From: Prolixibacteraceae bacterium
GTDB taxonomy: Bacteria; Bacteroidota; Bacteroidia; Bacteroidales; Prolixibacteraceae
Assembly (NCBI GenBank): GCA_025355875.1
Contig: JANXYV010000185.1
Coordinates: 1-59,061 of the forward strand
Direction of reading: 5' to 3'
DNA: 59,061 nucleotides
The position numbers and the translations under genes are program-made. Under the pieces are notes generated by a model that worked only from the letters and a program-made list of their open reading frames with translations, was not told the origin of the DNA and did not search any database. Of the stretch, positions 1 to 59,061 are shown piece by piece (position 1 is the first letter of the stretch; the number at the start of each line of letters is the position of its first letter).

Positions 1-35
1 CTTATTAATTTCCAAATTTTCTGTTAATGTGCCCA

Positions 36-1034
36 TTATACTGTAAGGTTTTCAAAAACTGAAACTTCCGGTTGTTGATAGGCTTCACATTGCGAAAGAA
101 TAATGGAGTATTTTACATCACCAACCCCGCTGCGGATCTCATTTTCCTGGATTCTGGGGAAATTGTCCTCAACTTTATAAAATGTATCCTGCCGGATAAT
201 ATAACCAGTGGAATCGTACAAATCGACATGGTGATCAAAATACCCGGCTTCATATAATTTTGACTTGAAGCGGTTCAAAGCTATCGAATCCGTTACCAAT
301 AAATCATTTATCGAAGCGATGATCTGGTTTAATGTTTGACCGCTTTCTTGTACTTTTTCTAAAGAAATATGGTAGAGAAATAGTTTTTCAAGATGCGTAA
401 TATCAAGTTGTCTCTCACTGCTAATCTGTACTTTTTGATGATTATTCCCGTGTGTCGTTTTTACTTCCACTGCCCAGTTATTCATTTGAAAATCTCTTAC
501 TTCTCTGGCAGAACCTACCCAGGAATTTAAAACGAGCTGCAAATTATTATTGCCTTGAAGAAATTTTCGCAAGAAAAATAATTCGCCAAACAAACCTCTT
601 TGCTCTTCAGGTGTCAGACCTTCAGAGATAATTCGTGTGAACAGGGATTTCCATTTTTCAAAACGGTTCAATATCGCTTTTACTAATTGCTTTTCGTTGG
701 TTTCATATGCTATGCTGGCAATTAAGTCTTCACATAAAACAGAAAATATATCCCTATGCTGATTGTTAATCAGTTTAAAAAGTAAAATATTTTTCCCTTT
801 CTGAGTGTGATCCGGTGAAAAATCAATTTGTATTTCCTGTAAGTTATCGAACATCGAAATATTTACCTCTATGCTCTCGCTTATTGACGAGGCAATGCAT
901 AACAATTTTTCTGGCTGCTGTAATGCTACATATACATCTGGCAATACAGATCCGGAATATCGACGCAAAAGCAACCCTTTTTTGAATGAGGTGTCATGTG
1001 CCAGCTCATTCCATATTTGATTAATCTTCGTCAT
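36..1034 (-). CDS. DUF4420 / PD-(D/E)XK nuclease-like protein of defence cluster
   Basis: 332 aa. The C-terminal half shows a restriction-endonuclease-like core: Glu151 in a GLFGEL helix, Asp181 in VRDFQMNNW, then Glu190-x-Lys192 in the strand AVEVKTT. This is the E...D...ExK arrangement of PD-(D/E)XK enzymes, and the overall pattern fits the DUF4420 family found beside Z1 helicase-like proteins. Likely role: DNA cleavage in the defence complex (family knowledge plus inference). Its ATG overlaps the end of the Z1 gene by 14 nt, so the two are translationally coupled. It is the last visible gene of the cluster; only 35 bases remain before the window edge. It could be a structural rather than catalytic partner, but all the motif residues are present. 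Confidence 0.75.
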   Translation of the reverse strand: MTKINQIWNELAHDTSFKKGLLLRRYSGSVLPDVYVALQQPEKLLCIASSISESIEVNISMFDNLQEIQIDFSPDHTQKGKNILLFKLINNQHRDIFSVLCEDLIASIAYETNEKQLVKAILNRFEKWKSLFTRIISEGLTPEEQRGLFGELFFLRKFLQGNNNLQLVLNSWVGSAREVRDFQMNNWAVEVKTTHGNNHQKVQISSERQLDITHLEKLFLYHISLEKVQESGQTLNQIIASINDLLVTDSIALNRFKSKLYEAGYFDHHVDLYDSTGYIIRQDTFYKVEDNFPRIQENEIRSGVGDVKYSIILSQCEAYQQPEVSVFENLTV

Positions 1035-3768
1035 CGTTGTCGTTATCTATTTCGTCATCAATATTGAATAGTGCCAAAAGTTGTCTATGAATAGCATAAC
1101 GTACTGAAGAGTTGAACCGGCTTCCCGGAAAACTTATTGCAAAGCCGACTAATGGGTCACTACCATTGGGAAGGTTAGCCCCTTCTGGGTCTAAAAAGTA
1201 AATTAGCAGCAAAGGATTTCTTGGGTCTCTAAATTCATTTCTGACTATATCTCCTTTCGGATAGTCATTCTTGTACTCCTTGTTATTATGCTGATGAAAT
1301 GCAATCGTCCTTTCTAATGCGGCTCTATATTGTTCTGGTTCTAAATCAACGAACTCATCTTTAGGACTTATGATGTGATTTTTTCTGATGAAAAATGTGG
1401 TAGAATCTGTTCTTTCTGTGGCATTCCGGCGAAACCAATAACCAATATCAACAATATGCCCGTTTTTGTCAATCGGAAATCTTTCATTTGTGTCAGCTTT
1501 TGACATTAATGCTACACTCCAGTTTGTGAGCTCACCGTTTGCAACCTGGACATCTATAAATTGCAATAAGTTGCCTGGATCAACTCTTACCAGGGAATCC
1601 GGAACTTTGAACTTTTGAAATAAAGGCCGAATCAATTCAGGTGATACATTCTTCCATAAATAATTGTTTCTATTGGTTTTAAAAGTAGCATCAAGCGAAC
1701 TTATAAAATCAACAGTAGCATCTAAATTCGATTTTACAACTATAGGATTTTTCTGCAATTGATATGATTCAACCAATCTTCCAGCCCAGGAAATATCAAC
1801 ATTTACAGCCCTGCGAATCTTATTTGATGCGGAAATTTGTAACACTCCTGGATGGGTTCGCACTTTTAAAGCATATTGTTCCGGAGTGCTACCTGCAACA
1901 TCTGACATGTAGTCAAATTCGCTTCTTAATTCTTCTGAAGCCAAAGTGATATGACAAAACCACTCATTCAATTCACTGCTTGTAAAGAGGCGGCATAAAT
2001 CTACATAACCGGGTCTGTAACCGAACCACCTGCCCATTTGCATCAAGGTATCGTACATCCGTGAGGCTCTCAGATAATAACTTACCGAAAGTCCTTCCAA
2101 TGTCAATCCTCTGGATAACTTATCACCACCAATAGCTATAACTGACAAGCCTTTTTTGTGGTCGTAATAGTTTAAGGCATCTGCCGAACCACCATTGATT
2201 TTTTTGACTTGAATTCTGACGGCTGCTTCGCGCAATTGCCTTTGTACCGCCACCCACTCGTGAATTTGGGTTGCGCTGTCAATCCCTCTTAATTCGGTGT
2301 CTAAAATTTGCAGTGAGATTGTTGTATATGATTTATAATTATCTGTATCAACCTCAAACACTTGTCTCATTTCTTCGAGAATCGAGGGTATTTTCATCTC
2401 AATTCCTCTCCGATAAAAATCGAAAGTGTTTTCTACCAGTTCTTTAATATGGTCTTGCCAGTTAATAAACCGACTAACATGTATCAACATTGAATTGTGT
2501 GCAGTCTCTTGACCCCGAAGTCTTCTTATTGCGCAGGTAATAATGAAACTTTTTATTGCCAGTCGCAATGAATCTGGTATCGAATCAGGCAATTCAGATT
2601 CTCTCTTATGACCGTTGGGCACAAAGTTCTGATAATCATCAATCCTGTTTACTATTGGCAATACTTCATCAGAGATTTCATCATCTTCTAAAACCCTAAT
2701 TCCAAAGACTTTTTCCGGACCTATGTAATTTGATGGAGCCTGAATATTGATAATAAAATCTTTAGGGAAAAGCTGGTCTTCTTCAATTGGGATAAAAATA
2801 TTTGCAAAAGGAGTTGCGGTATAGCCCACATAACCACTTTTGTCAAATAGTCTCAAAATATTACGAATGTGTTCATTTATTTTGGTTGATTTATCTTCAT
2901 CCTTGTTGGTGTTTATTGATGCGTTATCCGCTTCATCATCAATCAACAGTAATGATTTATTGTTGATTCTTCTTTCACCTTTTGCATTTGTACTTGCTTG
3001 GGAACTAAGCCATTGATATAGCTTCTCAAGCACTTTTGTGTTCTTTTTTACAACTGCAACTATCGGTTCATTAGTGTTAAAGGTTTGTGTCGTTCTTGCA
3101 CTGAAGTCACCATTATCAGAGCTTGATGTGACCGAATGAACAGGCAGCGCGTTTTTGCCAATTCCTACACCAATTGTATGCTGACCGGTGTTAAATGCCC
3201 TCTGGAATTGGGTATCAAAGCCCAAAAATCCTTCATCTAAGCGAAGCTGTGTTTGACTGCGCAGATTGTTGTGAATACCAGCTAAAACAATTATCAATTT
3301 AAATCCTGCATCGGCAGCCTTACAAATCAGACCGGTATAGTTCGATGTTTTTCCAGATTGTACCTGCCCAACAACTAACCCGTATTTACTGATTAATACA
3401 TTCTGATCGGGATTAAATAACCCATCAAGTGTTCTGTCTGTAAGTTTGTCTAATTGATTTAACACTGCTTCTGGGTAATTCTTTTCATCCTGCAAGTAAT
3501 CTCTATATCTGTTCCAAAAGTTCCATTCAATAGATGTTTTTTTATCATTTATCCAGGGTAACCGGCTTTCTTCTTTTTCAATGATCCGAAACTCATCCAT
3601 GCGAATATTATAGATAGCCTGAACCTCCCGTATTAATGTGGCTTTATCAATTGCTGCAAAATTTGGAACATGCAGCATCTGGGTCACTGCATCTTCAATT
3701 TGTTGTGGAGTAACCGAAGTGGACGCAGGCAGAAATATCCTGATTGCTCGTATAGCTTGTTGTATCAT
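1021..3768 (-). CDS. Z1 domain SF2-helicase-like ATPase
   Basis: 915 aa from the ATG at 3768. A TTG at 3780 would overlap the upstream stop and add 4 residues; ATG is preferred. Helicase-type motifs run in order: Walker A GQVQSGKT (about 134-141), Walker B DDEAD (about 277-281), TATP (about 316-319), a GGDKLSRGLTLEG segment (about 547-559) and QMGRWFGYR (about 577-585), which supplies the arginine finger. This order and the length of about 900 aa are typical of Z1-domain proteins, NTP-driven DNA translocases or remodellers known from predicted restriction systems with MutL/MORC-like ATPases and from the mza defence system. It sits between the GHKL ATPase and the DUF4420 nuclease, with gaps or overlaps of only a few bases. 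The tail is acidic (DDEIDNDNDDED). Confidence 0.88.
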   Translation of the reverse strand: MIQQAIRAIRIFLPASTSVTPQQIEDAVTQMLHVPNFAAIDKATLIREVQAIYNIRMDEFRIIEKEESRLPWINDKKTSIEWNFWNRYRDYLQDEKNYPEAVLNQLDKLTDRTLDGLFNPDQNVLISKYGLVVGQVQSGKTSNYTGLICKAADAGFKLIIVLAGIHNNLRSQTQLRLDEGFLGFDTQFQRAFNTGQHTIGVGIGKNALPVHSVTSSSDNGDFSARTTQTFNTNEPIVAVVKKNTKVLEKLYQWLSSQASTNAKGERRINNKSLLLIDDEADNASINTNKDEDKSTKINEHIRNILRLFDKSGYVGYTATPFANIFIPIEEDQLFPKDFIINIQAPSNYIGPEKVFGIRVLEDDEISDEVLPIVNRIDDYQNFVPNGHKRESELPDSIPDSLRLAIKSFIITCAIRRLRGQETAHNSMLIHVSRFINWQDHIKELVENTFDFYRRGIEMKIPSILEEMRQVFEVDTDNYKSYTTISLQILDTELRGIDSATQIHEWVAVQRQLREAAVRIQVKKINGGSADALNYYDHKKGLSVIAIGGDKLSRGLTLEGLSVSYYLRASRMYDTLMQMGRWFGYRPGYVDLCRLFTSSELNEWFCHITLASEELRSEFDYMSDVAGSTPEQYALKVRTHPGVLQISASNKIRRAVNVDISWAGRLVESYQLQKNPIVVKSNLDATVDFISSLDATFKTNRNNYLWKNVSPELIRPLFQKFKVPDSLVRVDPGNLLQFIDVQVANGELTNWSVALMSKADTNERFPIDKNGHIVDIGYWFRRNATERTDSTTFFIRKNHIISPKDEFVDLEPEQYRAALERTIAFHQHNNKEYKNDYPKGDIVRNEFRDPRNPLLLIYFLDPEGANLPNGSDPLVGFAISFPGSRFNSSVRYAIHRQLLALFNIDDEIDNDNDDED

Positions 3769-3776
3769 AGTGGGGA

Positions 3777-5249
3777 TCAATTAATAAACTCTAAAAAATG
3801 GGTAAAATGGTTGAATGGGTCAATGTTGGCAATTATAGCCTTTGCTTCCTCTGGTGTTTTACCTTTTGATAGTAAGCTGGCAAACATCGTTTCCATGGTT
3901 TTTCTTATCGGTTCGTGATCTATTCCTTCAAATGGATTGCCTTGCGTTTCTGGTTCTTCTGCTGCTTTTATATAAATAGATTTAGAAGGAATATTTTCTT
4001 CGATGAACCGGATTAATGTTTCTATTGCTTTGTCAGGCTCTGTTTGCGCCTGCAATTTTGCCATATCCAATAACGGATGTTCTCTATTTATTTTGTAAAA
4101 CCATTTATCACCTCTTTTGTGATCGATCCAGAGCGGAACAAACTTCTGACCATTGGTTTGTTTTATTGTTTTTCCCCTATGTCGGTATACCTCGACACCC
4201 TGCGCTCTTACTTTGGTAGCGTAGTTTTTAATCTGATCTTTATAAATAAGTGGTGGACGTGCCACTGATTTTTTAATGTCAATCTGCCAATCAGCATCTA
4301 ACGAATTGGGAATATCAATCTGAATTCTGATGAGCTTATAATGTTCTTCTTTTCTGAACAGGCCCAGCCAGTCACCTGATAATAAAAGTCTCTCATTTCT
4401 GTAAATGTAAAAACCCTGGTGCTCGTTCCACCCTTTTGTTCCTTCAGCATACTTATAAGTCTCTTCATCAATTTTAGATTTGTGAGGCAAAACAAATCCT
4501 TTGATAATTACTTTGCCATTATGCAATTGTTCTTCTGAAAAGGATTGGGTAGCTTGTTCGCTCTGCAAAAAGGGATTCCAGGGTTTTATTTCGTTGTCCT
4601 GAAAGTAGATTTTTATTTTTTTGTTCTCAATAAACCGGTGAAATACCATCGCCAAATGCTTTTTCACCATTTCCATGATAAACAAGAATTTATCCAATGC
4701 ATTGTTATCGTTTTGCCGGAAATGTTTCACTACTCTGTCAATGTCATTCCAAATAACCAACGTACCGGAACCAAGTTCTGTCAAGGCATTTTCATTAAAA
4801 TTCGCAGGTAAGTATTTAAGTAAATCCCAATTGCCAGTTTGATTCACATAGTCTAAATCCCATGTCCAGAAAACACTTGAATTGTCTTGTTTTTTCGATA
4901 AAACGGTTAACTGACGTGTCTGTGAGAAAGATGCTGTTTTAAGTCCTAATCCAAATCTACCCAAGTCTTTTGAACTTCTATCTGCCAATGGGTTTTTGCT
5001 GCCTGGGCGCATTGCCTGGATAAGTTCTTCATTGTTCATTCCGTCACCGTCATCTTTAATAGATAACCAGGTATCGGCACCTTTCCAGTCAAAGTTAACC
5101 CATACATTTTTTGCATTGGCCGAAATCGAATTATCTATAATATCGGCAACGGCAGTTTCAATGTTATATCCAATTGCCCGGAAGGTCTCAATCATTGACG
5201 AGGCTTCGGGTATCGCCGGGGTGGTTTGGTATTTGGAGAAGTCTATCAT
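3777..5249 (-). CDS. MutL/MORC-like GHKL ATPase of defence cluster
   Basis: 490 aa starting at ATG 5249. The N-terminus has the full GHKL (Bergerat) fold: an N box with ADIIDNSISANA (about 35-46), G1 motif DDGDGM (66-71) and G2 motif GRFGLGLKTAS (97-107). The roughly 300-residue remainder resembles the transducer region of MutL/MORC-type proteins. It carries no histidine-kinase H box and no MutL endonuclease motif that I can see. Such ATPases dimerise on ATP and clamp DNA. Paired with Z1 and DUF4420 they form the core of mza-like systems and of the R-M systems from which eukaryotic MORC proteins were proposed to derive. The stop lies 8 nt before the Z1 ATG. It is probably the first gene of a sub-operon, since 141 bp separate it from the gene upstream. 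Confidence 0.85.
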   Translation of the reverse strand: MIDFSKYQTTPAIPEASSMIETFRAIGYNIETAVADIIDNSISANAKNVWVNFDWKGADTWLSIKDDGDGMNNEELIQAMRPGSKNPLADRSSKDLGRFGLGLKTASFSQTRQLTVLSKKQDNSSVFWTWDLDYVNQTGNWDLLKYLPANFNENALTELGSGTLVIWNDIDRVVKHFRQNDNNALDKFLFIMEMVKKHLAMVFHRFIENKKIKIYFQDNEIKPWNPFLQSEQATQSFSEEQLHNGKVIIKGFVLPHKSKIDEETYKYAEGTKGWNEHQGFYIYRNERLLLSGDWLGLFRKEEHYKLIRIQIDIPNSLDADWQIDIKKSVARPPLIYKDQIKNYATKVRAQGVEVYRHRGKTIKQTNGQKFVPLWIDHKRGDKWFYKINREHPLLDMAKLQAQTEPDKAIETLIRFIEENIPSKSIYIKAAEEPETQGNPFEGIDHEPIRKTMETMFASLLSKGKTPEEAKAIIANIDPFNHFTHFLEFIN

Positions 5250-5390
5250 TGAATTTAGTTAGGGTTGGCTTGCACTCCAACTAATTTGAATTGAAGTGAA
5301 CATTATTAATTTGGATTTAATGTTTTAGTTGGCTTTAAATATATTGAAAGTTGGTAAGATTATGATTATTTTAACTCGGATTCATTGTTT
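5250..5390 (-). promoter_or_regulatory. Intergenic gap splitting the defence cluster, possible internal promoter
   Basis: This is the only gap over 50 bp within the nine-gene stretch 36-10818. It is AT-rich. On the minus strand there is a near-match to the Bacteroidota -7 box (TATATTTA at 5343-5336), but no convincing TTG element. It suggests that the GHKL-Z1-DUF4420 trio can be transcribed separately. The evidence is weak. Confidence 0.3.
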
Positions 5391-6158
5391 TCAATTTACA
5401 AAGACTACACCTGATCGATTAACATGAGAGCCTAGCTTTATTTGAATATCTGAAAGTAGTTGTTGTTTCAACCTACATTTTACTATTTTCTCCTCCATTT
5501 CCTTTTTGACAAGTGAGTATAAAAATCGAAAATCGAAAAGAAAAAGGTAATCAACATTGTCAATTCTAAAATCAGCATCGGATATGTAAAGATAGGAAGG
5601 TGCGAAATTTAAGTGCTCACGGTAACCCGATTTAATCATTACGCCAGGTAAGATTCTATATCGCTTAGCTTTTTCTTGTGCATAATCACAAAGTGGTGTG
5701 ATGTTTAGCTCAATCGAAACGACTGTTTCTAAAATTTGTTTTATTAAAACCTCGTCTGAATATAAGGATTCCTTTAGTGCAGAAACTGTTATTTCATTAA
5801 TCGTTTTCTTAGAACTTGCAATTGCTTCTTTTATCTTTTGTTTTTCATATTTATAGCTTTTTTCTATACCCGATAATGCGTCTTTCTGTTCTGCTTCAGG
5901 AATTCTAGATATACCGGTTTTGCGTTTGATTAAATCATCTTCATTTTTACAATTTCTAATTTGTATTTCCATATCAGGAGAAAACAAGTTGCCCGGTTGT
6001 GTAACATCATCATTTCCATCACTTATTAGTAATAACTTATTCATTACAGTAGTGAAATCATCAATATGTTGCTCTGTACTACTTATAAGGTCTGAAAAGG
6101 ATTTGTTTATTAATTTATCAATAGAATTATCAATATTGTCAGTAAAAGTTAAGGTCAA
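5391..6158 (-). CDS. Unknown protein between receiver and GHKL genes
   Basis: 255 aa if the TTG at 6158 is used; family not recognised. The reading frame stays open and looks coding upstream of that codon, past the receiver-gene stop at 6203, but no ATG or GTG appears there. A rare start or coupling to the upstream gene is therefore possible. The protein has no signal peptide or membrane segment. The middle (about 95-150) is Lys/Glu-rich and probably helical. The C-terminal third has a hydrophobic strand pattern (YLFLFDFRFLYSLV) and ends in a compact segment SHVNRSGVVFVN. Its place directly behind the receiver gene makes it a candidate output or effector of the kinase/receiver pair. That is inference from position only. 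Confidence 0.6.
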   Translation of the reverse strand: MTLTFTDNIDNSIDKLINKSFSDLISSTEQHIDDFTTVMNKLLLISDGNDDVTQPGNLFSPDMEIQIRNCKNEDDLIKRKTGISRIPEAEQKDALSGIEKSYKYEKQKIKEAIASSKKTINEITVSALKESLYSDEVLIKQILETVVSIELNITPLCDYAQEKAKRYRILPGVMIKSGYREHLNFAPSYLYISDADFRIDNVDYLFLFDFRFLYSLVKKEMEEKIVKCRLKQQLLSDIQIKLGSHVNRSGVVFVN

Positions 6159-6202
6159 GGTATACAGAGCATTCTTTAGTTGCTGTATCTCATCAAAATT
6201 CT

Positions 6203-6817
6203 TTACTGTTTTCCAGAATATGCAACAGCAAGCTTGTATAGTAAAAACTTAGTCTTATTATCCCATTCTGTATTCGGAGGATATAGGGACGCTATTTCAT
6301 TCGTTAATTTTCCAGAAGACTCATTTACGATTGATTCCCAGATTAGGAAGGCATTAAATGATTTGAATTTCGAAATCTCGATTTTAAGTTCTTTTTTAAT
6401 TTTGTCCATTGCCCCTTTCTTTCCAATTATGTCTGCTTTTGGCAATGATGTGTGAAAGATTGGTTTATATGCGCTGAATTCAGTTTCAAAGTCATCTAAT
6501 AAGGCTTGTTTATATTCATTTTCCTTTTTGCTCCAAATAATAAGAGCATAAGCGGTATGGGGTTTAAGTACCCTCATTAATCTAGTTTTAATTGGACTCG
6601 TAATGTTTTTCACAGATATATAAGTATCCGTAATCAGCTCCAGATCTAAAAAAATTAAACGAACATTTTCGATAGGTGTATCTGGTAAATCTGATAAATC
6701 TTCCTCTTTGTAATGAACAAAAGGAACTTTTTCCTTAGATAGAGCAGAAATCAGTTCTATTACATCTTTAGGTTGATCATCAATTATTACAACTTTGCCA
6801 TTATTGGGTAAGATCAT
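6203..6817 (-). CDS. Receiver (REC)-domain protein of defence cluster
   Basis: 204 aa from the ATG at 6817; a longer frame upstream lies inside the kinase gene. The first 60 residues show the receiver signature: strand 1 with the acidic pair Asp13-Asp14 (VVIIDDQ) and strand 3 with the phospho-acceptor candidate Asp58 (LIFLDLE). A later strand ALIIWSKKE stands where the conserved Thr/Ser normally lies. The normal KP loop is not obvious, so this is a divergent receiver. The C-terminal 70 residues are an unknown helical domain with no recognisable DNA-binding motif. The start is 2 nt from the kinase stop, so the genes are coupled and probably work as a pair. It is unlikely to be a classical transcription regulator. 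Confidence 0.75.
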   Translation of the reverse strand: MILPNNGKVVIIDDQPKDVIELISALSKEKVPFVHYKEEDLSDLPDTPIENVRLIFLDLELITDTYISVKNITSPIKTRLMRVLKPHTAYALIIWSKKENEYKQALLDDFETEFSAYKPIFHTSLPKADIIGKKGAMDKIKKELKIEISKFKSFNAFLIWESIVNESSGKLTNEIASLYPPNTEWDNKTKFLLYKLAVAYSGKQ

Positions 6818-6819
6818 AA

Positions 6820-8994
6820 TTAGATTTTTTTGATTTTTAGCGCAACTAAAGCGCCAGTCCAAAACTCTTTAGGAATATTATATTCTCTATGGTCAGGGAA
6901 AACAACTTCGCCTTCCTGTGATTTCATTAGAAGATAAACAATGTGTAACCCTAATCCCATTCCGTATATTTTTGTTGTGATGAATGGATGGGTCACTTGA
7001 GAAGTTGGTATCGAAAATCCAGTGCCATTATCAGCAATGAGGATACTGTAATAACCCGAGGAATCTTCTACTAAATCAATAAAAATTTTCTTTTGAAAAG
7101 TTAAACCTGTTTTGTTCAACTTTTCTTCCTTAACATGAAGCCAATGAATAGAGTTATCTAATATATTTACAATTGCCCCAAGTAAAAATCTCTTTGAACA
7201 TTTCCCTATTAATGTATTTTCAACCTCTCGAAAAGAACTAACAATTGCTATGTTATGTTTCAATAATCGATATTCTACATTAAAAAGTGAAATGTCAATC
7301 AATTTCGTAATCTCGTTCTCATCTTTGCCGTTGCTTCTTAAGATAGTTGAGTAATTTTCCATTAAGGTGTCAATGCGCTTAACAAGCTGCTTAATTTTTT
7401 CAGGAACATCCTCATGTTCAATCAACGCATTCGCTTCGGCAACTACCTTTTCAATTTCGTGTAATCCAATTGCAAGAGTTAAGCCAGCACCTGCACTTGT
7501 TAAAAGGGTTTCTTGAATTCGAAGATAATCATTCTCAACTTTCTCTATTTGTTTGGTAATTTGCGCGTTATCTTCTACGTTTGTTATTTTTTCATCTATC
7601 AGTTCTTTTAAAACCCCTAAGTGATGAATAACAGGTTCAGCCTGTTCTCTTTGACCGTATTTTGATCGTATTTCCGATTTATCAATTTCCCGTAGTTTCT
7701 CAACTAATTGAACAACATGAAGAATTGCTGCCTTAAAATCATGAAAGGCTTCGTTTTCAATAAATCCTTCACGATTAGTTTTTTCTTCGAGTGCTTTAGA
7801 ATTTTCTCTTTTAACGTCAATGACAGATAGAATAATATTATTGCTTATCTTTCTAGTAGGTTCGTTAACCCGTCTACTATCCAAGTTTAACCAATCATTC
7901 CCTTGTTCTCCATACTCATTTATTCTAATTCCCTCACGGTAGACCCTAACACCACCCTGCTCATCAAGATATTCTTTCAAAAGATTTAACCCAGGATAGT
8001 TATATAATTCAAGAATATTTTTGTCTCGATCAAAAATATAGCCCTCAATTTCAATAGGTCCTATCTTTTTCTCTTCCTCATTATTGTTTGCATAATTCTT
8101 TTCTAGATTGATTGTTCTATATTCTTTTTTTGTTCCAGGAATCTTTTCTTCTATCGTTTCGTTATCTATTATTATGACATTTTCTTGGGTTATTGATCTT
8201 TTTTCAATTTTATACAACTCTGGCCAGGGGGTAAAATTATATTCAAATTCAGTAATACTCGAACCCTCTAACTTGCATTTAAAATTAAAAAGTGCAAAAT
8301 GTTTAATACTTTCTAATGTTGGAAGATCAGCAATTAGTTCAGGAGTAGATAACTCTAATTTGACATCAAAATTTCCGCTTCGCTTAAAAGGTGATTGCAA
8401 ACTAAATACCGATTTATAGAGATCTCTCACCATCCTCTTATCCCACACTGTCCTCAAGTCTGTTATTCGTATTCTTGTTCCTGTTCTGTTCCTTTTAAAA
8501 TATTCAGGATCTGTATTTTCATAGACTTCGAATTCCGAATCTTTAAGATATTTTTTTTGACCAAATTTCTTCCAATCAATTTTAACTACAACCTCATTAC
8601 AATCTTTTTTTCTGCTAATTAGCTCAATTGTGTAGCCTAATTTATGTACTCCAAATCTCCCTATACCTTTTTCACCAATTGGCAATCTTTTGAATCTGGG
8701 GGTTCTTATGTTCTTTCTAAATATCTCAGCTTTATAATCACTGCCTGGTTCAAGCCAAACATTTTCAATAATATCCATATCCATCCCCTCCCCATCGTCT
8801 ATGACATCGATAATCCCCTTCTCTAATGTTTCGATATTATCAAGTCTTACAATTACAGTTCTTGCGTCTGCATCGTAAGAATTTTTAATTAATTCTAGAA
8901 GTGCAATGTTTTCGTTACGGATTAATTTATCTCCTAATTGAAGGAGTAGTCTGGCACGCGGTTGAAACGAATTTTTTTTTGAAAATAATTTCAT
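6820..8994 (-). CDS. Dual GHKL protein: MutL/Hsp90-like N-domain plus histidine-kinase-like C-domain
   Basis: 724 aa from the ATG at 8994. The N-terminus has one Bergerat ATPase: ELIKNSYDADA (34-44), DDGEGM (66-71), GEKGIGRFG (107-115). A long helical region follows and contains a possible H box, AIGLHEIEK with His512. Then comes a second, kinase-type ATPase with N box NILDNSIHW (610-618), G1 DNGTGF (655-660) and G2 GMGLGL (678-683). Two complete ATPase sites in one chain are unusual. The second half is laid out like a sensor histidine kinase (helical DHp-like region, then HATPase_c) but has no membrane segment, so it would be cytosolic. It lies 1 nt after the methylase gene and 2 nt before a receiver gene. 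Likely role: a sensor that binds DNA or partners through the first domain and signals through the second (inference). Confidence 0.85.
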   Translation of the reverse strand: MKLFSKKNSFQPRARLLLQLGDKLIRNENIALLELIKNSYDADARTVIVRLDNIETLEKGIIDVIDDGEGMDMDIIENVWLEPGSDYKAEIFRKNIRTPRFKRLPIGEKGIGRFGVHKLGYTIELISRKKDCNEVVVKIDWKKFGQKKYLKDSEFEVYENTDPEYFKRNRTGTRIRITDLRTVWDKRMVRDLYKSVFSLQSPFKRSGNFDVKLELSTPELIADLPTLESIKHFALFNFKCKLEGSSITEFEYNFTPWPELYKIEKRSITQENVIIIDNETIEEKIPGTKKEYRTINLEKNYANNNEEEKKIGPIEIEGYIFDRDKNILELYNYPGLNLLKEYLDEQGGVRVYREGIRINEYGEQGNDWLNLDSRRVNEPTRKISNNIILSVIDVKRENSKALEEKTNREGFIENEAFHDFKAAILHVVQLVEKLREIDKSEIRSKYGQREQAEPVIHHLGVLKELIDEKITNVEDNAQITKQIEKVENDYLRIQETLLTSAGAGLTLAIGLHEIEKVVAEANALIEHEDVPEKIKQLVKRIDTLMENYSTILRSNGKDENEITKLIDISLFNVEYRLLKHNIAIVSSFREVENTLIGKCSKRFLLGAIVNILDNSIHWLHVKEEKLNKTGLTFQKKIFIDLVEDSSGYYSILIADNGTGFSIPTSQVTHPFITTKIYGMGLGLHIVYLLMKSQEGEVVFPDHREYNIPKEFWTGALVALKIKKI

Positions 8995-8995
8995 A

Positions 8996-10237
8996 TTATT
9001 TTTTAAATAAGGTCTTCGCAATATATTCAGCCATTAAAGTAGGTACCGCATTCCCAATTTGTTTAAATGCGGCAGTTCTGTTTTGTCCTTCCTTTACTCC
9101 TTCAAAATAATAGTTATCTGGAAATGATTGTAACCGCGCTGCTTCACGCACGCTTATTGAACGATTTTGCTCAATGTCAGGATGTATATAGTAATGACCA
9201 TCTTTAGCGATATGAGCAACTACAGTATGTGAATATTCTAAATCCTGAGCAACAACTTTAAAACGATCAAAAAATGAATGTCGGTTTTTATGTGTTTTTA
9301 AAACTTCCGGAAGGTCATTATAATCAAGTCTTTGTCCTTTATTATTCCATTTATCTACGGCAATACGATATATTTTTTTATCCTGTTCAGAGTGTGGTCG
9401 GGCAATATGTTGAGTTAAAATATCGATTCCATTACGTACTGATTTCTGATCAAGATATTCATTGGTATCAGCTCTATATTTGACAAACTTATCCACACCT
9501 TGTCCGGCACTAATTTTTGGCAAATCATTAAAAATGCTATCAACCTTAAAATCAGTTTGCATACGAACGGATTCCAAATCCGGTAAATCCGGGTTGATAT
9601 CTTCTCTCCAACCAAGTATAATTATACGCCTGCGATTCTGCAATACCCCAAAGTTATTGGCTGCAAGCGTATATAATCTCATTTTGTAGCCCTTCTTTAA
9701 AAAGAGCTTCTCCATGTTTTGAAGGTATGTGCCTTTTTTTGCCGATTTTAATCCAAGTACGTTTTCAAAAACAAAATATTTCGGTTTGTATTTTTCGAGA
9801 TATTTCGCATATTGAACATAGAGATGATTCCGGGGATCACTCTTCATACCATCTTCAGACCTTGCTCTTCCAACCAGTGAATATGCCTGGCAAGGCGGTC
9901 CTCCTATTATAAGATCCACTTCCTGTCCATTAAGCTGTTCTGAAATTAAGCTGAAGATGGTTTCATTGAATTCGGTTCCAATAGGGAGATTAATTACGCT
10001 ATCTAGTAATTTGACAGGGATATGATTGTATAATTCTGACCTCTTAATTTCACCTTTTAGATAGGCATAATATATCTCAGACTTGTTATTTGATTTCAGA
10101 TAATGAAAAGCTAATCTGGTTTTTATCGTATTACAAGCGGCCTTATCCATCTCGACATGAGCAACAGGGTTAAAACCTGCTCTTAGAAATCCTTCAGAGA
10201 GGCCGCCAGCACCAGCAAATAGATCAATGTAATTCAT
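8996..10237 (-). CDS. DNA (cytosine-5)-methyltransferase
   Basis: 413 aa with the ordered m5C methylase motifs: I DLFAGAGG (5-12), IV GGPPCQAYS with catalytic Cys116, VI FVFENV (about 156-160), VIII QNRRR (200-204), IX SVREAARLQSFPDNY (about 362-376) and X IGNAVP (394-399). It transfers methyl from S-adenosylmethionine to C5 of cytosine in a specific site. The target recognition region (about 210-355) does not let me name the site. The start overlaps the vsr gene by 14 nt. It presumably marks self DNA for the nucleases of the cluster. The pairing with Vsr supports a 5-methylcytosine product, since Vsr repairs the T:G mismatches made by deamination. Confidence 0.95.
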   Translation of the reverse strand: MNYIDLFAGAGGLSEGFLRAGFNPVAHVEMDKAACNTIKTRLAFHYLKSNNKSEIYYAYLKGEIKRSELYNHIPVKLLDSVINLPIGTEFNETIFSLISEQLNGQEVDLIIGGPPCQAYSLVGRARSEDGMKSDPRNHLYVQYAKYLEKYKPKYFVFENVLGLKSAKKGTYLQNMEKLFLKKGYKMRLYTLAANNFGVLQNRRRIIILGWREDINPDLPDLESVRMQTDFKVDSIFNDLPKISAGQGVDKFVKYRADTNEYLDQKSVRNGIDILTQHIARPHSEQDKKIYRIAVDKWNNKGQRLDYNDLPEVLKTHKNRHSFFDRFKVVAQDLEYSHTVVAHIAKDGHYYIHPDIEQNRSISVREAARLQSFPDNYYFEGVKEGQNRTAAFKQIGNAVPTLMAEYIAKTLFKK

Positions 10238-10637
10238 CCAGTAACTTGATTAGAGTATTATTAAGTTTATCAGTTTTAAGTTGACATTCAAAAATAGTTA
10301 CAATTTTCCAACCGGATTCTGATAATTGGAGAAAGTTTTCAGAATCCCTTTGTTTAGTGCAATTAATCTTATCTATCCACCATTCAGTTCTGGTTTTGGG
10401 CATGACGTAGTACTTGCAATTTTCATGACCATGCCAGAAACACCCATTTATAAAGATGATTGTTTTGTATTTTGGAAGTATTAAATCAGGTTTGCCGGGG
10501 AGGTTTTTTACATGAAGACGGTATCTAAAGCCTTTTGAAAAGAGAAATTTTCGAACCAACATCTCCGGCTTTGTATTTTTGCCTTTGATCTGGCTCATGT
10601 TATAACTTCGGGTTTCTTTGTCGTGAACATCTGTCAT
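10224..10637 (-). CDS. vsr: Very short patch repair endonuclease (Vsr)
   Basis: 137 aa, the usual length. It carries the opening MSQIKGKNTKPEMLVRK motif and the catalytic region PGKPDLILPKYK with Asp51, followed by FINGCFWHGHENC, whose His and Cys residues contribute to metal and zinc binding in the family. It nicks 5' of the T in T:G mismatches left by deamination of 5-methylcytosine. The overlap with the methyltransferase gene couples repair to methylation, as in many m5C systems. The start is 1 nt after the stop of the upstream small HTH gene. Confidence 0.95.
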   Translation of the reverse strand: MTDVHDKETRSYNMSQIKGKNTKPEMLVRKFLFSKGFRYRLHVKNLPGKPDLILPKYKTIIFINGCFWHGHENCKYYVMPKTRTEWWIDKINCTKQRDSENFLQLSESGWKIVTIFECQLKTDKLNNTLIKLLDELH

Positions 10638-10638
10638 A

Positions 10639-10818
10639 CTATTTACCCTCCCTTAACTTCTCAAACACCCAAACTGCCAATTTTGCCCATCGTGGTATAT
10701 CCGACCTATTTAATACCGTTCGGATACTATCATTGCTGTTTCCAGTAATTTTAGCAATATCCTCATAGGTCCAACCAAAATGTTGCTTCATCCGGTCAAA
10801 CCTTTGTTTCCAGCTCAT
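10639..10818 (-). CDS. Small HTH-like protein, possible controller of the R-M operon
   Basis: 59 aa, found by translating the gap between its neighbours. The TGATG junction overlaps the stop of the 75-aa gene by 1 nt, and the stop lies 1 nt before vsr. The middle reads YEDIAKITGNSNDSIRTVL, a helix-turn-helix-like pattern (D-I-A-x-I-T-G-N-S-x-x-S-I-R-T-V-L). It is followed by IPRWAKLAVWVFEKL, a basic/aromatic helix. Small HTH proteins at the head of restriction operons often act as controller proteins. Here that role is inferred from pattern and position. Exact coupling on both sides argues that it is a real gene. Confidence 0.7.
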   Translation of the reverse strand: MSWKQRFDRMKQHFGWTYEDIAKITGNSNDSIRTVLNRSDIPRWAKLAVWVFEKLREGK

Positions 10819-11045
10819 CAGATTGAGAAGATTTCTAATTCAGCCTTGAATAACAAGGAATAAAACTCTTTTTTCTGATTGGGATCGTCAAATTCATGAT
10901 CAAATACTTCTGTTTCATCCACTCGTAAAGTAAATTCTTTCCCTTCTCTATTTGTGAATGAAAATGGAATACTGATTCCATCATTTTTTATTTCCCTTGT
11001 GCGGGGAAATTGATTGTCTGAATTAACCAACAGATAATTTTTCAT
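10818..11045 (-). CDS. Small unknown protein, first gene of defence operon
   Basis: 75 aa, acidic in its second half, with no recognised domain. The ATG is at 11045. Its stop overlaps the HTH start in a TGATG junction, so it is the promoter-proximal gene of the cluster. The sequence reads like a small beta-rich protein (FSFTNREGKEFTLRV). The function is unknown. Regulator partner, antitoxin-like protein and passenger are all open. Confidence 0.55.
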   Translation of the reverse strand: MKNYLLVNSDNQFPRTREIKNDGISIPFSFTNREGKEFTLRVDETEVFDHEFDDPNQKKEFYSLLFKAELEIFSI

Positions 11046-11185
11046 GAGAATGATTTTAAGATTGTAGTCATATAAAGATAAACATATGTTGGCATATTAA
11101 AAAATATTTCTATATAATTTTTTTTGCCAAATTTTATTTATTTACAGATATATTTACTATATTTGTAAATATAACTATTTTCAAC
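11046..11185. promoter_or_regulatory. Divergent promoter region with 10-bp palindrome
   Basis: 140 bp between the defence operon (minus) and two small plus-strand genes. The plus strand has a perfect -7 box TATATTTG at 11158-11165, about 20 nt before the ATG at 11186. The minus strand has a near match, TATCTTTA, at 11080-11073. A perfect palindrome AACATATGTT (11081-11090) sits directly upstream of the minus -7 candidate. It is a plausible operator for the 59-aa HTH protein, but this is untested. Confidence 0.5.
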
Positions 11186-11386
11186 ATGAAATTACTCGAT
11201 TTGACAAAGCCTGTAAAATTGAAAAATCCTCAATCCGGAGAAGAAAATCTGATCTTTCGCGTTGCCAATTTTAACGAAGTTACGAACAGGTGCTATATTG
11301 AACCTATTTCCTCGCTACCAGGACTCACCATCACTCTTCCACCTCAGGAACTGGTATCAATTACTGAAATTGAGAATGCAGAATAA
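11186..11386 (+). CDS. Small hypothetical protein
   Basis: 66 aa, family not recognised. It has a promoter -7 box about 20 nt upstream and lies divergently to the defence operon inside the integrative element. Beta-strand-like hydrophobic runs (LIFRVANFNEV) and a C-terminal Leu/Ile-rich stretch suggest a compact fold. It may be co-transcribed with the next 61-aa gene, 27 bp downstream. Confidence 0.55.
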   Translation: MKLLDLTKPVKLKNPQSGEENLIFRVANFNEVTNRCYIEPISSLPGLTITLPPQELVSITEIENAE

Positions 11387-11413
11387 GCAACCTGCAATAC
11401 TAATTAACTGATC

Positions 11414-11599
11414 ATGTTCTGGTTTCTAAATAAACAAACCAATGCTCCTGAAATATTTGGGAGTATTTCAGCGATTTGTGAGAACACCGGATTGAAGCCT
11501 GACAATCTGTATTATCATTTCTCACGTATGAAGCGTAACGAGTTTGAAAATGAAAATTTCAGAATCGTGAAATGTAAGGTAAAACGCATTTCCAAGTAG
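11414..11599 (+). CDS. Small hypothetical protein, possibly DNA-binding
   Basis: 61 aa. The segment SISAICENTGLKPDNLYYHFSRMK resembles a short helix-turn-helix (the A-I-C-x-x-T-G-L, then L-Y-Y-H-F pattern), followed by a basic tail (KCKVKRISK). I do not recognise a named family. It ends 4 bp from the convergent 417-aa gene, with no terminator visible between them. Confidence 0.5.
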   Translation: MFWFLNKQTNAPEIFGSISAICENTGLKPDNLYYHFSRMKRNEFENENFRIVKCKVKRISK

Positions 11600-11603
11600 A
11601 CAA

Positions 11604-12857
11604 TTAATCATTTTGTCCAAGTACATCATTTTCATCTGGATTAATTTTAGTTTGAATTTCAGGTGCTGTATCCGTAATTTCCAGTAAGGTGTATTCGTAT
11701 CTTTCAGCATTTCCAGTTGATACCGGAGAAAAAATTACTTTCAATTTACATTTGTATTCTTTTTCAATAAAACTGACTGACAGTTCTGGAATAAATTTAC
11801 GCAAAGCTGGGTCAATAATTCCGCAATATGCTTTATCATCAGTTGTTGACTGTAGTGCAAAGTGAGGAATAGAACTGGTATGAAAATCAATGAGAGTTAG
11901 AACGCCAATCACATTTTCTTCATAGGCTATTGTTGGCAATTTATTGTCCATGATCTTTTTGATATTGACTGATCGTTGCCGATTAAAAAATGCCTCCTGG
12001 TAATGCCCGGCGGGCGTTGCCACTTTTGAATTTAGAATGGCTTTGTTTTTTATTATTTGCCGAAGCATCGACAAATACTGAGGAATCAATTTTTTATTCT
12101 GAAACCTTTCCAAATATTTTATGATCTCATCTTCACTCTCCGCGCCAAATAGGTAATAAAGATTGGTAATATTTTCCAATTCAATATTTTCGATGTGTAA
12201 ACTCTGGTTAAAATCAAATTCAAGAACACTATACAGACAGTTGATTTCAATTTTTGAGTAACCAAAATTCAATACTTTTTCCAGTTCATTGCCCGGTAAA
12301 CGTGGGTTATGATCCAGGATTACCGTTCGGATCAGCTCAGTAAACGGAATCAGGAAGTTCTTTACGGACCAAACTTTCATATTGTCTTTCAGTCCTTTGG
12401 CTTCCAGCTTAATGTCAATGGTAATTCGACCCCTCGCTTTGGAGTACGCCAAAAAATCAACTTTCGCTGGTTTTTCAATGGGTTTAAAGTCAATTTTACC
12501 ATTGTCGGGTATTGGCCAATGAATTTCAGTCGTTGCGGGATCTATCCACCAAAGTTTACTGATATTGTTATCTTTAATCCATTGAGCCACGTAAATCAAA
12601 CCATTTTCTGGCATTTGAAATGGGTATAAAACTGGCATACCTCCACCATTAATCTGCTGAAGCCGATCATTACTTAATTCGACTAACGCAAAGTATTCAT
12701 TATCTTCTTCAAGGGTTAAAGGGAGCTTCAGGAATTTCGTGTCCGTCACCGAAACGACAATTTGGGCATCAATGTATGCGGTAAAAGAAGAAACAAAAAG
12801 TGTTTTCAAACTCCCAAGAATGTTGGTTGGAATTGCATTTTTCCGGGGCAGGTCCAT
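11604..12857 (-). CDS. Unknown 417-aa protein of the integrative element
   Basis: 417 aa, family not recognised. The N-terminal half is beta-rich with Trp/Pro-rich segments (KLWWIDPATTEIHWP). The middle (about 240-300) is helical. The C-terminal third has a regular strand pattern that includes IGVLTLIDFHTSSIPHFAL. No catalytic motif, signal peptide or membrane helix is visible. It stands alone between the small plus-strand genes and the primase genes. It could be accessory cargo or a further defence gene; nothing in the sequence decides. Confidence 0.6.
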   Translation of the reverse strand: MDLPRKNAIPTNILGSLKTLFVSSFTAYIDAQIVVSVTDTKFLKLPLTLEEDNEYFALVELSNDRLQQINGGGMPVLYPFQMPENGLIYVAQWIKDNNISKLWWIDPATTEIHWPIPDNGKIDFKPIEKPAKVDFLAYSKARGRITIDIKLEAKGLKDNMKVWSVKNFLIPFTELIRTVILDHNPRLPGNELEKVLNFGYSKIEINCLYSVLEFDFNQSLHIENIELENITNLYYLFGAESEDEIIKYLERFQNKKLIPQYLSMLRQIIKNKAILNSKVATPAGHYQEAFFNRQRSVNIKKIMDNKLPTIAYEENVIGVLTLIDFHTSSIPHFALQSTTDDKAYCGIIDPALRKFIPELSVSFIEKEYKCKLKVIFSPVSTGNAERYEYTLLEITDTAPEIQTKINPDENDVLGQND

Positions 12858-12963
12858 AGGTTAGATTTTAGAAAAAGCTAATTTAACGAAAGATTTATAA
12901 ATGTTGATGATAATTTTGAATAAAAATGCGGATTTTGAGGAAGTTAAGGATTTTGAGGAAATG

Positions 12964-12998
12964 GGAGCCCCACCCATACCCTCCCCTAGGGAGGGCTT
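12964..12998. repeat. Copy of dispersed palindromic CCCTCC/GGAGGG repeat
   Basis: The core CCCTCCCCTAGGGAGGG lies in a non-coding gap. It belongs to the same family as the copies at 14811, 26891, 26991, 30081 and 30192, judged by the GCCYCNCCC lead-in and the hairpin core. Confidence 0.5.
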
Positions 12999-13034
12999 AA
13001 AAAATCGAAAATGCGGAAAGTTTCGCCGAAATCA

Positions 13035-13066
13035 AACCTGTCAGGTCTGAATGACACTGACAGGTT
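13035..13066 (-). terminator. Hairpin downstream of the DUF3987 gene
   Basis: Arms AACCTGTCAG (13035-13044) and CTGACAGGTT (13057-13066) form a perfect 10-bp stem with a 12-nt loop. It starts 7 bp past the gene's stop. The T-rich tail on the minus strand is short (TTTGATTT), so it may be a dispersed repeat that also ends transcription. Confidence 0.45.
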
Positions 13067-13073
13067 GAGGTGG

Positions 13074-14918
13074 TTAGTCTAAATCCGTTGTTTCCTTGAA
13101 ATCCTGAGTTTCCTTATTTGTAACGTTTACATCGGCGATGGATAGATTCGTGTAGCAATTCTGTTGTTCCCGAAAGACTAATCCTTTATCGCAAAAGCTG
13201 GTAATATATCCTTCGGCTGTTTTTTCAGGAATAGATAAACTGCGGGCTAAATCCAGATAATTTTGCCTGTTGAACTTCACCGGTAATTTATCCAGAAATT
13301 GTTCCTTTCTGTTTTTGAGCTTTGCTGGTTTAATGTCTTCAGGCAATTCTGAAAATACATGACTGGAATGTTTTACCAGAATGCTGATCATTGAAAGTGC
13401 AGATTGAAAATCATCATCAGAACAAAAATGCATTTCAGACAAATCTCCTGTGTCAAGAATTCGCAAGGAAGAAAAAATCATGGCAATCCGAAAAGCAATC
13501 AAACCTAAGCGACGTATGGTTGCCATATAATCCATTCCCTGAAGACTCAGGTATTTTTCCTGCACCTGTGAGAAAAATGTATTAAACTGGTCTTGCTGCT
13601 CTGGTGTAAGGCAAAATTGAATGGATGGATTTGCATTTAATGCCTTGTAAAGTTGGAGAAATTCATTGCCCAAATTATCGAAATACTCATCCAGACTGTG
13701 ATCGCTATTCGACGCAAAAACATTTTTCCATATCGGTTTGATGTTCATAAAATAAAAGATAAAGCGGCTGAACAAACCATTCTCCGCATTCGGAATCAAA
13801 CTTGAAACCTGTTTTGGAGTGCCGGAAAGAACAGTTGACAGGCAAGGATTGTCAATATCCACATATTCGCGGTCAGTCCGACGGTAATACGAGATTGTTT
13901 CATGGTGATATGCCTTCCGGAATCCATCGCTGTAATTGCCATAATCTGTTTTAAATGCCTGGGCTAAAGTGTCACCTTCAGTTTCAAAAATCAATCCTTT
14001 GCCATCGTTGTCGGAGAGTAATTGAAAAACTCCGGTTGTACTGTTATTGGCCGGAATAAAAAGCATTTTTTCGGGTGGCTTCATCGGCTTTTCCGTGCTA
14101 TTGTCTTTTCCCTTTGCTGAATTGTATTCTCTCATCTCATTTTCATATTGCAACTTCAGCAATCGTGCCTGTTCCCTTAATTCAATATGAACCGGTTTTA
14201 CCAATTGTTTGCAATGAACTAACCTCCCTTTTCCGGCGGATGCCTGGGCAGTAATGAATAAGTAAAGATTTGGATAAACTTTTTTGCCGTCATACAGTCC
14301 GTAAACTTTTGGAAGGCAGGCACTAATTGCAACCAGTGCGCCCAAAAGCAAAATATCCCGTTCTTCTTTTGAATCGGCAACTTCAATTACCCTTTGAAGA
14401 AAATCAGGAATTACCGGAAAGATGGATTCGGGAAGATTCGGCAAATCAACAGAATCAATTTTTTCCTTTGACGCAGAATACATTTTTTCGGTAAACGAAG
14501 CTGTTGTTTCCGGTATGATCTTATTCGATGGAACTGCGTTGGTACGAATATCAATACCCGCCAGTTTTGCGACATGGAAAAAGGTTTTCAGGCTTACTCC
14601 CTGTCCTTTTGCTTTCAGGCAATGGTCGTATTGTTTGTTGCAATCGGATATTGAGAATTTGGGATAAAATCTGCTGATTCGAAGGTAATAGTCCCGGCCA
14701 GCTTCACCCAGTTCATCAGCGAAGGCAAAACCGATATCCCGCCAATCGGAATAATTGGAGGTAATGTCGGTTTGAGCGGCTTCGATGCGAGAAACGACGA
14801 GTTCAATATCAAGCCTCACCCCCGGCCCCTCTCCAATTGGAGAGGGGAGCGGTTGCTGAAGTTCTGGCGTTGTTGTTGCTGCCTGCAACCAATCTTTGGG
14901 ATTGAATTTTTCTTTCAT
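13074..14918 (-). CDS. PriCT-2 / DUF3987 primase-helicase-like protein
   Basis: 614 aa from the ATG at 14918. The frame is open further upstream (TTG at 15020) and right back to the stop of the next gene. Residues about 37-125 match a PriCT-2 domain (SDWRDIGFAFADELGEAGR; CNKQYDHCLKAKGQG). The following region is DUF3987-like, with a P-loop-like AQASAGKGR and an aspartate/glutamate-rich core. Such proteins replicate integrative elements together with BT4734-type primases. Residues 23-36 (PLPSPIGEGPGVRL) are encoded by an inserted palindromic repeat, so they are a linker of mobile origin. The homologous upstream domain lies in the next gene in the same frame; see findings. Confidence 0.8.
   Translation of the reverse strand: MKEKFNPKDWLQAATTTPELQQPLPSPIGEGPGVRLDIELVVSRIEAAQTDITSNYSDWRDIGFAFADELGEAGRDYYLRISRFYPKFSISDCNKQYDHCLKAKGQGVSLKTFFHVAKLAGIDIRTNAVPSNKIIPETTASFTEKMYSASKEKIDSVDLPNLPESIFPVIPDFLQRVIEVADSKEERDILLLGALVAISACLPKVYGLYDGKKVYPNLYLFITAQASAGKGRLVHCKQLVKPVHIELREQARLLKLQYENEMREYNSAKGKDNSTEKPMKPPEKMLFIPANNSTTGVFQLLSDNDGKGLIFETEGDTLAQAFKTDYGNYSDGFRKAYHHETISYYRRTDREYVDIDNPCLSTVLSGTPKQVSSLIPNAENGLFSRFIFYFMNIKPIWKNVFASNSDHSLDEYFDNLGNEFLQLYKALNANPSIQFCLTPEQQDQFNTFFSQVQEKYLSLQGMDYMATIRRLGLIAFRIAMIFSSLRILDTGDLSEMHFCSDDDFQSALSMISILVKHSSHVFSELPEDIKPAKLKNRKEQFLDKLPVKFNRQNYLDLARSLSIPEKTAEGYITSFCDKGLVFREQQNCYTNLSIADVNVTNKETQDFKETTDLD
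14811..14850. repeat. Palindromic repeat inside the DUF3987 gene
   Basis: It contains a 22-bp perfect palindrome at 14826-14847 (CCCCTCTCCAA and its complement) with the lead-in GCCTCACCCCCGG. It is read through in frame and contributes residues 23-36 of the protein. Same family as the copies in the ilv and mta regions. Confidence 0.8.
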
Positions 14919-15068
14919 TGCGCCGGAATTTAAAAGATTATCAGGCATAACAGGGAGAATTTCAGAAGGATATCTGCATAGAAAAAGAGGAATGGCAGGA
15001 CAGTCCACCAAAGCGGCCAATTTGAGGATGCCATTTTGAATAGCACCTTCAGCAAAAATGAACAGTAT

Positions 15069-16025
15069 TTATTTGGTTGCATGACATTTTGAATTTGGTG
15101 TTTGCGAAAACGAACATTTTAAATAATTGGGATTGATGTAAACCATCGGATCGTGCGGCAGGAAACAAGCCCGTGAAATATCTTTTCCGGATTTGTCAAC
15201 CTCCAACTGGTAAGTGGCTTTGATGTACGCAGCAATGGCCTGAAACCATTCCTGATGACTACATTCCTTTAGATCAATTGAGAGAATCCATTTCAAACCG
15301 TCGCCGGAAGGTGAAACAAACATCAACTCCGTTTCAAAAAATCTATCACTCAACAAGATTTCCCGAAACTCCACCAAGTTTGAAACATGATCGAAATCGA
15401 GCGTTATCAGGCCGGAATGTTTGATTAATGCAGCATCATTTCGCTTTAAAAATATTCCGGAAAAAGTCACATAGTCAAAGTTTCTGGCTTTGTATTTACG
15501 GGCGGATTCGGGCTCTCTGATACTTCGCAACTCTTCTGTCTGACGTTTGTATCTGTTGCTTTTTATAGCTCCATAAACATCGAGAATAGTCATTTCAGCA
15601 TTCGGTTGTGTGTTTGTCACCGGGCACCTGAAATAGCTGAATTTTGGAAGTGCAACATCTGATCCTGGCTCCAAAATTTTTCGTTTTTTATTTATGTAGA
15701 AACCTTTTTGTTCTCCGATAGACAAATTCATGTCCTCATTGATCTTGTGCAACAATTCCTGTCCGCTTAACTGGTACTGATGTGCTGCAAAATCGAATGG
15801 ATTTCCTTTAAATTCAGGCAATTCAGCATCTTCGAAATAGAAGATCCAGTTTTGATTGCTGATATTCAGGGTCACTTTGTTCCCATTGAACGGATTTCGG
15901 GTCGGCTTACATGTTTTTCCCGAAAGTTCAATTACTACTTCATCCGGGTAATATTTTCGCAGAATGTGTGCGTAAATATTTAATCCATAATGAGTATCGT
16001 GCAAAATATCCTTTTCCTCAATCAT
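15069..16025 (-). CDS. BT4734/VirE-N-type primase-like protein
   Basis: 318 aa from the ATG at 16025, which overlaps the HTH gene upstream by 8 nt. The longer frame above it is the shadow of that gene. The C-terminal half has the BT4734-like/VirE-N signature: GLITLDFDHV with two metal-ligand Asp residues, MFVSPSGDGLKW, and DISRACFLPHDP. These are the acidic and Ser/Gly motifs of primase-polymerase-like folds. It probably primes replication of the element together with the DUF3987 protein. The TAA stop at 15069-15071 is in the same frame as the downstream gene. Confidence 0.8.
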   Translation of the reverse strand: MIEEKDILHDTHYGLNIYAHILRKYYPDEVVIELSGKTCKPTRNPFNGNKVTLNISNQNWIFYFEDAELPEFKGNPFDFAAHQYQLSGQELLHKINEDMNLSIGEQKGFYINKKRKILEPGSDVALPKFSYFRCPVTNTQPNAEMTILDVYGAIKSNRYKRQTEELRSIREPESARKYKARNFDYVTFSGIFLKRNDAALIKHSGLITLDFDHVSNLVEFREILLSDRFFETELMFVSPSGDGLKWILSIDLKECSHQEWFQAIAAYIKATYQLEVDKSGKDISRACFLPHDPMVYINPNYLKCSFSQTPNSKCHATK

Positions 16026-16311
16026 GGTTTTGGCGTTTACTGGTTCCGGAATAATTACTTTCGAGTATTGCTTCCAGATCGGAAACCTTGTAAAAGAACT
16101 TTCCGTTGAGGCGGGAAAACGGTAGAGTGCCTGAATCGCGTAACGACTGTAAAGTTCGTTGGCTGATATTGAGGGCAAGCAAAATGTCTTGCCCATCAAT
16201 CCAGGTTTCGTTAAATATCTCGGCTCGGGTTTTCTTCAGGTATTGAAGGTGAGCTTTGATTTCCTTCAATTCGCCGGAAAGGTGAAGAATGGCTTTTACA
16301 ATCTCTTCCAT
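16018..16311 (-). CDS. HTH_17/excisionase-type DNA-binding protein
   Basis: 97 aa. An N-terminal helix (about 1-30) is followed by a MerR/Xis-like winged helix: WIDGQDILLALNISQRTLQ, then LRDSGTLPFSRLNGKFFYKVSDLEAIL. The order of helix-turn-helix, wing Gly-Lys and a C-terminal helix is typical of the helix-turn-helix domain proteins at the core of Bacteroidota elements. The start overlaps the previous HTH gene's stop (TAATG). Likely regulator or excision factor. Confidence 0.8.
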   Translation of the reverse strand: MEEIVKAILHLSGELKEIKAHLQYLKKTRAEIFNETWIDGQDILLALNISQRTLQSLRDSGTLPFSRLNGKFFYKVSDLEAILESNYSGTSKRQNHD

Positions 16312-16613
16312 TACTTTGTCCTCCCGGATTTAAGTTTAAACTGACTGACATCTTCCTCAATGTCAGAAATGGAGGCTTGCCGGTTGGTCAATAGCCATTT
16401 ATTCAATTCCTCACGGTTGAAGTACAATTTTTTCCCATTAGGCTTGTATGCCGGAATGGTATTCGTACTTGTTAATTTGTAAAGATGTGAATGCGACACC
16501 TCTAAATAAACTGCTGCTTCGTTGAAGTTCAGCACCTCTTTTTTGAGCATGTTTTGCTCAATAAGCATTTTCTCAATGCTCTCCAATTTTTGAATAATGT
16601 AATCAGTGCTCAT
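16311..16613 (-). CDS. HTH_17/excisionase-type DNA-binding protein
   Basis: 100 aa, a paralog-like partner of the next gene. It shows FNEAAVYLEVSHSHLYKLT as the HTH, a wing AYKPNGKKLYFNREELNKWL, and a basic C-terminus. The tandem arrangement of two such genes beside the integrase and primase genes is common in Bacteroidota mobile elements. The 141-bp gap upstream suggests it begins the replication operon. Confidence 0.8.
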   Translation of the reverse strand: MSTDYIIQKLESIEKMLIEQNMLKKEVLNFNEAAVYLEVSHSHLYKLTSTNTIPAYKPNGKKLYFNREELNKWLLTNRQASISDIEEDVSQFKLKSGRTK

Positions 16614-16642
16614 TTTAACTGATTTAAAGAGTTAATAAATGA

Positions 16643-16654
16643 GCCTCCGGAGGC
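16643..16654. repeat. Perfect 12-bp palindrome GCCTCCGGAGGC
   Basis: It lies in the 141-bp gap upstream of the HTH pair, about 30 bp before the first start. The position suits an operator for one of the HTH proteins or a short hairpin after the 691-aa gene. Untested. Confidence 0.4.
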
Positions 16655-16754
16655 CTTTAACTTTGAAATTTCAATTCAAAACTAAAGACCCTGGAATCGG
16701 GAAAGACTTAGTTTTTTAGCAGGGATTTAGAAAACTAAGTGAACTAAGTGTTTT

Positions 16755-18830
16755 TTATTGCTTTTGGTTGAAGATATTATCAATCTTGATTTTTGTTTGC
16801 AGATTATCAGTTTCGGCATTGTATAAATTATCTGCTGTAATAGGATTGTCATTAATGCTCCTAAAAACGTCTGATTGCTCAATTTTTGCCGGATTAAATG
16901 ATTTAAAAAATGACTTGAAATGTTTTAAAGTGTGTTTAAATTCGTTGGTTTTACAACCGATATAAATTTTTTCTTTGATTGATTCCAGATCATCCGAAGT
17001 TACAATTCTGATAAAGTCTTCTTTGGTTGTCCGATTGTCCAGAAAATCGATTTTAATATTAAGCGCATGAATAATTGGAGCTAAGTTCCCTGATGATTTT
17101 ATATAGCCAAATGAGAGTTTCTTTCTGTACTGAGTTTCTGGTTCCTTTAAAAGGTGGTCAACATTTACCGGATTATAACTTTGCAGAGATTGCACAAATT
17201 CTAATTCAATTTGAAATAGCTGCTTTAAATCAACAAAGCATTCGTGTAAATCTCCACCATTTCTTTTCGTAGTTAATTCTTTGTGCTGCATATCTCTAAC
17301 CTGACAAGCGGCAAAATGTCCTTTTATTTCTGCCGGATGGTTATTGAATAATTGTTTCAAATTGCCTTCAGCCTCATTATAGATTTCGCGCAGGGAATCT
17401 TTTAAATCATCGACAATAAATAAAAAAGGTGTCCTTCCATGCTTCAATTGAGAAGTTGTTTTGGAAAATGCTTCCAACAATTGATCGATGAGTTCTGGCT
17501 CCGGAACCATTGAGGTAACCAAATCGGTAATTTGAAGATCCAAAAGAAGATTGTCCAGCGTATGATCGATTGGATTTTTATGTATCCGACCAAGTTCTTC
17601 CAAAAAGAAAAAAATCATTTCGTTTAGGATGATGACTTTTCTTAATTCTTCTTTGTGAATTTCAATGTCAATATCGAGGGAACAGTTATTCACAAAGCAA
17701 CTTTTAACGGTTTCTGTATCCAATAAAAAGTGATAATAATTTGGATGAGCCAATTCGTTAAATTCCGACCTGAGTTTATTCAGTTCACCGAAAATAATAT
17801 TTATATATTCATCTATGGGAATTAAATCTGATGGATGCTTTTGCTTGAAATCGCTGATCATTCGTTCGCTAATTTCTATTCCCTCCATGAAAGTTTGATC
17901 AAAAATATGAACATAATTTTGCTGATTTATGTCTTCAATTTTGATCTTCCCATCAAGCAAATCATTGAGCCACTTGTCATACTTTATGAAGGACCAGCAA
18001 CACAAAGGAGGCTGGGAGATTATATCTGTCTGGATGTTTGTTAATGCAGAGTTAAGGAATTTTGGGGTTAAGGTTTCCAGCATAGAAACACCTTCAATGA
18101 ATTTGCAGAATAATTCATGAAATTCGGTTTCGTTTTTTTGTATTGAATCCGGTGACAGCGCAATTATTTTCGATAATTCTGTGCTAAATTGTTCGGTGGT
18201 TAATTGATGAGCATTTTTAAACAGGTATTCCAGCCGTTGTGTCTCAGACTTGATTTCATCAGTTATTGCACCGGTGGCTGCTACTTTGGCAATAAATCTT
18301 TCCTTGAATCTATTTGATTCCAGATTGATACAATCACTCTTTTTCTGAGCTTGCCAGTTTCGCATTTTCCAGTATTCCTCCTCATTGGTCACAGAAGGTC
18401 TTTGGTGAAGTTCATAAAAAACAACATGCTTTTGGTTCTTTAAAAAATCCTGAAAAGTGAATGATGGCAATTGTATCCTGGATTCCTGATAAAGCCGAAC
18501 TAATTGATTACGTTTTTCGCTTAAAAGGAGACCTTCTTTTATCAGTGCTTGTTCATTGTTTTTGAAAAAAAGTAAACGGGCTGAAAATATCTTATAAATT
18601 ACAATCTCAAAAGCTGCGAAATTGACATACTCCTTTCTCTCGAAGTCATCAATCTTCTGTTTTAATAGAAGTATTTCATTGTGAAGTTTCAAAACTTGCT
18701 GATCTCTTGTCAGATCTTTGAGGTTAAGACTTTCGACAAATATATTTGCCTGGCTTTTTGCATCTACATTGGCTGATTTGTATAAATCATCAAAAAATCG
18801 TCTGATTTCAAGGTTTGTATCTGTTGTCAT
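16755..18830 (-). CDS. Unknown 691-aa protein downstream of integrase
   Basis: 691 aa, strongly helical and charged, with no signal peptide, no membrane helix and no nucleotide-binding motif that I can find. The C-terminal 120 residues (GYIKSSGNLAPIIHALN; KIYIGCKTNEFKHTLKHF) loosely resemble the C-terminal pattern of RteC-like regulators of Bacteroides elements. I do not claim the family. The ATG overlaps the integrase stop by 4 nt, so it is co-expressed with the integrase. Confidence 0.6.
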   Translation of the reverse strand: MTTDTNLEIRRFFDDLYKSANVDAKSQANIFVESLNLKDLTRDQQVLKLHNEILLLKQKIDDFERKEYVNFAAFEIVIYKIFSARLLFFKNNEQALIKEGLLLSEKRNQLVRLYQESRIQLPSFTFQDFLKNQKHVVFYELHQRPSVTNEEEYWKMRNWQAQKKSDCINLESNRFKERFIAKVAATGAITDEIKSETQRLEYLFKNAHQLTTEQFSTELSKIIALSPDSIQKNETEFHELFCKFIEGVSMLETLTPKFLNSALTNIQTDIISQPPLCCWSFIKYDKWLNDLLDGKIKIEDINQQNYVHIFDQTFMEGIEISERMISDFKQKHPSDLIPIDEYINIIFGELNKLRSEFNELAHPNYYHFLLDTETVKSCFVNNCSLDIDIEIHKEELRKVIILNEMIFFFLEELGRIHKNPIDHTLDNLLLDLQITDLVTSMVPEPELIDQLLEAFSKTTSQLKHGRTPFLFIVDDLKDSLREIYNEAEGNLKQLFNNHPAEIKGHFAACQVRDMQHKELTTKRNGGDLHECFVDLKQLFQIELEFVQSLQSYNPVNVDHLLKEPETQYRKKLSFGYIKSSGNLAPIIHALNIKIDFLDNRTTKEDFIRIVTSDDLESIKEKIYIGCKTNEFKHTLKHFKSFFKSFNPAKIEQSDVFRSINDNPITADNLYNAETDNLQTKIKIDNIFNQKQ

Positions 18831-20068
18831 TTTTTGGTAGTAAAATTTAATAATTGTTTTTGATAAGATTCCTTCATATCATCCTCAAAACTATCGAGAT
18901 AGTTTTCTGTGGTTTTGAGGTCTTTATGTCCCAGGCTTTCACTGATGAACTCGGTTGGCGCACCTGAACGTTTTAACACGGTGGCGAATGAATGCCGTGC
19001 TGTGTATGTGGTTAACTTGAGCGTGAACTTTAAGTCTTTCCCAATCTCCTTCATGTATTTATTGATCGTTTTGGTTGCCTGATAGATTTTGGCATATTCT
19101 TGTTCCGGAGTATCATCTTTTGAAAGTATTCCGAAAATGTAGTCTTCGGGTTCTTTTGTATCAACTCCCCATTCATTGATTATTGCCTGAATCTCTGGTA
19201 AGATAAAAACACTAATAGCCTGGCGATCTTGTTTGGTTGAATTGCTTGTTTTTGCACGAATAAAGCTAATCCGATTACCTTCAATATTCTTGAATTTCAA
19301 ATTAGCAATATCCTTAATATTTGCACCATTACATAAATAGCTAAATACCCATAAATCCCGGGAACGCCTTTCACTAACTGTTTTGGTTTGATAATTTACA
19401 ACGCTTGAAATATCTGCCAATGACAACGCTTTCTTTAAATTACGGCCAGAGGGAATTTGATATTTCCGTTTTCCAAATGGATAAAGGTCTTTGTCGAATA
19501 ATCCATTCTGAATCCCAACATTTATTATTGTGCGCAGACTTCTCATGTAAATGCCAACAGTGGTAATTGAATTTCCGCTTTCCAACATCCACTTTTCGTA
19601 ATTATTCAACCATTCGGTTGTAATTTCCCAGAAGGCAATCTTCTTTCTGTTTTTCGATTCCAAAAATTTGGTGACTGATTGTTTAGCATTGTTGTAGCTA
19701 TATGCTGTGCTTATCCGTCCGTTTTGTTTTAGCTCAGAAATATAGTTGCTATATACCTCAAGGATTCCTTGATTAGCTTTGGGCTTTTGATTGAATTTCT
19801 TTTCAAATAGTGCAAAGGAGAAAACTGGCATCTCTCTGATAATTGCAACAGATTGCTCTTCAATTTTATTGAAATACAAAAGATGCTCTTTAAACTTTCC
19901 CCTGGGTTTCTCTGAATGTACTTTTTCCCAATCATCGATTGATAAACTTGTTCCGATAGGATAGTAGTTCTGTGCGCGATTAAAAGTGATTCTAAGCTTA
20001 ACAGCATAGGTGCCGTCCTTGCGTTTTATCCTTTTATCATGTATTATTGCAGTAGTTACGCCAATCAT
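18827..20068 (-). CDS. Tyrosine recombinase/integrase
   Basis: 413 aa. An N-terminal arm-binding domain (about 1-90) and a core-binding SAM-like domain precede the catalytic domain. Visible catalytic elements are the beta-hairpin Lys region FIRAKTS, Box II ARHSFAT with Arg, LGHKDLKTTENYLDSF with His, and the nucleophile Tyr in ENYL. The Box I arginine is replaced by Asn (NGANIKDI where GLRISEL-type sequences are usual), a variation I associate with some Bacteroidota integrases. It sits 176 bp from the tRNA-Lys fragment, as expected for an integrase next to its own att site. Confidence 0.93.
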   Translation of the reverse strand: MIGVTTAIIHDKRIKRKDGTYAVKLRITFNRAQNYYPIGTSLSIDDWEKVHSEKPRGKFKEHLLYFNKIEEQSVAIIREMPVFSFALFEKKFNQKPKANQGILEVYSNYISELKQNGRISTAYSYNNAKQSVTKFLESKNRKKIAFWEITTEWLNNYEKWMLESGNSITTVGIYMRSLRTIINVGIQNGLFDKDLYPFGKRKYQIPSGRNLKKALSLADISSVVNYQTKTVSERRSRDLWVFSYLCNGANIKDIANLKFKNIEGNRISFIRAKTSNSTKQDRQAISVFILPEIQAIINEWGVDTKEPEDYIFGILSKDDTPEQEYAKIYQATKTINKYMKEIGKDLKFTLKLTTYTARHSFATVLKRSGAPTEFISESLGHKDLKTTENYLDSFEDDMKESYQKQLLNFTTKK

Positions 20069-20134
20069 ATGTATGTAATTGATTAAAAATGAGGATAATT
20101 ACTATCAATTTTGATACATACAATATACATACAT
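20069..20134. promoter_or_regulatory. Repeated TACATACAT motifs upstream of integrase
   Basis: Three copies of a 9-bp motif: ATGTATGTA (20069-20077, inverted), ATACATACA (20114-20122) and ATACATACAT (20125-20134). They lie between the integrase start and the att site and may be arm-type or excisionase binding sites. Confidence 0.4.
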
Positions 20135-20244
20135 TTTGGTTAAAAAACAACAGAAAAGGGAAAATAAAAGAAAATATTTGCTATTTAAGCTATTGAATAT
20201 CAATTAAATGAAGATGCAAGGAAAATAAAGGAAGACAAAAAATA

Positions 20245-20291
20245 TGACTCTTAATCAGCGGGCCCAGGGTTCGAATCCCTGCAGACCGACC
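20245..20291 (+). other. Integrative element att site: 3' half of tRNA-Lys(CTT)
   Basis: The sequence runs from the anticodon loop (CTCTTAA, anticodon CTT) through the variable loop and T arm (CAGGG TTCGAAT CCCTG) to the acceptor strand CAGACCG and discriminator A. The D arm and 5' acceptor strand are missing. The bases before TGA do not complete the anticodon stem, so the duplication starts at about 20245. An intact tRNA-Lys gene is expected at the other end, to the left of the window. This marks the right border of the element. Confidence 0.85.
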
Positions 20292-20303
20292 TTTCAGAAT
20301 CAA

Positions 20304-20337
20304 ACACTTACACGAATCTGGTGTAGGTGTTTTTTTT
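20304..20337 (+). terminator. Rho-independent terminator after the tRNA fragment
   Basis: Stem ACACTTACAC (20304-20313) with GTGTAGGTGT (20321-20330), one G-T pair, 7-nt loop, then a run of T (20331-20337). It was probably the native terminator of the tRNA-Lys gene before integration separated them. Confidence 0.85.
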
Positions 20338-20438
20338 GTTTAAGGATGTTCTCAAAGTAAGGTAGAGCTTAATTTAAAAACAGATTTCCACACAGAATCG
20401 GAAGAAATGCGTGCAATCCGGTGTAGAAGGGTCAGTTG

Positions 20439-21260
20439 TCAAAACTTGAAGGACACTACAAACTCGGTATAAAACGAGTTGCTTAGTGTTTCAAGGGTAT
20501 GTGCTTGGCCGTTTTTTCTTGTGATTGTCAACGGATTCAATGGAATGGCATAGGTCGGAATGAGCGAAAATTCCCATTGATTGTCCTCAATAGTTACGGG
20601 TGAGGAGAATTCATAATCCAATACCACAAAGTTGTTTGTACCGGTAATGTTGATTCCGCTGTTTCCCAGTATTTGCTTTGCATTACCGTGAAATTTTTGT
20701 GTCCCTGCATACGATAATATGGATGGATCTATGGTCTATTTCAGCTGCTCTTCTCCGATGTAAAATGGGTGAGAAATGCCATAACTTAGCAGAATGTCAG
20801 TCTTCTGAGATAATGCAACATCCAAACCGGTGTTAAACGTCAGAACAGAGGTGCTGTAACTGGCATTGGTCATTGCCTCGCCTTTGATATTCGATTTGGT
20901 TGATGTACTGTTCTTGCTGTAAAAATATTTGCTAGCCGATATTCCTCCGCTGAAATTCTCGCCAATAGAGAATTCATAACCACCTTCTAACGTAATTAGG
21001 TCGACCTGGCCGGGTGATTTTGTTTTGTACGACAGGGAAGTATCGAAAAATAATCCTGATTTGTGGTAGTACCCGAACGTTGGTGTCAGGTATGGTAATT
21101 TCAGGGTATCTTTTCTTCCGTAATAAACGGCATTGGTTAGATAAGACATCGAGGCCTTGAAAGCCGAAGAGGTCACAGGTTCAGGATCAGTTTCTTCGGC
21201 CTGTATATTCAGCGCCCAAATCATGATCAGCAAGATGAGATATGCAATTCTCGATTTCAT
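20439..21260 (-). pseudogene. Outer-membrane beta-barrel protein gene interrupted by in-frame TAG
   Basis: One frame runs from ATG 21260 to the stop at 20439, broken only by TAG at 20736-20738. The N-terminus is a Sec signal peptide (LAYLILL-type core, ending near NIQA). The body alternates hydrophobic residues as in beta strands, and the C-terminus ends VVSFKF with the terminal Phe of outer-membrane barrels. After the TAG the same frame continues with barrel-like sequence (ILSYAGTQKFHGNAKQIL), so the break is one nonsense change and not a frame change. It was probably an intact gene of about 272 aa. A sequencing error is possible. Confidence 0.75.
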
Positions 21261-21416
21261 TGACCAAATATACTTCTTATTGAACTCCGACGATATTTTT
21301 GCAGGCAATTTCTGAATCTGATCGCACATAAAGAAGTATGTCATATAGTGGATCTGATTCAGGATTTCTGCAGATTAAATTCCTGATTATGGTTATGTGG
21401 AATCGACCGATATTTT

Positions 21417-21424
21417 TAACTTTG
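21417..21424 (+). promoter_or_regulatory. -7 box of the beta-propeller gene
   Basis: TAACTTTG matches TAnnTTTG exactly and lies 34 bp before the ATG at 21459. No clear TTG element is present 19-21 bp upstream. Confidence 0.55.
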
Positions 21425-21458
21425 GAAAAACCAAAATCAATCTCCAAAATCGAATTTT

Positions 21459-22802
21459 ATGAAAAAGTCAACCAAAATTATTTTGATCATCTGTTCCATT
21501 TTACTCGTGTTCGGAGTCTATTTTGCTTATCAAATCTATAAGAGTATCAAAGGCAGCGAACCATTGTCCGGAAAGCAGGGCCAGATTCCGGCGAAGATGG
21601 CTTCGGTTCCTCCTGTTACAAAAGGCACTGCTGATTGGCCAAATTGGCGCGGTGTAAACTTTGACGGCAAAACTGCCACGACTGGTATTCAGACCGATTG
21701 GTCGAAAGGCCTGAAAAAGCTTTGGTGTGTAAGTTACCTTTGTCAGGATAAGGCAACAGCTTCCTGGTCGGCTCCTGCAATTCAGGGAAACAGGTTAATT
21801 ATTCCGGGAAGAGATGAAAATAATGATTTGATTTTTTGCCTGAATGCGGAAACCGGAGAATTGATCTGGTTGGGTTCCTACAAGGCAGATGCCGGAAGCA
21901 GCCATGGTCCCGGGCCTCGGGCAACTCCGTTTATCGACGAAAACCGGGTCTATACCTTTGGACGAAGCGGTGATCTGGTTTGCTGGCAGCTGGAAGATGG
22001 GACAATGCTTTGGCACAAAAAGGTCGGAGATGCCGGTGGCGCTGAACCTACTTGGGGATATTCAACTACCCCGCTTGTTCTTGATAATAAAGTAATTGTG
22101 CAGGGCGGTGGAACTGCTCTGGTTATTGCCTTTGACAAGCTTACCGGAGAACAGCTCTGGAAATCGATGGAAGGCGATGCCGGATATTCAGCGGCAATTC
22201 CAATGAAAGTCGATGGTGAAATCAAAATTTTGATCTATCAGGGGAAAGGGCTTTCTTGTCTGAATCCGTCGGATGGTAAAGAAATATGGACGGCACCCTG
22301 GGCTACCGAATACTGTGTGAATGCCACCACACCGGCAGTTTCAGGCGATATTGTTTTTCATTCCTCCGGATATAAAACCGGATGCGAAGCGCTAAAAGTT
22401 ACCGGAACGGCGTATCAGGTTTTATGGAAAAGCAATGTGATTGAAGCACAACATTCTGATCCTGTATTAATTGATGGTTACATTTATGGCTATTCCGGCG
22501 AAAGTTCACGGAATAACGGTCAGTTTAAATGCGTGGAATTAGCTACCGGAAAAGAAGTGTGGAGCACCGGCGAAATAGGGCAGGGGACTACCACCTTTGC
22601 GGATGGTTACCTGATTTGCCTGGATATAAAGGGAAACCTGGCCTTGATTAAACCAGATCCTTCCGGATTTAAACTGCTTGGCCGAATCGAACATGCTTTG
22701 GAAGATGTCAAAAATCCGGCATGGACAGTTCCGGTAATCGCAAATGGGAAACTCTATCTGCGATATTTGCAGCAATTGGTTTGTTATCAAATGGTTAGGT
22801 AG
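21459..22802 (+). CDS. PQQ-like beta-propeller repeat protein, membrane-anchored
   Basis: 447 aa. An N-terminal membrane anchor (about 7-27, IILIICSILLVFGVYFAYQI) is followed by WPNWRGVNFDGK and a series of blades of the PQQ-enzyme-repeat kind, each with an A-x-x-G-x-x-x-W tail: AETGELIW, LEDGTMLWHKK, KLTGEQLW, PSDGKEIW, LATGKEVW. It probably faces the periplasm. Such proteins are BamB-like scaffolds or relatives of alcohol dehydrogenase propellers. No Cys-Cys pair or PQQ ligand can be assigned with confidence, so an enzymatic role is not supported. It stands as a single gene. Confidence 0.8.
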   Translation: MKKSTKIILIICSILLVFGVYFAYQIYKSIKGSEPLSGKQGQIPAKMASVPPVTKGTADWPNWRGVNFDGKTATTGIQTDWSKGLKKLWCVSYLCQDKATASWSAPAIQGNRLIIPGRDENNDLIFCLNAETGELIWLGSYKADAGSSHGPGPRATPFIDENRVYTFGRSGDLVCWQLEDGTMLWHKKVGDAGGAEPTWGYSTTPLVLDNKVIVQGGGTALVIAFDKLTGEQLWKSMEGDAGYSAAIPMKVDGEIKILIYQGKGLSCLNPSDGKEIWTAPWATEYCVNATTPAVSGDIVFHSSGYKTGCEALKVTGTAYQVLWKSNVIEAQHSDPVLIDGYIYGYSGESSRNNGQFKCVELATGKEVWSTGEIGQGTTTFADGYLICLDIKGNLALIKPDPSGFKLLGRIEHALEDVKNPAWTVPVIANGKLYLRYLQQLVCYQMVR

Positions 22803-23004
22803 TTCAGATTGAGAAAATCAGATGTTAGCATGAACAATAAAGAACTTTTTACAGTTATATATTCCTGAACGAATATTCGTTGATCCTGAATCGTTGGTTT
22901 TGACTGAATAATACCGGATGACAGGCAGAAAGAAATTTATCGAAGGAAATGAGTCATTTTCCTTATAGTTTTTCAGGCATTCAAATATTTTACTTTCGAT
23001 TTAT
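22803..23004. other. Intergenic region with 14-bp palindrome
   Basis: About 200 bp between the propeller gene and the ilv promoter. The only structure seen is a perfect palindrome AACGAATATTCGTT at 22868-22881. No terminator with a T run and no ORF stand out. Confidence 0.4.
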
Positions 23005-23034
23005 TTTGGAAGTTCAATTTAATTTCTACATTTG
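23005..23034 (+). promoter_or_regulatory. Promoter of the ilv leader and operon
   Basis: A perfect -7 box TACATTTG (23027-23034), with TTTG at 23005-23008 and an 18-bp spacer. Transcription would begin just before the leader peptide, consistent with attenuation control. Confidence 0.75.
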
Positions 23035-23044
23035 CCCTTATAAA

Positions 23045-23122
23045 ATGCAAGCAGAAATGAAAAATATCAGCATTATATCTCTAGTCCTTGTCAGCGTGGT
23101 GGTCCTCCTTCGTGCTGAATGA
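23045..23122 (+). CDS. ilv operon leader peptide
   Basis: 25 codons from ATG 23045, or 21 codons from ATG 23057, ending TGA 23120-23122. From the second Met it reads MKNISIISLVLVSVVVLLRAE. Twelve of 21 residues are Ile, Val or Leu, including the runs SLVLVS and VVVLL. This is the composition of ilv leader peptides whose translation senses charged branched-chain tRNAs. It lies between the promoter and a terminator in front of ilvD, and its stop codon overlaps the antiterminator arm. It is not expected to have a function as a protein. Confidence 0.85.
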   Translation: MQAEMKNISIISLVLVSVVVLLRAE

Positions 23123-23185
23123 GATTGGTATAATGTAAGCTAAAAACTTGAAAGCCTTTCTCATTCAGTTGAGAAAGGCTTTTTT
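23115..23185 (+). promoter_or_regulatory. Transcription attenuator of ilvDBN
   Basis: Terminator: perfect 13-bp stem, AAAGCCTTTCTCA (23151-23163) with TGAGAAAGGCTTT (23170-23182), 6-nt loop, ending in T to 23185. Antiterminator: CTGAATGAGA (23115-23124), which includes the leader stop codon, is a perfect complement of TCTCATTCAG (23159-23168) in the terminator's left arm and loop. The two structures are exclusive. A ribosome stalled at the Ile/Val/Leu codons (23066-23110) leaves 23115-23124 free and allows read-through. A ribosome that reaches the stop covers that arm and allows termination. Confidence 0.85.
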
Positions 23186-23214
23186 ATAAAAAAAATAATT
23201 TCAGACAAAAAGGT

Positions 23215-25044
23215 ATGTATAAACGTTTAAGATCAGCAACTACAACAGAAGGCCGGCGAATGGCGGGCGCAAGAAGCCTCTGGCGGGCAAACGGAATGAA
23301 GGAAGAACAATTTGGACGACCGGTTATCGCCATCGTCAATTCGTTTACACAATTTGTCCCTGGGCATGTTCATCTTCACGATATCGGCCAGTACATAAAA
23401 GGGATTATCGAGCAAAAAGGCTGCTTTGCCGCCGAATTCAATACCATCGCTGTGGATGACGGTATTGCCATGGGACACGATGGGATGTTGTATTCACTGC
23501 CTTCGCGCGATGTGATTGCCGACAGTGTCGAATACATGGTGAATGCCCACCGGGCTGACGCGATGGTTTGCATCTCGAACTGCGACAAAATTACCCCGGG
23601 AATGATGATGGCCGCGATGCGACTGAACATTCCTGTGATATTTGTTTCCGGAGGTCCGATGGAAGCCGGTAAAATCGACGGCAAAATGTATGATTTAGTC
23701 GATGCGATGGTTATGGCAGGCGACAATTCGGTTTCAGACGAACTGATATTGAAGGTTGAAAAGGATGCCTGTCCTACCTGCGGATCCTGCTCCGGAATGT
23801 TCACTGCCAACTCCATGAACTGTCTGGCTGAGGCTCTGGGTCTTGCGCTTCCGGGGAATGGATCGATTCTGGCCACGCATGCCAACCGGAAACGCTTATT
23901 CGAAGAAGCTGCAGGAAGGATTGTCGAAATGACCGACGAATATTATCAAAAAGGAAATGAAAATGTCCTTCCGCGAAATATTGCAACAAAAGCTGCATTC
24001 CAAAACGCAATGAAACTCGATATTGCAATGGGTGGTTCGACCAATACCGTTTTGCATATTCTGGCTATTGCTTCTGAAGGTGAAGTTGATTTTACGATGA
24101 AAGATATAGACGAATTGTCGCGCGTGACACCAAATCTTTGCAAGGTTGCACCAAGTGGAAGCTACCACATGGAAGATGTAAACCGTGCAGGTGGAATCTT
24201 AGGAATTCTGGCAGAACTCGATCGCGCCGGAATGCTCGATACCACTGTTCCTCGTGCTGACGGTCGAACACTGGCTCAGGCCATTGCTGAATATGACGTG
24301 GTGGCGCCAACTGTGACCGAAGATGCACTGCAGAGATACAAGTCAGCACCGGGTGGTGGACGCAACCTTGTGATGGGTTCTCAGGAACGGTATTACCGTG
24401 AATTGGATACCGACCGCTCACACGGCTGTATTCGTGACTACGAACATGCCTACAACAAAGATGGAGGTTTGGCTGTTTTGTACGGAAATATTGCCCGAAA
24501 CGGCTGCATAGTGAAAACTGCAGGCGTCGATCCATCGGTATATCATTTTAAAGGAACTGCCAGGGTATTCCAATCGCAGGATGATGCCTGCAACGGAATT
24601 CTTGGCGATAAAGTGCAGGCCGGAGATGTTGTGGTAATTATTTATGAAGGCCCGAAAGGCGGCCCTGGAATGCAGGAAATGCTCTATCCAACTTCCTATA
24701 TCAAATCGATGGGATTGGGAAAAGCTTGCGCCCTGATTACTGACGGACGTTTTTCAGGCGGAACTTCAGGATTGTCCATCGGGCATGTTTCTCCGGAAGC
24801 CGCTGCCGGTGGTGAAATTGCACTGATCCAGGATGGGGATTTGATAGAAATTGATATCCTTTCCCGGAAAATTGATGTTCTGCTCAGTGTCGGAGAACTG
24901 GAAGAAAGAAGGAAAAAGGAAATGGGAAAAGGGAAGGATGCGTTTATGCCCGAACCGCGTGAGCGTCAGGTTAGCAAAGCCCTGAAAGCCTATGCCAGTA
25001 TGGTTTCCTCAGCCGATCGGGGAGCTATCAGACTGATTGATTAG
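23215..25044 (+). CDS. ilvD: Dihydroxy-acid dehydratase
   Basis: 609 aa, full length for the larger IlvD form. It dehydrates 2,3-dihydroxy-isovalerate and 2,3-dihydroxy-3-methylvalerate to the keto acids of valine and isoleucine. Visible Fe-S ligand motifs are [10 protein letters not shown] and [18 protein letters not shown]. Further family motifs are [20 protein letters not shown] and [11 protein letters not shown]. It is the first gene behind the leader attenuator, 29 bp after the terminator's T run, and is followed by ilvB and ilvN on the same strand. Confidence 0.97.
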
Positions 25045-25051
25045 AAAAAGT

Positions 25052-25156
25052 GACTAAAGTGAACTAGAGTGCCTAAAGTGCGCTAAAGTTCTAAAAACGA
25101 TAATCAACGTATGGGGTTATAACTTTAGGCACTCCAAACTTTAGGCACTCCGAACT
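25052..25156. repeat. Long inverted repeat between ilvD and ilvB
   Basis: The left arm (25052-25090) is built of CTAAAGTG and GTGCCTAAAG units. The right arm (25121-25156) carries the complements AACTTTAGGCACTCC and TTTAGGCACTCCGAACT. The same family occurs at 27585-27682. It begins 8 bp after the ilvD stop and may form a long hairpin that tunes ilvB expression. Confidence 0.8.
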
Positions 25157-25188
25157 ATATAATTCAAAATATATTAAACTCAAAGAAT

Positions 25189-26886
25189 ATGGCCACACAG
25201 CGTGTAAGCGGCTCACAAGCCGTAATTTTATCCCTTCTGGAGGAAGGCGTTGATACCATTTTCGGGTATCCGGGAGGTGCGATCATGCCAATCTATGACG
25301 CTCTCTACGATTTTGACCAACAGGTAACTCATTATCTCACCCGTCACGAGCAGGGAGCTATCCATGCTGCGGAAGGTTATGCAAAAGTGACCGGAAAAGT
25401 GGGCGTTTGCTTTGCAACTTCAGGGCCTGGGGCAACTAACCTGATCACTGGTTTGGCCGATGCCCAGATCGATTCAATTCCATTGGTTTGCATTACCGGA
25501 CAAGTGGCTTCGCCTCTGCTCGGAACTGATGCTTTTCAGGAATCGGATGTGGTCGGGATTACCATGCCGGTGACCAAGTGGAATTTCCAGGTGACCTCGG
25601 CTGACGAAATTCCGGAAGCTATTGCCAAAGCCTTTCACATAGCTCTTACCGGTCGTCCGGGACCAGTCCTGCTGGACATTGCCAAAGATGCCCAGTTTGC
25701 GCAGTTCGATTTTGAATATAAAAAGTGTACCAAGATCAGGAGTTATTTGCCTGAATATCCGATAGATCCATTCCAGGTGAAGGCAGCAGCCGACCTGATT
25801 AATGAAGCTAAAAAACCGATAGTCCTGTTTGGTCATGGGGTTATTTTAGGACATGCCGAGGCTGAATTGAAAGAGTTTATCGAGAAAACAGGAATTCCGG
25901 CAGCATGGACTTTACTTGGACTTTCAGCTCTTCCAAGCGATCATCCGCTCAATGTTGGGATGCTTGGAATGCACGGAAATTATGGACCGAATATCAAGAC
26001 CAATGAAGCCGACGTGGTGATTTCAATCGGTATGCGTTTCGACGACAGGGTAACCGGAAAAGTAGCTGCATATGCACGTCAGGCGAAAGTTATCCATCTT
26101 GAAATCGATCCGGCGGAGATCAATAAAATCATCCATGCCGATGCACCGGTTTTGGGAAATGCCAAAAAATCGCTCCGGATGCTGATCGACAATGTGAACT
26201 CCAATTTCCACTCAGATTGGCTGGCAGAATTTCATGCCTGCGACAAGATCGAGTACGACAAGGTGATTTTCCACGATGTTTATCCGAAAAAGGTAGGACT
26301 AACTATGGGTGAAGTGGTGCGGATTGCCTCCGAAAAAACCAATAACGACGCCATTTTAGTGACCGACGTAGGTCAGCAACAGATGATTGCTTCCCGTTAT
26401 TTCAAATTTCACCAGTCACGTAGCAATGTTACTTCCGGAGGTTTGGGAACCATGGGCTACGGTGTTCCGGCGGCAATGGGCGCCAAAATTGGCCAGCCCG
26501 ACCGGGTGGTATTCGCTATGGTTGGAGACGGAGGTTTCCAGATGACCATTCAGGAACTCGGAACCATTTCGCAATACGAGATTGGTGTGAAAATCATCGT
26601 GCTGAACAACAATTTCCTGGGAATGGTTCGGCAATGGCAACAGCTTTTCTTTGAGAAACGCTATTCGTTTACCGAAATGAAAAACCCTGATTTCGTTGGA
26701 ATTGCCAAAGCGTACGGACTGGCTTCGCAAAAGGTCACGTCACGCGATCAACTTGAAACGGCGATTCAGGAGATGCTTGATCATGAAGGTCCATATGTGC
26801 TCGAAGTGGTTGTCGAACAGGAAGATAATGTTTTTCCGATGATTCCCACCGGTGCCTCTATTTCAGATATTATCCTTGAACCGTAA
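25189..26886 (+). CDS. ilvB: Acetolactate synthase, large (catalytic) subunit
   Basis: 565 aa. It makes acetolactate or acetohydroxybutyrate from pyruvate (plus 2-ketobutyrate), the first common step to Val, Leu and Ile. It carries the ThDP-dependent enzyme features: GYPGGAIMPIYDAL at the N-terminus, the catalytic Glu in RHEQGAIHAAEGYA, the central FAD-binding domain, and the ThDP-Mg motif GDGGFQMTIQEL...NNNFLGMVRQWQ. The regulatory subunit follows 150 bp downstream, after two palindromic repeats. Confidence 0.97.
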   Translation: MATQRVSGSQAVILSLLEEGVDTIFGYPGGAIMPIYDALYDFDQQVTHYLTRHEQGAIHAAEGYAKVTGKVGVCFATSGPGATNLITGLADAQIDSIPLVCITGQVASPLLGTDAFQESDVVGITMPVTKWNFQVTSADEIPEAIAKAFHIALTGRPGPVLLDIAKDAQFAQFDFEYKKCTKIRSYLPEYPIDPFQVKAAADLINEAKKPIVLFGHGVILGHAEAELKEFIEKTGIPAAWTLLGLSALPSDHPLNVGMLGMHGNYGPNIKTNEADVVISIGMRFDDRVTGKVAAYARQAKVIHLEIDPAEINKIIHADAPVLGNAKKSLRMLIDNVNSNFHSDWLAEFHACDKIEYDKVIFHDVYPKKVGLTMGEVVRIASEKTNNDAILVTDVGQQQMIASRYFKFHQSRSNVTSGGLGTMGYGVPAAMGAKIGQPDRVVFAMVGDGGFQMTIQELGTISQYEIGVKIIVLNNNFLGMVRQWQQLFFEKRYSFTEMKNPDFVGIAKAYGLASQKVTSRDQLETAIQEMLDHEGPYVLEVVVEQEDNVFPMIPTGASISDIILEP

Positions 26887-26890
26887 AAAA

Positions 26891-26920
26891 GCCTCCCCCG
26901 ACCCCTCCAAAATGGAGGGG
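26891..26920. repeat. Palindromic repeat copy behind ilvB
   Basis: Lead-in GCCTCCCCCGA, then hairpin CCCCTCCA (26902-26909), loop AAA, TGGAGGGG (26913-26920). It starts 4 bp after the ilvB stop. Same family as the copies at 14811 and 30081. Confidence 0.75.
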
Positions 26921-26990
26921 AGAAAGAATTGATAGTCTGATTAGTAAAACAAATATTCGACAATAAATTTTAAACCTTTGCTTTTTTTAA

Positions 26991-27020
26991 GCCTCCCCTT
27001 CGGGGAGGTTTGGAGGGGCT
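26991..27020. repeat. Palindromic repeat copy before ilvN
   Basis: Hairpin CCTCCCC (26992-26998), loop TTC, GGGGAGG (27002-27008), followed by TTTGGAGGGGCT. It lies 16 bp before the ilvN ATG, where a stable hairpin could affect ilvN translation. Confidence 0.7.
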
Positions 27021-27036
27021 TCAAAACAGTATCAAG

Positions 27037-27579
27037 ATGAAACAAGAATATATAATAACCGTTTTTTCGGAAGACCATATTGGCTTGCTGAGCAGAATTA
27101 CCATCATTTTTACCAGGCGAAAAATTAATATCGATAGTCTGACCGTGTCAGAATCGGCAATACGGGGAGTTTTCAAATTTACCATCGTCATTCACGAAAC
27201 GGCCGACCGTGTTCAAAAAGTGGTGGGTCAACTTGAAAAAGTGGTGGATGTGCTCAAAGTTTTCGCCAATACCAACGACGAAATGATTTATCAGGAACTG
27301 GCGCTCTACAAGGTGTCGACCGATTTGTTGTTCGAATCGGATGAAGTCGAAAAAATTGTTCGCCGCTCCGGAGCGCGAATCCTTGAAGTTACCCGCGAAT
27401 ATGTGGTAATCGAAAAGACCGGGCATTCGGACGAGACTCAGCTGTTGTTTGACGAGTTGAACGTTTTTGGAGTCACCCAGTTTATCCGTTCCGGAAGGGT
27501 TGCCATTACCCGCAGCACCATCGAGCGGCTTTCGGTATTCCTGAAAGAGCGCGATGCCTTGCTAGAGCAAGTGGATTAG
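27037..27579 (+). CDS. ilvN: Acetolactate synthase, small (regulatory) subunit
   Basis: 180 aa from the ATG at 27037; a TTG 27 bp upstream lies in the repeat and is unlikely. The N-terminal ACT domain (about 4-80) reads IITVFSEDHIGLLSRITIIF...INIDSLTVSES and binds valine for feedback inhibition. The C-terminal domain (about 85-170) fits the longer IlvN/IlvH type. It activates and regulates IlvB. It is the last gene before the convergent corrinoid module. Confidence 0.95.
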   Translation: MKQEYIITVFSEDHIGLLSRITIIFTRRKINIDSLTVSESAIRGVFKFTIVIHETADRVQKVVGQLEKVVDVLKVFANTNDEMIYQELALYKVSTDLLFESDEVEKIVRRSGARILEVTREYVVIEKTGHSDETQLLFDELNVFGVTQFIRSGRVAITRSTIERLSVFLKERDALLEQVD

Positions 27580-27584
27580 AAAGA

Positions 27585-27682
27585 AAGTTCGGAGTGCCTA
27601 AAGTGAACTAAAGTGCCTAAAGTTATTTGACAAATTTCTGTGCTTAACTTTAGACACTCCGAATTTTAGGCACTCCGAACTA
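27585..27682. repeat. Long inverted repeat between convergent ilvN and ramA-like genes
   Basis: Left arm 27585-27624 (GTTCGGAGTGCCTAAAG and GTGAACTAAAGTGCC units) and right arm 27646-27682 (AACTTTAGACACTCC, TTTAGGCACTCCGAACT). It is related to 25052-25156. Between convergent genes it can serve as a bidirectional terminator. Its right end touches the last codon of the minus-strand gene. Confidence 0.8.
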
Positions 27683-29167
27683 CTGGAATAGCATCTTGTC
27701 CACATAAATATTCTGAAAGTTCGGATCACCTTCCAGATTGACGTGGATTGTTTTTGACAAAATTTCCTGTGTCATTTCTGAATCTTCAAAAAGAAACATT
27801 TTTGCGCCAATAAGCGCGGTATTTCCCATTTTGTGAATCTTTTCCTCCGGAAGTTCAATCATTCCGGTCTCCACCACATTCGTGAGGTTGATATAGTTTC
27901 CGAAACCTCCGGCAATGTAAATTTCATGAATGTCAGCAACCTGAATCTCCAGTTTATTAGATAAAATGGTCAGCCCGGCTGCGATGGCAGCTTTGGCAAG
28001 CTGAAATTCATTGATGTCTTTCTGGGTCAGGTATACTTTTTGGGTCAGTTGGATTTTATCTTCACCTGAATTGATCTCGCCAAACATCCCAATCAGATCC
28101 ATTTTCCGGAGAATGGCGACTGCATCAATCAAAGCGCTTCCACAAATTCCTTTTGCCGCAGTATTTCCAATTACGCTGACTTCCATCTTTCCGTCAATCA
28201 GGCTGAGCGACGAAATGGCGCCGGTAACTGCCCGCATTCCCATCGAAATGTTGGCTCCTTCAAAAGCTGGTCCTGCTGCGGTTGAGGCGCAAACGATCTG
28301 ATCTATATTGCCAATCACAATCTCTCCGTTGGTTCCCAGATCAATCAACGCAGTAAAATTTTCCTTCCGGTGAAGTCCGGTAGCCGCAATTCCGGCCAGA
28401 ATATCGCTACCCACAAAACTTCCGATGGAAGGATAGAACTGTACTTTTTCTTTAACCTGAAGTTTCCATCCAAGTTCTTCCGGGGTGAAAACCTTCATTC
28501 CTAAATCTCCGGCATGAAACGGGTACATCGAAAGCGGAGAAACATCGCAACCGCTGAAAATAAGTTGCATTACTGTGTTCCCGACCAGAACAACTTTCTC
28601 CAGATGAACATCCTGTCTTTTTAGTATCAATCCAATCATGGTCCCGATTGCTGAACGGATGATTTGGGTCATTTCGCCGGTATGTCCGTCCAGACAAGAC
28701 TGTATTCGGGAAATCAGGTCGGCTCCAAATTTCACCTGTGGGTTCAGCATGGTTTCCACCGCCAGCACGTTTGCCGAAGTTAAATCGACCAATTGGGCCA
28801 CAATGGTGGTGGTTCCAAAATCAATGGCAATTCCAAAACCTTTTTGCGGAGTAAAATCAAATTCACTTTCGTCAGCCAGAATCAGGTGGTTGAACTGTTC
28901 AACTTCGAGGGTAATGTCGCTGGTACACTTGCTGAAACAGGCAAGCCGCCAATCAGGAGCTAAAGCAAGCCTTTCAAGTTTTTGCCGGTGTTGGTATGTG
29001 ATTTGAATTTCACCATCCAATAACCTGACTTTGCATTTTCCGCAGGTTCCTTTTCCACCGCATGGAAACTCAATTCCAAATTCGTGCAGTACATCAATCA
29101 GCGGAGTCAGATCGTTGACCTGAATTTCTTTTCCAAGCGGATGGAGCCGGATGGTATGTTTCTTCAT
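27680..29167 (-). CDS. RamA-like reductive activator of corrinoid proteins (2Fe-2S + ASKHA)
   Basis: 495 aa. An N-terminal plant-type ferredoxin domain has Cys36, Cys42, Cys45 and Cys77 (PCGGKGTCGKC...C) for a 2Fe-2S cluster. A linker follows, then an ASKHA-type ATP-binding domain (GIAIDFGTTTIVAQL near 111; LIDLGTNGEIVIGN; IYIAGGFGNYI) of the corrinoid activation family (DUF4445). Such proteins use ATP and a reductant to bring inactive Co(II) corrinoid back to Co(I). The start overlaps the GTPase gene by 4 nt (ATGA), placing it at the end of the mtaC-mtaB module. Confidence 0.88.
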   Translation of the reverse strand: MKKHTIRLHPLGKEIQVNDLTPLIDVLHEFGIEFPCGGKGTCGKCKVRLLDGEIQITYQHRQKLERLALAPDWRLACFSKCTSDITLEVEQFNHLILADESEFDFTPQKGFGIAIDFGTTTIVAQLVDLTSANVLAVETMLNPQVKFGADLISRIQSCLDGHTGEMTQIIRSAIGTMIGLILKRQDVHLEKVVLVGNTVMQLIFSGCDVSPLSMYPFHAGDLGMKVFTPEELGWKLQVKEKVQFYPSIGSFVGSDILAGIAATGLHRKENFTALIDLGTNGEIVIGNIDQIVCASTAAGPAFEGANISMGMRAVTGAISSLSLIDGKMEVSVIGNTAAKGICGSALIDAVAILRKMDLIGMFGEINSGEDKIQLTQKVYLTQKDINEFQLAKAAIAAGLTILSNKLEIQVADIHEIYIAGGFGNYINLTNVVETGMIELPEEKIHKMGNTALIGAKMFLFEDSEMTQEILSKTIHVNLEGDPNFQNIYVDKMLFQ

Positions 29168-30153
29168 TTTGCCAAAAGTTTCAGGAATCCTTCTTCAATG
29201 GTTTTTGGATTGGTATCCGATTTTTCGGCAATAAAGATAATTTCATTTTGCTCTTTTGGCTCACAGGGTTCAACGGAACATCCGGAGAATGTAAAATTGA
29301 AGAGATTCCAGCCATCCGAATTTCTCAAGTGACCTTTTGCCCGGATGATGGAAGGATTTTCCCTGAAAAAATCAGGTAATTTTTCCAGTTCAAATTGGCA
29401 TTCAGCACCAAACTGCAGGTTTATTTCCTGAAAGTTTTTATCGGTATGAATCAAACTTCCACCTAAAACAAAGTGAACTTCGTTTCCGGTTTGCGGCTTC
29501 AGGAATTCCAGAGAAAGTATTTCCGGTGAAAAAGATTGGCTGGATAGGCAGTGCATCTTTTCAGGAAACAGCAGTTTGAATTTTTCGATTTGCCGGTCCT
29601 GAATTTCGGGGCCAGCAAGTAAATCGCATTTGCTGAAAACGATCAGCGACGCCCCCGAAATTTGTGATTTGTACATGAAATTGATTTTCAGGCGCGGATT
29701 TTCGATGGCGGTAATGTCAACCAGACAAATTGCAGGTAATAATTCGAGTTCCGTTCTGGTGGCAATGATTTCAGATACCATGTTGATACCGCCCAAACCA
29801 CTCGGTTCGATGATGATTCGATCGAATTTACCGGATTGAACGATCTTTTCAAGGTCCTCCTGAAAGTAAGCCCCTGCTGAGCAGCAAATGCAACCGCCCG
29901 AAATATCGAAAACAGTGCCTGCAATCGATGAGGATTGTAATGTTTGGCCATCGATGGAGATCTTCCCAAATTCATTGATCACAATCGCCCAATTTTCATT
30001 GCTGGGTTTCTGTTTCAATAAACCGATAATGGCAGTTGTCTTGCCAGAACCTAAAAACCCGGAGATGATATTTACTGGAAGCCTCTCCCCAACCCTCTCC
30101 AAAGGAGAGGGAGTTTCAACGCTTCGATCTAATATTTTTGCAATTTCAGACAC
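29164..30153 (-). CDS. CobW/G3E family GTPase
   Basis: 329 aa with a GTG start; no in-frame ATG lies upstream. Motifs: Walker A GFLGSGKTT (about 32-40), the metal-binding CxCC in GGCICCSAG (about 86-94), IIEPSGLGG, and a modified G4 SKCD. The G3E family delivers metals or cofactors, including cobalamin-related roles in corrinoid methyltransferase clusters. Residues about 14-25 (TPSPLERVGERL) are encoded by a palindromic repeat, so the N-terminus has been lengthened or replaced by a repeat insertion; the conserved fold starts at PVNIISGF. It is coupled to the RamA-like gene. Confidence 0.88.
   Translation of the reverse strand: MSEIAKILDRSVETPSPLERVGERLPVNIISGFLGSGKTTAIIGLLKQKPSNENWAIVINEFGKISIDGQTLQSSSIAGTVFDISGGCICCSAGAYFQEDLEKIVQSGKFDRIIIEPSGLGGINMVSEIIATRTELELLPAICLVDITAIENPRLKINFMYKSQISGASLIVFSKCDLLAGPEIQDRQIEKFKLLFPEKMHCLSSQSFSPEILSLEFLKPQTGNEVHFVLGGSLIHTDKNFQEINLQFGAECQFELEKLPDFFRENPSIIRAKGHLRNSDGWNLFNFTFSGCSVEPCEPKEQNEIIFIAEKSDTNPKTIEEGFLKLLAK
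30081..30111. repeat. Palindromic repeat inside the CobW-type gene
   Basis: Lead-in GCCTCTCCCCAA, hairpin CCCTCTCC (30093-30100), loop AAA, GGAGAGGG (30104-30111). It is translated in frame as part of the N-terminal extension. Confidence 0.8.
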
Positions 30154-30191
30154 TCTTTGCAGTAAGTAAAGATACCTTGTTCAGCGCAATT

Positions 30192-30230
30192 TTAAGTCCC
30201 CTCCTTTGGATGGGATTTGGGGGAGGCTTC
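30192..30230. repeat. Degenerate palindromic repeat between mtaB-like and CobW-type genes
   Basis: AAGTCCCCTCCTTTGGATGGG followed by GGGGGAGGCTT resembles the GCCTCCCC family, with mismatches. It fills most of the 79-bp gap between the two genes. Confidence 0.55.
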
Positions 30231-30232
30231 TC

Positions 30233-31609
30233 CTACAACCCATACTCCGATAGTATAAATTTGCTTTGATCAAGCAAAGGAAGCATCATTTCGATGAATT
30301 CGCTTTCGCTCTCAGGAATGCTCTCCAATTCGTCGCGAAGGATAGGCAGATAAGCCGTTTCCATTTCTGAAAGTTTTATCTTGCCTGAAGCCAAAGCTTC
30401 TTCAATGATATCGAGTGCTGTAATGGCTCCATTTCTGGCATTGGCCACATATGAGTCACCTTTAATCAATTCCTTCGAAATGCGAATCACATTCTCCGGT
30501 GAAAGGATCAACGCCTGTGGATCGGTGTAAACATCAGATGCAACCAGCAATTGCTGTAAAATATGGCTGGGAACAGTTCCGGCGATTAAAGCCTGATTCA
30601 TCAGCCGGGCGTCGTATTCCAATTGCTCCAGATAGGCAGTAGGCGCCATGCCCGACAACAATTTGATATTCTGAACCGATTCGTTGCTCCATAAATCGCA
30701 GCAGGCAGAGGCAATATTTCCAATGGGACTGAGATGAGCACAGGCAGCCGTTTTTCCTTCCATCGAAATCGGAATTCCGGTGATGGCTTTCAGGAAAGGT
30801 CCTTCGTATCCGCAATCCTTATCCGGACCGACTGCGCCTTCTTCCATAGCCACAATGGAACGAACCACCGAAATCACTCGAACCAGTGCGGCAAATACCC
30901 GTGGAATGTATTTCTTTTCGGCTAAAACCATGGCCGTATTGGCAAACCCGCAGGCAGAATCACCAGCAGCAATTTTCCCATGCTGACTGGCCAGGCCAAA
31001 AATTTTCTTCCACAGAAATTGCATGTCCCGGACTCCCAAAACCGCCAGTGCAAATACGATGGTTTTAATATCGCAATTCATTAGTGCATCGTCCGAAACT
31101 TCCTTCCCACCTGTACTTTCGATCGAAAGCAGATCTCCACCGGCAATCATTCCCTTTTCGAAAAGTTCCATCATGGGTTCCAGATATTGCGAAGTTCGTT
31201 GTTTGGCGGGTCGCTCAAATTCACGCAGATCGTTTGGTGTCAGGCGAATTTCAGAAGCAAGTCCATGTTTCTGGTAATATTTCTCACAGATTTCGTTCAT
31301 GACTTTGACTATCTCGATTCCAATCCAGGGGGTTTTTGTCATTTCAAGCAGCGTTTCCAGTTCGAGAACTACTCCTTTTGAATTCAAATCAACTGCGCGT
31401 TCGAGCGCTCCTTCAGCAATTTCGCGGTAATGTTCATAAACCTGCGGCAAGGTACTTTCGTTGATGCTCATCACCGGAAGCGTAAAATTCAATTCGGCGT
31501 AAACCTGTCCACCGCCGATTTCAAGGCCGCGACGGGTTTTTACCGGGTTTGGAGCTATGCCGAAAATAAGGTCTTCAGGATTGGTTATAATCAGACTTTT
31601 GTATTTCAT
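30233..31609 (-). CDS. mtaB: Methanol:corrinoid methyltransferase (MtaB-like)
   Basis: 458 aa, the length of the MtaB family, aligning from LIFGIAPNPVKTRRGLEIGGG through PEVNFTLP-like and the middle segments GGDLLSIESTGGKE, AAGDSACGFANTAMVLAEK and EEGAVGPDKDCGYEGPFLKAITG. These fit the Zn-binding TIM-barrel region of methanol-cobalamin methyltransferases. It moves the methyl group of methanol to the cob(I)alamin-type cofactor of the MtaC-like protein encoded next door. Substrates other than methanol are possible. No CoM methyltransferase (MtaA) is in the window. Confidence 0.88.
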   Translation of the reverse strand: MKYKSLIITNPEDLIFGIAPNPVKTRRGLEIGGGQVYAELNFTLPVMSINESTLPQVYEHYREIAEGALERAVDLNSKGVVLELETLLEMTKTPWIGIEIVKVMNEICEKYYQKHGLASEIRLTPNDLREFERPAKQRTSQYLEPMMELFEKGMIAGGDLLSIESTGGKEVSDDALMNCDIKTIVFALAVLGVRDMQFLWKKIFGLASQHGKIAAGDSACGFANTAMVLAEKKYIPRVFAALVRVISVVRSIVAMEEGAVGPDKDCGYEGPFLKAITGIPISMEGKTAACAHLSPIGNIASACCDLWSNESVQNIKLLSGMAPTAYLEQLEYDARLMNQALIAGTVPSHILQQLLVASDVYTDPQALILSPENVIRISKELIKGDSYVANARNGAITALDIIEEALASGKIKLSEMETAYLPILRDELESIPESESEFIEMMLPLLDQSKFILSEYGL

Positions 31610-31725
31610 GTTATTGAAAATTAAAATGTTAATGCGATAATTAATCGTTGAGTTAGGTGTGATGCTGTTTATTTTGCCGTATTTCTACAACAATCAAATT
31701 CCTTCAGTATTCAGATTTATTTCTT

Positions 31726-32394
31726 TTAGGAGGCCAGTTTGCTCAAATGTTCCACCACACCTTGCGGATCGGGAGCGTAAAAATCAGCACCAATTTTTTG
31801 GCAGTAATCGTTATTCACCGGAGCGCCGCCTATAAACACTTTCGTGGTTGGAAGATTTGCCTTGATATCAGAAACAATCTCGCCCATATTGACCATTGTG
31901 GTTGTGAGCAGGGCTGATAATGCCACTATTGCACCGGGGTTATTGTTTACCGCTTCGATGTATCGTGCCGAAGGAACATCCACACCCAAATCAATAACCG
32001 TCCAACCTGCGCCTTCGACCATCATGGCCACCAGGTTTTTGCCGATATCATGCAAATCGCCTTTTACGGTTCCAATGATGAATGTACCTTTGGTTTTGAT
32101 TTCGCCGGAAGTAAAAAATGGTTTTAACTGAAGCATTGAAGCGCCCATTGCTTTAGCTGACATGAGCATCTGTGGTACAAAAATCTTGTTTTCAGAAAAT
32201 TTCTTTCCAACGCGGTCCATTGCGGGGACCAACGCGTTTTCAAGAATTTGCTGGGGGCCAACTCCGCTTTCAAGAGCCTTTATGGTCAGTTCGTAGGCAC
32301 CGTTTTCTCCTTTAAGTTGAGGCGGGTAGGGTGATTTAAAATCTACTTTTCCGAATTCAACCGCCTGCAGTAATTTTTCGAGTAATTCTTCCAT
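31726..32394 (-). CDS. mtaC: Corrinoid protein (MtaC-like)
   Basis: 222 aa from the ATG at 32394; a frame 42 nt longer is less likely. The N-terminal helical cap (about 1-95, with VPQMLMSAKAM) is followed by a B12-binding Rossmann domain. It carries the cobalt-ligand motif GDLHDIGKN (His115), then VPSARYIEAV and IGGAPVN. It carries the methyl group between MtaB and an acceptor methyltransferase. It is the first gene of the module, opposite the frameshifted AraC gene. Confidence 0.9.
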   Translation of the reverse strand: MEELLEKLLQAVEFGKVDFKSPYPPQLKGENGAYELTIKALESGVGPQQILENALVPAMDRVGKKFSENKIFVPQMLMSAKAMGASMLQLKPFFTSGEIKTKGTFIIGTVKGDLHDIGKNLVAMMVEGAGWTVIDLGVDVPSARYIEAVNNNPGAIVALSALLTTTMVNMGEIVSDIKANLPTTKVFIGGAPVNNDYCQKIGADFYAPDPQGVVEHLSKLAS

Positions 32395-32527
32395 CAGTTT
32401 TGAATATTTAATTGAATTGGTTTCTGACACAAACATAACTACCAGATGGTGTGAAATCTACACCTATTTTTACTAATATTGATGCAATATTCACATTTCA
32501 TGGAATATTTGTATAATTAAAACTACC
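32395..32527. promoter_or_regulatory. Divergent control region of the mta module
   Basis: 133 bp between mtaC and the AraC-type gene. It has three AATATT motifs (32475-32480, 32486-32491, 32504-32509), the first two in an AATATT-N5-AATATT arrangement. A near -7 box GAATATTTG lies before the regulator. The exact sites are uncertain. Confidence 0.4.
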
Positions 32528-33407
32528 ATGTCGGCATTACTTGAGCAAATTGTTTTGAATGAAGACGAATCGTTTTTCATCGGAATTTTCCAAGATAACC
32601 TGGACAAAAGCACCTGGCATTATCACCGGAATTTTGAGATCAGTTTTATTACGGAAGGATCAGGCAAACGGATAGTTGCTGATTCGATGGAGGAATTTCA
32701 GCCTGGCGACCTTGTTTTTTTTGGGTCGAAACCTGCCACATGTGTGGCTGGCTGAGAAAGAAACGTTGATGCCATCCAAACGGACGCTCGAAATGGTTTT
32801 TCTTCAGTTTACTCCTGAAATAGTTGGCCAACAATTGTTAAGTCTTCCCGAATTTGAATATGTGGCCATAGCTCTGGCTTCTTCTGAACGAGGGGTCCAG
32901 ATTGTTGGACAGACGCTCAACGAAGTCAGTGAGCTGATGCTTCAAATGCCCTATTTAAAGGGGTTTGAACGAATGCTACACTTCTTTAGGATACTGGATG
33001 TTATTGGCAGAAGTGAGACGAACATTCAGCTTGCAAGCCAAGAGTTCATGAAAACCCGTTTTGAGACTGTTAGCAAACGAATTACAGCCATCCATGAATA
33101 TTTAATGAATCATTATCGCGATGAAGTTGACCTTAAGAAACTCGCCGCATTGGTAAATATGGCTGAAGGATCGTTGTGCAGGTATTTTAAGTCAAACATG
33201 GGCATGACTGTTTTTGAATACCTGAACCAGATCAAAATCGATTTTGCCTGTAAGTTATTAATGGATCACGATTTGAGTATTCTGGATGTTTGTTTCGATA
33301 GTGGTTTTAATAACCTGAGCCATTTCAATAAACAATTTAGAAAAACAGCAGGTGTGCCTCCATCCGAATACAGGAAACGGTTTAAGGGATTGCACAGCTT
33401 CGAGTGA
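32528..33407 (+). pseudogene. AraC-family regulator gene with a +1 frameshift
   Basis: The first frame gives a cupin-like start (WHYHRNFEISFITEGSGKR; FQPGDLVFFGS) and stops at 32754. The second frame resumes at NLPHVWLAEKE and runs through a complete AraC DNA-binding domain (LAALVNMAEGSLCRYFK; VCFDSGFNNLSHFNKQFRK). Removing one A from the AAA in GGGTCGAAACC (about 32737-32745) restores FFGSNLPHVWLAE, the usual sequence at this point, and the total length (880 nt) is 3n+1. Probably a recent mutation or a sequencing error. It lies divergent to mtaC and was probably its regulator. Confidence 0.85.
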
Positions 33408-33470
33408 TAATTTTCCTTTTTTATTACAATGTTTTTGTCCGTAACTTCGTACTTATTCAAAATCAAATTC

Positions 33471-34358
33471 ATGAAGAAATCAACCGAGCAAATTCCGGTT
33501 TATAGTCTACCTGATTTCAGCTCCCAGGAACGAAAAAGTCAGCAATTTCAGGTGGAGGTTTTCGATGCCAACCGGCATTTCAGTGTGAGATACCCACACC
33601 GCCACGACTTTTTCGAGGTTTTGTACCTCATGAAAGGCTCCGGATATCATGTGATTGACGCCAATAAATACGAAATCAAACCACCTTGCATATTCTTTAT
33701 GTCGCCCGGACAGGCACATAAGCTGGAGCTTTCGAATGATATTGAAGGTTACATTTTTATTTTCACCGCTGATTTTTACCTGCTCAACCGAAGCAATCAA
33801 AACAGTTTAATTGAATTTCCTTTCTTCTACACGCTTCATCAGGAGAATCCGCCGTTACATCTTGAAAATGAAAACGATATTCGCTTTCTGAAAACATTGT
33901 TCATGCAGGCAATCTCAGAAACCAGTTCAAGCGGTGACTTTACCCTTGAATTACTAAGATCTGTTCTTGACGTTATTCTGACTACCTGTGCGGCACGGTA
34001 CAAGGTGAATGAAAGCCTTTTGAATAAAGGGAAAGGACAAATTCTGGTCAAGCGCTTCTTCCATTTGGTAGAAGAAAACAACCAAAAAAACCTTTCGCTG
34101 AGCGAATATGCCGGAATGATCGGAATAACACCCAACCACCTGACTCAAACCGTGAAACAGCTCACAGGTAAAACTTCAACGCAGATTATAAAAGCTAAAC
34201 AATTGCTGGAGATCAAACGTTTATTGGTGCACACCAATCTGAATGTTTCCGAAATTGCCAATCAACTCAATTTCGAGGATCAGTCGTATTTCACCAAGTT
34301 TTTCCGGCGCGAAACCGGGATAACACCACTTCAGTATCGTGCAGGTGTCTTGAAATAG
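33471..34358 (+). CDS. AraC-family transcription regulator
   Basis: 295 aa from the ATG at 33471; the frame begins 14 codons earlier. An N-terminal cupin sensor domain (VRYPHRHDFFEVLYLMKGSG) precedes a C-terminal double helix-turn-helix: LSEYAGMIGITPNHLTQTVKQLTG, then ISEIANQLNF-like EIANQLNFEDQSYFTKFFRRETG (about 215-290). It follows the frameshifted paralog by 63 bp on the same strand and may control the mta module or itself. It is not derived from the frameshifted gene, being divergent in the sensor part. Confidence 0.9.
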   Translation: MKKSTEQIPVYSLPDFSSQERKSQQFQVEVFDANRHFSVRYPHRHDFFEVLYLMKGSGYHVIDANKYEIKPPCIFFMSPGQAHKLELSNDIEGYIFIFTADFYLLNRSNQNSLIEFPFFYTLHQENPPLHLENENDIRFLKTLFMQAISETSSSGDFTLELLRSVLDVILTTCAARYKVNESLLNKGKGQILVKRFFHLVEENNQKNLSLSEYAGMIGITPNHLTQTVKQLTGKTSTQIIKAKQLLEIKRLLVHTNLNVSEIANQLNFEDQSYFTKFFRRETGITPLQYRAGVLK

Positions 34359-34550
34359 CGATCAAAAATACCATTGTTGTAATGATGGTAATGTGTTGAT
34401 ATTTAAATTGAAGATGTTTTTGAAATGGAATAATTAAATAGCAATCCATGAAAAATACCTAAAATACTTGTTTTTTTACTTCGTTATTTCAGGAGTATTA
34501 CATTGCTTTGTAGACTCAGAATGAAACTTAATCACTATAAAAATTGGAAA

Positions 34551-36026
34551 ATGGCAAATTATTTTAATTCAATTCCTTTGCGTGTTCAGTTGGAACAGCT
34601 TGGTAAATGCGATTTTATGGACGAGTCAGAATTTGCTGACGGTGTCAAAAAATTGCTTGGAAAAAAAATCGTTGTTTTAGGTTGCGGCGCCCAGGGTTTG
34701 GCTCAGGGTCTCAACATGCGCGACAGTGGTCTGGATATTTTTTACGCTTTGCGCGAAGTGGAGATTACCGAAAAACATATCTCATATGTAAATGCGATTG
34801 AAAACAAGTTCAAGGTTGGGACTTTCAGCGAACTCATTCCAACTGCTGATTTGGTTCTGAACCTGACACCTGACAAATACCACACTCCAGTGGTAAATGC
34901 GGCTATGCCTTTGATGAAAAAAGGAGCCTGCCTGTCGTATTCGCATGGATTCAATATTGTGGAAGAAGGCATCCAGATTCGTCCGGATTTGACGGTAATC
35001 ATGGTGGCTCCAAAATCGCCTGCGTCAGAAGTTCGTGCTGAATTCCTTCGCGGATTTGGTGTTCCTACCTTGATCGCAGTTCACCGCGAAAACGATCCGA
35101 ACGGAGATGGACTGGAAATTGCCAAAGCCTATTGCGTTGGAACCGGTGGACACAAAGCTGGTGTGTTACATTCATCGTTCGTTGCTGAAGTAAAATCAGA
35201 TTTAATGGGCGAGCAAACCATACTTTGCGGTGTTCTGCAAACCGGTTCAATCCTTTGTTTCAACAAAATGGTTGAAAAAGGAATTAATCCGGGTTATGCC
35301 TCAAAGCTGGTTCAGTACGGATGGGAAACCATTACTGAAGCTTTGAAGTTAGGCGGAATTACCAACATGATGGATCGCCTGAGCAATCCGGCCAAAATTG
35401 AAGCTTTCCAATTGTCAGCCCAATTGAAACACATCATGCGCCCATTGTACGAAAAACACATGGACAACATCATGAGCGGAGTTTTCTCGTCGACCATGAT
35501 GGAAGACTGGAAAGCCGGCGACAAGGATTTGCTGAAATGGAGAGCTGAAACCGGTGAAACTGCTTTTGAAAAAACTCCGGCCGGTGATATGCAAATCAGT
35601 GAACAAGAATATTTCGACAATGGTACGCTGATGGTTGCTTTCATCAAAGCTGGTGTCGAGTTGGCTTTTGAAGTCATGACTGAAACCGGAATCAAACCTG
35701 AATCGGCATATTACGAGTCGCTACACGAAACTCCTCTGATTGCTAATACCATTGCCCGAAAAAAACTGTTCGAAATGAACCGCGTAATATCTGATACTGC
35801 TGAATATGGCTGTTATCTTTTCGATCATGCCTGCAAACCATTGTTAGCTGATTTCATGAAGAAAATCGATACCACTGTAATCGGTAAAAACCTTAACGAA
35901 GGAAAGAGCAATCATGTTGACAACCTCGAATTAATTGCCATCAATGAAGAAATCCGTTTCCACGAAGTTGAAATGGTTGGTGAGGAATTACGTCAGGCCA
36001 TGGATGCCATGAAAGCGATCATCTGA
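34551..36026 (+). CDS. ilvC: Ketol-acid reductoisomerase (class II)
   Basis: 491 aa from the ATG at 34551 ([18 protein letters not shown]), matching the length of class II enzymes. It rearranges and reduces acetolactate with NADPH. The Rossmann motif [17 protein letters not shown] and the Mg-binding region ([16 protein letters not shown]) are visible, and the duplicated C-terminal knotted domain runs to the end. It completes the ilvDBN set but is separated from it by 7 kb. The gap upstream (192 bp) shows no clear -7 box, and no leader peptide like the one before ilvD is visible. Confidence 0.97.
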
Positions 36027-36052
36027 TAATGAATTACAATTGATTGATAATG

Positions 36053-36081
36053 AAAGCCTCGTTGAGAAACGGGGCTTTTTT
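36053..36081 (+). terminator. Terminator of ilvC
   Basis: AAAGCCTCGTT (36053-36063), loop GAGA, AACGGGGCTTT (36068-36078), then T. One G-T pair in an 11-bp stem, 27 bp after the stop. Confidence 0.85.
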
Positions 36082-36099
36082 GTTTCTATTGCATACCAC

Positions 36100-36126
36100 A
36101 AAAAAAGGCTGATTCATCATCAGCCT
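36100..36126 (-). terminator. Terminator of the ribosomal operon (behind rplQ)
   Basis: On the minus strand AGGCTGAT (36126-36119) and ATCAGCCT (36113-36106) form an 8-bp stem with a 5-nt loop, followed by a T run. It begins 24 bp past the rplQ stop and faces the ilvC terminator. Confidence 0.85.
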
Positions 36127-36149
36127 CTTTACTATCGATCGAATAATTG

Positions 36150-36713
36150 TTATTCTTCGGATTTTTCTTCAGGAGCAACTTCATCAGCCGGGGTTTCCGG
36201 TTCAACCTCTGCAACCAGAGCTACTGGCTCAGCGGCAACGGGTTTCACTTCAGGAGCTTTTACGGCAGCCACAAGTTTATCGGCAACTTTCTTCTTTCCT
36301 GCACGGCGTGAACGACTTGGTTTGGCCTTGCTTTCTTTGGCAGCCAACATGTTTTCGTTGTAGTCGACCAACTCAATGAAGCACATTTCTGCGTTGTCTC
36401 CCTGGCGGTTTCCTGTTTTCAGGATTCGGGTGTAACCACCCGGACGATCGGCCACTTTTGCAGCCACATCGCGGAAAAGCATTGCAGTAGCAGTTTTGCT
36501 TTTCAAATATTCAAAAACCACCCTGCGCGAATGAGTTGAATCGTCTTTGGCTTTGGTGATCAATGGCTCAACATATATTCTCAGGGCTTTCGCTTTCGCT
36601 ACGGTGGTAGTGATACGTTTGTGAAAAATCAATGAATTAGCCATGTTGGACAACATTGCTTTCCGATGAGCGCTTGTTCTTCCTAAATGGTTGAATTTCT
36701 TATTATGTCTCAT
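36150..36713 (-). CDS. rplQ: 50S ribosomal protein L17
   Basis: 187 aa. The first 120 residues are the standard L17 fold (opening [20 protein letters not shown]). The remaining 60 residues form a low-complexity tail, basic ([10 protein letters not shown]) then Ala/Pro/Glu-rich, typical of extended Bacteroidota L17. It is the last gene of the alpha operon, 6 bp after rpoA. Confidence 0.97.
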
Positions 36714-36719
36714 TTTTAC

Positions 36720-37712
36720 TTATTCCTTATCAAGTTTATATTTACTGATATCCATTCCGAAAGTCAAACTCAGGCTCACCAACAGGTCATCCAATTCGGT
36801 GAGTGATTTTTTGCCAAAATTACGGAATTTGAGCAAATCGTTCCGGTTATAGGTAACCAGTTCGCCCAATGTTTCAACATCAGCTGCTTTGAGGCAGTTT
36901 AATGCACGCACCGAAAGATCCATGTCGACCAGCTTGGTTTTGAGCAGCTGGCGCATGTGCAGAACTTCTTCATCAAATTCTTCGTTGGCAAATTTTTCGT
37001 CCGAATCAATGGTAATTTTTTCGTCGGAAAACAGCATGAAATGATAGATCAGAATTTTTGCAGCTTCTTTCAAGGCATCTTTCGGGTGAATTGAACCATC
37101 GGTCGTGATTTCAAAAACCAGTTTTTCGTAGTCGGTTTTTTGCTCAACCCGGAAATTTTCGACAGCATATTTCACATTTTTAATCGGTGTGAAAATTGAA
37201 TCGATCGGAATTACTCCAAACTCAGCATCGATAGGCTTATTTTCAGCGCTCGGAACATATCCACGACCCTTGTTGATGGTTATATCCAACTGCAATTTAA
37301 CTTCAGGCTCCATCCGGCAGATAATTAATTCCGGGTTTAAAACGCGGAAGCCAGTCATGAATTTATTGATGTCGCCAGCGGTAAATGTATCCTGACCGGT
37401 AATCGAGATTGAAACTTTCTCACTGTCAAAATCTTCAACTTCGCGTTTAAAGCGAATTTGCTTCATATTGAGAATGATTTCAGTAACATCTTCCATTACT
37501 CCTTTAATGGTTGCAAATTCATGGTCAACTTTGTCGATTTTGACAGTGGTGATTGAATAACCTTCTAGGGAGGATAACAGAATTCTGCGTAAAGCATTAC
37601 CGATTGTAATACCATAACCTGGTTCCAATGGACGGAATTCAAATTTACCGTACTTCTCATCGGTTTCAACCATTATAACTTTGTCGGGTTTTTGGAACGC
37701 TAATATTGCCAT
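36720..37712 (-). CDS. rpoA: RNA polymerase alpha subunit
   Basis: 330 aa. The N-terminal assembly domain ([21 protein letters not shown]) is followed by a linker and a C-terminal HhH domain ([30 protein letters not shown], about 265-312) that contacts UP elements and activators. Standard alpha-operon position between rpsD and rplQ. Confidence 0.98.
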
Positions 37713-37730
37713 AATACTACTGAGGTTTTA

Positions 37731-38339
37731 TTATTTAGAATACAACTCTACAATAAGTTGTTCTTTAATGTTTTCAGGGATTTCTGATCTTTCAGGACGG
37801 GCTAAAAATTTCCCGGTTAATTGAGCGCTATCCCACTCCAACCATGCGAATTTGCTATGACGACGTGAGTTCACCGAAGCGGTAATTACTTCCAGTGATT
37901 TTGATTTTTCACGAACGCCAACCACTTCACCAGCACGCAAATGATAAGATGGAATATTGACTACTTCACCATTTACTGTGATATGTTTATGTGAAACCAA
38001 CTGGCGGGCAGCCGAACGGGTAGGGGCGATTCCTAAACGGAATACCACATTGTCCAAACGTGCTTCGAGCAGTTGTAACAGAACTTCACCGGTTACACCT
38101 TTTGATGCAGATGCTTTTTTGAACAGATTCGAGAATTGACGTTCCAAAACACCATACATGTATTTTGCTTTTTGCTTTTCTCTCAATTGTAAACCGTATT
38201 CAGATTTTTTACGTCTGCGGCTTGCCAAACCATGAAATCCCGGTGGAAAATTTTTCTTTTCAAGTACTTTGTCAGGTCCGAAAATTGGTTCACCGAATTT
38301 CCGGGCGATTCTGGATTGAGGTCCTCTATATCTTGCCAT
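37731..38339 (-). CDS. rpsD: 30S ribosomal protein S4
   Basis: 202 aa. The N-terminus ([18 protein letters not shown]) lacks the zinc-binding Cys cluster, so it is the zinc-free form. The S4 RNA-binding domain lies at about 92-150 ([23 protein letters not shown]). It nucleates 30S assembly. It lies 18 bp upstream of rpoA. Confidence 0.98.
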
Positions 38340-38357
38340 TACTGTCTAATTTTATGA

Positions 38358-38747
38358 TTATACACGTCTTCTTTTTGCAGGACGACATCCATTGTGCGGC
38401 AGCGGAGTAACGTCAACTATTTCACTTACCTGAATGCCCACACTGCTGATTGCACGAATAGCAGATTCGCGGCCATTACCCGGACCTTTCACATATACTT
38501 TAACCTTCCGGAGGCCGAGATCATAAGCGATCTTGGAACATTCTTCGGAAGCAACCTGAGCAGCATACGGGGTATTCTTTTTAGAACCCCTGAAACCTTT
38601 TTTACCGGCAGACGACCACGAAATCACTTCGCCATTTCCATTGGTCAACGACACAATGATGTTATTGAATGAAGAGTGAATGTGAGCCTGTCCGATTGCT
38701 TCAACGATAACAACTCGTTTTTTTGTAGAACCAGTCTTTTTTGCCAT
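38358..38747 (-). CDS. rpsK: 30S ribosomal protein S11
   Basis: 129 aa, full length. It shows the family core [20 protein letters not shown] and the basic C-terminus [10 protein letters not shown]. It sits in the 30S platform. Spacing to rpsD is 18 bp and to rpsM 14 bp. Confidence 0.98.
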
Positions 38748-38761
38748 AATTCAAATATCAA

Positions 38762-39139
38762 TTATTTAGTGGCTTTTTTCTTGTTAGCAACAGTTTTTCT
38801 TTTTCCTTTACGAGTACGGGCATTGTTTTTTGTACTTTGTCCGCGAACGGGTAAGCCTACACGGTGACGGATTCCGCGATAGCAGCCGATATCCATCAAT
38901 CGTTTAATATTCATCTGGGTTTCAGAACGTAATTCTCCCTCTACCTTGATCGATCCACTGATAGCCGCGCGAATGGCAGCTAAATGTTCATCTGTCCAAT
39001 CCTGAACTTTGATGTTTTTATCAACGCCGGCTTTTTCGAAGAGAGTCTTTGAAAGATTGCGACCGATACCGTAGATATAGGTCAATGCGATCTCTCCTCT
39101 TTTATTATTAGGGATGTCAACACCACTTATACGAGCCAT
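38762..39139 (-). CDS. rpsM: 30S ribosomal protein S13
   Basis: 125 aa. It opens [25 protein letters not shown] and has the HhH-like and basic tail regions ([19 protein letters not shown]). It contacts tRNA and L5 across the subunit bridge. Standard position after rpmJ. Confidence 0.98.
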
Positions 39140-39166
39140 AAATAAATTTTTTACAAAGTTAATTAA

Positions 39167-39283
39167 TTATCCCTGACGTTGTTTGTACTTTGGATTCTTT
39201 TTGTTAATCACGTACAAACGGCCTTTCCTGCGAACGATTTTGCAGTCAGCGCTACGTTTCTTAATGGATGTTCTTACTTTCAT
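39167..39283 (-). CDS. rpmJ: 50S ribosomal protein L36 (zinc-free form)
   Basis: 38 aa: [21 protein letters not shown], then a [10 protein letters not shown] ending. Of the four usual zinc ligands (three Cys, one His) only one Cys remains, so this is the zinc-independent C-minus form. The gene lies between infA and rpsM, with 27 and 11 bp spacing. Confidence 0.97.
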
Positions 39284-39294
39284 TATTTTGTGCT

Positions 39295-39516
39295 TTAGTT
39301 TTTGTATCTAAAAGAAATTCTTCCTTTTGTCAGGTCGTATGGCGACATTTCAACTTTTACTTTATCACCCGGTAAAATTTTGATGTAGTGCATCCTCATT
39401 TTTCCGGAGATATGAGCGGTGATGATATGCCCGTTTTCCAATTCAACCCTGAACATTGCATTCGATAATGATTCAATGATTGTTCCGTCTTGTTCTATCG
39501 AAGACTGTTTTGCCAT
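39295..39516 (-). CDS. infA: Translation initiation factor IF-1
   Basis: 73 aa, one S1/OB-fold domain ([37 protein letters not shown]). It binds the ribosomal A site during initiation. It lies directly downstream of secY with only a 66-bp gap; the map gene that commonly stands here is absent. Confidence 0.97.
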
Positions 39517-39582
39517 AAATATGAAATTATTTTAACAAGTTTAGAACTTTCACCAATCCAAGACAATAAATTGTCTGTCGTA

Positions 39583-40926
39583 TTAATACATAGCATTTCC
39601 ACCGCCCGAACGTCCTTTGATCCGGCCTGATTTCATCAAACCATCGTAGTGACGCATCAAAAGGTGACTTTCAATTTGCTGAAGTGTATCCAATACTACC
39701 CCTACGAGGATCAGCAACGAAGTTCCGCCAAAGAAATAGGCAAACTGTTGATTGATTCCTGCCATCATGGCAAACGCCGGAAGTATGGTCACAATACCAA
39801 GAAAGATTGATCCTGGCAAGGTAATCCTCGACATGACGGTATCCAAAAATTCGACCGTTTTCTTTCCAGGCTTGACACCTGGAATGAAACCACCGTTTTT
39901 CTTCATATCCTCTGCCATTTGCATCGGGTTTACAGTAATTGCAGTATAGAAATAGGTAAACAGGATAACCAGCATAAACTGAGTGAAGTTGTACCACAAT
40001 CCGGTATGATTCGAAAATGCAGAAGCAAATCCGCTCAAACTTTCAGATTTGGCAAAACCTGCCAATGTAATTGGAATAAACATGATTGCCTGAGCAAAAA
40101 TGATCGGCATAACCCCTGCTGCATTTACTTTCAAAGGTATATACTGGCGAACACCACCATATTGTTTATTGCCTACAATTCGTTTGGCATATTGTACAGG
40201 TATTTTGCGGGTTCCTTGAACCAACAGAATAGATCCCATGAATACAACGAAAAGAACAACAAACTCAATGAGGAACATTACCATACCTCCGCCTTGCTGG
40301 CTGATGCGTGAAGCAAATTCGCCTACAATAGCATGTGGAAGACGGGCAATAATCCCGATCATGATGATCATCGATATACCATTCCCAATACCTTTATCAG
40401 TGATACGTTCGCCAAGCCACATCACAAACATCGAACCTGCAGTTAAAATGATGGTTGATGAGATTGTAAATAACGGACCTGTGATAGCGAAAGCTTCAGG
40501 GTGTAATTGGTAATGGAGGTTAGTTAAATATGCAGGTGCCTGGAAAAGCAGGATAACCACAGTCAGATAACGTGTTAACTGATTGATTTTCCGTCTTCCT
40601 GATTCGCCTTCTTTTTGTAAGCGCTGGAAGTAAGGTACCGCAATACCCAACAACTGGATCACAATGGAAGCAGAAATGTAAGGCATGATTCCCAAAGCAA
40701 AAATAGATGCTTTCGAGAATGCGCCTCCTGAGAACATATCCAACAATCCGAGCAACCCCCCGGACGTTTGATTTTTAAGTTGAGACAGCATGGCCGGGTC
40801 AACTCCAGGTAAAGAAACATACGAACCTAAACGATAAATTAAAAGTAAGAACAACGTGATCCCCAACCGGGACCGCAAGTCTTCAATCTTATAAATATTC
40901 TTTAGGGTTTCTATAAACTTTTTCAT
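39583..40926 (-). CDS. secY: Preprotein translocase subunit SecY
   Basis: 447 aa, ten predicted membrane helices, with the typical N-terminal stretch RLGITLFLLLIYRLGSYVSLPG, plug-region residues and the C-terminal cytosolic tail. It forms the protein-conducting channel with SecE and SecG. Spacing to rplO is 5 bp. Confidence 0.98.
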   Translation of the reverse strand: MKKFIETLKNIYKIEDLRSRLGITLFLLLIYRLGSYVSLPGVDPAMLSQLKNQTSGGLLGLLDMFSGGAFSKASIFALGIMPYISASIVIQLLGIAVPYFQRLQKEGESGRRKINQLTRYLTVVILLFQAPAYLTNLHYQLHPEAFAITGPLFTISSTIILTAGSMFVMWLGERITDKGIGNGISMIIMIGIIARLPHAIVGEFASRISQQGGGMVMFLIEFVVLFVVFMGSILLVQGTRKIPVQYAKRIVGNKQYGGVRQYIPLKVNAAGVMPIIFAQAIMFIPITLAGFAKSESLSGFASAFSNHTGLWYNFTQFMLVILFTYFYTAITVNPMQMAEDMKKNGGFIPGVKPGKKTVEFLDTVMSRITLPGSIFLGIVTILPAFAMMAGINQQFAYFFGGTSLLILVGVVLDTLQQIESHLLMRHYDGLMKSGRIKGRSGGGNAMY

Positions 40927-40931
40927 CAGGT

Positions 40932-41378
40932 TTAAAGTATTTCGGTGGTTCCTTCTAGTTTCTCAATGGTCTCTTTAGCTCTTTTCGAAAAAGCATGCGC
41001 TTTTACTTCAAGTTTGAGGGTCAAAACTCCATCACCAAGGATTTTAATTTTGTCCCTTTTCGAAGCCATTCCGGCTCCAACTAAAGTATTCTCATCGATT
41101 ACAGTCAGTTTCAATGTTTCAGCTAATTCCTGAATAACATCAAGGTTGATTGCTTTAAATTCTTTTCGGTTGATATTTTTAAATCCAGATTTGGGCACCA
41201 CACGCTGCAAAGGCATCTGACCTCCTTCGAAACCACGACGTGTTTTATAGCCTGATCTCGATTTGGCGCCTTTATGTCCTTTTGTGGAAGTACCACCGTG
41301 ACCTGAGCCCTGACCTCGGCCAATGCGCTTTTCACTGTGTGTTGAACCTTCAGCAGGTTTAAGATTACTTAAATCCAT
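40932..41378 (-). CDS. rplO: 50S ribosomal protein L15
   Basis: 148 aa. The Gly/Lys-rich N-terminus ([40 protein letters not shown]) is characteristic. Late 50S assembly protein; standard place between rpmD and secY. Confidence 0.98.
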
Positions 41379-41398
41379 ATTTCTTGATCTTAATAAGT

Positions 41399-41578
41399 TT
41401 AAACTTTTTCAACAATTACTAAATGATGCAATTTGTTGACCATACCCATGATTTGCGGGGTATCTTCATGTTCAACCGAATGGTTAAGTTTTTTGATTCC
41501 CAAGGCAATTAGCGTAGCTTTTTGCGTCTTGTCGCAACCAATTTTACTTCTTATTTGTGTAATTTTTATCTTAGCCAT
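41399..41578 (-). CDS. rpmD: 50S ribosomal protein L30
   Basis: 59 aa: [15 protein letters not shown], then [14 protein letters not shown], ending [10 protein letters not shown], the small ferredoxin-like fold of L30. ATG at 41578, 6 bp after rpsE's stop; 20 bp before rplO. Confidence 0.96.
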
Positions 41579-41584
41579 AACTGT

Positions 41585-42100
41585 CTATCCATTAAATACT
41601 TTATCCAAGGTTACACCACGGTGGTCGGCAACAGTATGCGCATCGCGTAATTCGAGAAGGGCATTCATCGTTGCTTTTACAAGGTTGTGTGGGTTCGACG
41701 ATCCTTTTGATTTTGCAAGGATGTTGTGAACGCCGACACTTTCCAATACTGAGCGCATAGCACCTCCGGCTTTTACTCCGGTACCCGATGTAGCTGGTTT
41801 CAAAAATACAACAGCTCCTCCGAATTTTGCTTCCTGCTCGTGAGGTATGGTTCCTTTATAAATCGGAACTTTTACCAGGTTCTTTTTGGCTGCGTCAACA
41901 CCTTTCGATATTGCAGTGGTTACTTCGCTGGCTTTACCAAGGCCCCAGCCTACAATGCCATCTTCATTTCCAACAACAACAATCGCTGAGAAGCTGAATG
42001 TACGGCCCCCTTTGGTTACTTTAGTAACGCGGTTAATAGCTACCAACCGATCTTTCAGTTCCAGATCACTGGTTTTTACTTTTCTGATATCTCCTGTCAT
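41585..42100 (-). CDS. rpsE: 30S ribosomal protein S5
   Basis: 171 aa. The double-stranded-RNA-binding-like N-domain ([21 protein letters not shown]) is followed by the C-domain ([37 protein letters not shown]). Involved in decoding accuracy and the mRNA entry channel. Confidence 0.98.
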
Positions 42101-42105
42101 AACTA

Positions 42106-42462
42106 TTAAAATTTAAGGCCGCCTTCACGGGCAGCTTCAGCTAATTGTTTAACTCTACCGTGATACAAATAACCATTACGATCGAATACCACTGATGTGA
42201 TACCTGAAGCGAGTGCCTTTTCGGCAATCGCTTTGCCAACTTTTAAAGCGATTTCGGTTTTGGTACCCTCGGCACCAGCGAAATCTTTATTAAGCGAAGA
42301 AACTGCCATTAACGTTCTTCCTGATAAATCGTCGATCAACTGGGCATAAATCTGCTTGTTGCTTCTGAAAACATTCAAACGAGGTCTTTCGGCAGTTCCG
42401 GAAACGATTTTCCGGATTCTTTTCTTAATCCTGTATCTTCTTTCTTGCTTTGTTAAAGCCAT
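42106..42462 (-). CDS. rplR: 50S ribosomal protein L18
   Basis: 118 aa. Basic N-terminus, then [20 protein letters not shown] and the C-terminal [26 protein letters not shown]. Binds 5S rRNA. Five bp before rpsE. Confidence 0.98.
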
Positions 42463-42477
42463 GGTTTTTAAATTTTA

Positions 42478-43035
42478 CTATTTAGCACCAGCTGATTTAC
42501 CGGCTTTGCGCCTTAGAACTTCACCAACAAACTTAACACCTTTTCCTTTGTAAGGCTCAGGTTTCCTGAATGATCTGATTTTGGCGGCGATGTGACCAAT
42601 TAATTGTTTGTCGCAGCTTTTCAGAGTTACGATCGGGTTGCTGCGTTTATCACTTTTTGCCTCTACCTGAACTTCTTTTGGAAGTTGAAGGTAGGTATGG
42701 TGTGAATAACCCAAAACCAGATCAAGTACCTGTCCATCGTGTTCGGCACGGTAACCCACGCCAACGAGTTCGAGTTTGATCTCATAACCTTTCGATACAC
42801 CAATCACCATGTTGTTGACCAATGAACGGTACAAACCATGAATGGCCCGGTGTTTTTTCTCATCCGAAGGACGACTGACGGTTAAGGTATTTCCTTCCAA
42901 TCCGAAGGTAATATCCGGATCAACCTGTTGTGTGAGTTCGCCCAGAGGTCCTTTTACAGTAACCAGATTGGTATCGCTTACTGTAAATTTTACGCCTGCT
43001 GGTATTTCAATGGGTAGTTTGCCTATCCTTGACAT
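42478..43035 (-). CDS. rplF: 50S ribosomal protein L6
   Basis: 185 aa with the two duplicated L6 domains (SRIGKLPIEIPAGV; ELVGVGYRAEHDG) and the C-terminal KPEPYKGKGVKFVGEVLRRK signature. Confidence 0.98.
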   Translation of the reverse strand: MSRIGKLPIEIPAGVKFTVSDTNLVTVKGPLGELTQQVDPDITFGLEGNTLTVSRPSDEKKHRAIHGLYRSLVNNMVIGVSKGYEIKLELVGVGYRAEHDGQVLDLVLGYSHHTYLQLPKEVQVEAKSDKRSNPIVTLKSCDKQLIGHIAAKIRSFRKPEPYKGKGVKFVGEVLRRKAGKSAGAK

Positions 43036-43052
43036 TCTTATTCCTCCTTAGA

Positions 43053-43460
43053 TTAATAAACGTAACATAAGACTTCACCACCAACTCCCAGTTCACGGGC
43101 TTCCTTATCGGTAATCACCCCTTTCGAGGTTGATATCACAGCAATTCCCAAACCGTTCAGTACCCGTGGGATACTGTCGATATGGCAATATTTGCGCAAA
43201 CCTGGTTTACTGATTCTCCGGATCGCTTTGATCGCTGGAATCTGGGTCTCTGTGTGGTATTTCAATGCAATTTTGATGTTGCCCTGAAAGTTCACTTCTT
43301 CCTCGAACTTATAGTTCAGGATATATCCTTTATCTTTCAAAATTTTGGTAATTTCTTTCTTGATATTGGATGCAGGGATATCTACCACACGATGCTTTGC
43401 CTTTTGCGCATTTCTGATTCGTGTCAGATAATCTGCTATTGGGTCTGTAATTTTGCTCAT
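43053..43460 (-). CDS. rpsH: 30S ribosomal protein S8
   Basis: 135 aa: [18 protein letters not shown] at the start and [28 protein letters not shown] at the end. Binds the central domain of 16S rRNA and is the regulator of spc operons in other bacteria. Confidence 0.98.
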
Positions 43461-43477
43461 TACTTCTTAATTAGATA

Positions 43478-43747
43478 TTACCAACTTGCTTTTTTAACAC
43501 CCGGAATGAGACCAGAAGAAGCCATTTCGCGGAAATTGATCCTGCTGACTCCGAACTGTCGCATGTATCCTTTCGGACGGCCGGTTAATTTGCACCTGTT
43601 GTGCATACGAATGCGGGAAGAGTTCTTCGGCAACTTTTGAAGACCTGCCGAATCGCCTTCAGCTTTAAGCTTGGCTCTTTTCTCGGCATACTTTTCAACA
43701 AGCGCTGCCCGTTTAACTTCGCGGGCTTTCATTGATTCCTTAGCCAT
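43478..43747 (-). CDS. rpsN: 30S ribosomal protein S14 (long, zinc-free form)
   Basis: 89 aa. It ends in [19 protein letters not shown]...[11 protein letters not shown]. It lacks the CxxC zinc pairs of the short form and has the length of the zinc-free type. 4 bp after rplE. Confidence 0.97.
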
Positions 43748-43750
43748 ATC

Positions 43751-44308
43751 TTAAATCTTTTTTGCGTTTTTAAACGGTAAACCTAACTCTTTCAGCAATG
43801 CGTAACCTTCTTCATCTGAACCGGCTGTGGTGACGAAAGTAATGTTCATTCCGTTAATCTTGGTGACTTTGTCGAGTACAATTTCAGGAAAAATGATTTG
43901 TTCCGGAATTCCCAAGGTATAATTACCTCTTCCGTCCATTTTACCTTCAATTCCCTTGAAATCGCGGATGCGGGGAAGAGATACACTCACTAAACGATCC
44001 AGGAATTCATACATGCGCTCTCTGCGTAGGGTAACACGAACCCCGATCGGCATTTTCTTCCTGAGTTTGAAGTTAGAGATGTCTTTCTTTGATTTGGTTT
44101 GGACTGCCTTTTGACCGGCGATATTTGTAATCTCTTCTGTTGCCAGTTCGATTAACTTTTTATCGGCGATAGCAGCACCAACTCCCTGATTGATGACAAT
44201 CTTCTCTAACTTGGGTGCCTGCATAACGTTCTTGTAGGAAAAATCCTTCACTAACGCAGGGACAACCTCGTCTTGATATTTTTTCTTAAGTGTTGGTACG
44301 TAAGCCAT
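43751..44308 (-). CDS. rplE: 50S ribosomal protein L5
   Basis: 185 aa: [20 protein letters not shown] at the start, VINQGVGAA, and the [19 protein letters not shown] segment. Binds 5S rRNA and contacts P-site tRNA and S13. Start overlaps the rplX stop. Confidence 0.98.
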
Positions 44309-44631
44309 TACTTAATCTCCTCTCCTGATTTTTTAGAATAACGAACTAATTTTCCTTTATCATTAAGCTTCCTTCCAATACGGGTAGGTTTTCCTGTTTT
44401 AGGATCCTTGTTCATAAGGTTAGAAATGTGGATGGGTGCTTCCTTTTCCACAATACCTCCCTGCGGATGTGTCGCATTCGGTTTTGTGTGTTTTTTTACC
44501 ATATTAACACCTTCCACAATAGCTTTTCCGGTGGCTCTGATTACTTCAAGTACTTTGCCCTCCTTTGTTCTGTAATTGCCAGCAATTACAACAACAGTGT
44601 CGCCTTTTTTTATGTGTAATTTTGTCTGCAT
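44308..44631 (-). CDS. rplX: 50S ribosomal protein L24
   Basis: 107 aa from the ATG at 44631 ([19 protein letters not shown]), preferred over an ATG 18 nt upstream that would overlap the rplN stop. KOW motif at about 5-32, and the family's [20 protein letters not shown] segment. Initiates 50S assembly. Confidence 0.96.
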
Positions 44632-44648
44632 TGTTCTGATTTTGTGCA

Positions 44649-45014
44649 TTAAAGTACTTCAGGAGCAAGTGAAATGATCTTCATATTCTGATCGCGAAGT
44701 TCTCTTGCCACAGGCCCGAAAATACGGGTTCCGCGCATTTCTCCAGCATTATTCAGCAAAACTACTGAGTTATCGTCAAAACGGATGTAAGATCCATCAG
44801 GACGACGAACTTCTTTTGTAGTACGAACAACAATTGCTTTTGACACGGCACCTTTTTTCATATCACTACCTGCTATAGCACTTTTTACAGTGACTACAAT
44901 GGTATCGCCGATCGAAGCATAGCGTTTTCTGGTTCCGCCTAAAACGCGGATACAGAGAACTTCTTTGGCTCCGCTATTGTCGGCAACGGTACATCTTGAT
45001 TCTTGTTGTATCAT
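44649..45014 (-). CDS. rplN: 50S ribosomal protein L14
   Basis: 121 aa: [20 protein letters not shown] and the ending [18 protein letters not shown]. Forms the intersubunit bridge near the sarcin-ricin loop. 2 bp after rpsQ. Confidence 0.98.
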
Positions 45015-45016
45015 GA

Positions 45017-45274
45017 TTACTTAGCTCTTTCAATGATTTCTACTAATCTCCAACATTTCTGTTTACTGATAGGCCGTGTTTCCATGATCTTCACAGTATC
45101 GCCGATGTTGCAACTGTTCTTCTCGTCGTGGGCGTAAAATTTGGAGGTCTTGTTGACGAACTTACCATAAATGGGATGTTTTTCCTTGCGCTTTTCGGCG
45201 ACAACGATGGTGCATTCCATTTTGTTGCTCACAACAACTCCAACACGCTCTTTTCTTAGATTTCTTGATTCCAT
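45017..45274 (-). CDS. rpsQ: 30S ribosomal protein S17
   Basis: 85 aa OB-fold protein: [19 protein letters not shown] and [19 protein letters not shown]. Early 16S-binding protein. Confidence 0.98.
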
Positions 45275-45276
45275 TA

Positions 45277-45480
45277 CTAACTCTGTTTTGCGTTAATTAC
45301 CCTTTGGTGTAGAATGGTTTTCATTCGTGCAATGTTTCTCCGGGCTCTCACAATAACTTGCGGGTTATCCATAGGAGTGATTGCATGGTTCATTTTCATC
45401 CGTGTTAACGAATCCTCCTCAGTCTGGAGTCTTTCCAGAATCTCAGCTTTTGATAACTCTTGAATTTCTGATGTCTTCAT
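45277..45480 (-). CDS. rpmC: 50S ribosomal protein L29
   Basis: 67 aa, two-helix coiled protein with the basic [19 protein letters not shown] region. Located near the exit tunnel. Start overlaps the rplP stop by 1 nt. Confidence 0.97.
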
Positions 45481-45914
45481 TATTCTGCGATTTCAGATTC
45501 GACGTAATCACGTCTTACAATAAACTTAGTAGTAACCGGTAGTTTTTGAGCAGCCAGACGAAGCGCTTCCTTTGCAACCTCAAAAGGAACTCCTTCTGCT
45601 TCAATCAATATTCTACCTGGTGTTATCGGAGCAACAAATGCTTCCGGGGCACCTTTACCTTTACCCATACGTACCTCTGCAGGTTTTTTAGTAATCGGCT
45701 TATCGGGGAAAACACGGATCCAAATTTGACCCTGACGTTGCATGTGACGTGTTACTGCAACACGGGCTGCCTCGATCTGGCGTCCGGTGAGCCACGTCTC
45801 TTCCAACGATTTAATTCCAAAAGATCCGAATGCCAACTGGTTGCCGCGTTGAGCCAGTCCTTTCATTTTTCCCTTTTGTACTCTTCTGAATTTTGTCTTT
45901 TTCGGTTGTAACAT
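45480..45914 (-). CDS. rplP: 50S ribosomal protein L16
   Basis: 144 aa: [39 protein letters not shown] and the [19 protein letters not shown] segment near the peptidyl-transferase centre. Confidence 0.98.
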
Positions 45915-45942
45915 CCTTCTATACTTCTGAAAGGTTTACACT

Positions 45943-46665
45943 TTATTTTTTTCTTTTCTTAAATCCGCCACCTTTTGGTGCACCTTCGTTTGGACGACGG
46001 CTCTCTGGCTTTTGTCCCACGTTTGGCGAAAGGTCGCGCTTTCCATAAATCTCGCCTTTGCAGATCCAGACTTTCACACCGAGTAAACCGGTTTTAGTCA
46101 GGGCTTCTGCGAGTGCATAATCTATATCAGCTCTCAGAGTGTGCAATGGAGTACGACCATCTTTGTACATTTCTGAACGTGCCATTTCAGCGCCGTTTAA
46201 CCGGCCCGAAACCTGAATTTTGATGCCTTGTGCTCCCATTCTCATGGTTGAAGCGATAGCCATTTTGGTTGCGCGACGGTAGGCAATTTTGCCTTCGATC
46301 TGGCGTGCAATGTTTACAGCTACAATTTTAGCATCTAATTCCGGACGTTTAATTTCAAAAATGTTGATCTGAACTTCCTTGTTGGTGATCTTCTTCAACT
46401 CTTCTTTTAGTTTATCAACTTCCTGACCACCTTTGCCAATAATAATACCGGGCCGCGAGGTGTGAACAGTAATGGTGATCAGCTTCAGTGTACGTTCAAT
46501 AATGATCTTGGAAATACTGGCTTTTGCCAAACGGGCATTCAAATACTCCCTGATCCTGAAATCTTCCACGAGCTTCTCGCCATAGTTGTTTCCACCGTAC
46601 CAGTTGGAATCCCATCCTTTGATGATTCCTAAACGATTAGCGATTGGATTGACTTTTTGTCCCAT
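45943..46665 (-). CDS. rpsC: 30S ribosomal protein S3
   Basis: 240 aa. KH domain motif [19 protein letters not shown] (about 72-90) and the C-terminal domain with [16 protein letters not shown] and [18 protein letters not shown], followed by a Lys/Gly-rich tail. Part of the mRNA entry helicase. Confidence 0.98.
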
Positions 46666-46675
46666 GTATTATTAT

Positions 46676-47089
46676 TTATTCTGTTTCTTTAACTTGAGTT
46701 ACACTACCAAGACTAACGGTCACGTGATTGGATCTTTTCTTAATCCGGTGTGCACGTCCCTGCGGAGCAGGCATCAGTCTTTTCAATATTCTTCCTGAAT
46801 CAACAGAAATAGTTTTCACAATCAAATTACTTTCTTCCAACCTGGTCCCTTCGTTTTTAGCCTGCCAGTTTGCAATGGCCGACATCACGAGTTTTTCAAG
46901 TCTGCGCGAAGATTCTTTTGATGAAAACTTTAGTACATCAAGCGCTCTGTTCACTTCCATTCCGCGAACCATGTCGGCAACCAGCCTCATTTTGCGCGGT
47001 GAAGTAGGACAATTCTTTAAAACTGCAAAATATTGCTGTTTCTTAGCTTCCTTTAGTTCGTTTGCACTATTTCTTTTTCTAGCACCCAT
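46676..47089 (-). CDS. rplV: 50S ribosomal protein L22
   Basis: 137 aa. [19 protein letters not shown] and the beta-hairpin [20 protein letters not shown] that lines the exit tunnel. An extra basic N-terminus of about 25 aa precedes the core. Confidence 0.97.
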
Positions 47090-47126
47090 CGTGAATTCTT
47101 TTAATAGTAATTAAGGTTCTCATGCC

Positions 47127-47393
47127 TTATTTTTTTCCTTTGGAATGTCCCCTGAAGGTTCTTGTAGGTGCAAATTCACCAAATTTATGACCAACCATAT
47201 TTTCAGTCACATAAACCGGAATGAATTTATTCCCGTTATGAACTGCAATGGTATGCCCTACAAAGTCAGGAGAAATTACCGATGCTCTGGCCCAGGTTTT
47301 AACAACCGATTTCTTGTTAGCTTCATTCAGAACCAAAACTTTACGTTCGAGCTTGAAATCGATATAAGGCCCTTTTTTTAATGAACGACTCAT
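47127..47393 (-). CDS. rpsS: 30S ribosomal protein S19
   Basis: 88 aa: [20 protein letters not shown] and the ending [21 protein letters not shown]. Head protein next to S13. Confidence 0.98.
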
Positions 47394-47409
47394 ATTCTTC
47401 TCCTTTTAA

Positions 47410-48234
47410 TTATTTCTTGCGTTTTTCAACAATATACCTGTTGGAAGCTTTCTTCTTTGCACGGGTTTTGAAGCCTTTAGCTAACAAGCCTTTGCGTGAA
47501 CGTGGATGTCCACCTGAAGAGCGACCTTCGCCACCACCCATTGGATGATCGACCGGGTTCATAGCAACACCCCGAACACGAGGTCTTCTACCAAGCCATC
47601 TTGACCGACCAGCTTTCCCTGATCTTTCCAAGTTGTGTTCGGTATTTCCAACAATACCTACTGTTGCCCGACAAGTTACGAGCACCATTCTGGATTCGCC
47701 TGAAGGCAATTTCACGATAGCATACTTTCCTTCTCTGGAAGTTAACTGAGCATACGTTCCGGCACTACGAGCCATCACACCTCCCTGACTGGGATGAAGT
47801 TCAATGTTGTGAACCAAAGTTCCAAGGGGTATTTCTGATAGTGGTAAAGTATTACCTACTTCAGGTGCGACACCGGTTCCCGTCTCGACTTTCTGGCCAA
47901 CTTTTAATCCGTTGGTTGCAAGCATATATCTTTTTTCTCCATCCGGAAAAACAAGCAATGCAATTCGGGCGGTACGGTTTGGATCGTACTGAATAGATTC
48001 TACAACTCCTGCAATTCCATCTTTATCGCGTTTAAAATCGATAACACGGTATTTGCGTTTGTGGCCACCACCTATATACCTCATTGTCATGCGACCACCG
48101 GCATTTCTACCGCCGGAACTCGTCATGGGCTTCAACAATGATTTTTCAGGTGTTGATGCAGTAATGGATTCAAAAGTACCAGCAATCTTGTGCCTTTGAC
48201 CCGGAGTAACTGGATTTAATTTTCTTACTGCCAT
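47410..48234 (-). CDS. rplB: 50S ribosomal protein L2
   Basis: 274 aa with both OB and SH3-like domains. The conserved peptidyl-transferase-region loop [19 protein letters not shown] includes the invariant His. Confidence 0.98.
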
Positions 48235-48243
48235 TTCTAATTA

Positions 48244-48534
48244 TTAAATATTACTGTAAAAATCAATAGATTCTCCTTTAGCTATAGTAACAATAGCCTT
48301 TTTGCTCATGCCGGTACTTCCAGAAATAACGCCAGCTTTGGTGAAGCGGGATTTTCTCTTACCACCATGTATCAATGTATTCACAGATTCCACTGAAACA
48401 TTGTATAAATTTTCAATGGCTTTCTTGATCTGCAATTTATTGGCATTCCGATTGACGATAAAACCGTAGCGGTTAAGACTTTCGCCCAGACCTGTCATTT
48501 TTTCGGTTACGATCGGTTTAATTAAAATTTCCAT
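48244..48534 (-). CDS. rplW: 50S ribosomal protein L23
   Basis: 96 aa: IKPIVTEKMTGLGES at the start and the QIKKAIENLYNVSVESVNTL core. Exit-tunnel protein that binds trigger factor and SRP. Confidence 0.98.
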   Translation of the reverse strand: MEILIKPIVTEKMTGLGESLNRYGFIVNRNANKLQIKKAIENLYNVSVESVNTLIHGGKRKSRFTKAGVISGSTGMSKKAIVTIAKGESIDFYSNI

Positions 48535-48546
48535 CTTTAAAGCCTT

Positions 48547-49176
48547 TTAAATCTTAAACAATTCTTCAATTTTACTTACTGAACTTTCCAGAACCACTAC
48601 TTTTTTAGCGTTTAATATCTGGTAAGTATTTAATTCAGAAGCAGTTATAACTGAAACTGCCTGTAAATTCCGGGAGGACAAATATATATTTTTATTTTCT
48701 TCTGGTAGCACGAAAAGGGACTTTTTATCATTAATTTTCAGATTATTACTGATTTGCACCATTTCGCGGGTTCTTGGAGTTTCAAACGAGAAATCTTCGA
48801 TCACCAAAATTGCTTCTTCCAGAGCTTTATAGGTCAACGCTGATTTACGAGCCAAAGCTTTAACTTTCTTGTTTAATTTAAAGTCATAGCTTCTTGGACG
48901 CGGACCGAATACACGGCCTCCGCCTCTGAATACTGGCGATTTTACACTACCTGCACGGGCTGTACCAGTACCTTTTTGTTTTTTAATCTTGCGGGTACTA
49001 CCTGCAACGTCGGCACGTTCTTTCGAACTATGGGTTCCTTGTCTTTTGTTGGCCAGAATTTGTTTGACATCCAGATAAATGGCATGGTCATTTGGCTCAA
49101 TACCGAAAATCTGCTCATCTAATGTGACAGTTCTTCCGGTTTCCTGTCCTGCTGTGTTTAATACTTTAATTTCCAT
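48547..49176 (-). CDS. rplD: 50S ribosomal protein L4
   Basis: 209 aa. The extended tunnel loop [20 protein letters not shown] is present and the C-terminal Rossmann-like part is complete. ATG overlaps the rplC stop by 1 nt. Confidence 0.98.
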
Positions 49177-49793
49177 TACTGATAAATAATTACGTATGAA
49201 CCTTTACAACCAGGAACTGATCCTTTAACTACCAATAAGTTTGACTCTGGAATTACTTTCAAAACCTTCAGGTTCTGAATCGTAACATTGTTATTGCCAT
49301 CGTTACCAGCCATACGCATCCCTTTGAAAACGCGGGATGGATAAGAAGATGCACCTACAGAACCAGGAGCTCTGAGGCGGTTGTGCTGACCGTGAGTGCT
49401 GTCGCCAACCCCACTGAAACCGTGACGTTTAACAACACCCTGGAATCCATGTCCTTTAGTTACACCCTGAATGTCAACCCATCCTTCTTCATCGATGGAA
49501 TCAACTGTAATGGTGTCGCCAAGTTTAAATTCTCCAACAAGTTCTTTGAACTCAAGAATTTTTCTTTTTGGTTCTGTTGCGGCTTTTTTAATATGACCCA
49601 TTTCAGCTTTGTTGGTGTGCTTTTCCTTTTTGTCATCAAAGCCCAACTGAATTGAATCATAGCCGTCAGTTCCTACCGATTTCACTTGTGTAACCACACA
49701 AGGACCGGCTTGAATCACAGTGCATGGGATATTTTTCCCCTCAACACTGAATACGGAAGTCATTCCGATTTTTTTACCGATTAATCCTGCCAT
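49176..49793 (-). CDS. rplC: 50S ribosomal protein L3
   Basis: 205 aa: [16 protein letters not shown] and the central [17 protein letters not shown] loop that reaches the peptidyl-transferase centre. Early 50S assembly factor. Confidence 0.98.
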
Positions 49794-49815
49794 TTTTTTT
49801 GTTTTTTACAGGTTA

Positions 49816-50121
49816 TCAAACTTTAATTTCTACTTCGACGCCACTTGGTAATTCAAGCTTCATTAAGGCATCAATTGTTTTTGCTGTTGAACTGTAAATG
49901 TCGATCAAACGTTTGTATGAAGACAGCTCGAATTGTTCCCTTGATTTTTTGTTTACAAAGGTTGAGCGTAATACAGTGAAAATCCGTTTATGCGTTGGAA
50001 GCGGAATTGGTCCGCTAACGATAGCACCGGTCGATTTTACTGTCTTTACGATCTTTTCAGCCGACTTGTCAACTAAGTTGTGATCATACGATTTCAGCTT
50101 AATTCTGATCTTTTGACTCAT
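49816..50121 (-). CDS. rpsJ: 30S ribosomal protein S10
   Basis: 101 aa: [20 protein letters not shown] and [17 protein letters not shown]. It follows fusA directly with a 27-bp gap, with no tuf gene between as in many other phyla. Confidence 0.98.
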
Positions 50122-50148
50122 AGTGAGAAATTGTAATACAGTTTATAA

Positions 50149-52260
50149 TTATAATAAGTCTGTTCTTCCTTTTAAATCTTCCAGAACTTTCATGGCGAGT
50201 AATTTTGGTAACTCAACATATTTCGAAAATTCCATTGAAGAAGTTGCACGTCCTGATGATAAAGTCCTCAGTACAGTAACGTATCCGAAGAGTTCTGAAA
50301 GCGGAACCATAGCACGAATAACACGCGCTCCTGATTTTTCTTCCATTCCTTCGATTTGCCCGCGACGACGGTTTAAGTCACCGATAATGTCACCCATGTA
50401 TTCTTCAGGAGTAACAATCTCGCATTTCATAACAGGTTCAAGTAATCTTGGACCAGCTTTACCTGCAGCATTTTTGAATGCCTGACGAGCACAAATTTCG
50501 AATGACAATGAATCGGAGTCAACCGCATGATAGCTACCATCGAGGAGGGTTACTTTCAGGCTGTCGACATTGAATCCGGCCAGCGGACCGTTTGCCAGTG
50601 CCGATTCGAAACCTTTTTGAACTGATGGGATATATTCGCGTGGAATGTTTCCGCCTTTGACTGCATCCACAAACTGAAGACCCACTTTGCCTTCGTCAAC
50701 AGGTTCAACACGAACGCTGATGTCAGCAAATTTACCACGGCCTCCTGATTGTTTCTTGAATACTTCGCGAAGTTCAACCATCTTGGTAATACATTCCTTG
50801 TATGCAACCTGAGGAGCACCCTGGTTACATTCAACCTTGAATTCGCGACGTAAACGGTCAACAATGATTTCAAGGTGAAGCTCACCCATACCGCGAATAA
50901 TTGTCTGTCCTGAATCAGGATCAGTATTCACTTTAAAGGTTGGATCTTCTTCAGCCAATTTATATAAACCCTGGTTCAGTTTATCCAAATCCTTCTGAGT
51001 TTTGGGCTCAATGGCGATACCAATAACTGGTTCAGGAAAGTCCATGCTTTCAAGCACAACCGGATTGTCCAGATCAGATAATGTATCTCCTGTGCGGATA
51101 TCTTTGAATCCTACTGCGGCACAAATATCACCAGCTTCAATCACGTCAATCGGGTTCTGCTTGTTCGAGTGCATCTGATAAATACGTGAAATACGTTCTT
51201 TCTTTCCGGTTCTGGAATTGAAGACCGAATCTCCAGCAGTAATTTTCCCGGAATAGACCCGGATAAAACATAAACGACCAACATAAGGGTCAGTAGCAAT
51301 TTTAAATGCCAGTGCAGCCAAAGGTTCGTTTACATCAGCATGACGAACAATTTCAACATCCGAATCATCATAATCGACTCCAACAATCTCGCCTTTATCA
51401 AGCGGACTAGGCAGGAATGAACAAACGGCATCGAGCAAACGCTGAACACCTTTATTTTTAAATGCCGATCCACACATCATTGGAATGATCGCTCCGCTGA
51501 TTGTTGCCTTCCGGATAACGGTCAGCATTTGTTCTACTGAAATTGATTCCGGATCTTCGAAGAATTTTTCCAGAAGTTCATCGTCGAATTCAGCAACAGC
51601 TTCAACCAGTTTTGCCCGGTATTCGTTTGATATTTCAACCATATCAGCCGGAATTTCTTCCATGTAATACGTAACACCTAAAGCTGCATCATCTCTCCAC
51701 CGAATGGCTTTCATTTCAATCAAGTCAACCATTCCTTCGAATTTCTCTTCTGCACCAATCGGAATAGTAATTGGGATTGGATTTGCACCCAATTTTTCTC
51801 TTACTTCAGCCAATACATTGTAGAAATCTGCACCTGAACGGTCCATCTTATTGACGAATCCAATACGTGGAACGCCATATTTTTCAGCCTGACGCCAAAC
51901 AGTCTCCGATTGAGCTTCGACACCACCTACCGCACAGAAAAGTGCAACAGCGCCGTCCAGTACCCTTAACGAACGCTCAACTTCAACTGTGAAGTCAACG
52001 TGTCCCGGGGTATCAATGATGTTAATTTTGTGTTCAATATCCTGATATTTCCAGAAAGTGGTGGTAGCAGCTGAGGTAATGGTGATGCCACGTTCCTGTT
52101 CCTGCTCCATCCAGTCCATGGTAGCCGCGCCATCATGGACCTCTCCTATCCTGTGAGTGATCCCCGTGTAATAGAGAATACGCTCAGAGGTGGTCGTTTT
52201 GCCGGCATCAATGTGCGCCATGATGCCTATATTTCTAGTATAATTTAAATCTTTTGCCAT
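50149..52260 (-). CDS. fusA: Elongation factor G
   Basis: 703 aa, canonical. G1 AHIDAGKTT, switch [12 protein letters not shown]3 DTPGHVDF with the catalytic His, G4 NKMD, domain IV and the RRGQIEGME segment of domain V. Catalyses ribosome translocation. It is a useful comparison for the divergent paralog at 56974. Confidence 0.98.
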
Positions 52261-52323
52261 TATAAAACCAATATCTATCTAACCTTTAACTAAACTAAAA
52301 CGATCTATCTGTTCTTCGAACTA

Positions 52324-52800
52324 TTAAAAACGGAAATGAGCAAAAGCACGGTTTGCTTCAGCCATGCGGTGGGTGTCTTCTTTCTTCTTGAAAGCGCCAC
52401 CTTCCTCGTTGTATGCCGCAACGATTTCACCGGCCAACTTTTCAGCCATGGAACGGCCTGAACGTTTGCGGGAGTATAGGATTAAGTTTTTTACTGAAAT
52501 GGAAGTTTTACGTTCAGCGCGAATTTCCATTGGAACCTGAAATGTGGCTCCACCAACTCGTCTGCTTTTTACTTCAACGTGAGGGGTAATTTTTTCGAGT
52601 GCTTTTTTGAACACATCTACCGGACTGACTTCAGAGTCCTTCATTTTCTTTTCAACGATGTCCATTGCGTCATAGAAGATTTGATACGCAATTGATTTCT
52701 TTCCGTCATACATCAAGTCGTTGACGAAGCGGGTAACCAGAATGTCGTTGAACTTAGGATCGGGCAGAATGATCCTCTTCTTTGGTTTCGATTTTCTCAT
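52324..52800 (-). CDS. rpsG: 30S ribosomal protein S7
   Basis: 158 aa: [20 protein letters not shown] and [13 protein letters not shown]. Nucleates assembly of the 30S head. A 63-bp gap separates it from fusA. Confidence 0.98.
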
Positions 52801-52921
52801 TATGTGATGCTTAAGTGTTACTTAAATTAGCTGTAATTTGTATGCTTCAATCGGCCTTGGCCTCTTTACTCAACTCAAACCACTAAGCTAGAACGTCAAT
52901 TAATAAATAAACAGCGAAAGA

Positions 52922-53302
52922 TTACTTTTTCACTTTTGGCCTTTTGGTACCGTATTTCGACCGTCTTTGAGTACGACCTTCAACACCGGCAGTGTCCAAT
53001 GCGCCACGAATTAAATGGTAACGAACTCCCGGAAGGTCTTTTACCCTACCTCCGCGTACCAATACAATAGAGTGTTCCTGAAGGTTATGACCTTCTCCCG
53101 GAATGTAAGCGTTTACTTCCTTGCCGTTTGTTAAACGTACCCTGGCGACTTTACGCATGGCCGAGTTTGGTTTTTTTGGAGTGGTTGTGTAAACACGTAC
53201 ACATACACCACGTCTCTGTGGGCAAGAATCCAATGCCGGAGATTTGCTCTTCTCCGCATTACTTTGTCTACCTTTTCTAACTAACTGCTGAATCGTTGGC
53301 AT
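52922..53302 (-). CDS. rpsL: 30S ribosomal protein S12
   Basis: 126 aa. The decoding-site loops [13 protein letters not shown] (Lys43/Lys44) and [13 protein letters not shown] carry the wild-type lysines, so the sequence predicts streptomycin sensitivity at S12. First gene of the ribosomal cluster, behind two good promoters. The gap to rpsG (121 bp) shows no further gene. Confidence 0.98.
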
Positions 53303-53349
53303 ATAGCTACTCTTAATTTTAATAGTTTACTACCCAAAAAATTGGTCTG

Positions 53350-53379
53350 CAAAGGTATTGGAATTTTCCACAATTCCAA
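53350..53379 (-). promoter_or_regulatory. Proximal promoter of the ribosomal operon
   Basis: On the minus strand TTG (53379-53377), a 19-bp spacer, then TACCTTTG (53357-53350): a full Bacteroidota sigma-ABfr-type promoter, 48 bp before the rpsL ATG. An inverted repeat TTGGAATT/AATTCCAA (53358-53365 and 53372-53379) fills the spacer and may be an operator. Confidence 0.85.
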
Positions 53380-53423
53380 CATCTTACAGTCCGTTTTCAA
53401 GAGTTCTCTTAAAAAACGGCTCG

Positions 53424-53454
53424 CAAAAGTACAAATTGCCATCAGAAAACCCAA
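53424..53454 (-). promoter_or_regulatory. Distal promoter of the ribosomal operon
   Basis: TTG (53454-53452), a 20-bp spacer, then TACTTTTG (53431-53424) on the minus strand. Tandem with the proximal promoter, about 74 bp upstream of it. Confidence 0.75.
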
Positions 53455-53534
53455 TAAAAGCTTGAAAATAAATGATCTTTTTTGAAGATTCTTAACGCAG
53501 CATAATGAATAGCTCACCGATAAGCTTGACCTGC

Positions 53535-54119
53535 CTACTGCTTGCGGTGTTTCAGAAGGGAATATGCCGGATTCATGAATCGTTGGATCAATCTTAAATC
53601 TTCGGTAATAATTTCGGCTGATCCATTCATGCCAGGACTGAATTTTATAGGAATATCAAAACTGGTTGTCAGGTTTGGTGGCAGTTCAACTTCAACTGAA
53701 TAGGTTCCATTCTTCGGGACTGGGGAAATGCTTTTAATCACGCCTTTCAAAAAACCGTATTCTGATGAAGGATAGTCTTCCAGCTTAATGTTAACTTTTT
53801 GTCCGGCAGAAACCTTTGAAGCATAGTTAACCGGCAGGTTTATTCTTCCGGTAATGGGTGATTTTATTTCCTGAAGATTGTTTAATTCAGTTGATTTTAC
53901 TGAATCACCAGGGAAAAGTGAATTCCGGGAGGCCAGAACAACATTCGTTTTAATTACGTCAGGATATTTAAAGAAATAGCTGCCAACAAGCATCAGGATC
54001 AGTAATCCGAAAATTAGTGTGATACCTGACCGGATCAACCATCGCGGCGACTGTTCAACAATCTCCTGGAAAGCTTCGCTCCGAAGTTCTATTTCCACCG
54101 GGTTATTCTCTTTTTCCAT
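53535..54119 (-). CDS. Shortened HlyD-family secretion adaptor
   Basis: 194 aa. An N-terminal cytosolic stretch, one membrane helix (about 28-50, SGITLIFGLLILMLVGSYFF) and the typical KYPDVIKTNVVLAS start of the periplasmic part are present. The sequence then jumps almost at once to the late lipoyl/beta-barrel part (IKSPITGRINLPVN; AGQKVNIKLEDYPSSEYGFL; FSPGMNGSAEIITED). The long alpha-helical hairpin that makes normal homologs about 430 aa is missing. It may be a natural short form or an internal deletion. Its partner is the C39 ABC exporter encoded just upstream. Confidence 0.8.
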   Translation of the reverse strand: MEKENNPVEIELRSEAFQEIVEQSPRWLIRSGITLIFGLLILMLVGSYFFKYPDVIKTNVVLASRNSLFPGDSVKSTELNNLQEIKSPITGRINLPVNYASKVSAGQKVNIKLEDYPSSEYGFLKGVIKSISPVPKNGTYSVEVELPPNLTTSFDIPIKFSPGMNGSAEIITEDLRLIQRFMNPAYSLLKHRKQ

Positions 54120-54133
54120 GTTTTCAAGTTAAA

Positions 54134-54245
54134 AGGCAAAAGTTAAAAGTCAAAAACTAAGAACCCCAATGGTAATTTAAAAGTCAATTGTTGAAATGAA
54201 TTAGCCTGACTTTTAACTTTTGACTTTTAACTTTTAACTTTTGCC
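54134..54245. repeat. Inverted repeat of AAAAGTTAAAAGTC units
   Basis: Left arm 54134-54155 (AGGCAAAAGTTAAAAGTC...) pairs with 54217-54245. The right arm has one extra AACTTTT unit. It occupies the 132-bp gap between the exporter and adaptor genes. Confidence 0.75.
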
Positions 54246-54251
54246 TCGTTT

Positions 54252-56438
54252 TCAATTCCCCAATTCAAGCTGGTTTTTCACCAACTGGTAGTATGCACCT
54301 TTTGTAGCAGTCAATTCTTCGTGGTTGCCAATTTCAACAATACTTCCCCGGTCGAGAACAACAATCTGGTGCGCATTTTTCACAGTGCTCAGCCGGTGTG
54401 CCACAACTACCACTGTTTTTCCGGCAAAAAACTCATCCAGGTTTTCCAGAATTACTTTCTCGTTGTTGGCATCCAACGCATTGGTGGCCTCGTCGAAAAA
54501 AATGAATTCCGGATTTTTATAGATAGCCCGGGCGATTAATATCCGCTGTTTCTGTCCCTGGCTCAGGCCAACTCCTTCCGCACCGATTTTCGTGTTATAA
54601 TTCAGTGGCAAGGTTTCAATAAATTCCTGAATGTTTGCCATCCTGACCGCATAGCTAAGCCTTTCCTTGTCGATTTCCTCATTTCCGATCCCGATGTTAC
54701 TTGCAATGGTGTTCGAAAAAATAAAACCATCCTGCATAACGGCTCCGCATTTGCTGCGCCACCAATGTTGTTCGTAGGCTGCCAAATCAGAATTTCCAAT
54801 CTGAATGGAGCCTGAAACCGGTGGATAGAATCCCAAAAGGAGCTTTATCAAGGTTGTTTTACCGCTTCCGCTGGTGCCAACAATTGCGGTCACTTTCCCT
54901 TGTGGAATTACTAGGTTGATGTTGTTCAGCACCTTGGGTGAGCGCGGACCTTCATATTGAAAAATTAAATCAGATATGGTGACATCGGCAGAAGCAGGCA
55001 ATGTATTCAGTTTTCCTTTCTGATCTTCATCTTCATCCTTGTGGTTATGGATCTCGCTAAGTCGTTCAAGACTTATTTTTGCATCCTGAGCAACCTGCAT
55101 AAACTCAATCATCTGTTCGAGCGGACTGTTCATCTGTCCTATTATATATTGTACGGCCAGCATCATACCCAGGGTCATATTCCCATGAACGACTGCGGTT
55201 GCCGCAAGAACGGTGATGAAAATGTTTTTGGTTTCGTTAATGAAAACCGACCCGGCCTGCTGGTATTGCTGGAGCGACAGGTTGCTTACATTCACCTTAA
55301 ACAATCGGGCCTGAATGCGTTCCCACTCCCAACGTTTTTGACGTTCATAATTGTTCAGTTTAATTTCCTGCATTCCGTTGATCAACTGGATAAGTTTGCT
55401 TTGATTGTCGGACAACTGGGTGAAACGTTTGAATTCGAGTTCACGACGTTTCGCGAGGAACAGAAATATCCAGGCGATATACAAAGCTGATCCGAACAGA
55501 AAAACCAGGAAAATGGTCACACTGTAAAAAACCAGGACGATGCTGAAAATGATGATATTGAAGAATGAAAATACAACCTGAAGCGATTGTGAGGTCAGAA
55601 ACCGTTCGATCCGGTTATGATCGCCGATGCGCTGAAGCAAATCACCGATCATTTTGGTGTCGAAAAACCCGATCGGCATTTTCATGAGCTTGATCAGGAA
55701 GTCGGAGATGATACTTATATTAATGCGTGTGCTGATGTGAAGCAATATCCACGACCGGATAAAATCCACCGTCATCCGGCTCAGGAAAAGCATCATTTGG
55801 GCAGCCAGTACCAAATAAATGAAGTTGATGTCCTGTGTATTGATGCCGACATCGACAATACTCTGGGTCAAAAATGGAAAGATTAACTGAATCAAACTTC
55901 CGGCAATAAAGCCGATGATCAGCTGAACGACCAGCTTTCGGTGGGGTTTCAGATATTTAAGAAGAAACCTGAAATTGCTTCGGTCCATATTTTCGCCTTC
56001 CAGTTCAAAGAACTTCGGAGTCGGTTCAAAAAGCAGGCAAATCCCTTTTTGTTCACCATGCCCGACCGTGGCCAGCCAGTGTTTTTTAAATTCGGTTTCG
56101 GAATAGATAACCAGGCCAAATGCCGGATCAGAAACGTAAACCTTGCCTTTGCGGTATAGATAAACTACTACAAAATGCTCCTGATCCCAGTGAACCATAC
56201 AGGGTTTTGGCGCTTCAATCAGCTGCTCAAAAGTAACCCTGGCGCCGATGGTCCGGAATCCGATGGTTTCAGCAGCATCGCTCAATCCTAACAAAGAAAC
56301 GCCTTCGCGGGTGATGTGCGCCAGTTCACGAAGCTTCTGCAATGAATAGGTCTTCCCGTAAAATGCGGCAATCATCCGCAGGCACGAAGGTCCGCAATCC
56401 ATGGCATCATATTGTTTGAAAAAAGGAAATTTTGGCAT
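54252..56438 (-). CDS. C39 peptidase-containing ABC exporter
   Basis: 728 aa from the ATG at 56438 (MPKFPFFKQYDAMDCGPSC); an in-frame start 63 nt upstream lacks support. The peptidase domain (1-130) has Cys15, His88 (HWDQEHFVVVY) and Asp104 (YVSDPAFG), so it should be active on double-glycine leaders. A six-helix transmembrane domain follows (about 160-450). The ABC domain has Walker A GTSGSGKTT, signature LSQGQKQR and Walker B FIFFDEATNALD. It would process and export a peptide with the HlyD-type adaptor. No double-Gly precursor gene or TolC is visible nearby. Confidence 0.92.
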   Translation of the reverse strand: MPKFPFFKQYDAMDCGPSCLRMIAAFYGKTYSLQKLRELAHITREGVSLLGLSDAAETIGFRTIGARVTFEQLIEAPKPCMVHWDQEHFVVVYLYRKGKVYVSDPAFGLVIYSETEFKKHWLATVGHGEQKGICLLFEPTPKFFELEGENMDRSNFRFLLKYLKPHRKLVVQLIIGFIAGSLIQLIFPFLTQSIVDVGINTQDINFIYLVLAAQMMLFLSRMTVDFIRSWILLHISTRINISIISDFLIKLMKMPIGFFDTKMIGDLLQRIGDHNRIERFLTSQSLQVVFSFFNIIIFSIVLVFYSVTIFLVFLFGSALYIAWIFLFLAKRRELEFKRFTQLSDNQSKLIQLINGMQEIKLNNYERQKRWEWERIQARLFKVNVSNLSLQQYQQAGSVFINETKNIFITVLAATAVVHGNMTLGMMLAVQYIIGQMNSPLEQMIEFMQVAQDAKISLERLSEIHNHKDEDEDQKGKLNTLPASADVTISDLIFQYEGPRSPKVLNNINLVIPQGKVTAIVGTSGSGKTTLIKLLLGFYPPVSGSIQIGNSDLAAYEQHWWRSKCGAVMQDGFIFSNTIASNIGIGNEEIDKERLSYAVRMANIQEFIETLPLNYNTKIGAEGVGLSQGQKQRILIARAIYKNPEFIFFDEATNALDANNEKVILENLDEFFAGKTVVVVAHRLSTVKNAHQIVVLDRGSIVEIGNHEELTATKGAYYQLVKNQLELGN

Positions 56439-56875
56439 GTTCAGTTCAATGTTGCTCAAAAATAACAGATTTAAATGAATCTGCTCATTTCCGGGATTCA
56501 TTCATGCAAATAATTAGGTTTCGGGTCTTTTTCCATGAATACTTCAGTCTTTACTGGCGGAATTGGAGGTTTAATCAAAACTTAACCATTTCTCCGATCA
56601 TAATACCTGAAAAATCAAATAACCGTGTATCGACCTGTTTTCCATCATTTTGAAAAAGTGAAATTCCAAATGATTTGAAAAAATTAACCCGGGAAAAATT
56701 TCGGGCCAAGAAAAAAATATTAAAAAACATGTTTTTATGCTAACTTACTGTATTGTAGCTTGTTAATGTGGTTTGTTAAATAAGCTTAAAATGCACAAAC
56801 TGTTGATATTCTTAAACTTTAAGTTCCTTATCACAAGGGTTTCACCATAACAAAACCATGTTAAGCCTGTGCAAA
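56439..56875. other. Intergenic region between the divergent exporter and EF-G2 genes
   Basis: About 440 bp, AT-rich. No ORF with a recognisable product, no RNA gene and no strong hairpin seen. It must hold the exporter promoter, but no clear TAnnTTTG box is found on the minus strand near 56450-56650. Confidence 0.4.
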
Positions 56876-56905
56876 TTGGTTGTTAAGTAATTATTACTAA
56901 TTTTG
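56876..56905 (+). promoter_or_regulatory. Promoter of the EF-G2 gene
   Basis: TTG (56876-56878), 19-bp spacer, TAATTTTG (56898-56905): a full-consensus promoter about 70 bp before the ATG at 56974. Confidence 0.8.
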
Positions 56906-56973
56906 GTCGCCTCTCTTCCGGCCCGTATCGGAAAGTGGCTGTTGAACGAAAAGAAAACCAATAATAAATCAAT

Positions 56974-59061
56974 ATGAAAGTCTATAAAACAGATGAAATT
57001 CGCAACATTACACTAATTGGTAATGCTGGCAGTGGGAAAACCACCCTTGCAGAAGCTATGCTTTTCGAGGGTGGAGTAATCAACCGCAGAGGTGACGTTG
57101 GAGCAAAAAATACCGTTTCCGATTACCACCTGATTGAGCAGGAATACGGGAATTCCGTGTTTTCATCGCTCATGTACACCGAAGTCAATGGCAAAAAGAT
57201 CAACATTCTGGATACTCCCGGAATGGACGATTTTTGTGGAGGAGTAGTTGCTTCACTTCAGGTTGCGCCTCTTGCCCTGATGGTAATTGATGCTTCCACC
57301 GGGATTGGTGCCGGAACTGAATCGGCTTTTCGTCATGCTGAAGCAGCCAATAACAAACTCATTTTTGTATTGAACCACCTGGATAACGAGAATGCCAATT
57401 ATGACCAGGACGTCGAAAATCTTAAAGGCAAGTTCGGCAATAAAGTTACCGTTGTGCAGTATCCTGTTGAAACCGGGATCGGCTTCAACTCGATTGTGGA
57501 TGTACTGAAAATGAAAATGTATAAATACGGGCCTGATGGCGGAAAACCTCAGGTTTTCGATATTCCGGCTTCCGAAAAAGAACGTGCCGATAAACTCCAT
57601 AACGAACTGGTTGAGATGGCCGCCGAAAATGAAGAATCGCTCATGGAACTCTTCTTTGAACAGGGTGAATTGTCAGAAGAGGATATGAGAAGAGGAATCA
57701 GAACCGGTATGACCAAACGTGATTTATTCCCTGTATTTTGTGTTTCAGCCAAGAAGAATATGGGTGTTGGCCGGTTACTCGAATTTGTCTGTAACATTGC
57801 CCCGGCTCCTTACCAGGTGCCCATGCGCGAAATCGTTCAGGGAAAGCCAGTCGTGATGAGCGAATCGAACCCGATTTCCCTGTTTGTATTCAAAACTGCC
57901 ATTGAGCCCCACGTTGGCGAAGTGACTTACTTTAAAGTCATGTCAGGAAAGGTAACTGAAGGGAAAGACCTTTATAATACCTTCAACAATGGTAAAGAGA
58001 GGATTTCGCAACTTTTTGTTACTGCCGGGAAAAACCGCACTGCTGTTGCCGAACTCGTTGCCGGTGATATTGGCTGCACCGTGAAGCTGAAAGACACCAA
58101 ATTCAACCAAACACTTTGCGAAAAAGAATTGGATCTGAAATTTGCCCCAATCAAGTTCCCTGAACCAAAATTCAGGGTTGCAGTAAATGCGGCCTCGGAA
58201 ACTGACGATGAAAAAGTGGGTGAAATTCTTCACAAAATGAAGGATGAAGATCCTACCTATATTGTCAACTATTTCAAGGAACTGAAACAATTGATCGTTG
58301 AAGGACAGGGAGAATACCACCTGAATACTTTAAAATGGTATTTCGATCACATACATAAAATCGACATCGAATTTAAGGCTCCGAAAATTCCTTACCGCGA
58401 AACCATTACCAAATCTGCGATGGGCGATTACCGTCATAAAAAACAATCGGGTGGTTCAGGACAGTTTGGTGAAGTGTATATGCTGATTCAGCCATACTCA
58501 GAAAATATGAAGCATCCAACCGAATTCCCGGTTCGTGGTGTTGAAGAGCACATCCTCCCATGGGGCGGTAAACTCGTTTTCCATAACTGTATCGTTGGAG
58601 GTGCTATCGATGCTCGCTTCCTGCCGGCTATCGTGAAAGGTATCATGGAGAAGATAGAAGAAGGTCCTTTGACCGGTTCGTATGCCCGTGATATCGCGGT
58701 TTATGTTTATGATGGCAAGATGCACCCTGTAGATTCGAACGAAATCTCGTTCAGACTTGCAGGACGTCATGCATTCAGAGAAGCCTTTAAAAACGCAGGT
58801 CCAAAGATTCTTGAGCCGGTTTATGATGTGGCAGTTACTGTTCCTGAAGACAAGATGGGTGATATCATGACTGACCTCCAGGGTCGTCGCGCAGTCATCA
58901 TGGGTATGGACAGCGAAGGTACCTATCAGACCATCAAGGCCAAGGTTCCCCTGGCTGAAATGAACCGTTACTCTACCGCTTTGAGCTCTCTGACCAGTGG
59001 TCGTGCCAGCTATACATTAGCATTTGCTGAGTATGCAATGGTGCCGCCCGATGTGCAGACC
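56974..59061 (+). CDS. fusA2: EF-G paralog (EF-G2), truncated by window end
   Basis: 696 codons seen and still open. The overall EF-G layout is kept: G domain, domain II (SLFVFKTAIEPHVGEVTYFK), III, IV (QSGGSGQFGEVYMLIQPY) and V (LQGRRAVIMGMDSEG). The G1 P-loop is GNAGSGKTT. The RGIT switch I motif is not found, the G3 motif is DTPGM instead of DTPGH (Met84 for the catalytic His), and G4 is NHLD instead of NKMD. It therefore resembles the Bacteroides EF-G2 reported to act in translation without GTP hydrolysis. It has its own promoter and stands apart from the str operon that holds fusA. Confidence 0.9.
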   Translation, partial: MKVYKTDEIRNITLIGNAGSGKTTLAEAMLFEGGVINRRGDVGAKNTVSDYHLIEQEYGNSVFSSLMYTEVNGKKINILDTPGMDDFCGGVVASLQVAPLALMVIDASTGIGAGTESAFRHAEAANNKLIFVLNHLDNENANYDQDVENLKGKFGNKVTVVQYPVETGIGFNSIVDVLKMKMYKYGPDGGKPQVFDIPASEKERADKLHNELVEMAAENEESLMELFFEQGELSEEDMRRGIRTGMTKRDLFPVFCVSAKKNMGVGRLLEFVCNIAPAPYQVPMREIVQGKPVVMSESNPISLFVFKTAIEPHVGEVTYFKVMSGKVTEGKDLYNTFNNGKERISQLFVTAGKNRTAVAELVAGDIGCTVKLKDTKFNQTLCEKELDLKFAPIKFPEPKFRVAVNAASETDDEKVGEILHKMKDEDPTYIVNYFKELKQLIVEGQGEYHLNTLKWYFDHIHKIDIEFKAPKIPYRETITKSAMGDYRHKKQSGGSGQFGEVYMLIQPYSENMKHPTEFPVRGVEEHILPWGGKLVFHNCIVGGAIDARFLPAIVKGIMEKIEEGPLTGSYARDIAVYVYDGKMHPVDSNEISFRLAGRHAFREAFKNAGPKILEPVYDVAVTVPEDKMGDIMTDLQGRRAVIMGMDSEGTYQTIKAKVPLAEMNRYSTALSSLTSGRASYTLAFAEYAMVPPDVQT

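What the first reader, a model, noticed from the sequence alone, without database searches (positions are those of the whole stretch)
36..11045. Composite defence cluster: m5C methylase + Vsr + kinase/receiver pair + GHKL-Z1-DUF4420
Ten minus-strand genes, nearly all overlapping or within a few bases, combine two modules seldom described together. One is an m5C R-M/Vsr unit with a small HTH protein. The other is the MutL-like ATPase / Z1 / DUF4420 core known from mza-type defence and from predicted R-M systems with MORC-like ATPases. Between them sit a dual-GHKL kinase-like protein, a receiver protein and an unknown 255-aa protein. The genes I recall as the other mza members (such as AIPR) are not here. 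This may be a distinct defence system in which the methylase marks self and signalling gates a Z1/nuclease machine.
Basis: partly seen in the sequence, partly recalled or inferred. Interest (0 to 1): 0.88.

Follow-up and report, generated by a model that had tools for sequence, protein, structure and literature searches.

The report
Kinase plug-in inside restriction-defence operon
A bacterial DNA-defence operon carries a built-in two-protein signalling relay, and a few other bacteria have put a similar relay into similar operons, which suggests that some restriction systems may be switched on by phosphate signalling rather than always being armed.

Summary
All ten minus-strand genes are there, but two points of the finding change. 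(1) AIPR is not absent. The window is a whole contig that ends 12 codons into an AIPR gene; the same genome holds a complete AIPR behind a 90%-identical Z1/DUF4420 stretch on contig C96. (2) The "receiver" and the "255-aa protein" are two halves of one response regulator, separated here by a frame change. Vsr–m5C–MutL–Z1–DUF4420–AIPR is one common, already predicted cassette, not two modules. The unusual part is a 3.6-kb kinase/receiver plug-in between m5C and MutL: a same-family genome has the cassette without it. The kinase fuses a MORC-like ATPase to a histidine-kinase core whose His is kept in 83 of 83 kinases compared. Three other loci combine kinase pair and cassette; on the trees the combination needs 3 (Z1) and 4 (kinase) changes. 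Both halves are known in print; my searches found no description of the combination. Best reading: an ATP-driven, m5C-marked restriction machine with a phosphorelay add-on. Function untested.

The parts
1..36 (-). First 12 codons of an AIPR (MzaE-like) gene cut off by the contig end; its ATG overlaps the DUF4420 stop codon
   Evidence: same start and spacing as the complete AIPR on G000:C96; the C96 AIPR: PF10592 E 3.2e-93, AIPR_N 5.8e-32; window is the whole contig
36..1034 (-). DUF4420 PD-(D/E)XK nuclease-like protein, 332 aa (MzaD-like)
   Evidence: Pfam PF14390 E 4.6e-83; MzaD 138.8 bits, cut-off 420
1021..3780 (-). Z1-domain SF2 ATPase, 919 aa (MzaC-like); Walker A and DEAD-type motifs readable in the sequence
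   Evidence: Pfam Z1 E 2e-80; MzaC 672.8 bits, cut-off 1500; motifs read by eye from the translation
3777..5249 (-). MutL/MORC-like GHKL ATPase, 490 aa (MzaB-like)
   Evidence: HATPase_c_3 E 5.7e-35; MzaB 439 bits, cut-off 850
5391..6158 (-). C-terminal output half of the response regulator (255-aa ORF), with the C-D-Y-A-Q motif
   Evidence: matches the last third of the relatives' single-ORF response regulators
6203..6862 (-). Receiver (REC) half of the response regulator, 219 aa; acidic pair and phospho-acceptor Asp present
   Evidence: no Pfam family reaches its cut-off
6158..6203 (-). Short stretch where the reading frame changes between the two response-regulator halves; open reading continues in another frame
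   Evidence: (three-frame reading)
6820..9021 (-). Hybrid sensor kinase, 733 aa: MORC/MutL-like ATPase + transducer, then DHp helices with His521, then HATPase_c
5250..9013 (-). Extent of the kinase/response-regulator plug-in relative to the kinase-free cassette of same-family genome G465
   Evidence: nucleotide homology to L218 runs through Vsr and m5C to about 9013 and resumes near the MutL start (67-nt match, E 0.003)
8996..10237 (-). m5C DNA methyltransferase, 413 aa
   Evidence: PF00145 E 4.8e-60
10224..10637 (-). Vsr endonuclease, 137 aa
   Evidence: PF03852 E 4.3e-34; TIGR00632 over its cut-off
10639..10818 (-). 59-aa small protein, HTH-like by eye
   Evidence: sub-threshold RWP-RK hit E 0.0085
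10818..11045 (-). 75-aa protein of unknown family, first gene of the run
   Evidence: in the loci scanned only itself matched
13074..20068 (-). Neighbouring mobile-element-type genes: PriCT_2/DUF3987, BT4734-like primase, DUF6617, tyrosine integrase 18827-20068

Best explanation
The cluster is a mobile m5C-type restriction system. Vsr, m5C methyltransferase, MutL-like clamp ATPase, Z1 ATPase, DUF4420 nuclease and AIPR form the machine; a histidine-kinase/response-regulator pair has been inserted between methylase and MutL. Proposed working, in order: (1) the methylase marks self DNA and Vsr repairs or nicks T:G mispairs that arise at m5C (established family knowledge, recalled); (2) the MORC-like N-terminal ATPase of the kinase closes on a DNA or nucleotide signal of infection (inferred); (3) its DHp/CA half autophosphorylates on His521 and passes the phosphate to the receiver Asp (residues shown, reaction inferred); (4) the phosphorylated regulator, through its C-D-Y-A-Q output domain, licenses the MutL/Z1/DUF4420 machine, or acts as a separate effector (inferred); (5) the Z1 ATPase drives cleavage of unmarked DNA by the PD-(D/E)XK subunit, as the Z1 protein does in the CglI system (by analogy). 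In the window copy the regulator gene has a frame change: an assembly error, a recent lesion or programmed frameshifting; I cannot tell which.
For: Cassette: in the regions held around 34 Z1 genes tabulated, DUF4420 in 33, m5C in 31 (32 with L195, the other half of locus L197), MutL in 30, AIPR in 26 (28 with L107 and the window's cut-off gene). Plug-in: same-family genome G465 has Vsr-m5C-MutL-Z1-DUF4420-AIPR at 67/75/79/62/60/81% identity (AIPR compared with the C96 copy) and no kinase pair. Kinase: the profile matches solved histidine kinases across DHp and CA (E 4.2e-18), the invariant His lying on their H-E motif (three alignments shown; that this is their phospho-acceptor is recalled); His521, Glu43 and Asn47 in 83 of 83 kinases left after removing near-copies. 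MORC-like front: Foldseek matches Hsp90, SMCHD1 and MORC2/3 ATPase modules. Receiver: PDB response regulators by profile (2qzj, E 5.6e-4) and by fold (mostly probabilities 0.8-0.99 but E 0.008 or worse). Pair with m5C: 32 of 37 strong-clade loci. Combination recurs: L101, L195/L197, L043/L107; the label needs 3 changes on the Z1 tree and 4 on the kinase tree. Chance: in the order sample, excluding the window, about 0.001-0.002 co-located pairs expected, one seen. Z1 biochemistry: CglI (PMC4267653: passages, abstract).
Against: No functional data. Most Z1 cassettes seen lack the kinase pair and most kinase pairs seen lack Z1; in G392 and G215 both occur on different contigs. The chance estimate ignores that defence genes cluster in islands. 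The combination label is not clearly clustered on the Z1 tree (46 of 500 shuffles as low) and not at all on the kinase tree, which is a quick one with L195 and L101 as long branches; changes may be losses. The regulator of L195 lacks the C-D-Y-A-Q half and L101's regulator was not matched by the window-based profiles, so output differs between combinations. Among 35 one-ORF regulators held (near-copies included) a simple pattern finds the acidic pair in 31 and the C-D motif in 29; L114, the one modelled, has D-N for the acidic pair. The window's own regulator is split. The output domain has no assigned function.
Confidence: 0.48

Rival explanations
1. Two separate defence systems share a cassette position and the methylase. 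The kinase/regulator pair works alone with m5C (as on phage contigs) and does not act on MutL/Z1/DUF4420; insertion between m5C and MutL merely keeps both under one promoter.
For: Pair + m5C without Z1 is the usual state: 16 of 16 kinases over 540 bits on viral contigs have the one-ORF regulator next door, 15 of 16 have m5C in the stretch held, none has Z1 (near-copies included); the 9 relatives with E below 1e-120 in the phylum sample have m5C (9 of 9) and no Z1 on the DNA held (two contigs under 9 kb).
Against: Three combinations have the pair between m5C and MutL (window; L101; L195, the last two with extra genes before MutL), while L043 has it beside the cassette; L101 and L195 both have a NOV_C gene between receiver and MutL.
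Confidence: 0.35
2. The pair controls expression: a soluble two-component regulator that sets the amount of methylase or nuclease, as C-proteins do in some restriction systems (recalled).
For: Pair recurs beside m5C genes; PMC8011034 suggests signalling that controls R-M systems, directly or indirectly.
Against: The regulators of the window and of five relatives match no DNA-binding Pfam family; the fold search of one relative shows no DNA-binding output domain among the 50 rows listed that was aligned beyond the receiver part as far as the table tells, which is weak evidence.
Confidence: 0.12
3. A decaying locus: the regulator is frameshifted and the kinase relay is dead in this genome, leaving only the restriction cassette active.
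For: Frame change between the halves; relatives mostly have one ORF (29 of 37).
Against: Kinase ORF intact with the conserved residues; both regulator halves still match the family profile (138.6 and 86.5 bits); the other genes are open; draft contigs can carry single-base errors.
Confidence: 0.15

Closest known systems
m5C-Z1-PD-(D/E)XK(-AIPR) predicted defence system, 'type II' of PMC9523054; MORC/paraMORC R-M operons of PMC2292703
   Same: m5C methylase, Z1 protein of about 925 aa, PD-(D/E)XK protein, AIPR and MORC-like ATPase; Vsr in the Iyer neighbourhoods
   Different: Neither text as far as I read it (passages of PMC9523054; parts 1-3 of 4 of the text of PMC2292703) mentions a kinase/receiver pair inside the operon
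MZA (mzaABCDE) anti-phage system
   Same: MzaB, C and D homologues in the same order, MzaE start and a full MzaE-like AIPR on C96
   Different: All four below NCBIfam cut-offs; no MzaA (sigma factor) match on the window contig; m5C, Vsr and kinase pair instead. Sigma-first loci do exist (L104, L105). The original MZA paper is not held
HEF_HK / Response_reg_2 two-component-like elements (PMC8011034)
   Same: Soluble HATPase_c_3 + DHp-like + HATPase_c kinase next to a cryptic receiver protein, close to m5C and Vsr genes
   Different: Pfam PF19191 and PF19192 did not detect the window pair or the five relative pairs scanned, nor anything on the window contig in whole-genome searches; the paper's main text has no 'Z1 domain', DUF4420, AIPR or mza
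CglI / NgoAVII restriction systems (PMC4267653)
   Same: m5C methylase plus a separate nuclease driven by a Z1-containing SF2 ATPase
   Different: The nuclease is PLD + B3, not DUF4420; the system is three genes, without MutL, AIPR, Vsr or kinase
Recurrent nuclease-protease pairs (PMC12799240; start of the abstract and a term search only)
   Same: A two-gene relay acquired repeatedly by unrelated immune systems
   Different: A protease activates a nuclease there; here a kinase and a receiver
VcSduA, a Shedu-type nuclease with a GHKL ATPase front, formerly paraMORC3 (PMC12137116, passages)
   Same: A MORC-like GHKL module whose ATPase is needed for phage defence
   Different: GHKL fused to a nuclease, not to a histidine-kinase core

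Membership tests
MZA (mzaABCDE) | MzaB, MzaC, MzaD homologues | tested here: inconclusive
   Strong profile hits but 439/850, 672.8/1500 and 138.8/420 bits against NCBIfam cut-offs
MZA (mzaABCDE) | MzaE (AIPR) next to MzaD | tested here: inconclusive
   First 12 codons in the window; complete copy on C96 scores 381.3 of 1050 bits
MZA (mzaABCDE) | Sigma-factor MzaA | tested here: not met
   PADLOC MzaA profile matches C79, C174 and, weakly, C105, none in C102 (the profile also rings in 11 of 14 control genomes)
m5C-Z1-PD-(D/E)XK-AIPR predicted system (PMC9523054 type II) | m5C methylase, Z1 protein, PD-(D/E)XK protein, AIPR | tested here: met
   only the start of AIPR is in the window
HEF_HK / Response_reg_2 pair | PF19191 and PF19192 profile matches | tested here: not met
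   No match at E up to 1; whole genome: PF19192 best E 0.83 on C120, PF19191 best E 0.075 on C36, both below cut-off
HEF_HK / Response_reg_2 pair | Core His in a DHp helix between two HATPase domains; adjacent receiver with conserved Asp | tested here: met
Histidine kinase/response regulator (two-component) chemistry | Phosphotransfer from His to Asp | not testable with these tools
   Residues conserved; the reaction needs a bench assay
CglI-type restriction | PLD-B3 endonuclease subunit | tested here: not met
   The nuclease gene here is DUF4420
Anti-phage defence system | Protection against phage or plasmid | not testable with these tools
   No experiment

The most novel reading that the evidence does not exclude
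A family of MORC-histidine kinase hybrids with dedicated receivers is a mobile, repeatedly acquired plug-in that turns m5C-marked restriction machines (Z1/DUF4420/AIPR type, EcoRII/HNH/MORC type and phage-borne m5C systems) into infection-triggered ones: restriction gated by His-Asp phosphorelay, with a new receiver output domain carrying a C-D-x-A-Q motif.
Probability: 0.3. Interest if true: 0.8.

Novelty: new variant of a known kind. Interest (0 to 1): 0.52.

Why it matters
If the relay gates the nuclease, it would be a restriction system whose arming depends on phosphate signalling by a MORC-type ATPase, linking three poorly understood prokaryotic families (MORC-like ATPases, Z1 ATPases, cryptic receivers) in one testable operon. 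The kinase-free same-family cassette (G465) gives a natural with/without comparison, and the operon on the Hymenobacter plasmid, where the regulator is one ORF, gives test material.

Tried and rejected
AIPR truly absent: rejected. The 255-aa ORF as a separate family: rejected. MazF/PemK-like output domain: Foldseek against viral models lists a PemK/MazF family model at rank 7 (probability 0.99, E 0.033), but profile-profile comparison with 30 PemK proteins gave 0.3% probability, no better than the control profiles (0.1-0.4%, without a positive control); kept only as a lead. The PDB fold search of the regulator lists mainly receiver domains, with a few other folds such as clamp loaders and flavodoxin-like proteins, and nothing that names the C-terminal domain. 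Membership in Response_reg_2/HEF_HK: not met. A second complete copy of the cluster in this genome: only one MutL and one full kinase match, so C96 is a second allele or strain variant of the 3' part, or an incompletely assembled second copy; undecided. An integration repeat in 11000-22000: nothing convincing. A first literature search for Z1/MutL/DUF4420 gave mostly unrelated papers; a BREX survey that turned up (PMC12839542) has no 'Z1 domain', DUF4420, AIPR or paraMORC in its main text.

Rows dropped: seven Z1 loci that I held were left out of the Z1 table and tree (L099, L100, L225-L228, L211; mostly weaker Z1 relatives); six were examined and have no kinase over 330 bits, L211 was not examined; in that table the kinase label of L197 was set by hand because its kinase lies on L195. 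G660 (below the Pfam cut-off) was not fetched. Of 51 plasmid records with Z1 I opened 7 (kinase in 2); of 80 with the kinase (25 listed) I opened 6 (Z1 in 1). Of 37 phylum-sample genomes with a kinase match at 1e-15 I fetched 18 regions, among them the 9 with E below 1e-120. The kinase-linkage count uses 83 of 89 ORFs after removing near-copies and a 9-kb limit that misses L043's Z1; the viral scan kept 80 of 99 relatives.

Full report
What is there. The ten genes are present as described. Reading down the minus strand: a 75-aa unknown, a 59-aa HTH-like protein, Vsr, m5C methylase, dual-GHKL protein, receiver, 255-aa ORF, MutL-like ATPase, Z1 protein, DUF4420. Neighbours overlap by 4 to 43 nt or are separated by at most 141 nt among the pairs measured, which fits one transcript; that is inference, no transcript was seen. 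Next door (13074-20068) lie primase-type genes and a tyrosine integrase, and GC content is lower here than further along the contig, so the cluster probably rides on a mobile element.

The missing AIPR is not missing. The window is the whole contig C102. Its first 36 bases, read on the minus strand, start an ORF that overlaps the DUF4420 stop exactly as AIPR does on contig C96 of the same genome. C96 begins inside a Z1 gene, matches the window over 1,809 nt at 90.4% identity and then runs into a complete 790-aa AIPR. The genome has only one MutL match and one full kinase match, so C96 is either a second allele from a mixed population or an incompletely assembled second copy.

The cassette is one thing. 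In the stretches held around 34 Z1 genes (genomes of the window's phylum and order, and plasmids), DUF4420 was found in 33, m5C in 31, MutL in 30, AIPR in 26 and Vsr in 19 (some absences are contig or stretch ends: L195 supplies m5C and Vsr for L197, L107 supplies AIPR for L043, and the window's AIPR is cut off). Iyer and colleagues described MORC-like ATPases with SF2 helicases, restriction-fold nucleases, cytosine methylases, Vsr and AIPR (PMC2292703; abstract and parts 1-3 of 4 of the text). A language-model study predicted an m5C-Z1-PD-(D/E)XK(-AIPR) defence system with MORC association (PMC9523054; passages). This half is therefore known in prediction.

The plug-in. Genome G465, of the window's own family, has Vsr-m5C-MutL-Z1-DUF4420-AIPR at 67, 75, 79, 62, 60 and 81% protein identity (AIPR against the C96 copy), with about 170 bp between m5C and MutL where the window has 3.6 kb of kinase and regulator; nucleotide homology stops at the end of m5C. 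The Z1 tree puts the window among kinase-free relatives, so a gain in the window's line is the simplest reading, though trees cannot tell gain from loss.

What the kinase is. Its front half carries the GHKL motifs and folds, as a model (mean pLDDT 78), like Hsp90, SMCHD1 and MORC2/3 ATPase modules. Its rear half matches solved histidine kinases through both the DHp and catalytic parts (E 4.2e-18), and the invariant His-Glu aligns with the H-E motif of three solved kinases (that this His takes the phosphate is recalled). Over 83 kinases left after removing near-copies the His is invariant, followed by Glu in 68 and Asp in 11; Glu43, Asn47, Asn619 and Asn623 are invariant too, while the Lys that I took for an S5-type finger (Lys414) is kept in only 51. 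It is a MORC-like ATPase fused to a working-looking histidine kinase core.

What the partner is. In most relatives the next gene is one ORF of about 420-470 aa: receiver, helical linker, C-terminal domain. An ORF spanning both halves is there in 29 of 37 strong-clade loci (L054 only at 14-15 bits); the window and L195 have a receiver-only ORF next; six have another ORF or none. Across 13 relatives the acidic pair, the acceptor Asp and a Lys are invariant, and in the last domain Cys is invariant and Asp and Gln of C-D-Y-A-Q nearly so. In the larger set of 35 one-ORF regulators a simple pattern finds the acidic pair in 31 and the C-D motif in 29. The profile finds PDB response regulators (2qzj, E 5.6e-4); the model of a relative, L114 (pLDDT 74), matches receiver folds with weak E-values. 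The window's two ORFs match the two ends of the family profile (138.6 and 86.5 bits), with a frame change between them. PMC8011034 reports that its starting regulator gene was likewise annotated as two pieces in one strain, which its authors put down to misassembly and/or gene prediction.

How often the halves meet. The kinase pair goes with m5C: 32 of 37 strong-clade loci within 9 kb; Vsr 18 of 37; Z1 2 of 37, or 3 with L043. Weaker kinases do so less: 11 of 46 have m5C. On viral contigs, 16 of 16 kinases over 540 bits have the one-ORF regulator and 15 of 16 an m5C gene, none a Z1 (near-copies included). On three Rhizobiaceae plasmids the pair sits with DEAD helicase, EcoRII-N, MORC-like, HNH and type II nuclease genes plus Vsr and m5C. 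With the Z1 cassette it is found in the window, the Hymenobacter sp. NBH84 plasmid, G559 of the same order and Agrobacterium salinitolerans pDG3-1d. In the first three the pair lies between m5C and MutL (with further genes before MutL in the second and third); in the fourth it lies beside the cassette with an AbiE pair between. Found from Z1 alone, the rate is 0 of 17 and 1 of 15 loci examined; G392 and G215 hold both on different contigs. Excluding the window, chance would give about 0.001-0.002 co-located pairs in the order sample and one is seen, but this null ignores defence islands. The combination label needs 3 changes on the Z1 tree (46 of 500 shuffles as low) and 4 on the kinase tree (all shuffles as low), counts forced by well-supported branches; the kinase tree is a quick one with long rows. 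Scattered labels fit repeated joining; they do not prove it.

Mechanism. CglI gives the best anchor: there an m5C methylase is paired with a nuclease that needs extensive ATP hydrolysis by a Z1-containing SF2 ATPase, and Z1 domains serve its dimerisation (PMC4267653; abstract and passages). The window's Z1/DUF4420 pair plausibly works like that, with a different nuclease. The kinase adds a possible gate: MORC-like sensing of DNA, autophosphorylation, transfer to the receiver, release of an output domain. Only residues and predicted folds are shown; the steps of the flow are inferred. Other combinations carry extra genes between receiver and MutL (NOV_C in two; in one also DUF2971 and a metallo-beta-lactamase-like protein below the Pfam cut-off), which suggests that the output can vary.

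What is known. The kinase/receiver theme next to m5C, Vsr and paraMORC genes is in PMC8011034 (parts 1-5 of 7 read); a term search of its text finds no 'Z1 domain', DUF4420, AIPR or mza, and its Pfam families do not detect the pair here. Searches of the open-licence library (listings of at most 20 papers each) showed me no paper describing the combination; subscription papers and preprints are mostly not held, so absence from print is not shown. I rate it a new variant of a known kind.

Noticed in passing
window 27680-32436: Methanol:cobalamin methyltransferase cluster: MtaB (E 1e-160), corrinoid protein, RACo-type activator and CobW-like protein, unexpected to me in a Bacteroidota-like genome.
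   Followed up: no
L004 (G000:C96) 4136-5169: Behind the AIPR gene, on the other strand, lies a SocA-like antitoxin gene (50.6 bits, cut-off 190) next to a 150-aa ORF with no Pfam family, possibly a toxin-antitoxin pair.
   Followed up: partly
L104, L105 (Neorhizobium and Thalassospira plasmids): Z1/DUF4420/AIPR operons with a sigma-70 family gene before MutL, about the place where the other combinations carry the kinase pair; the slot looks swappable.
   Followed up: partly
L101 5996-6799; L195 6572-7354: Both combinations carry a NOV_C-domain protein between receiver and MutL; the window has none there.
   Followed up: partly
L114-L193 (viral contigs): Eighty loci were kept of 99 viral-contig relatives of the kinase; many weaker relatives have no m5C within 9 kb and are followed by shorter or longer unassigned ORFs, possibly other receiver types.
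   Followed up: partly
window 50149-52260 and 56974-59061: Two elongation-factor-G-like genes in one window (by eye from the translations).
   Followed up: no
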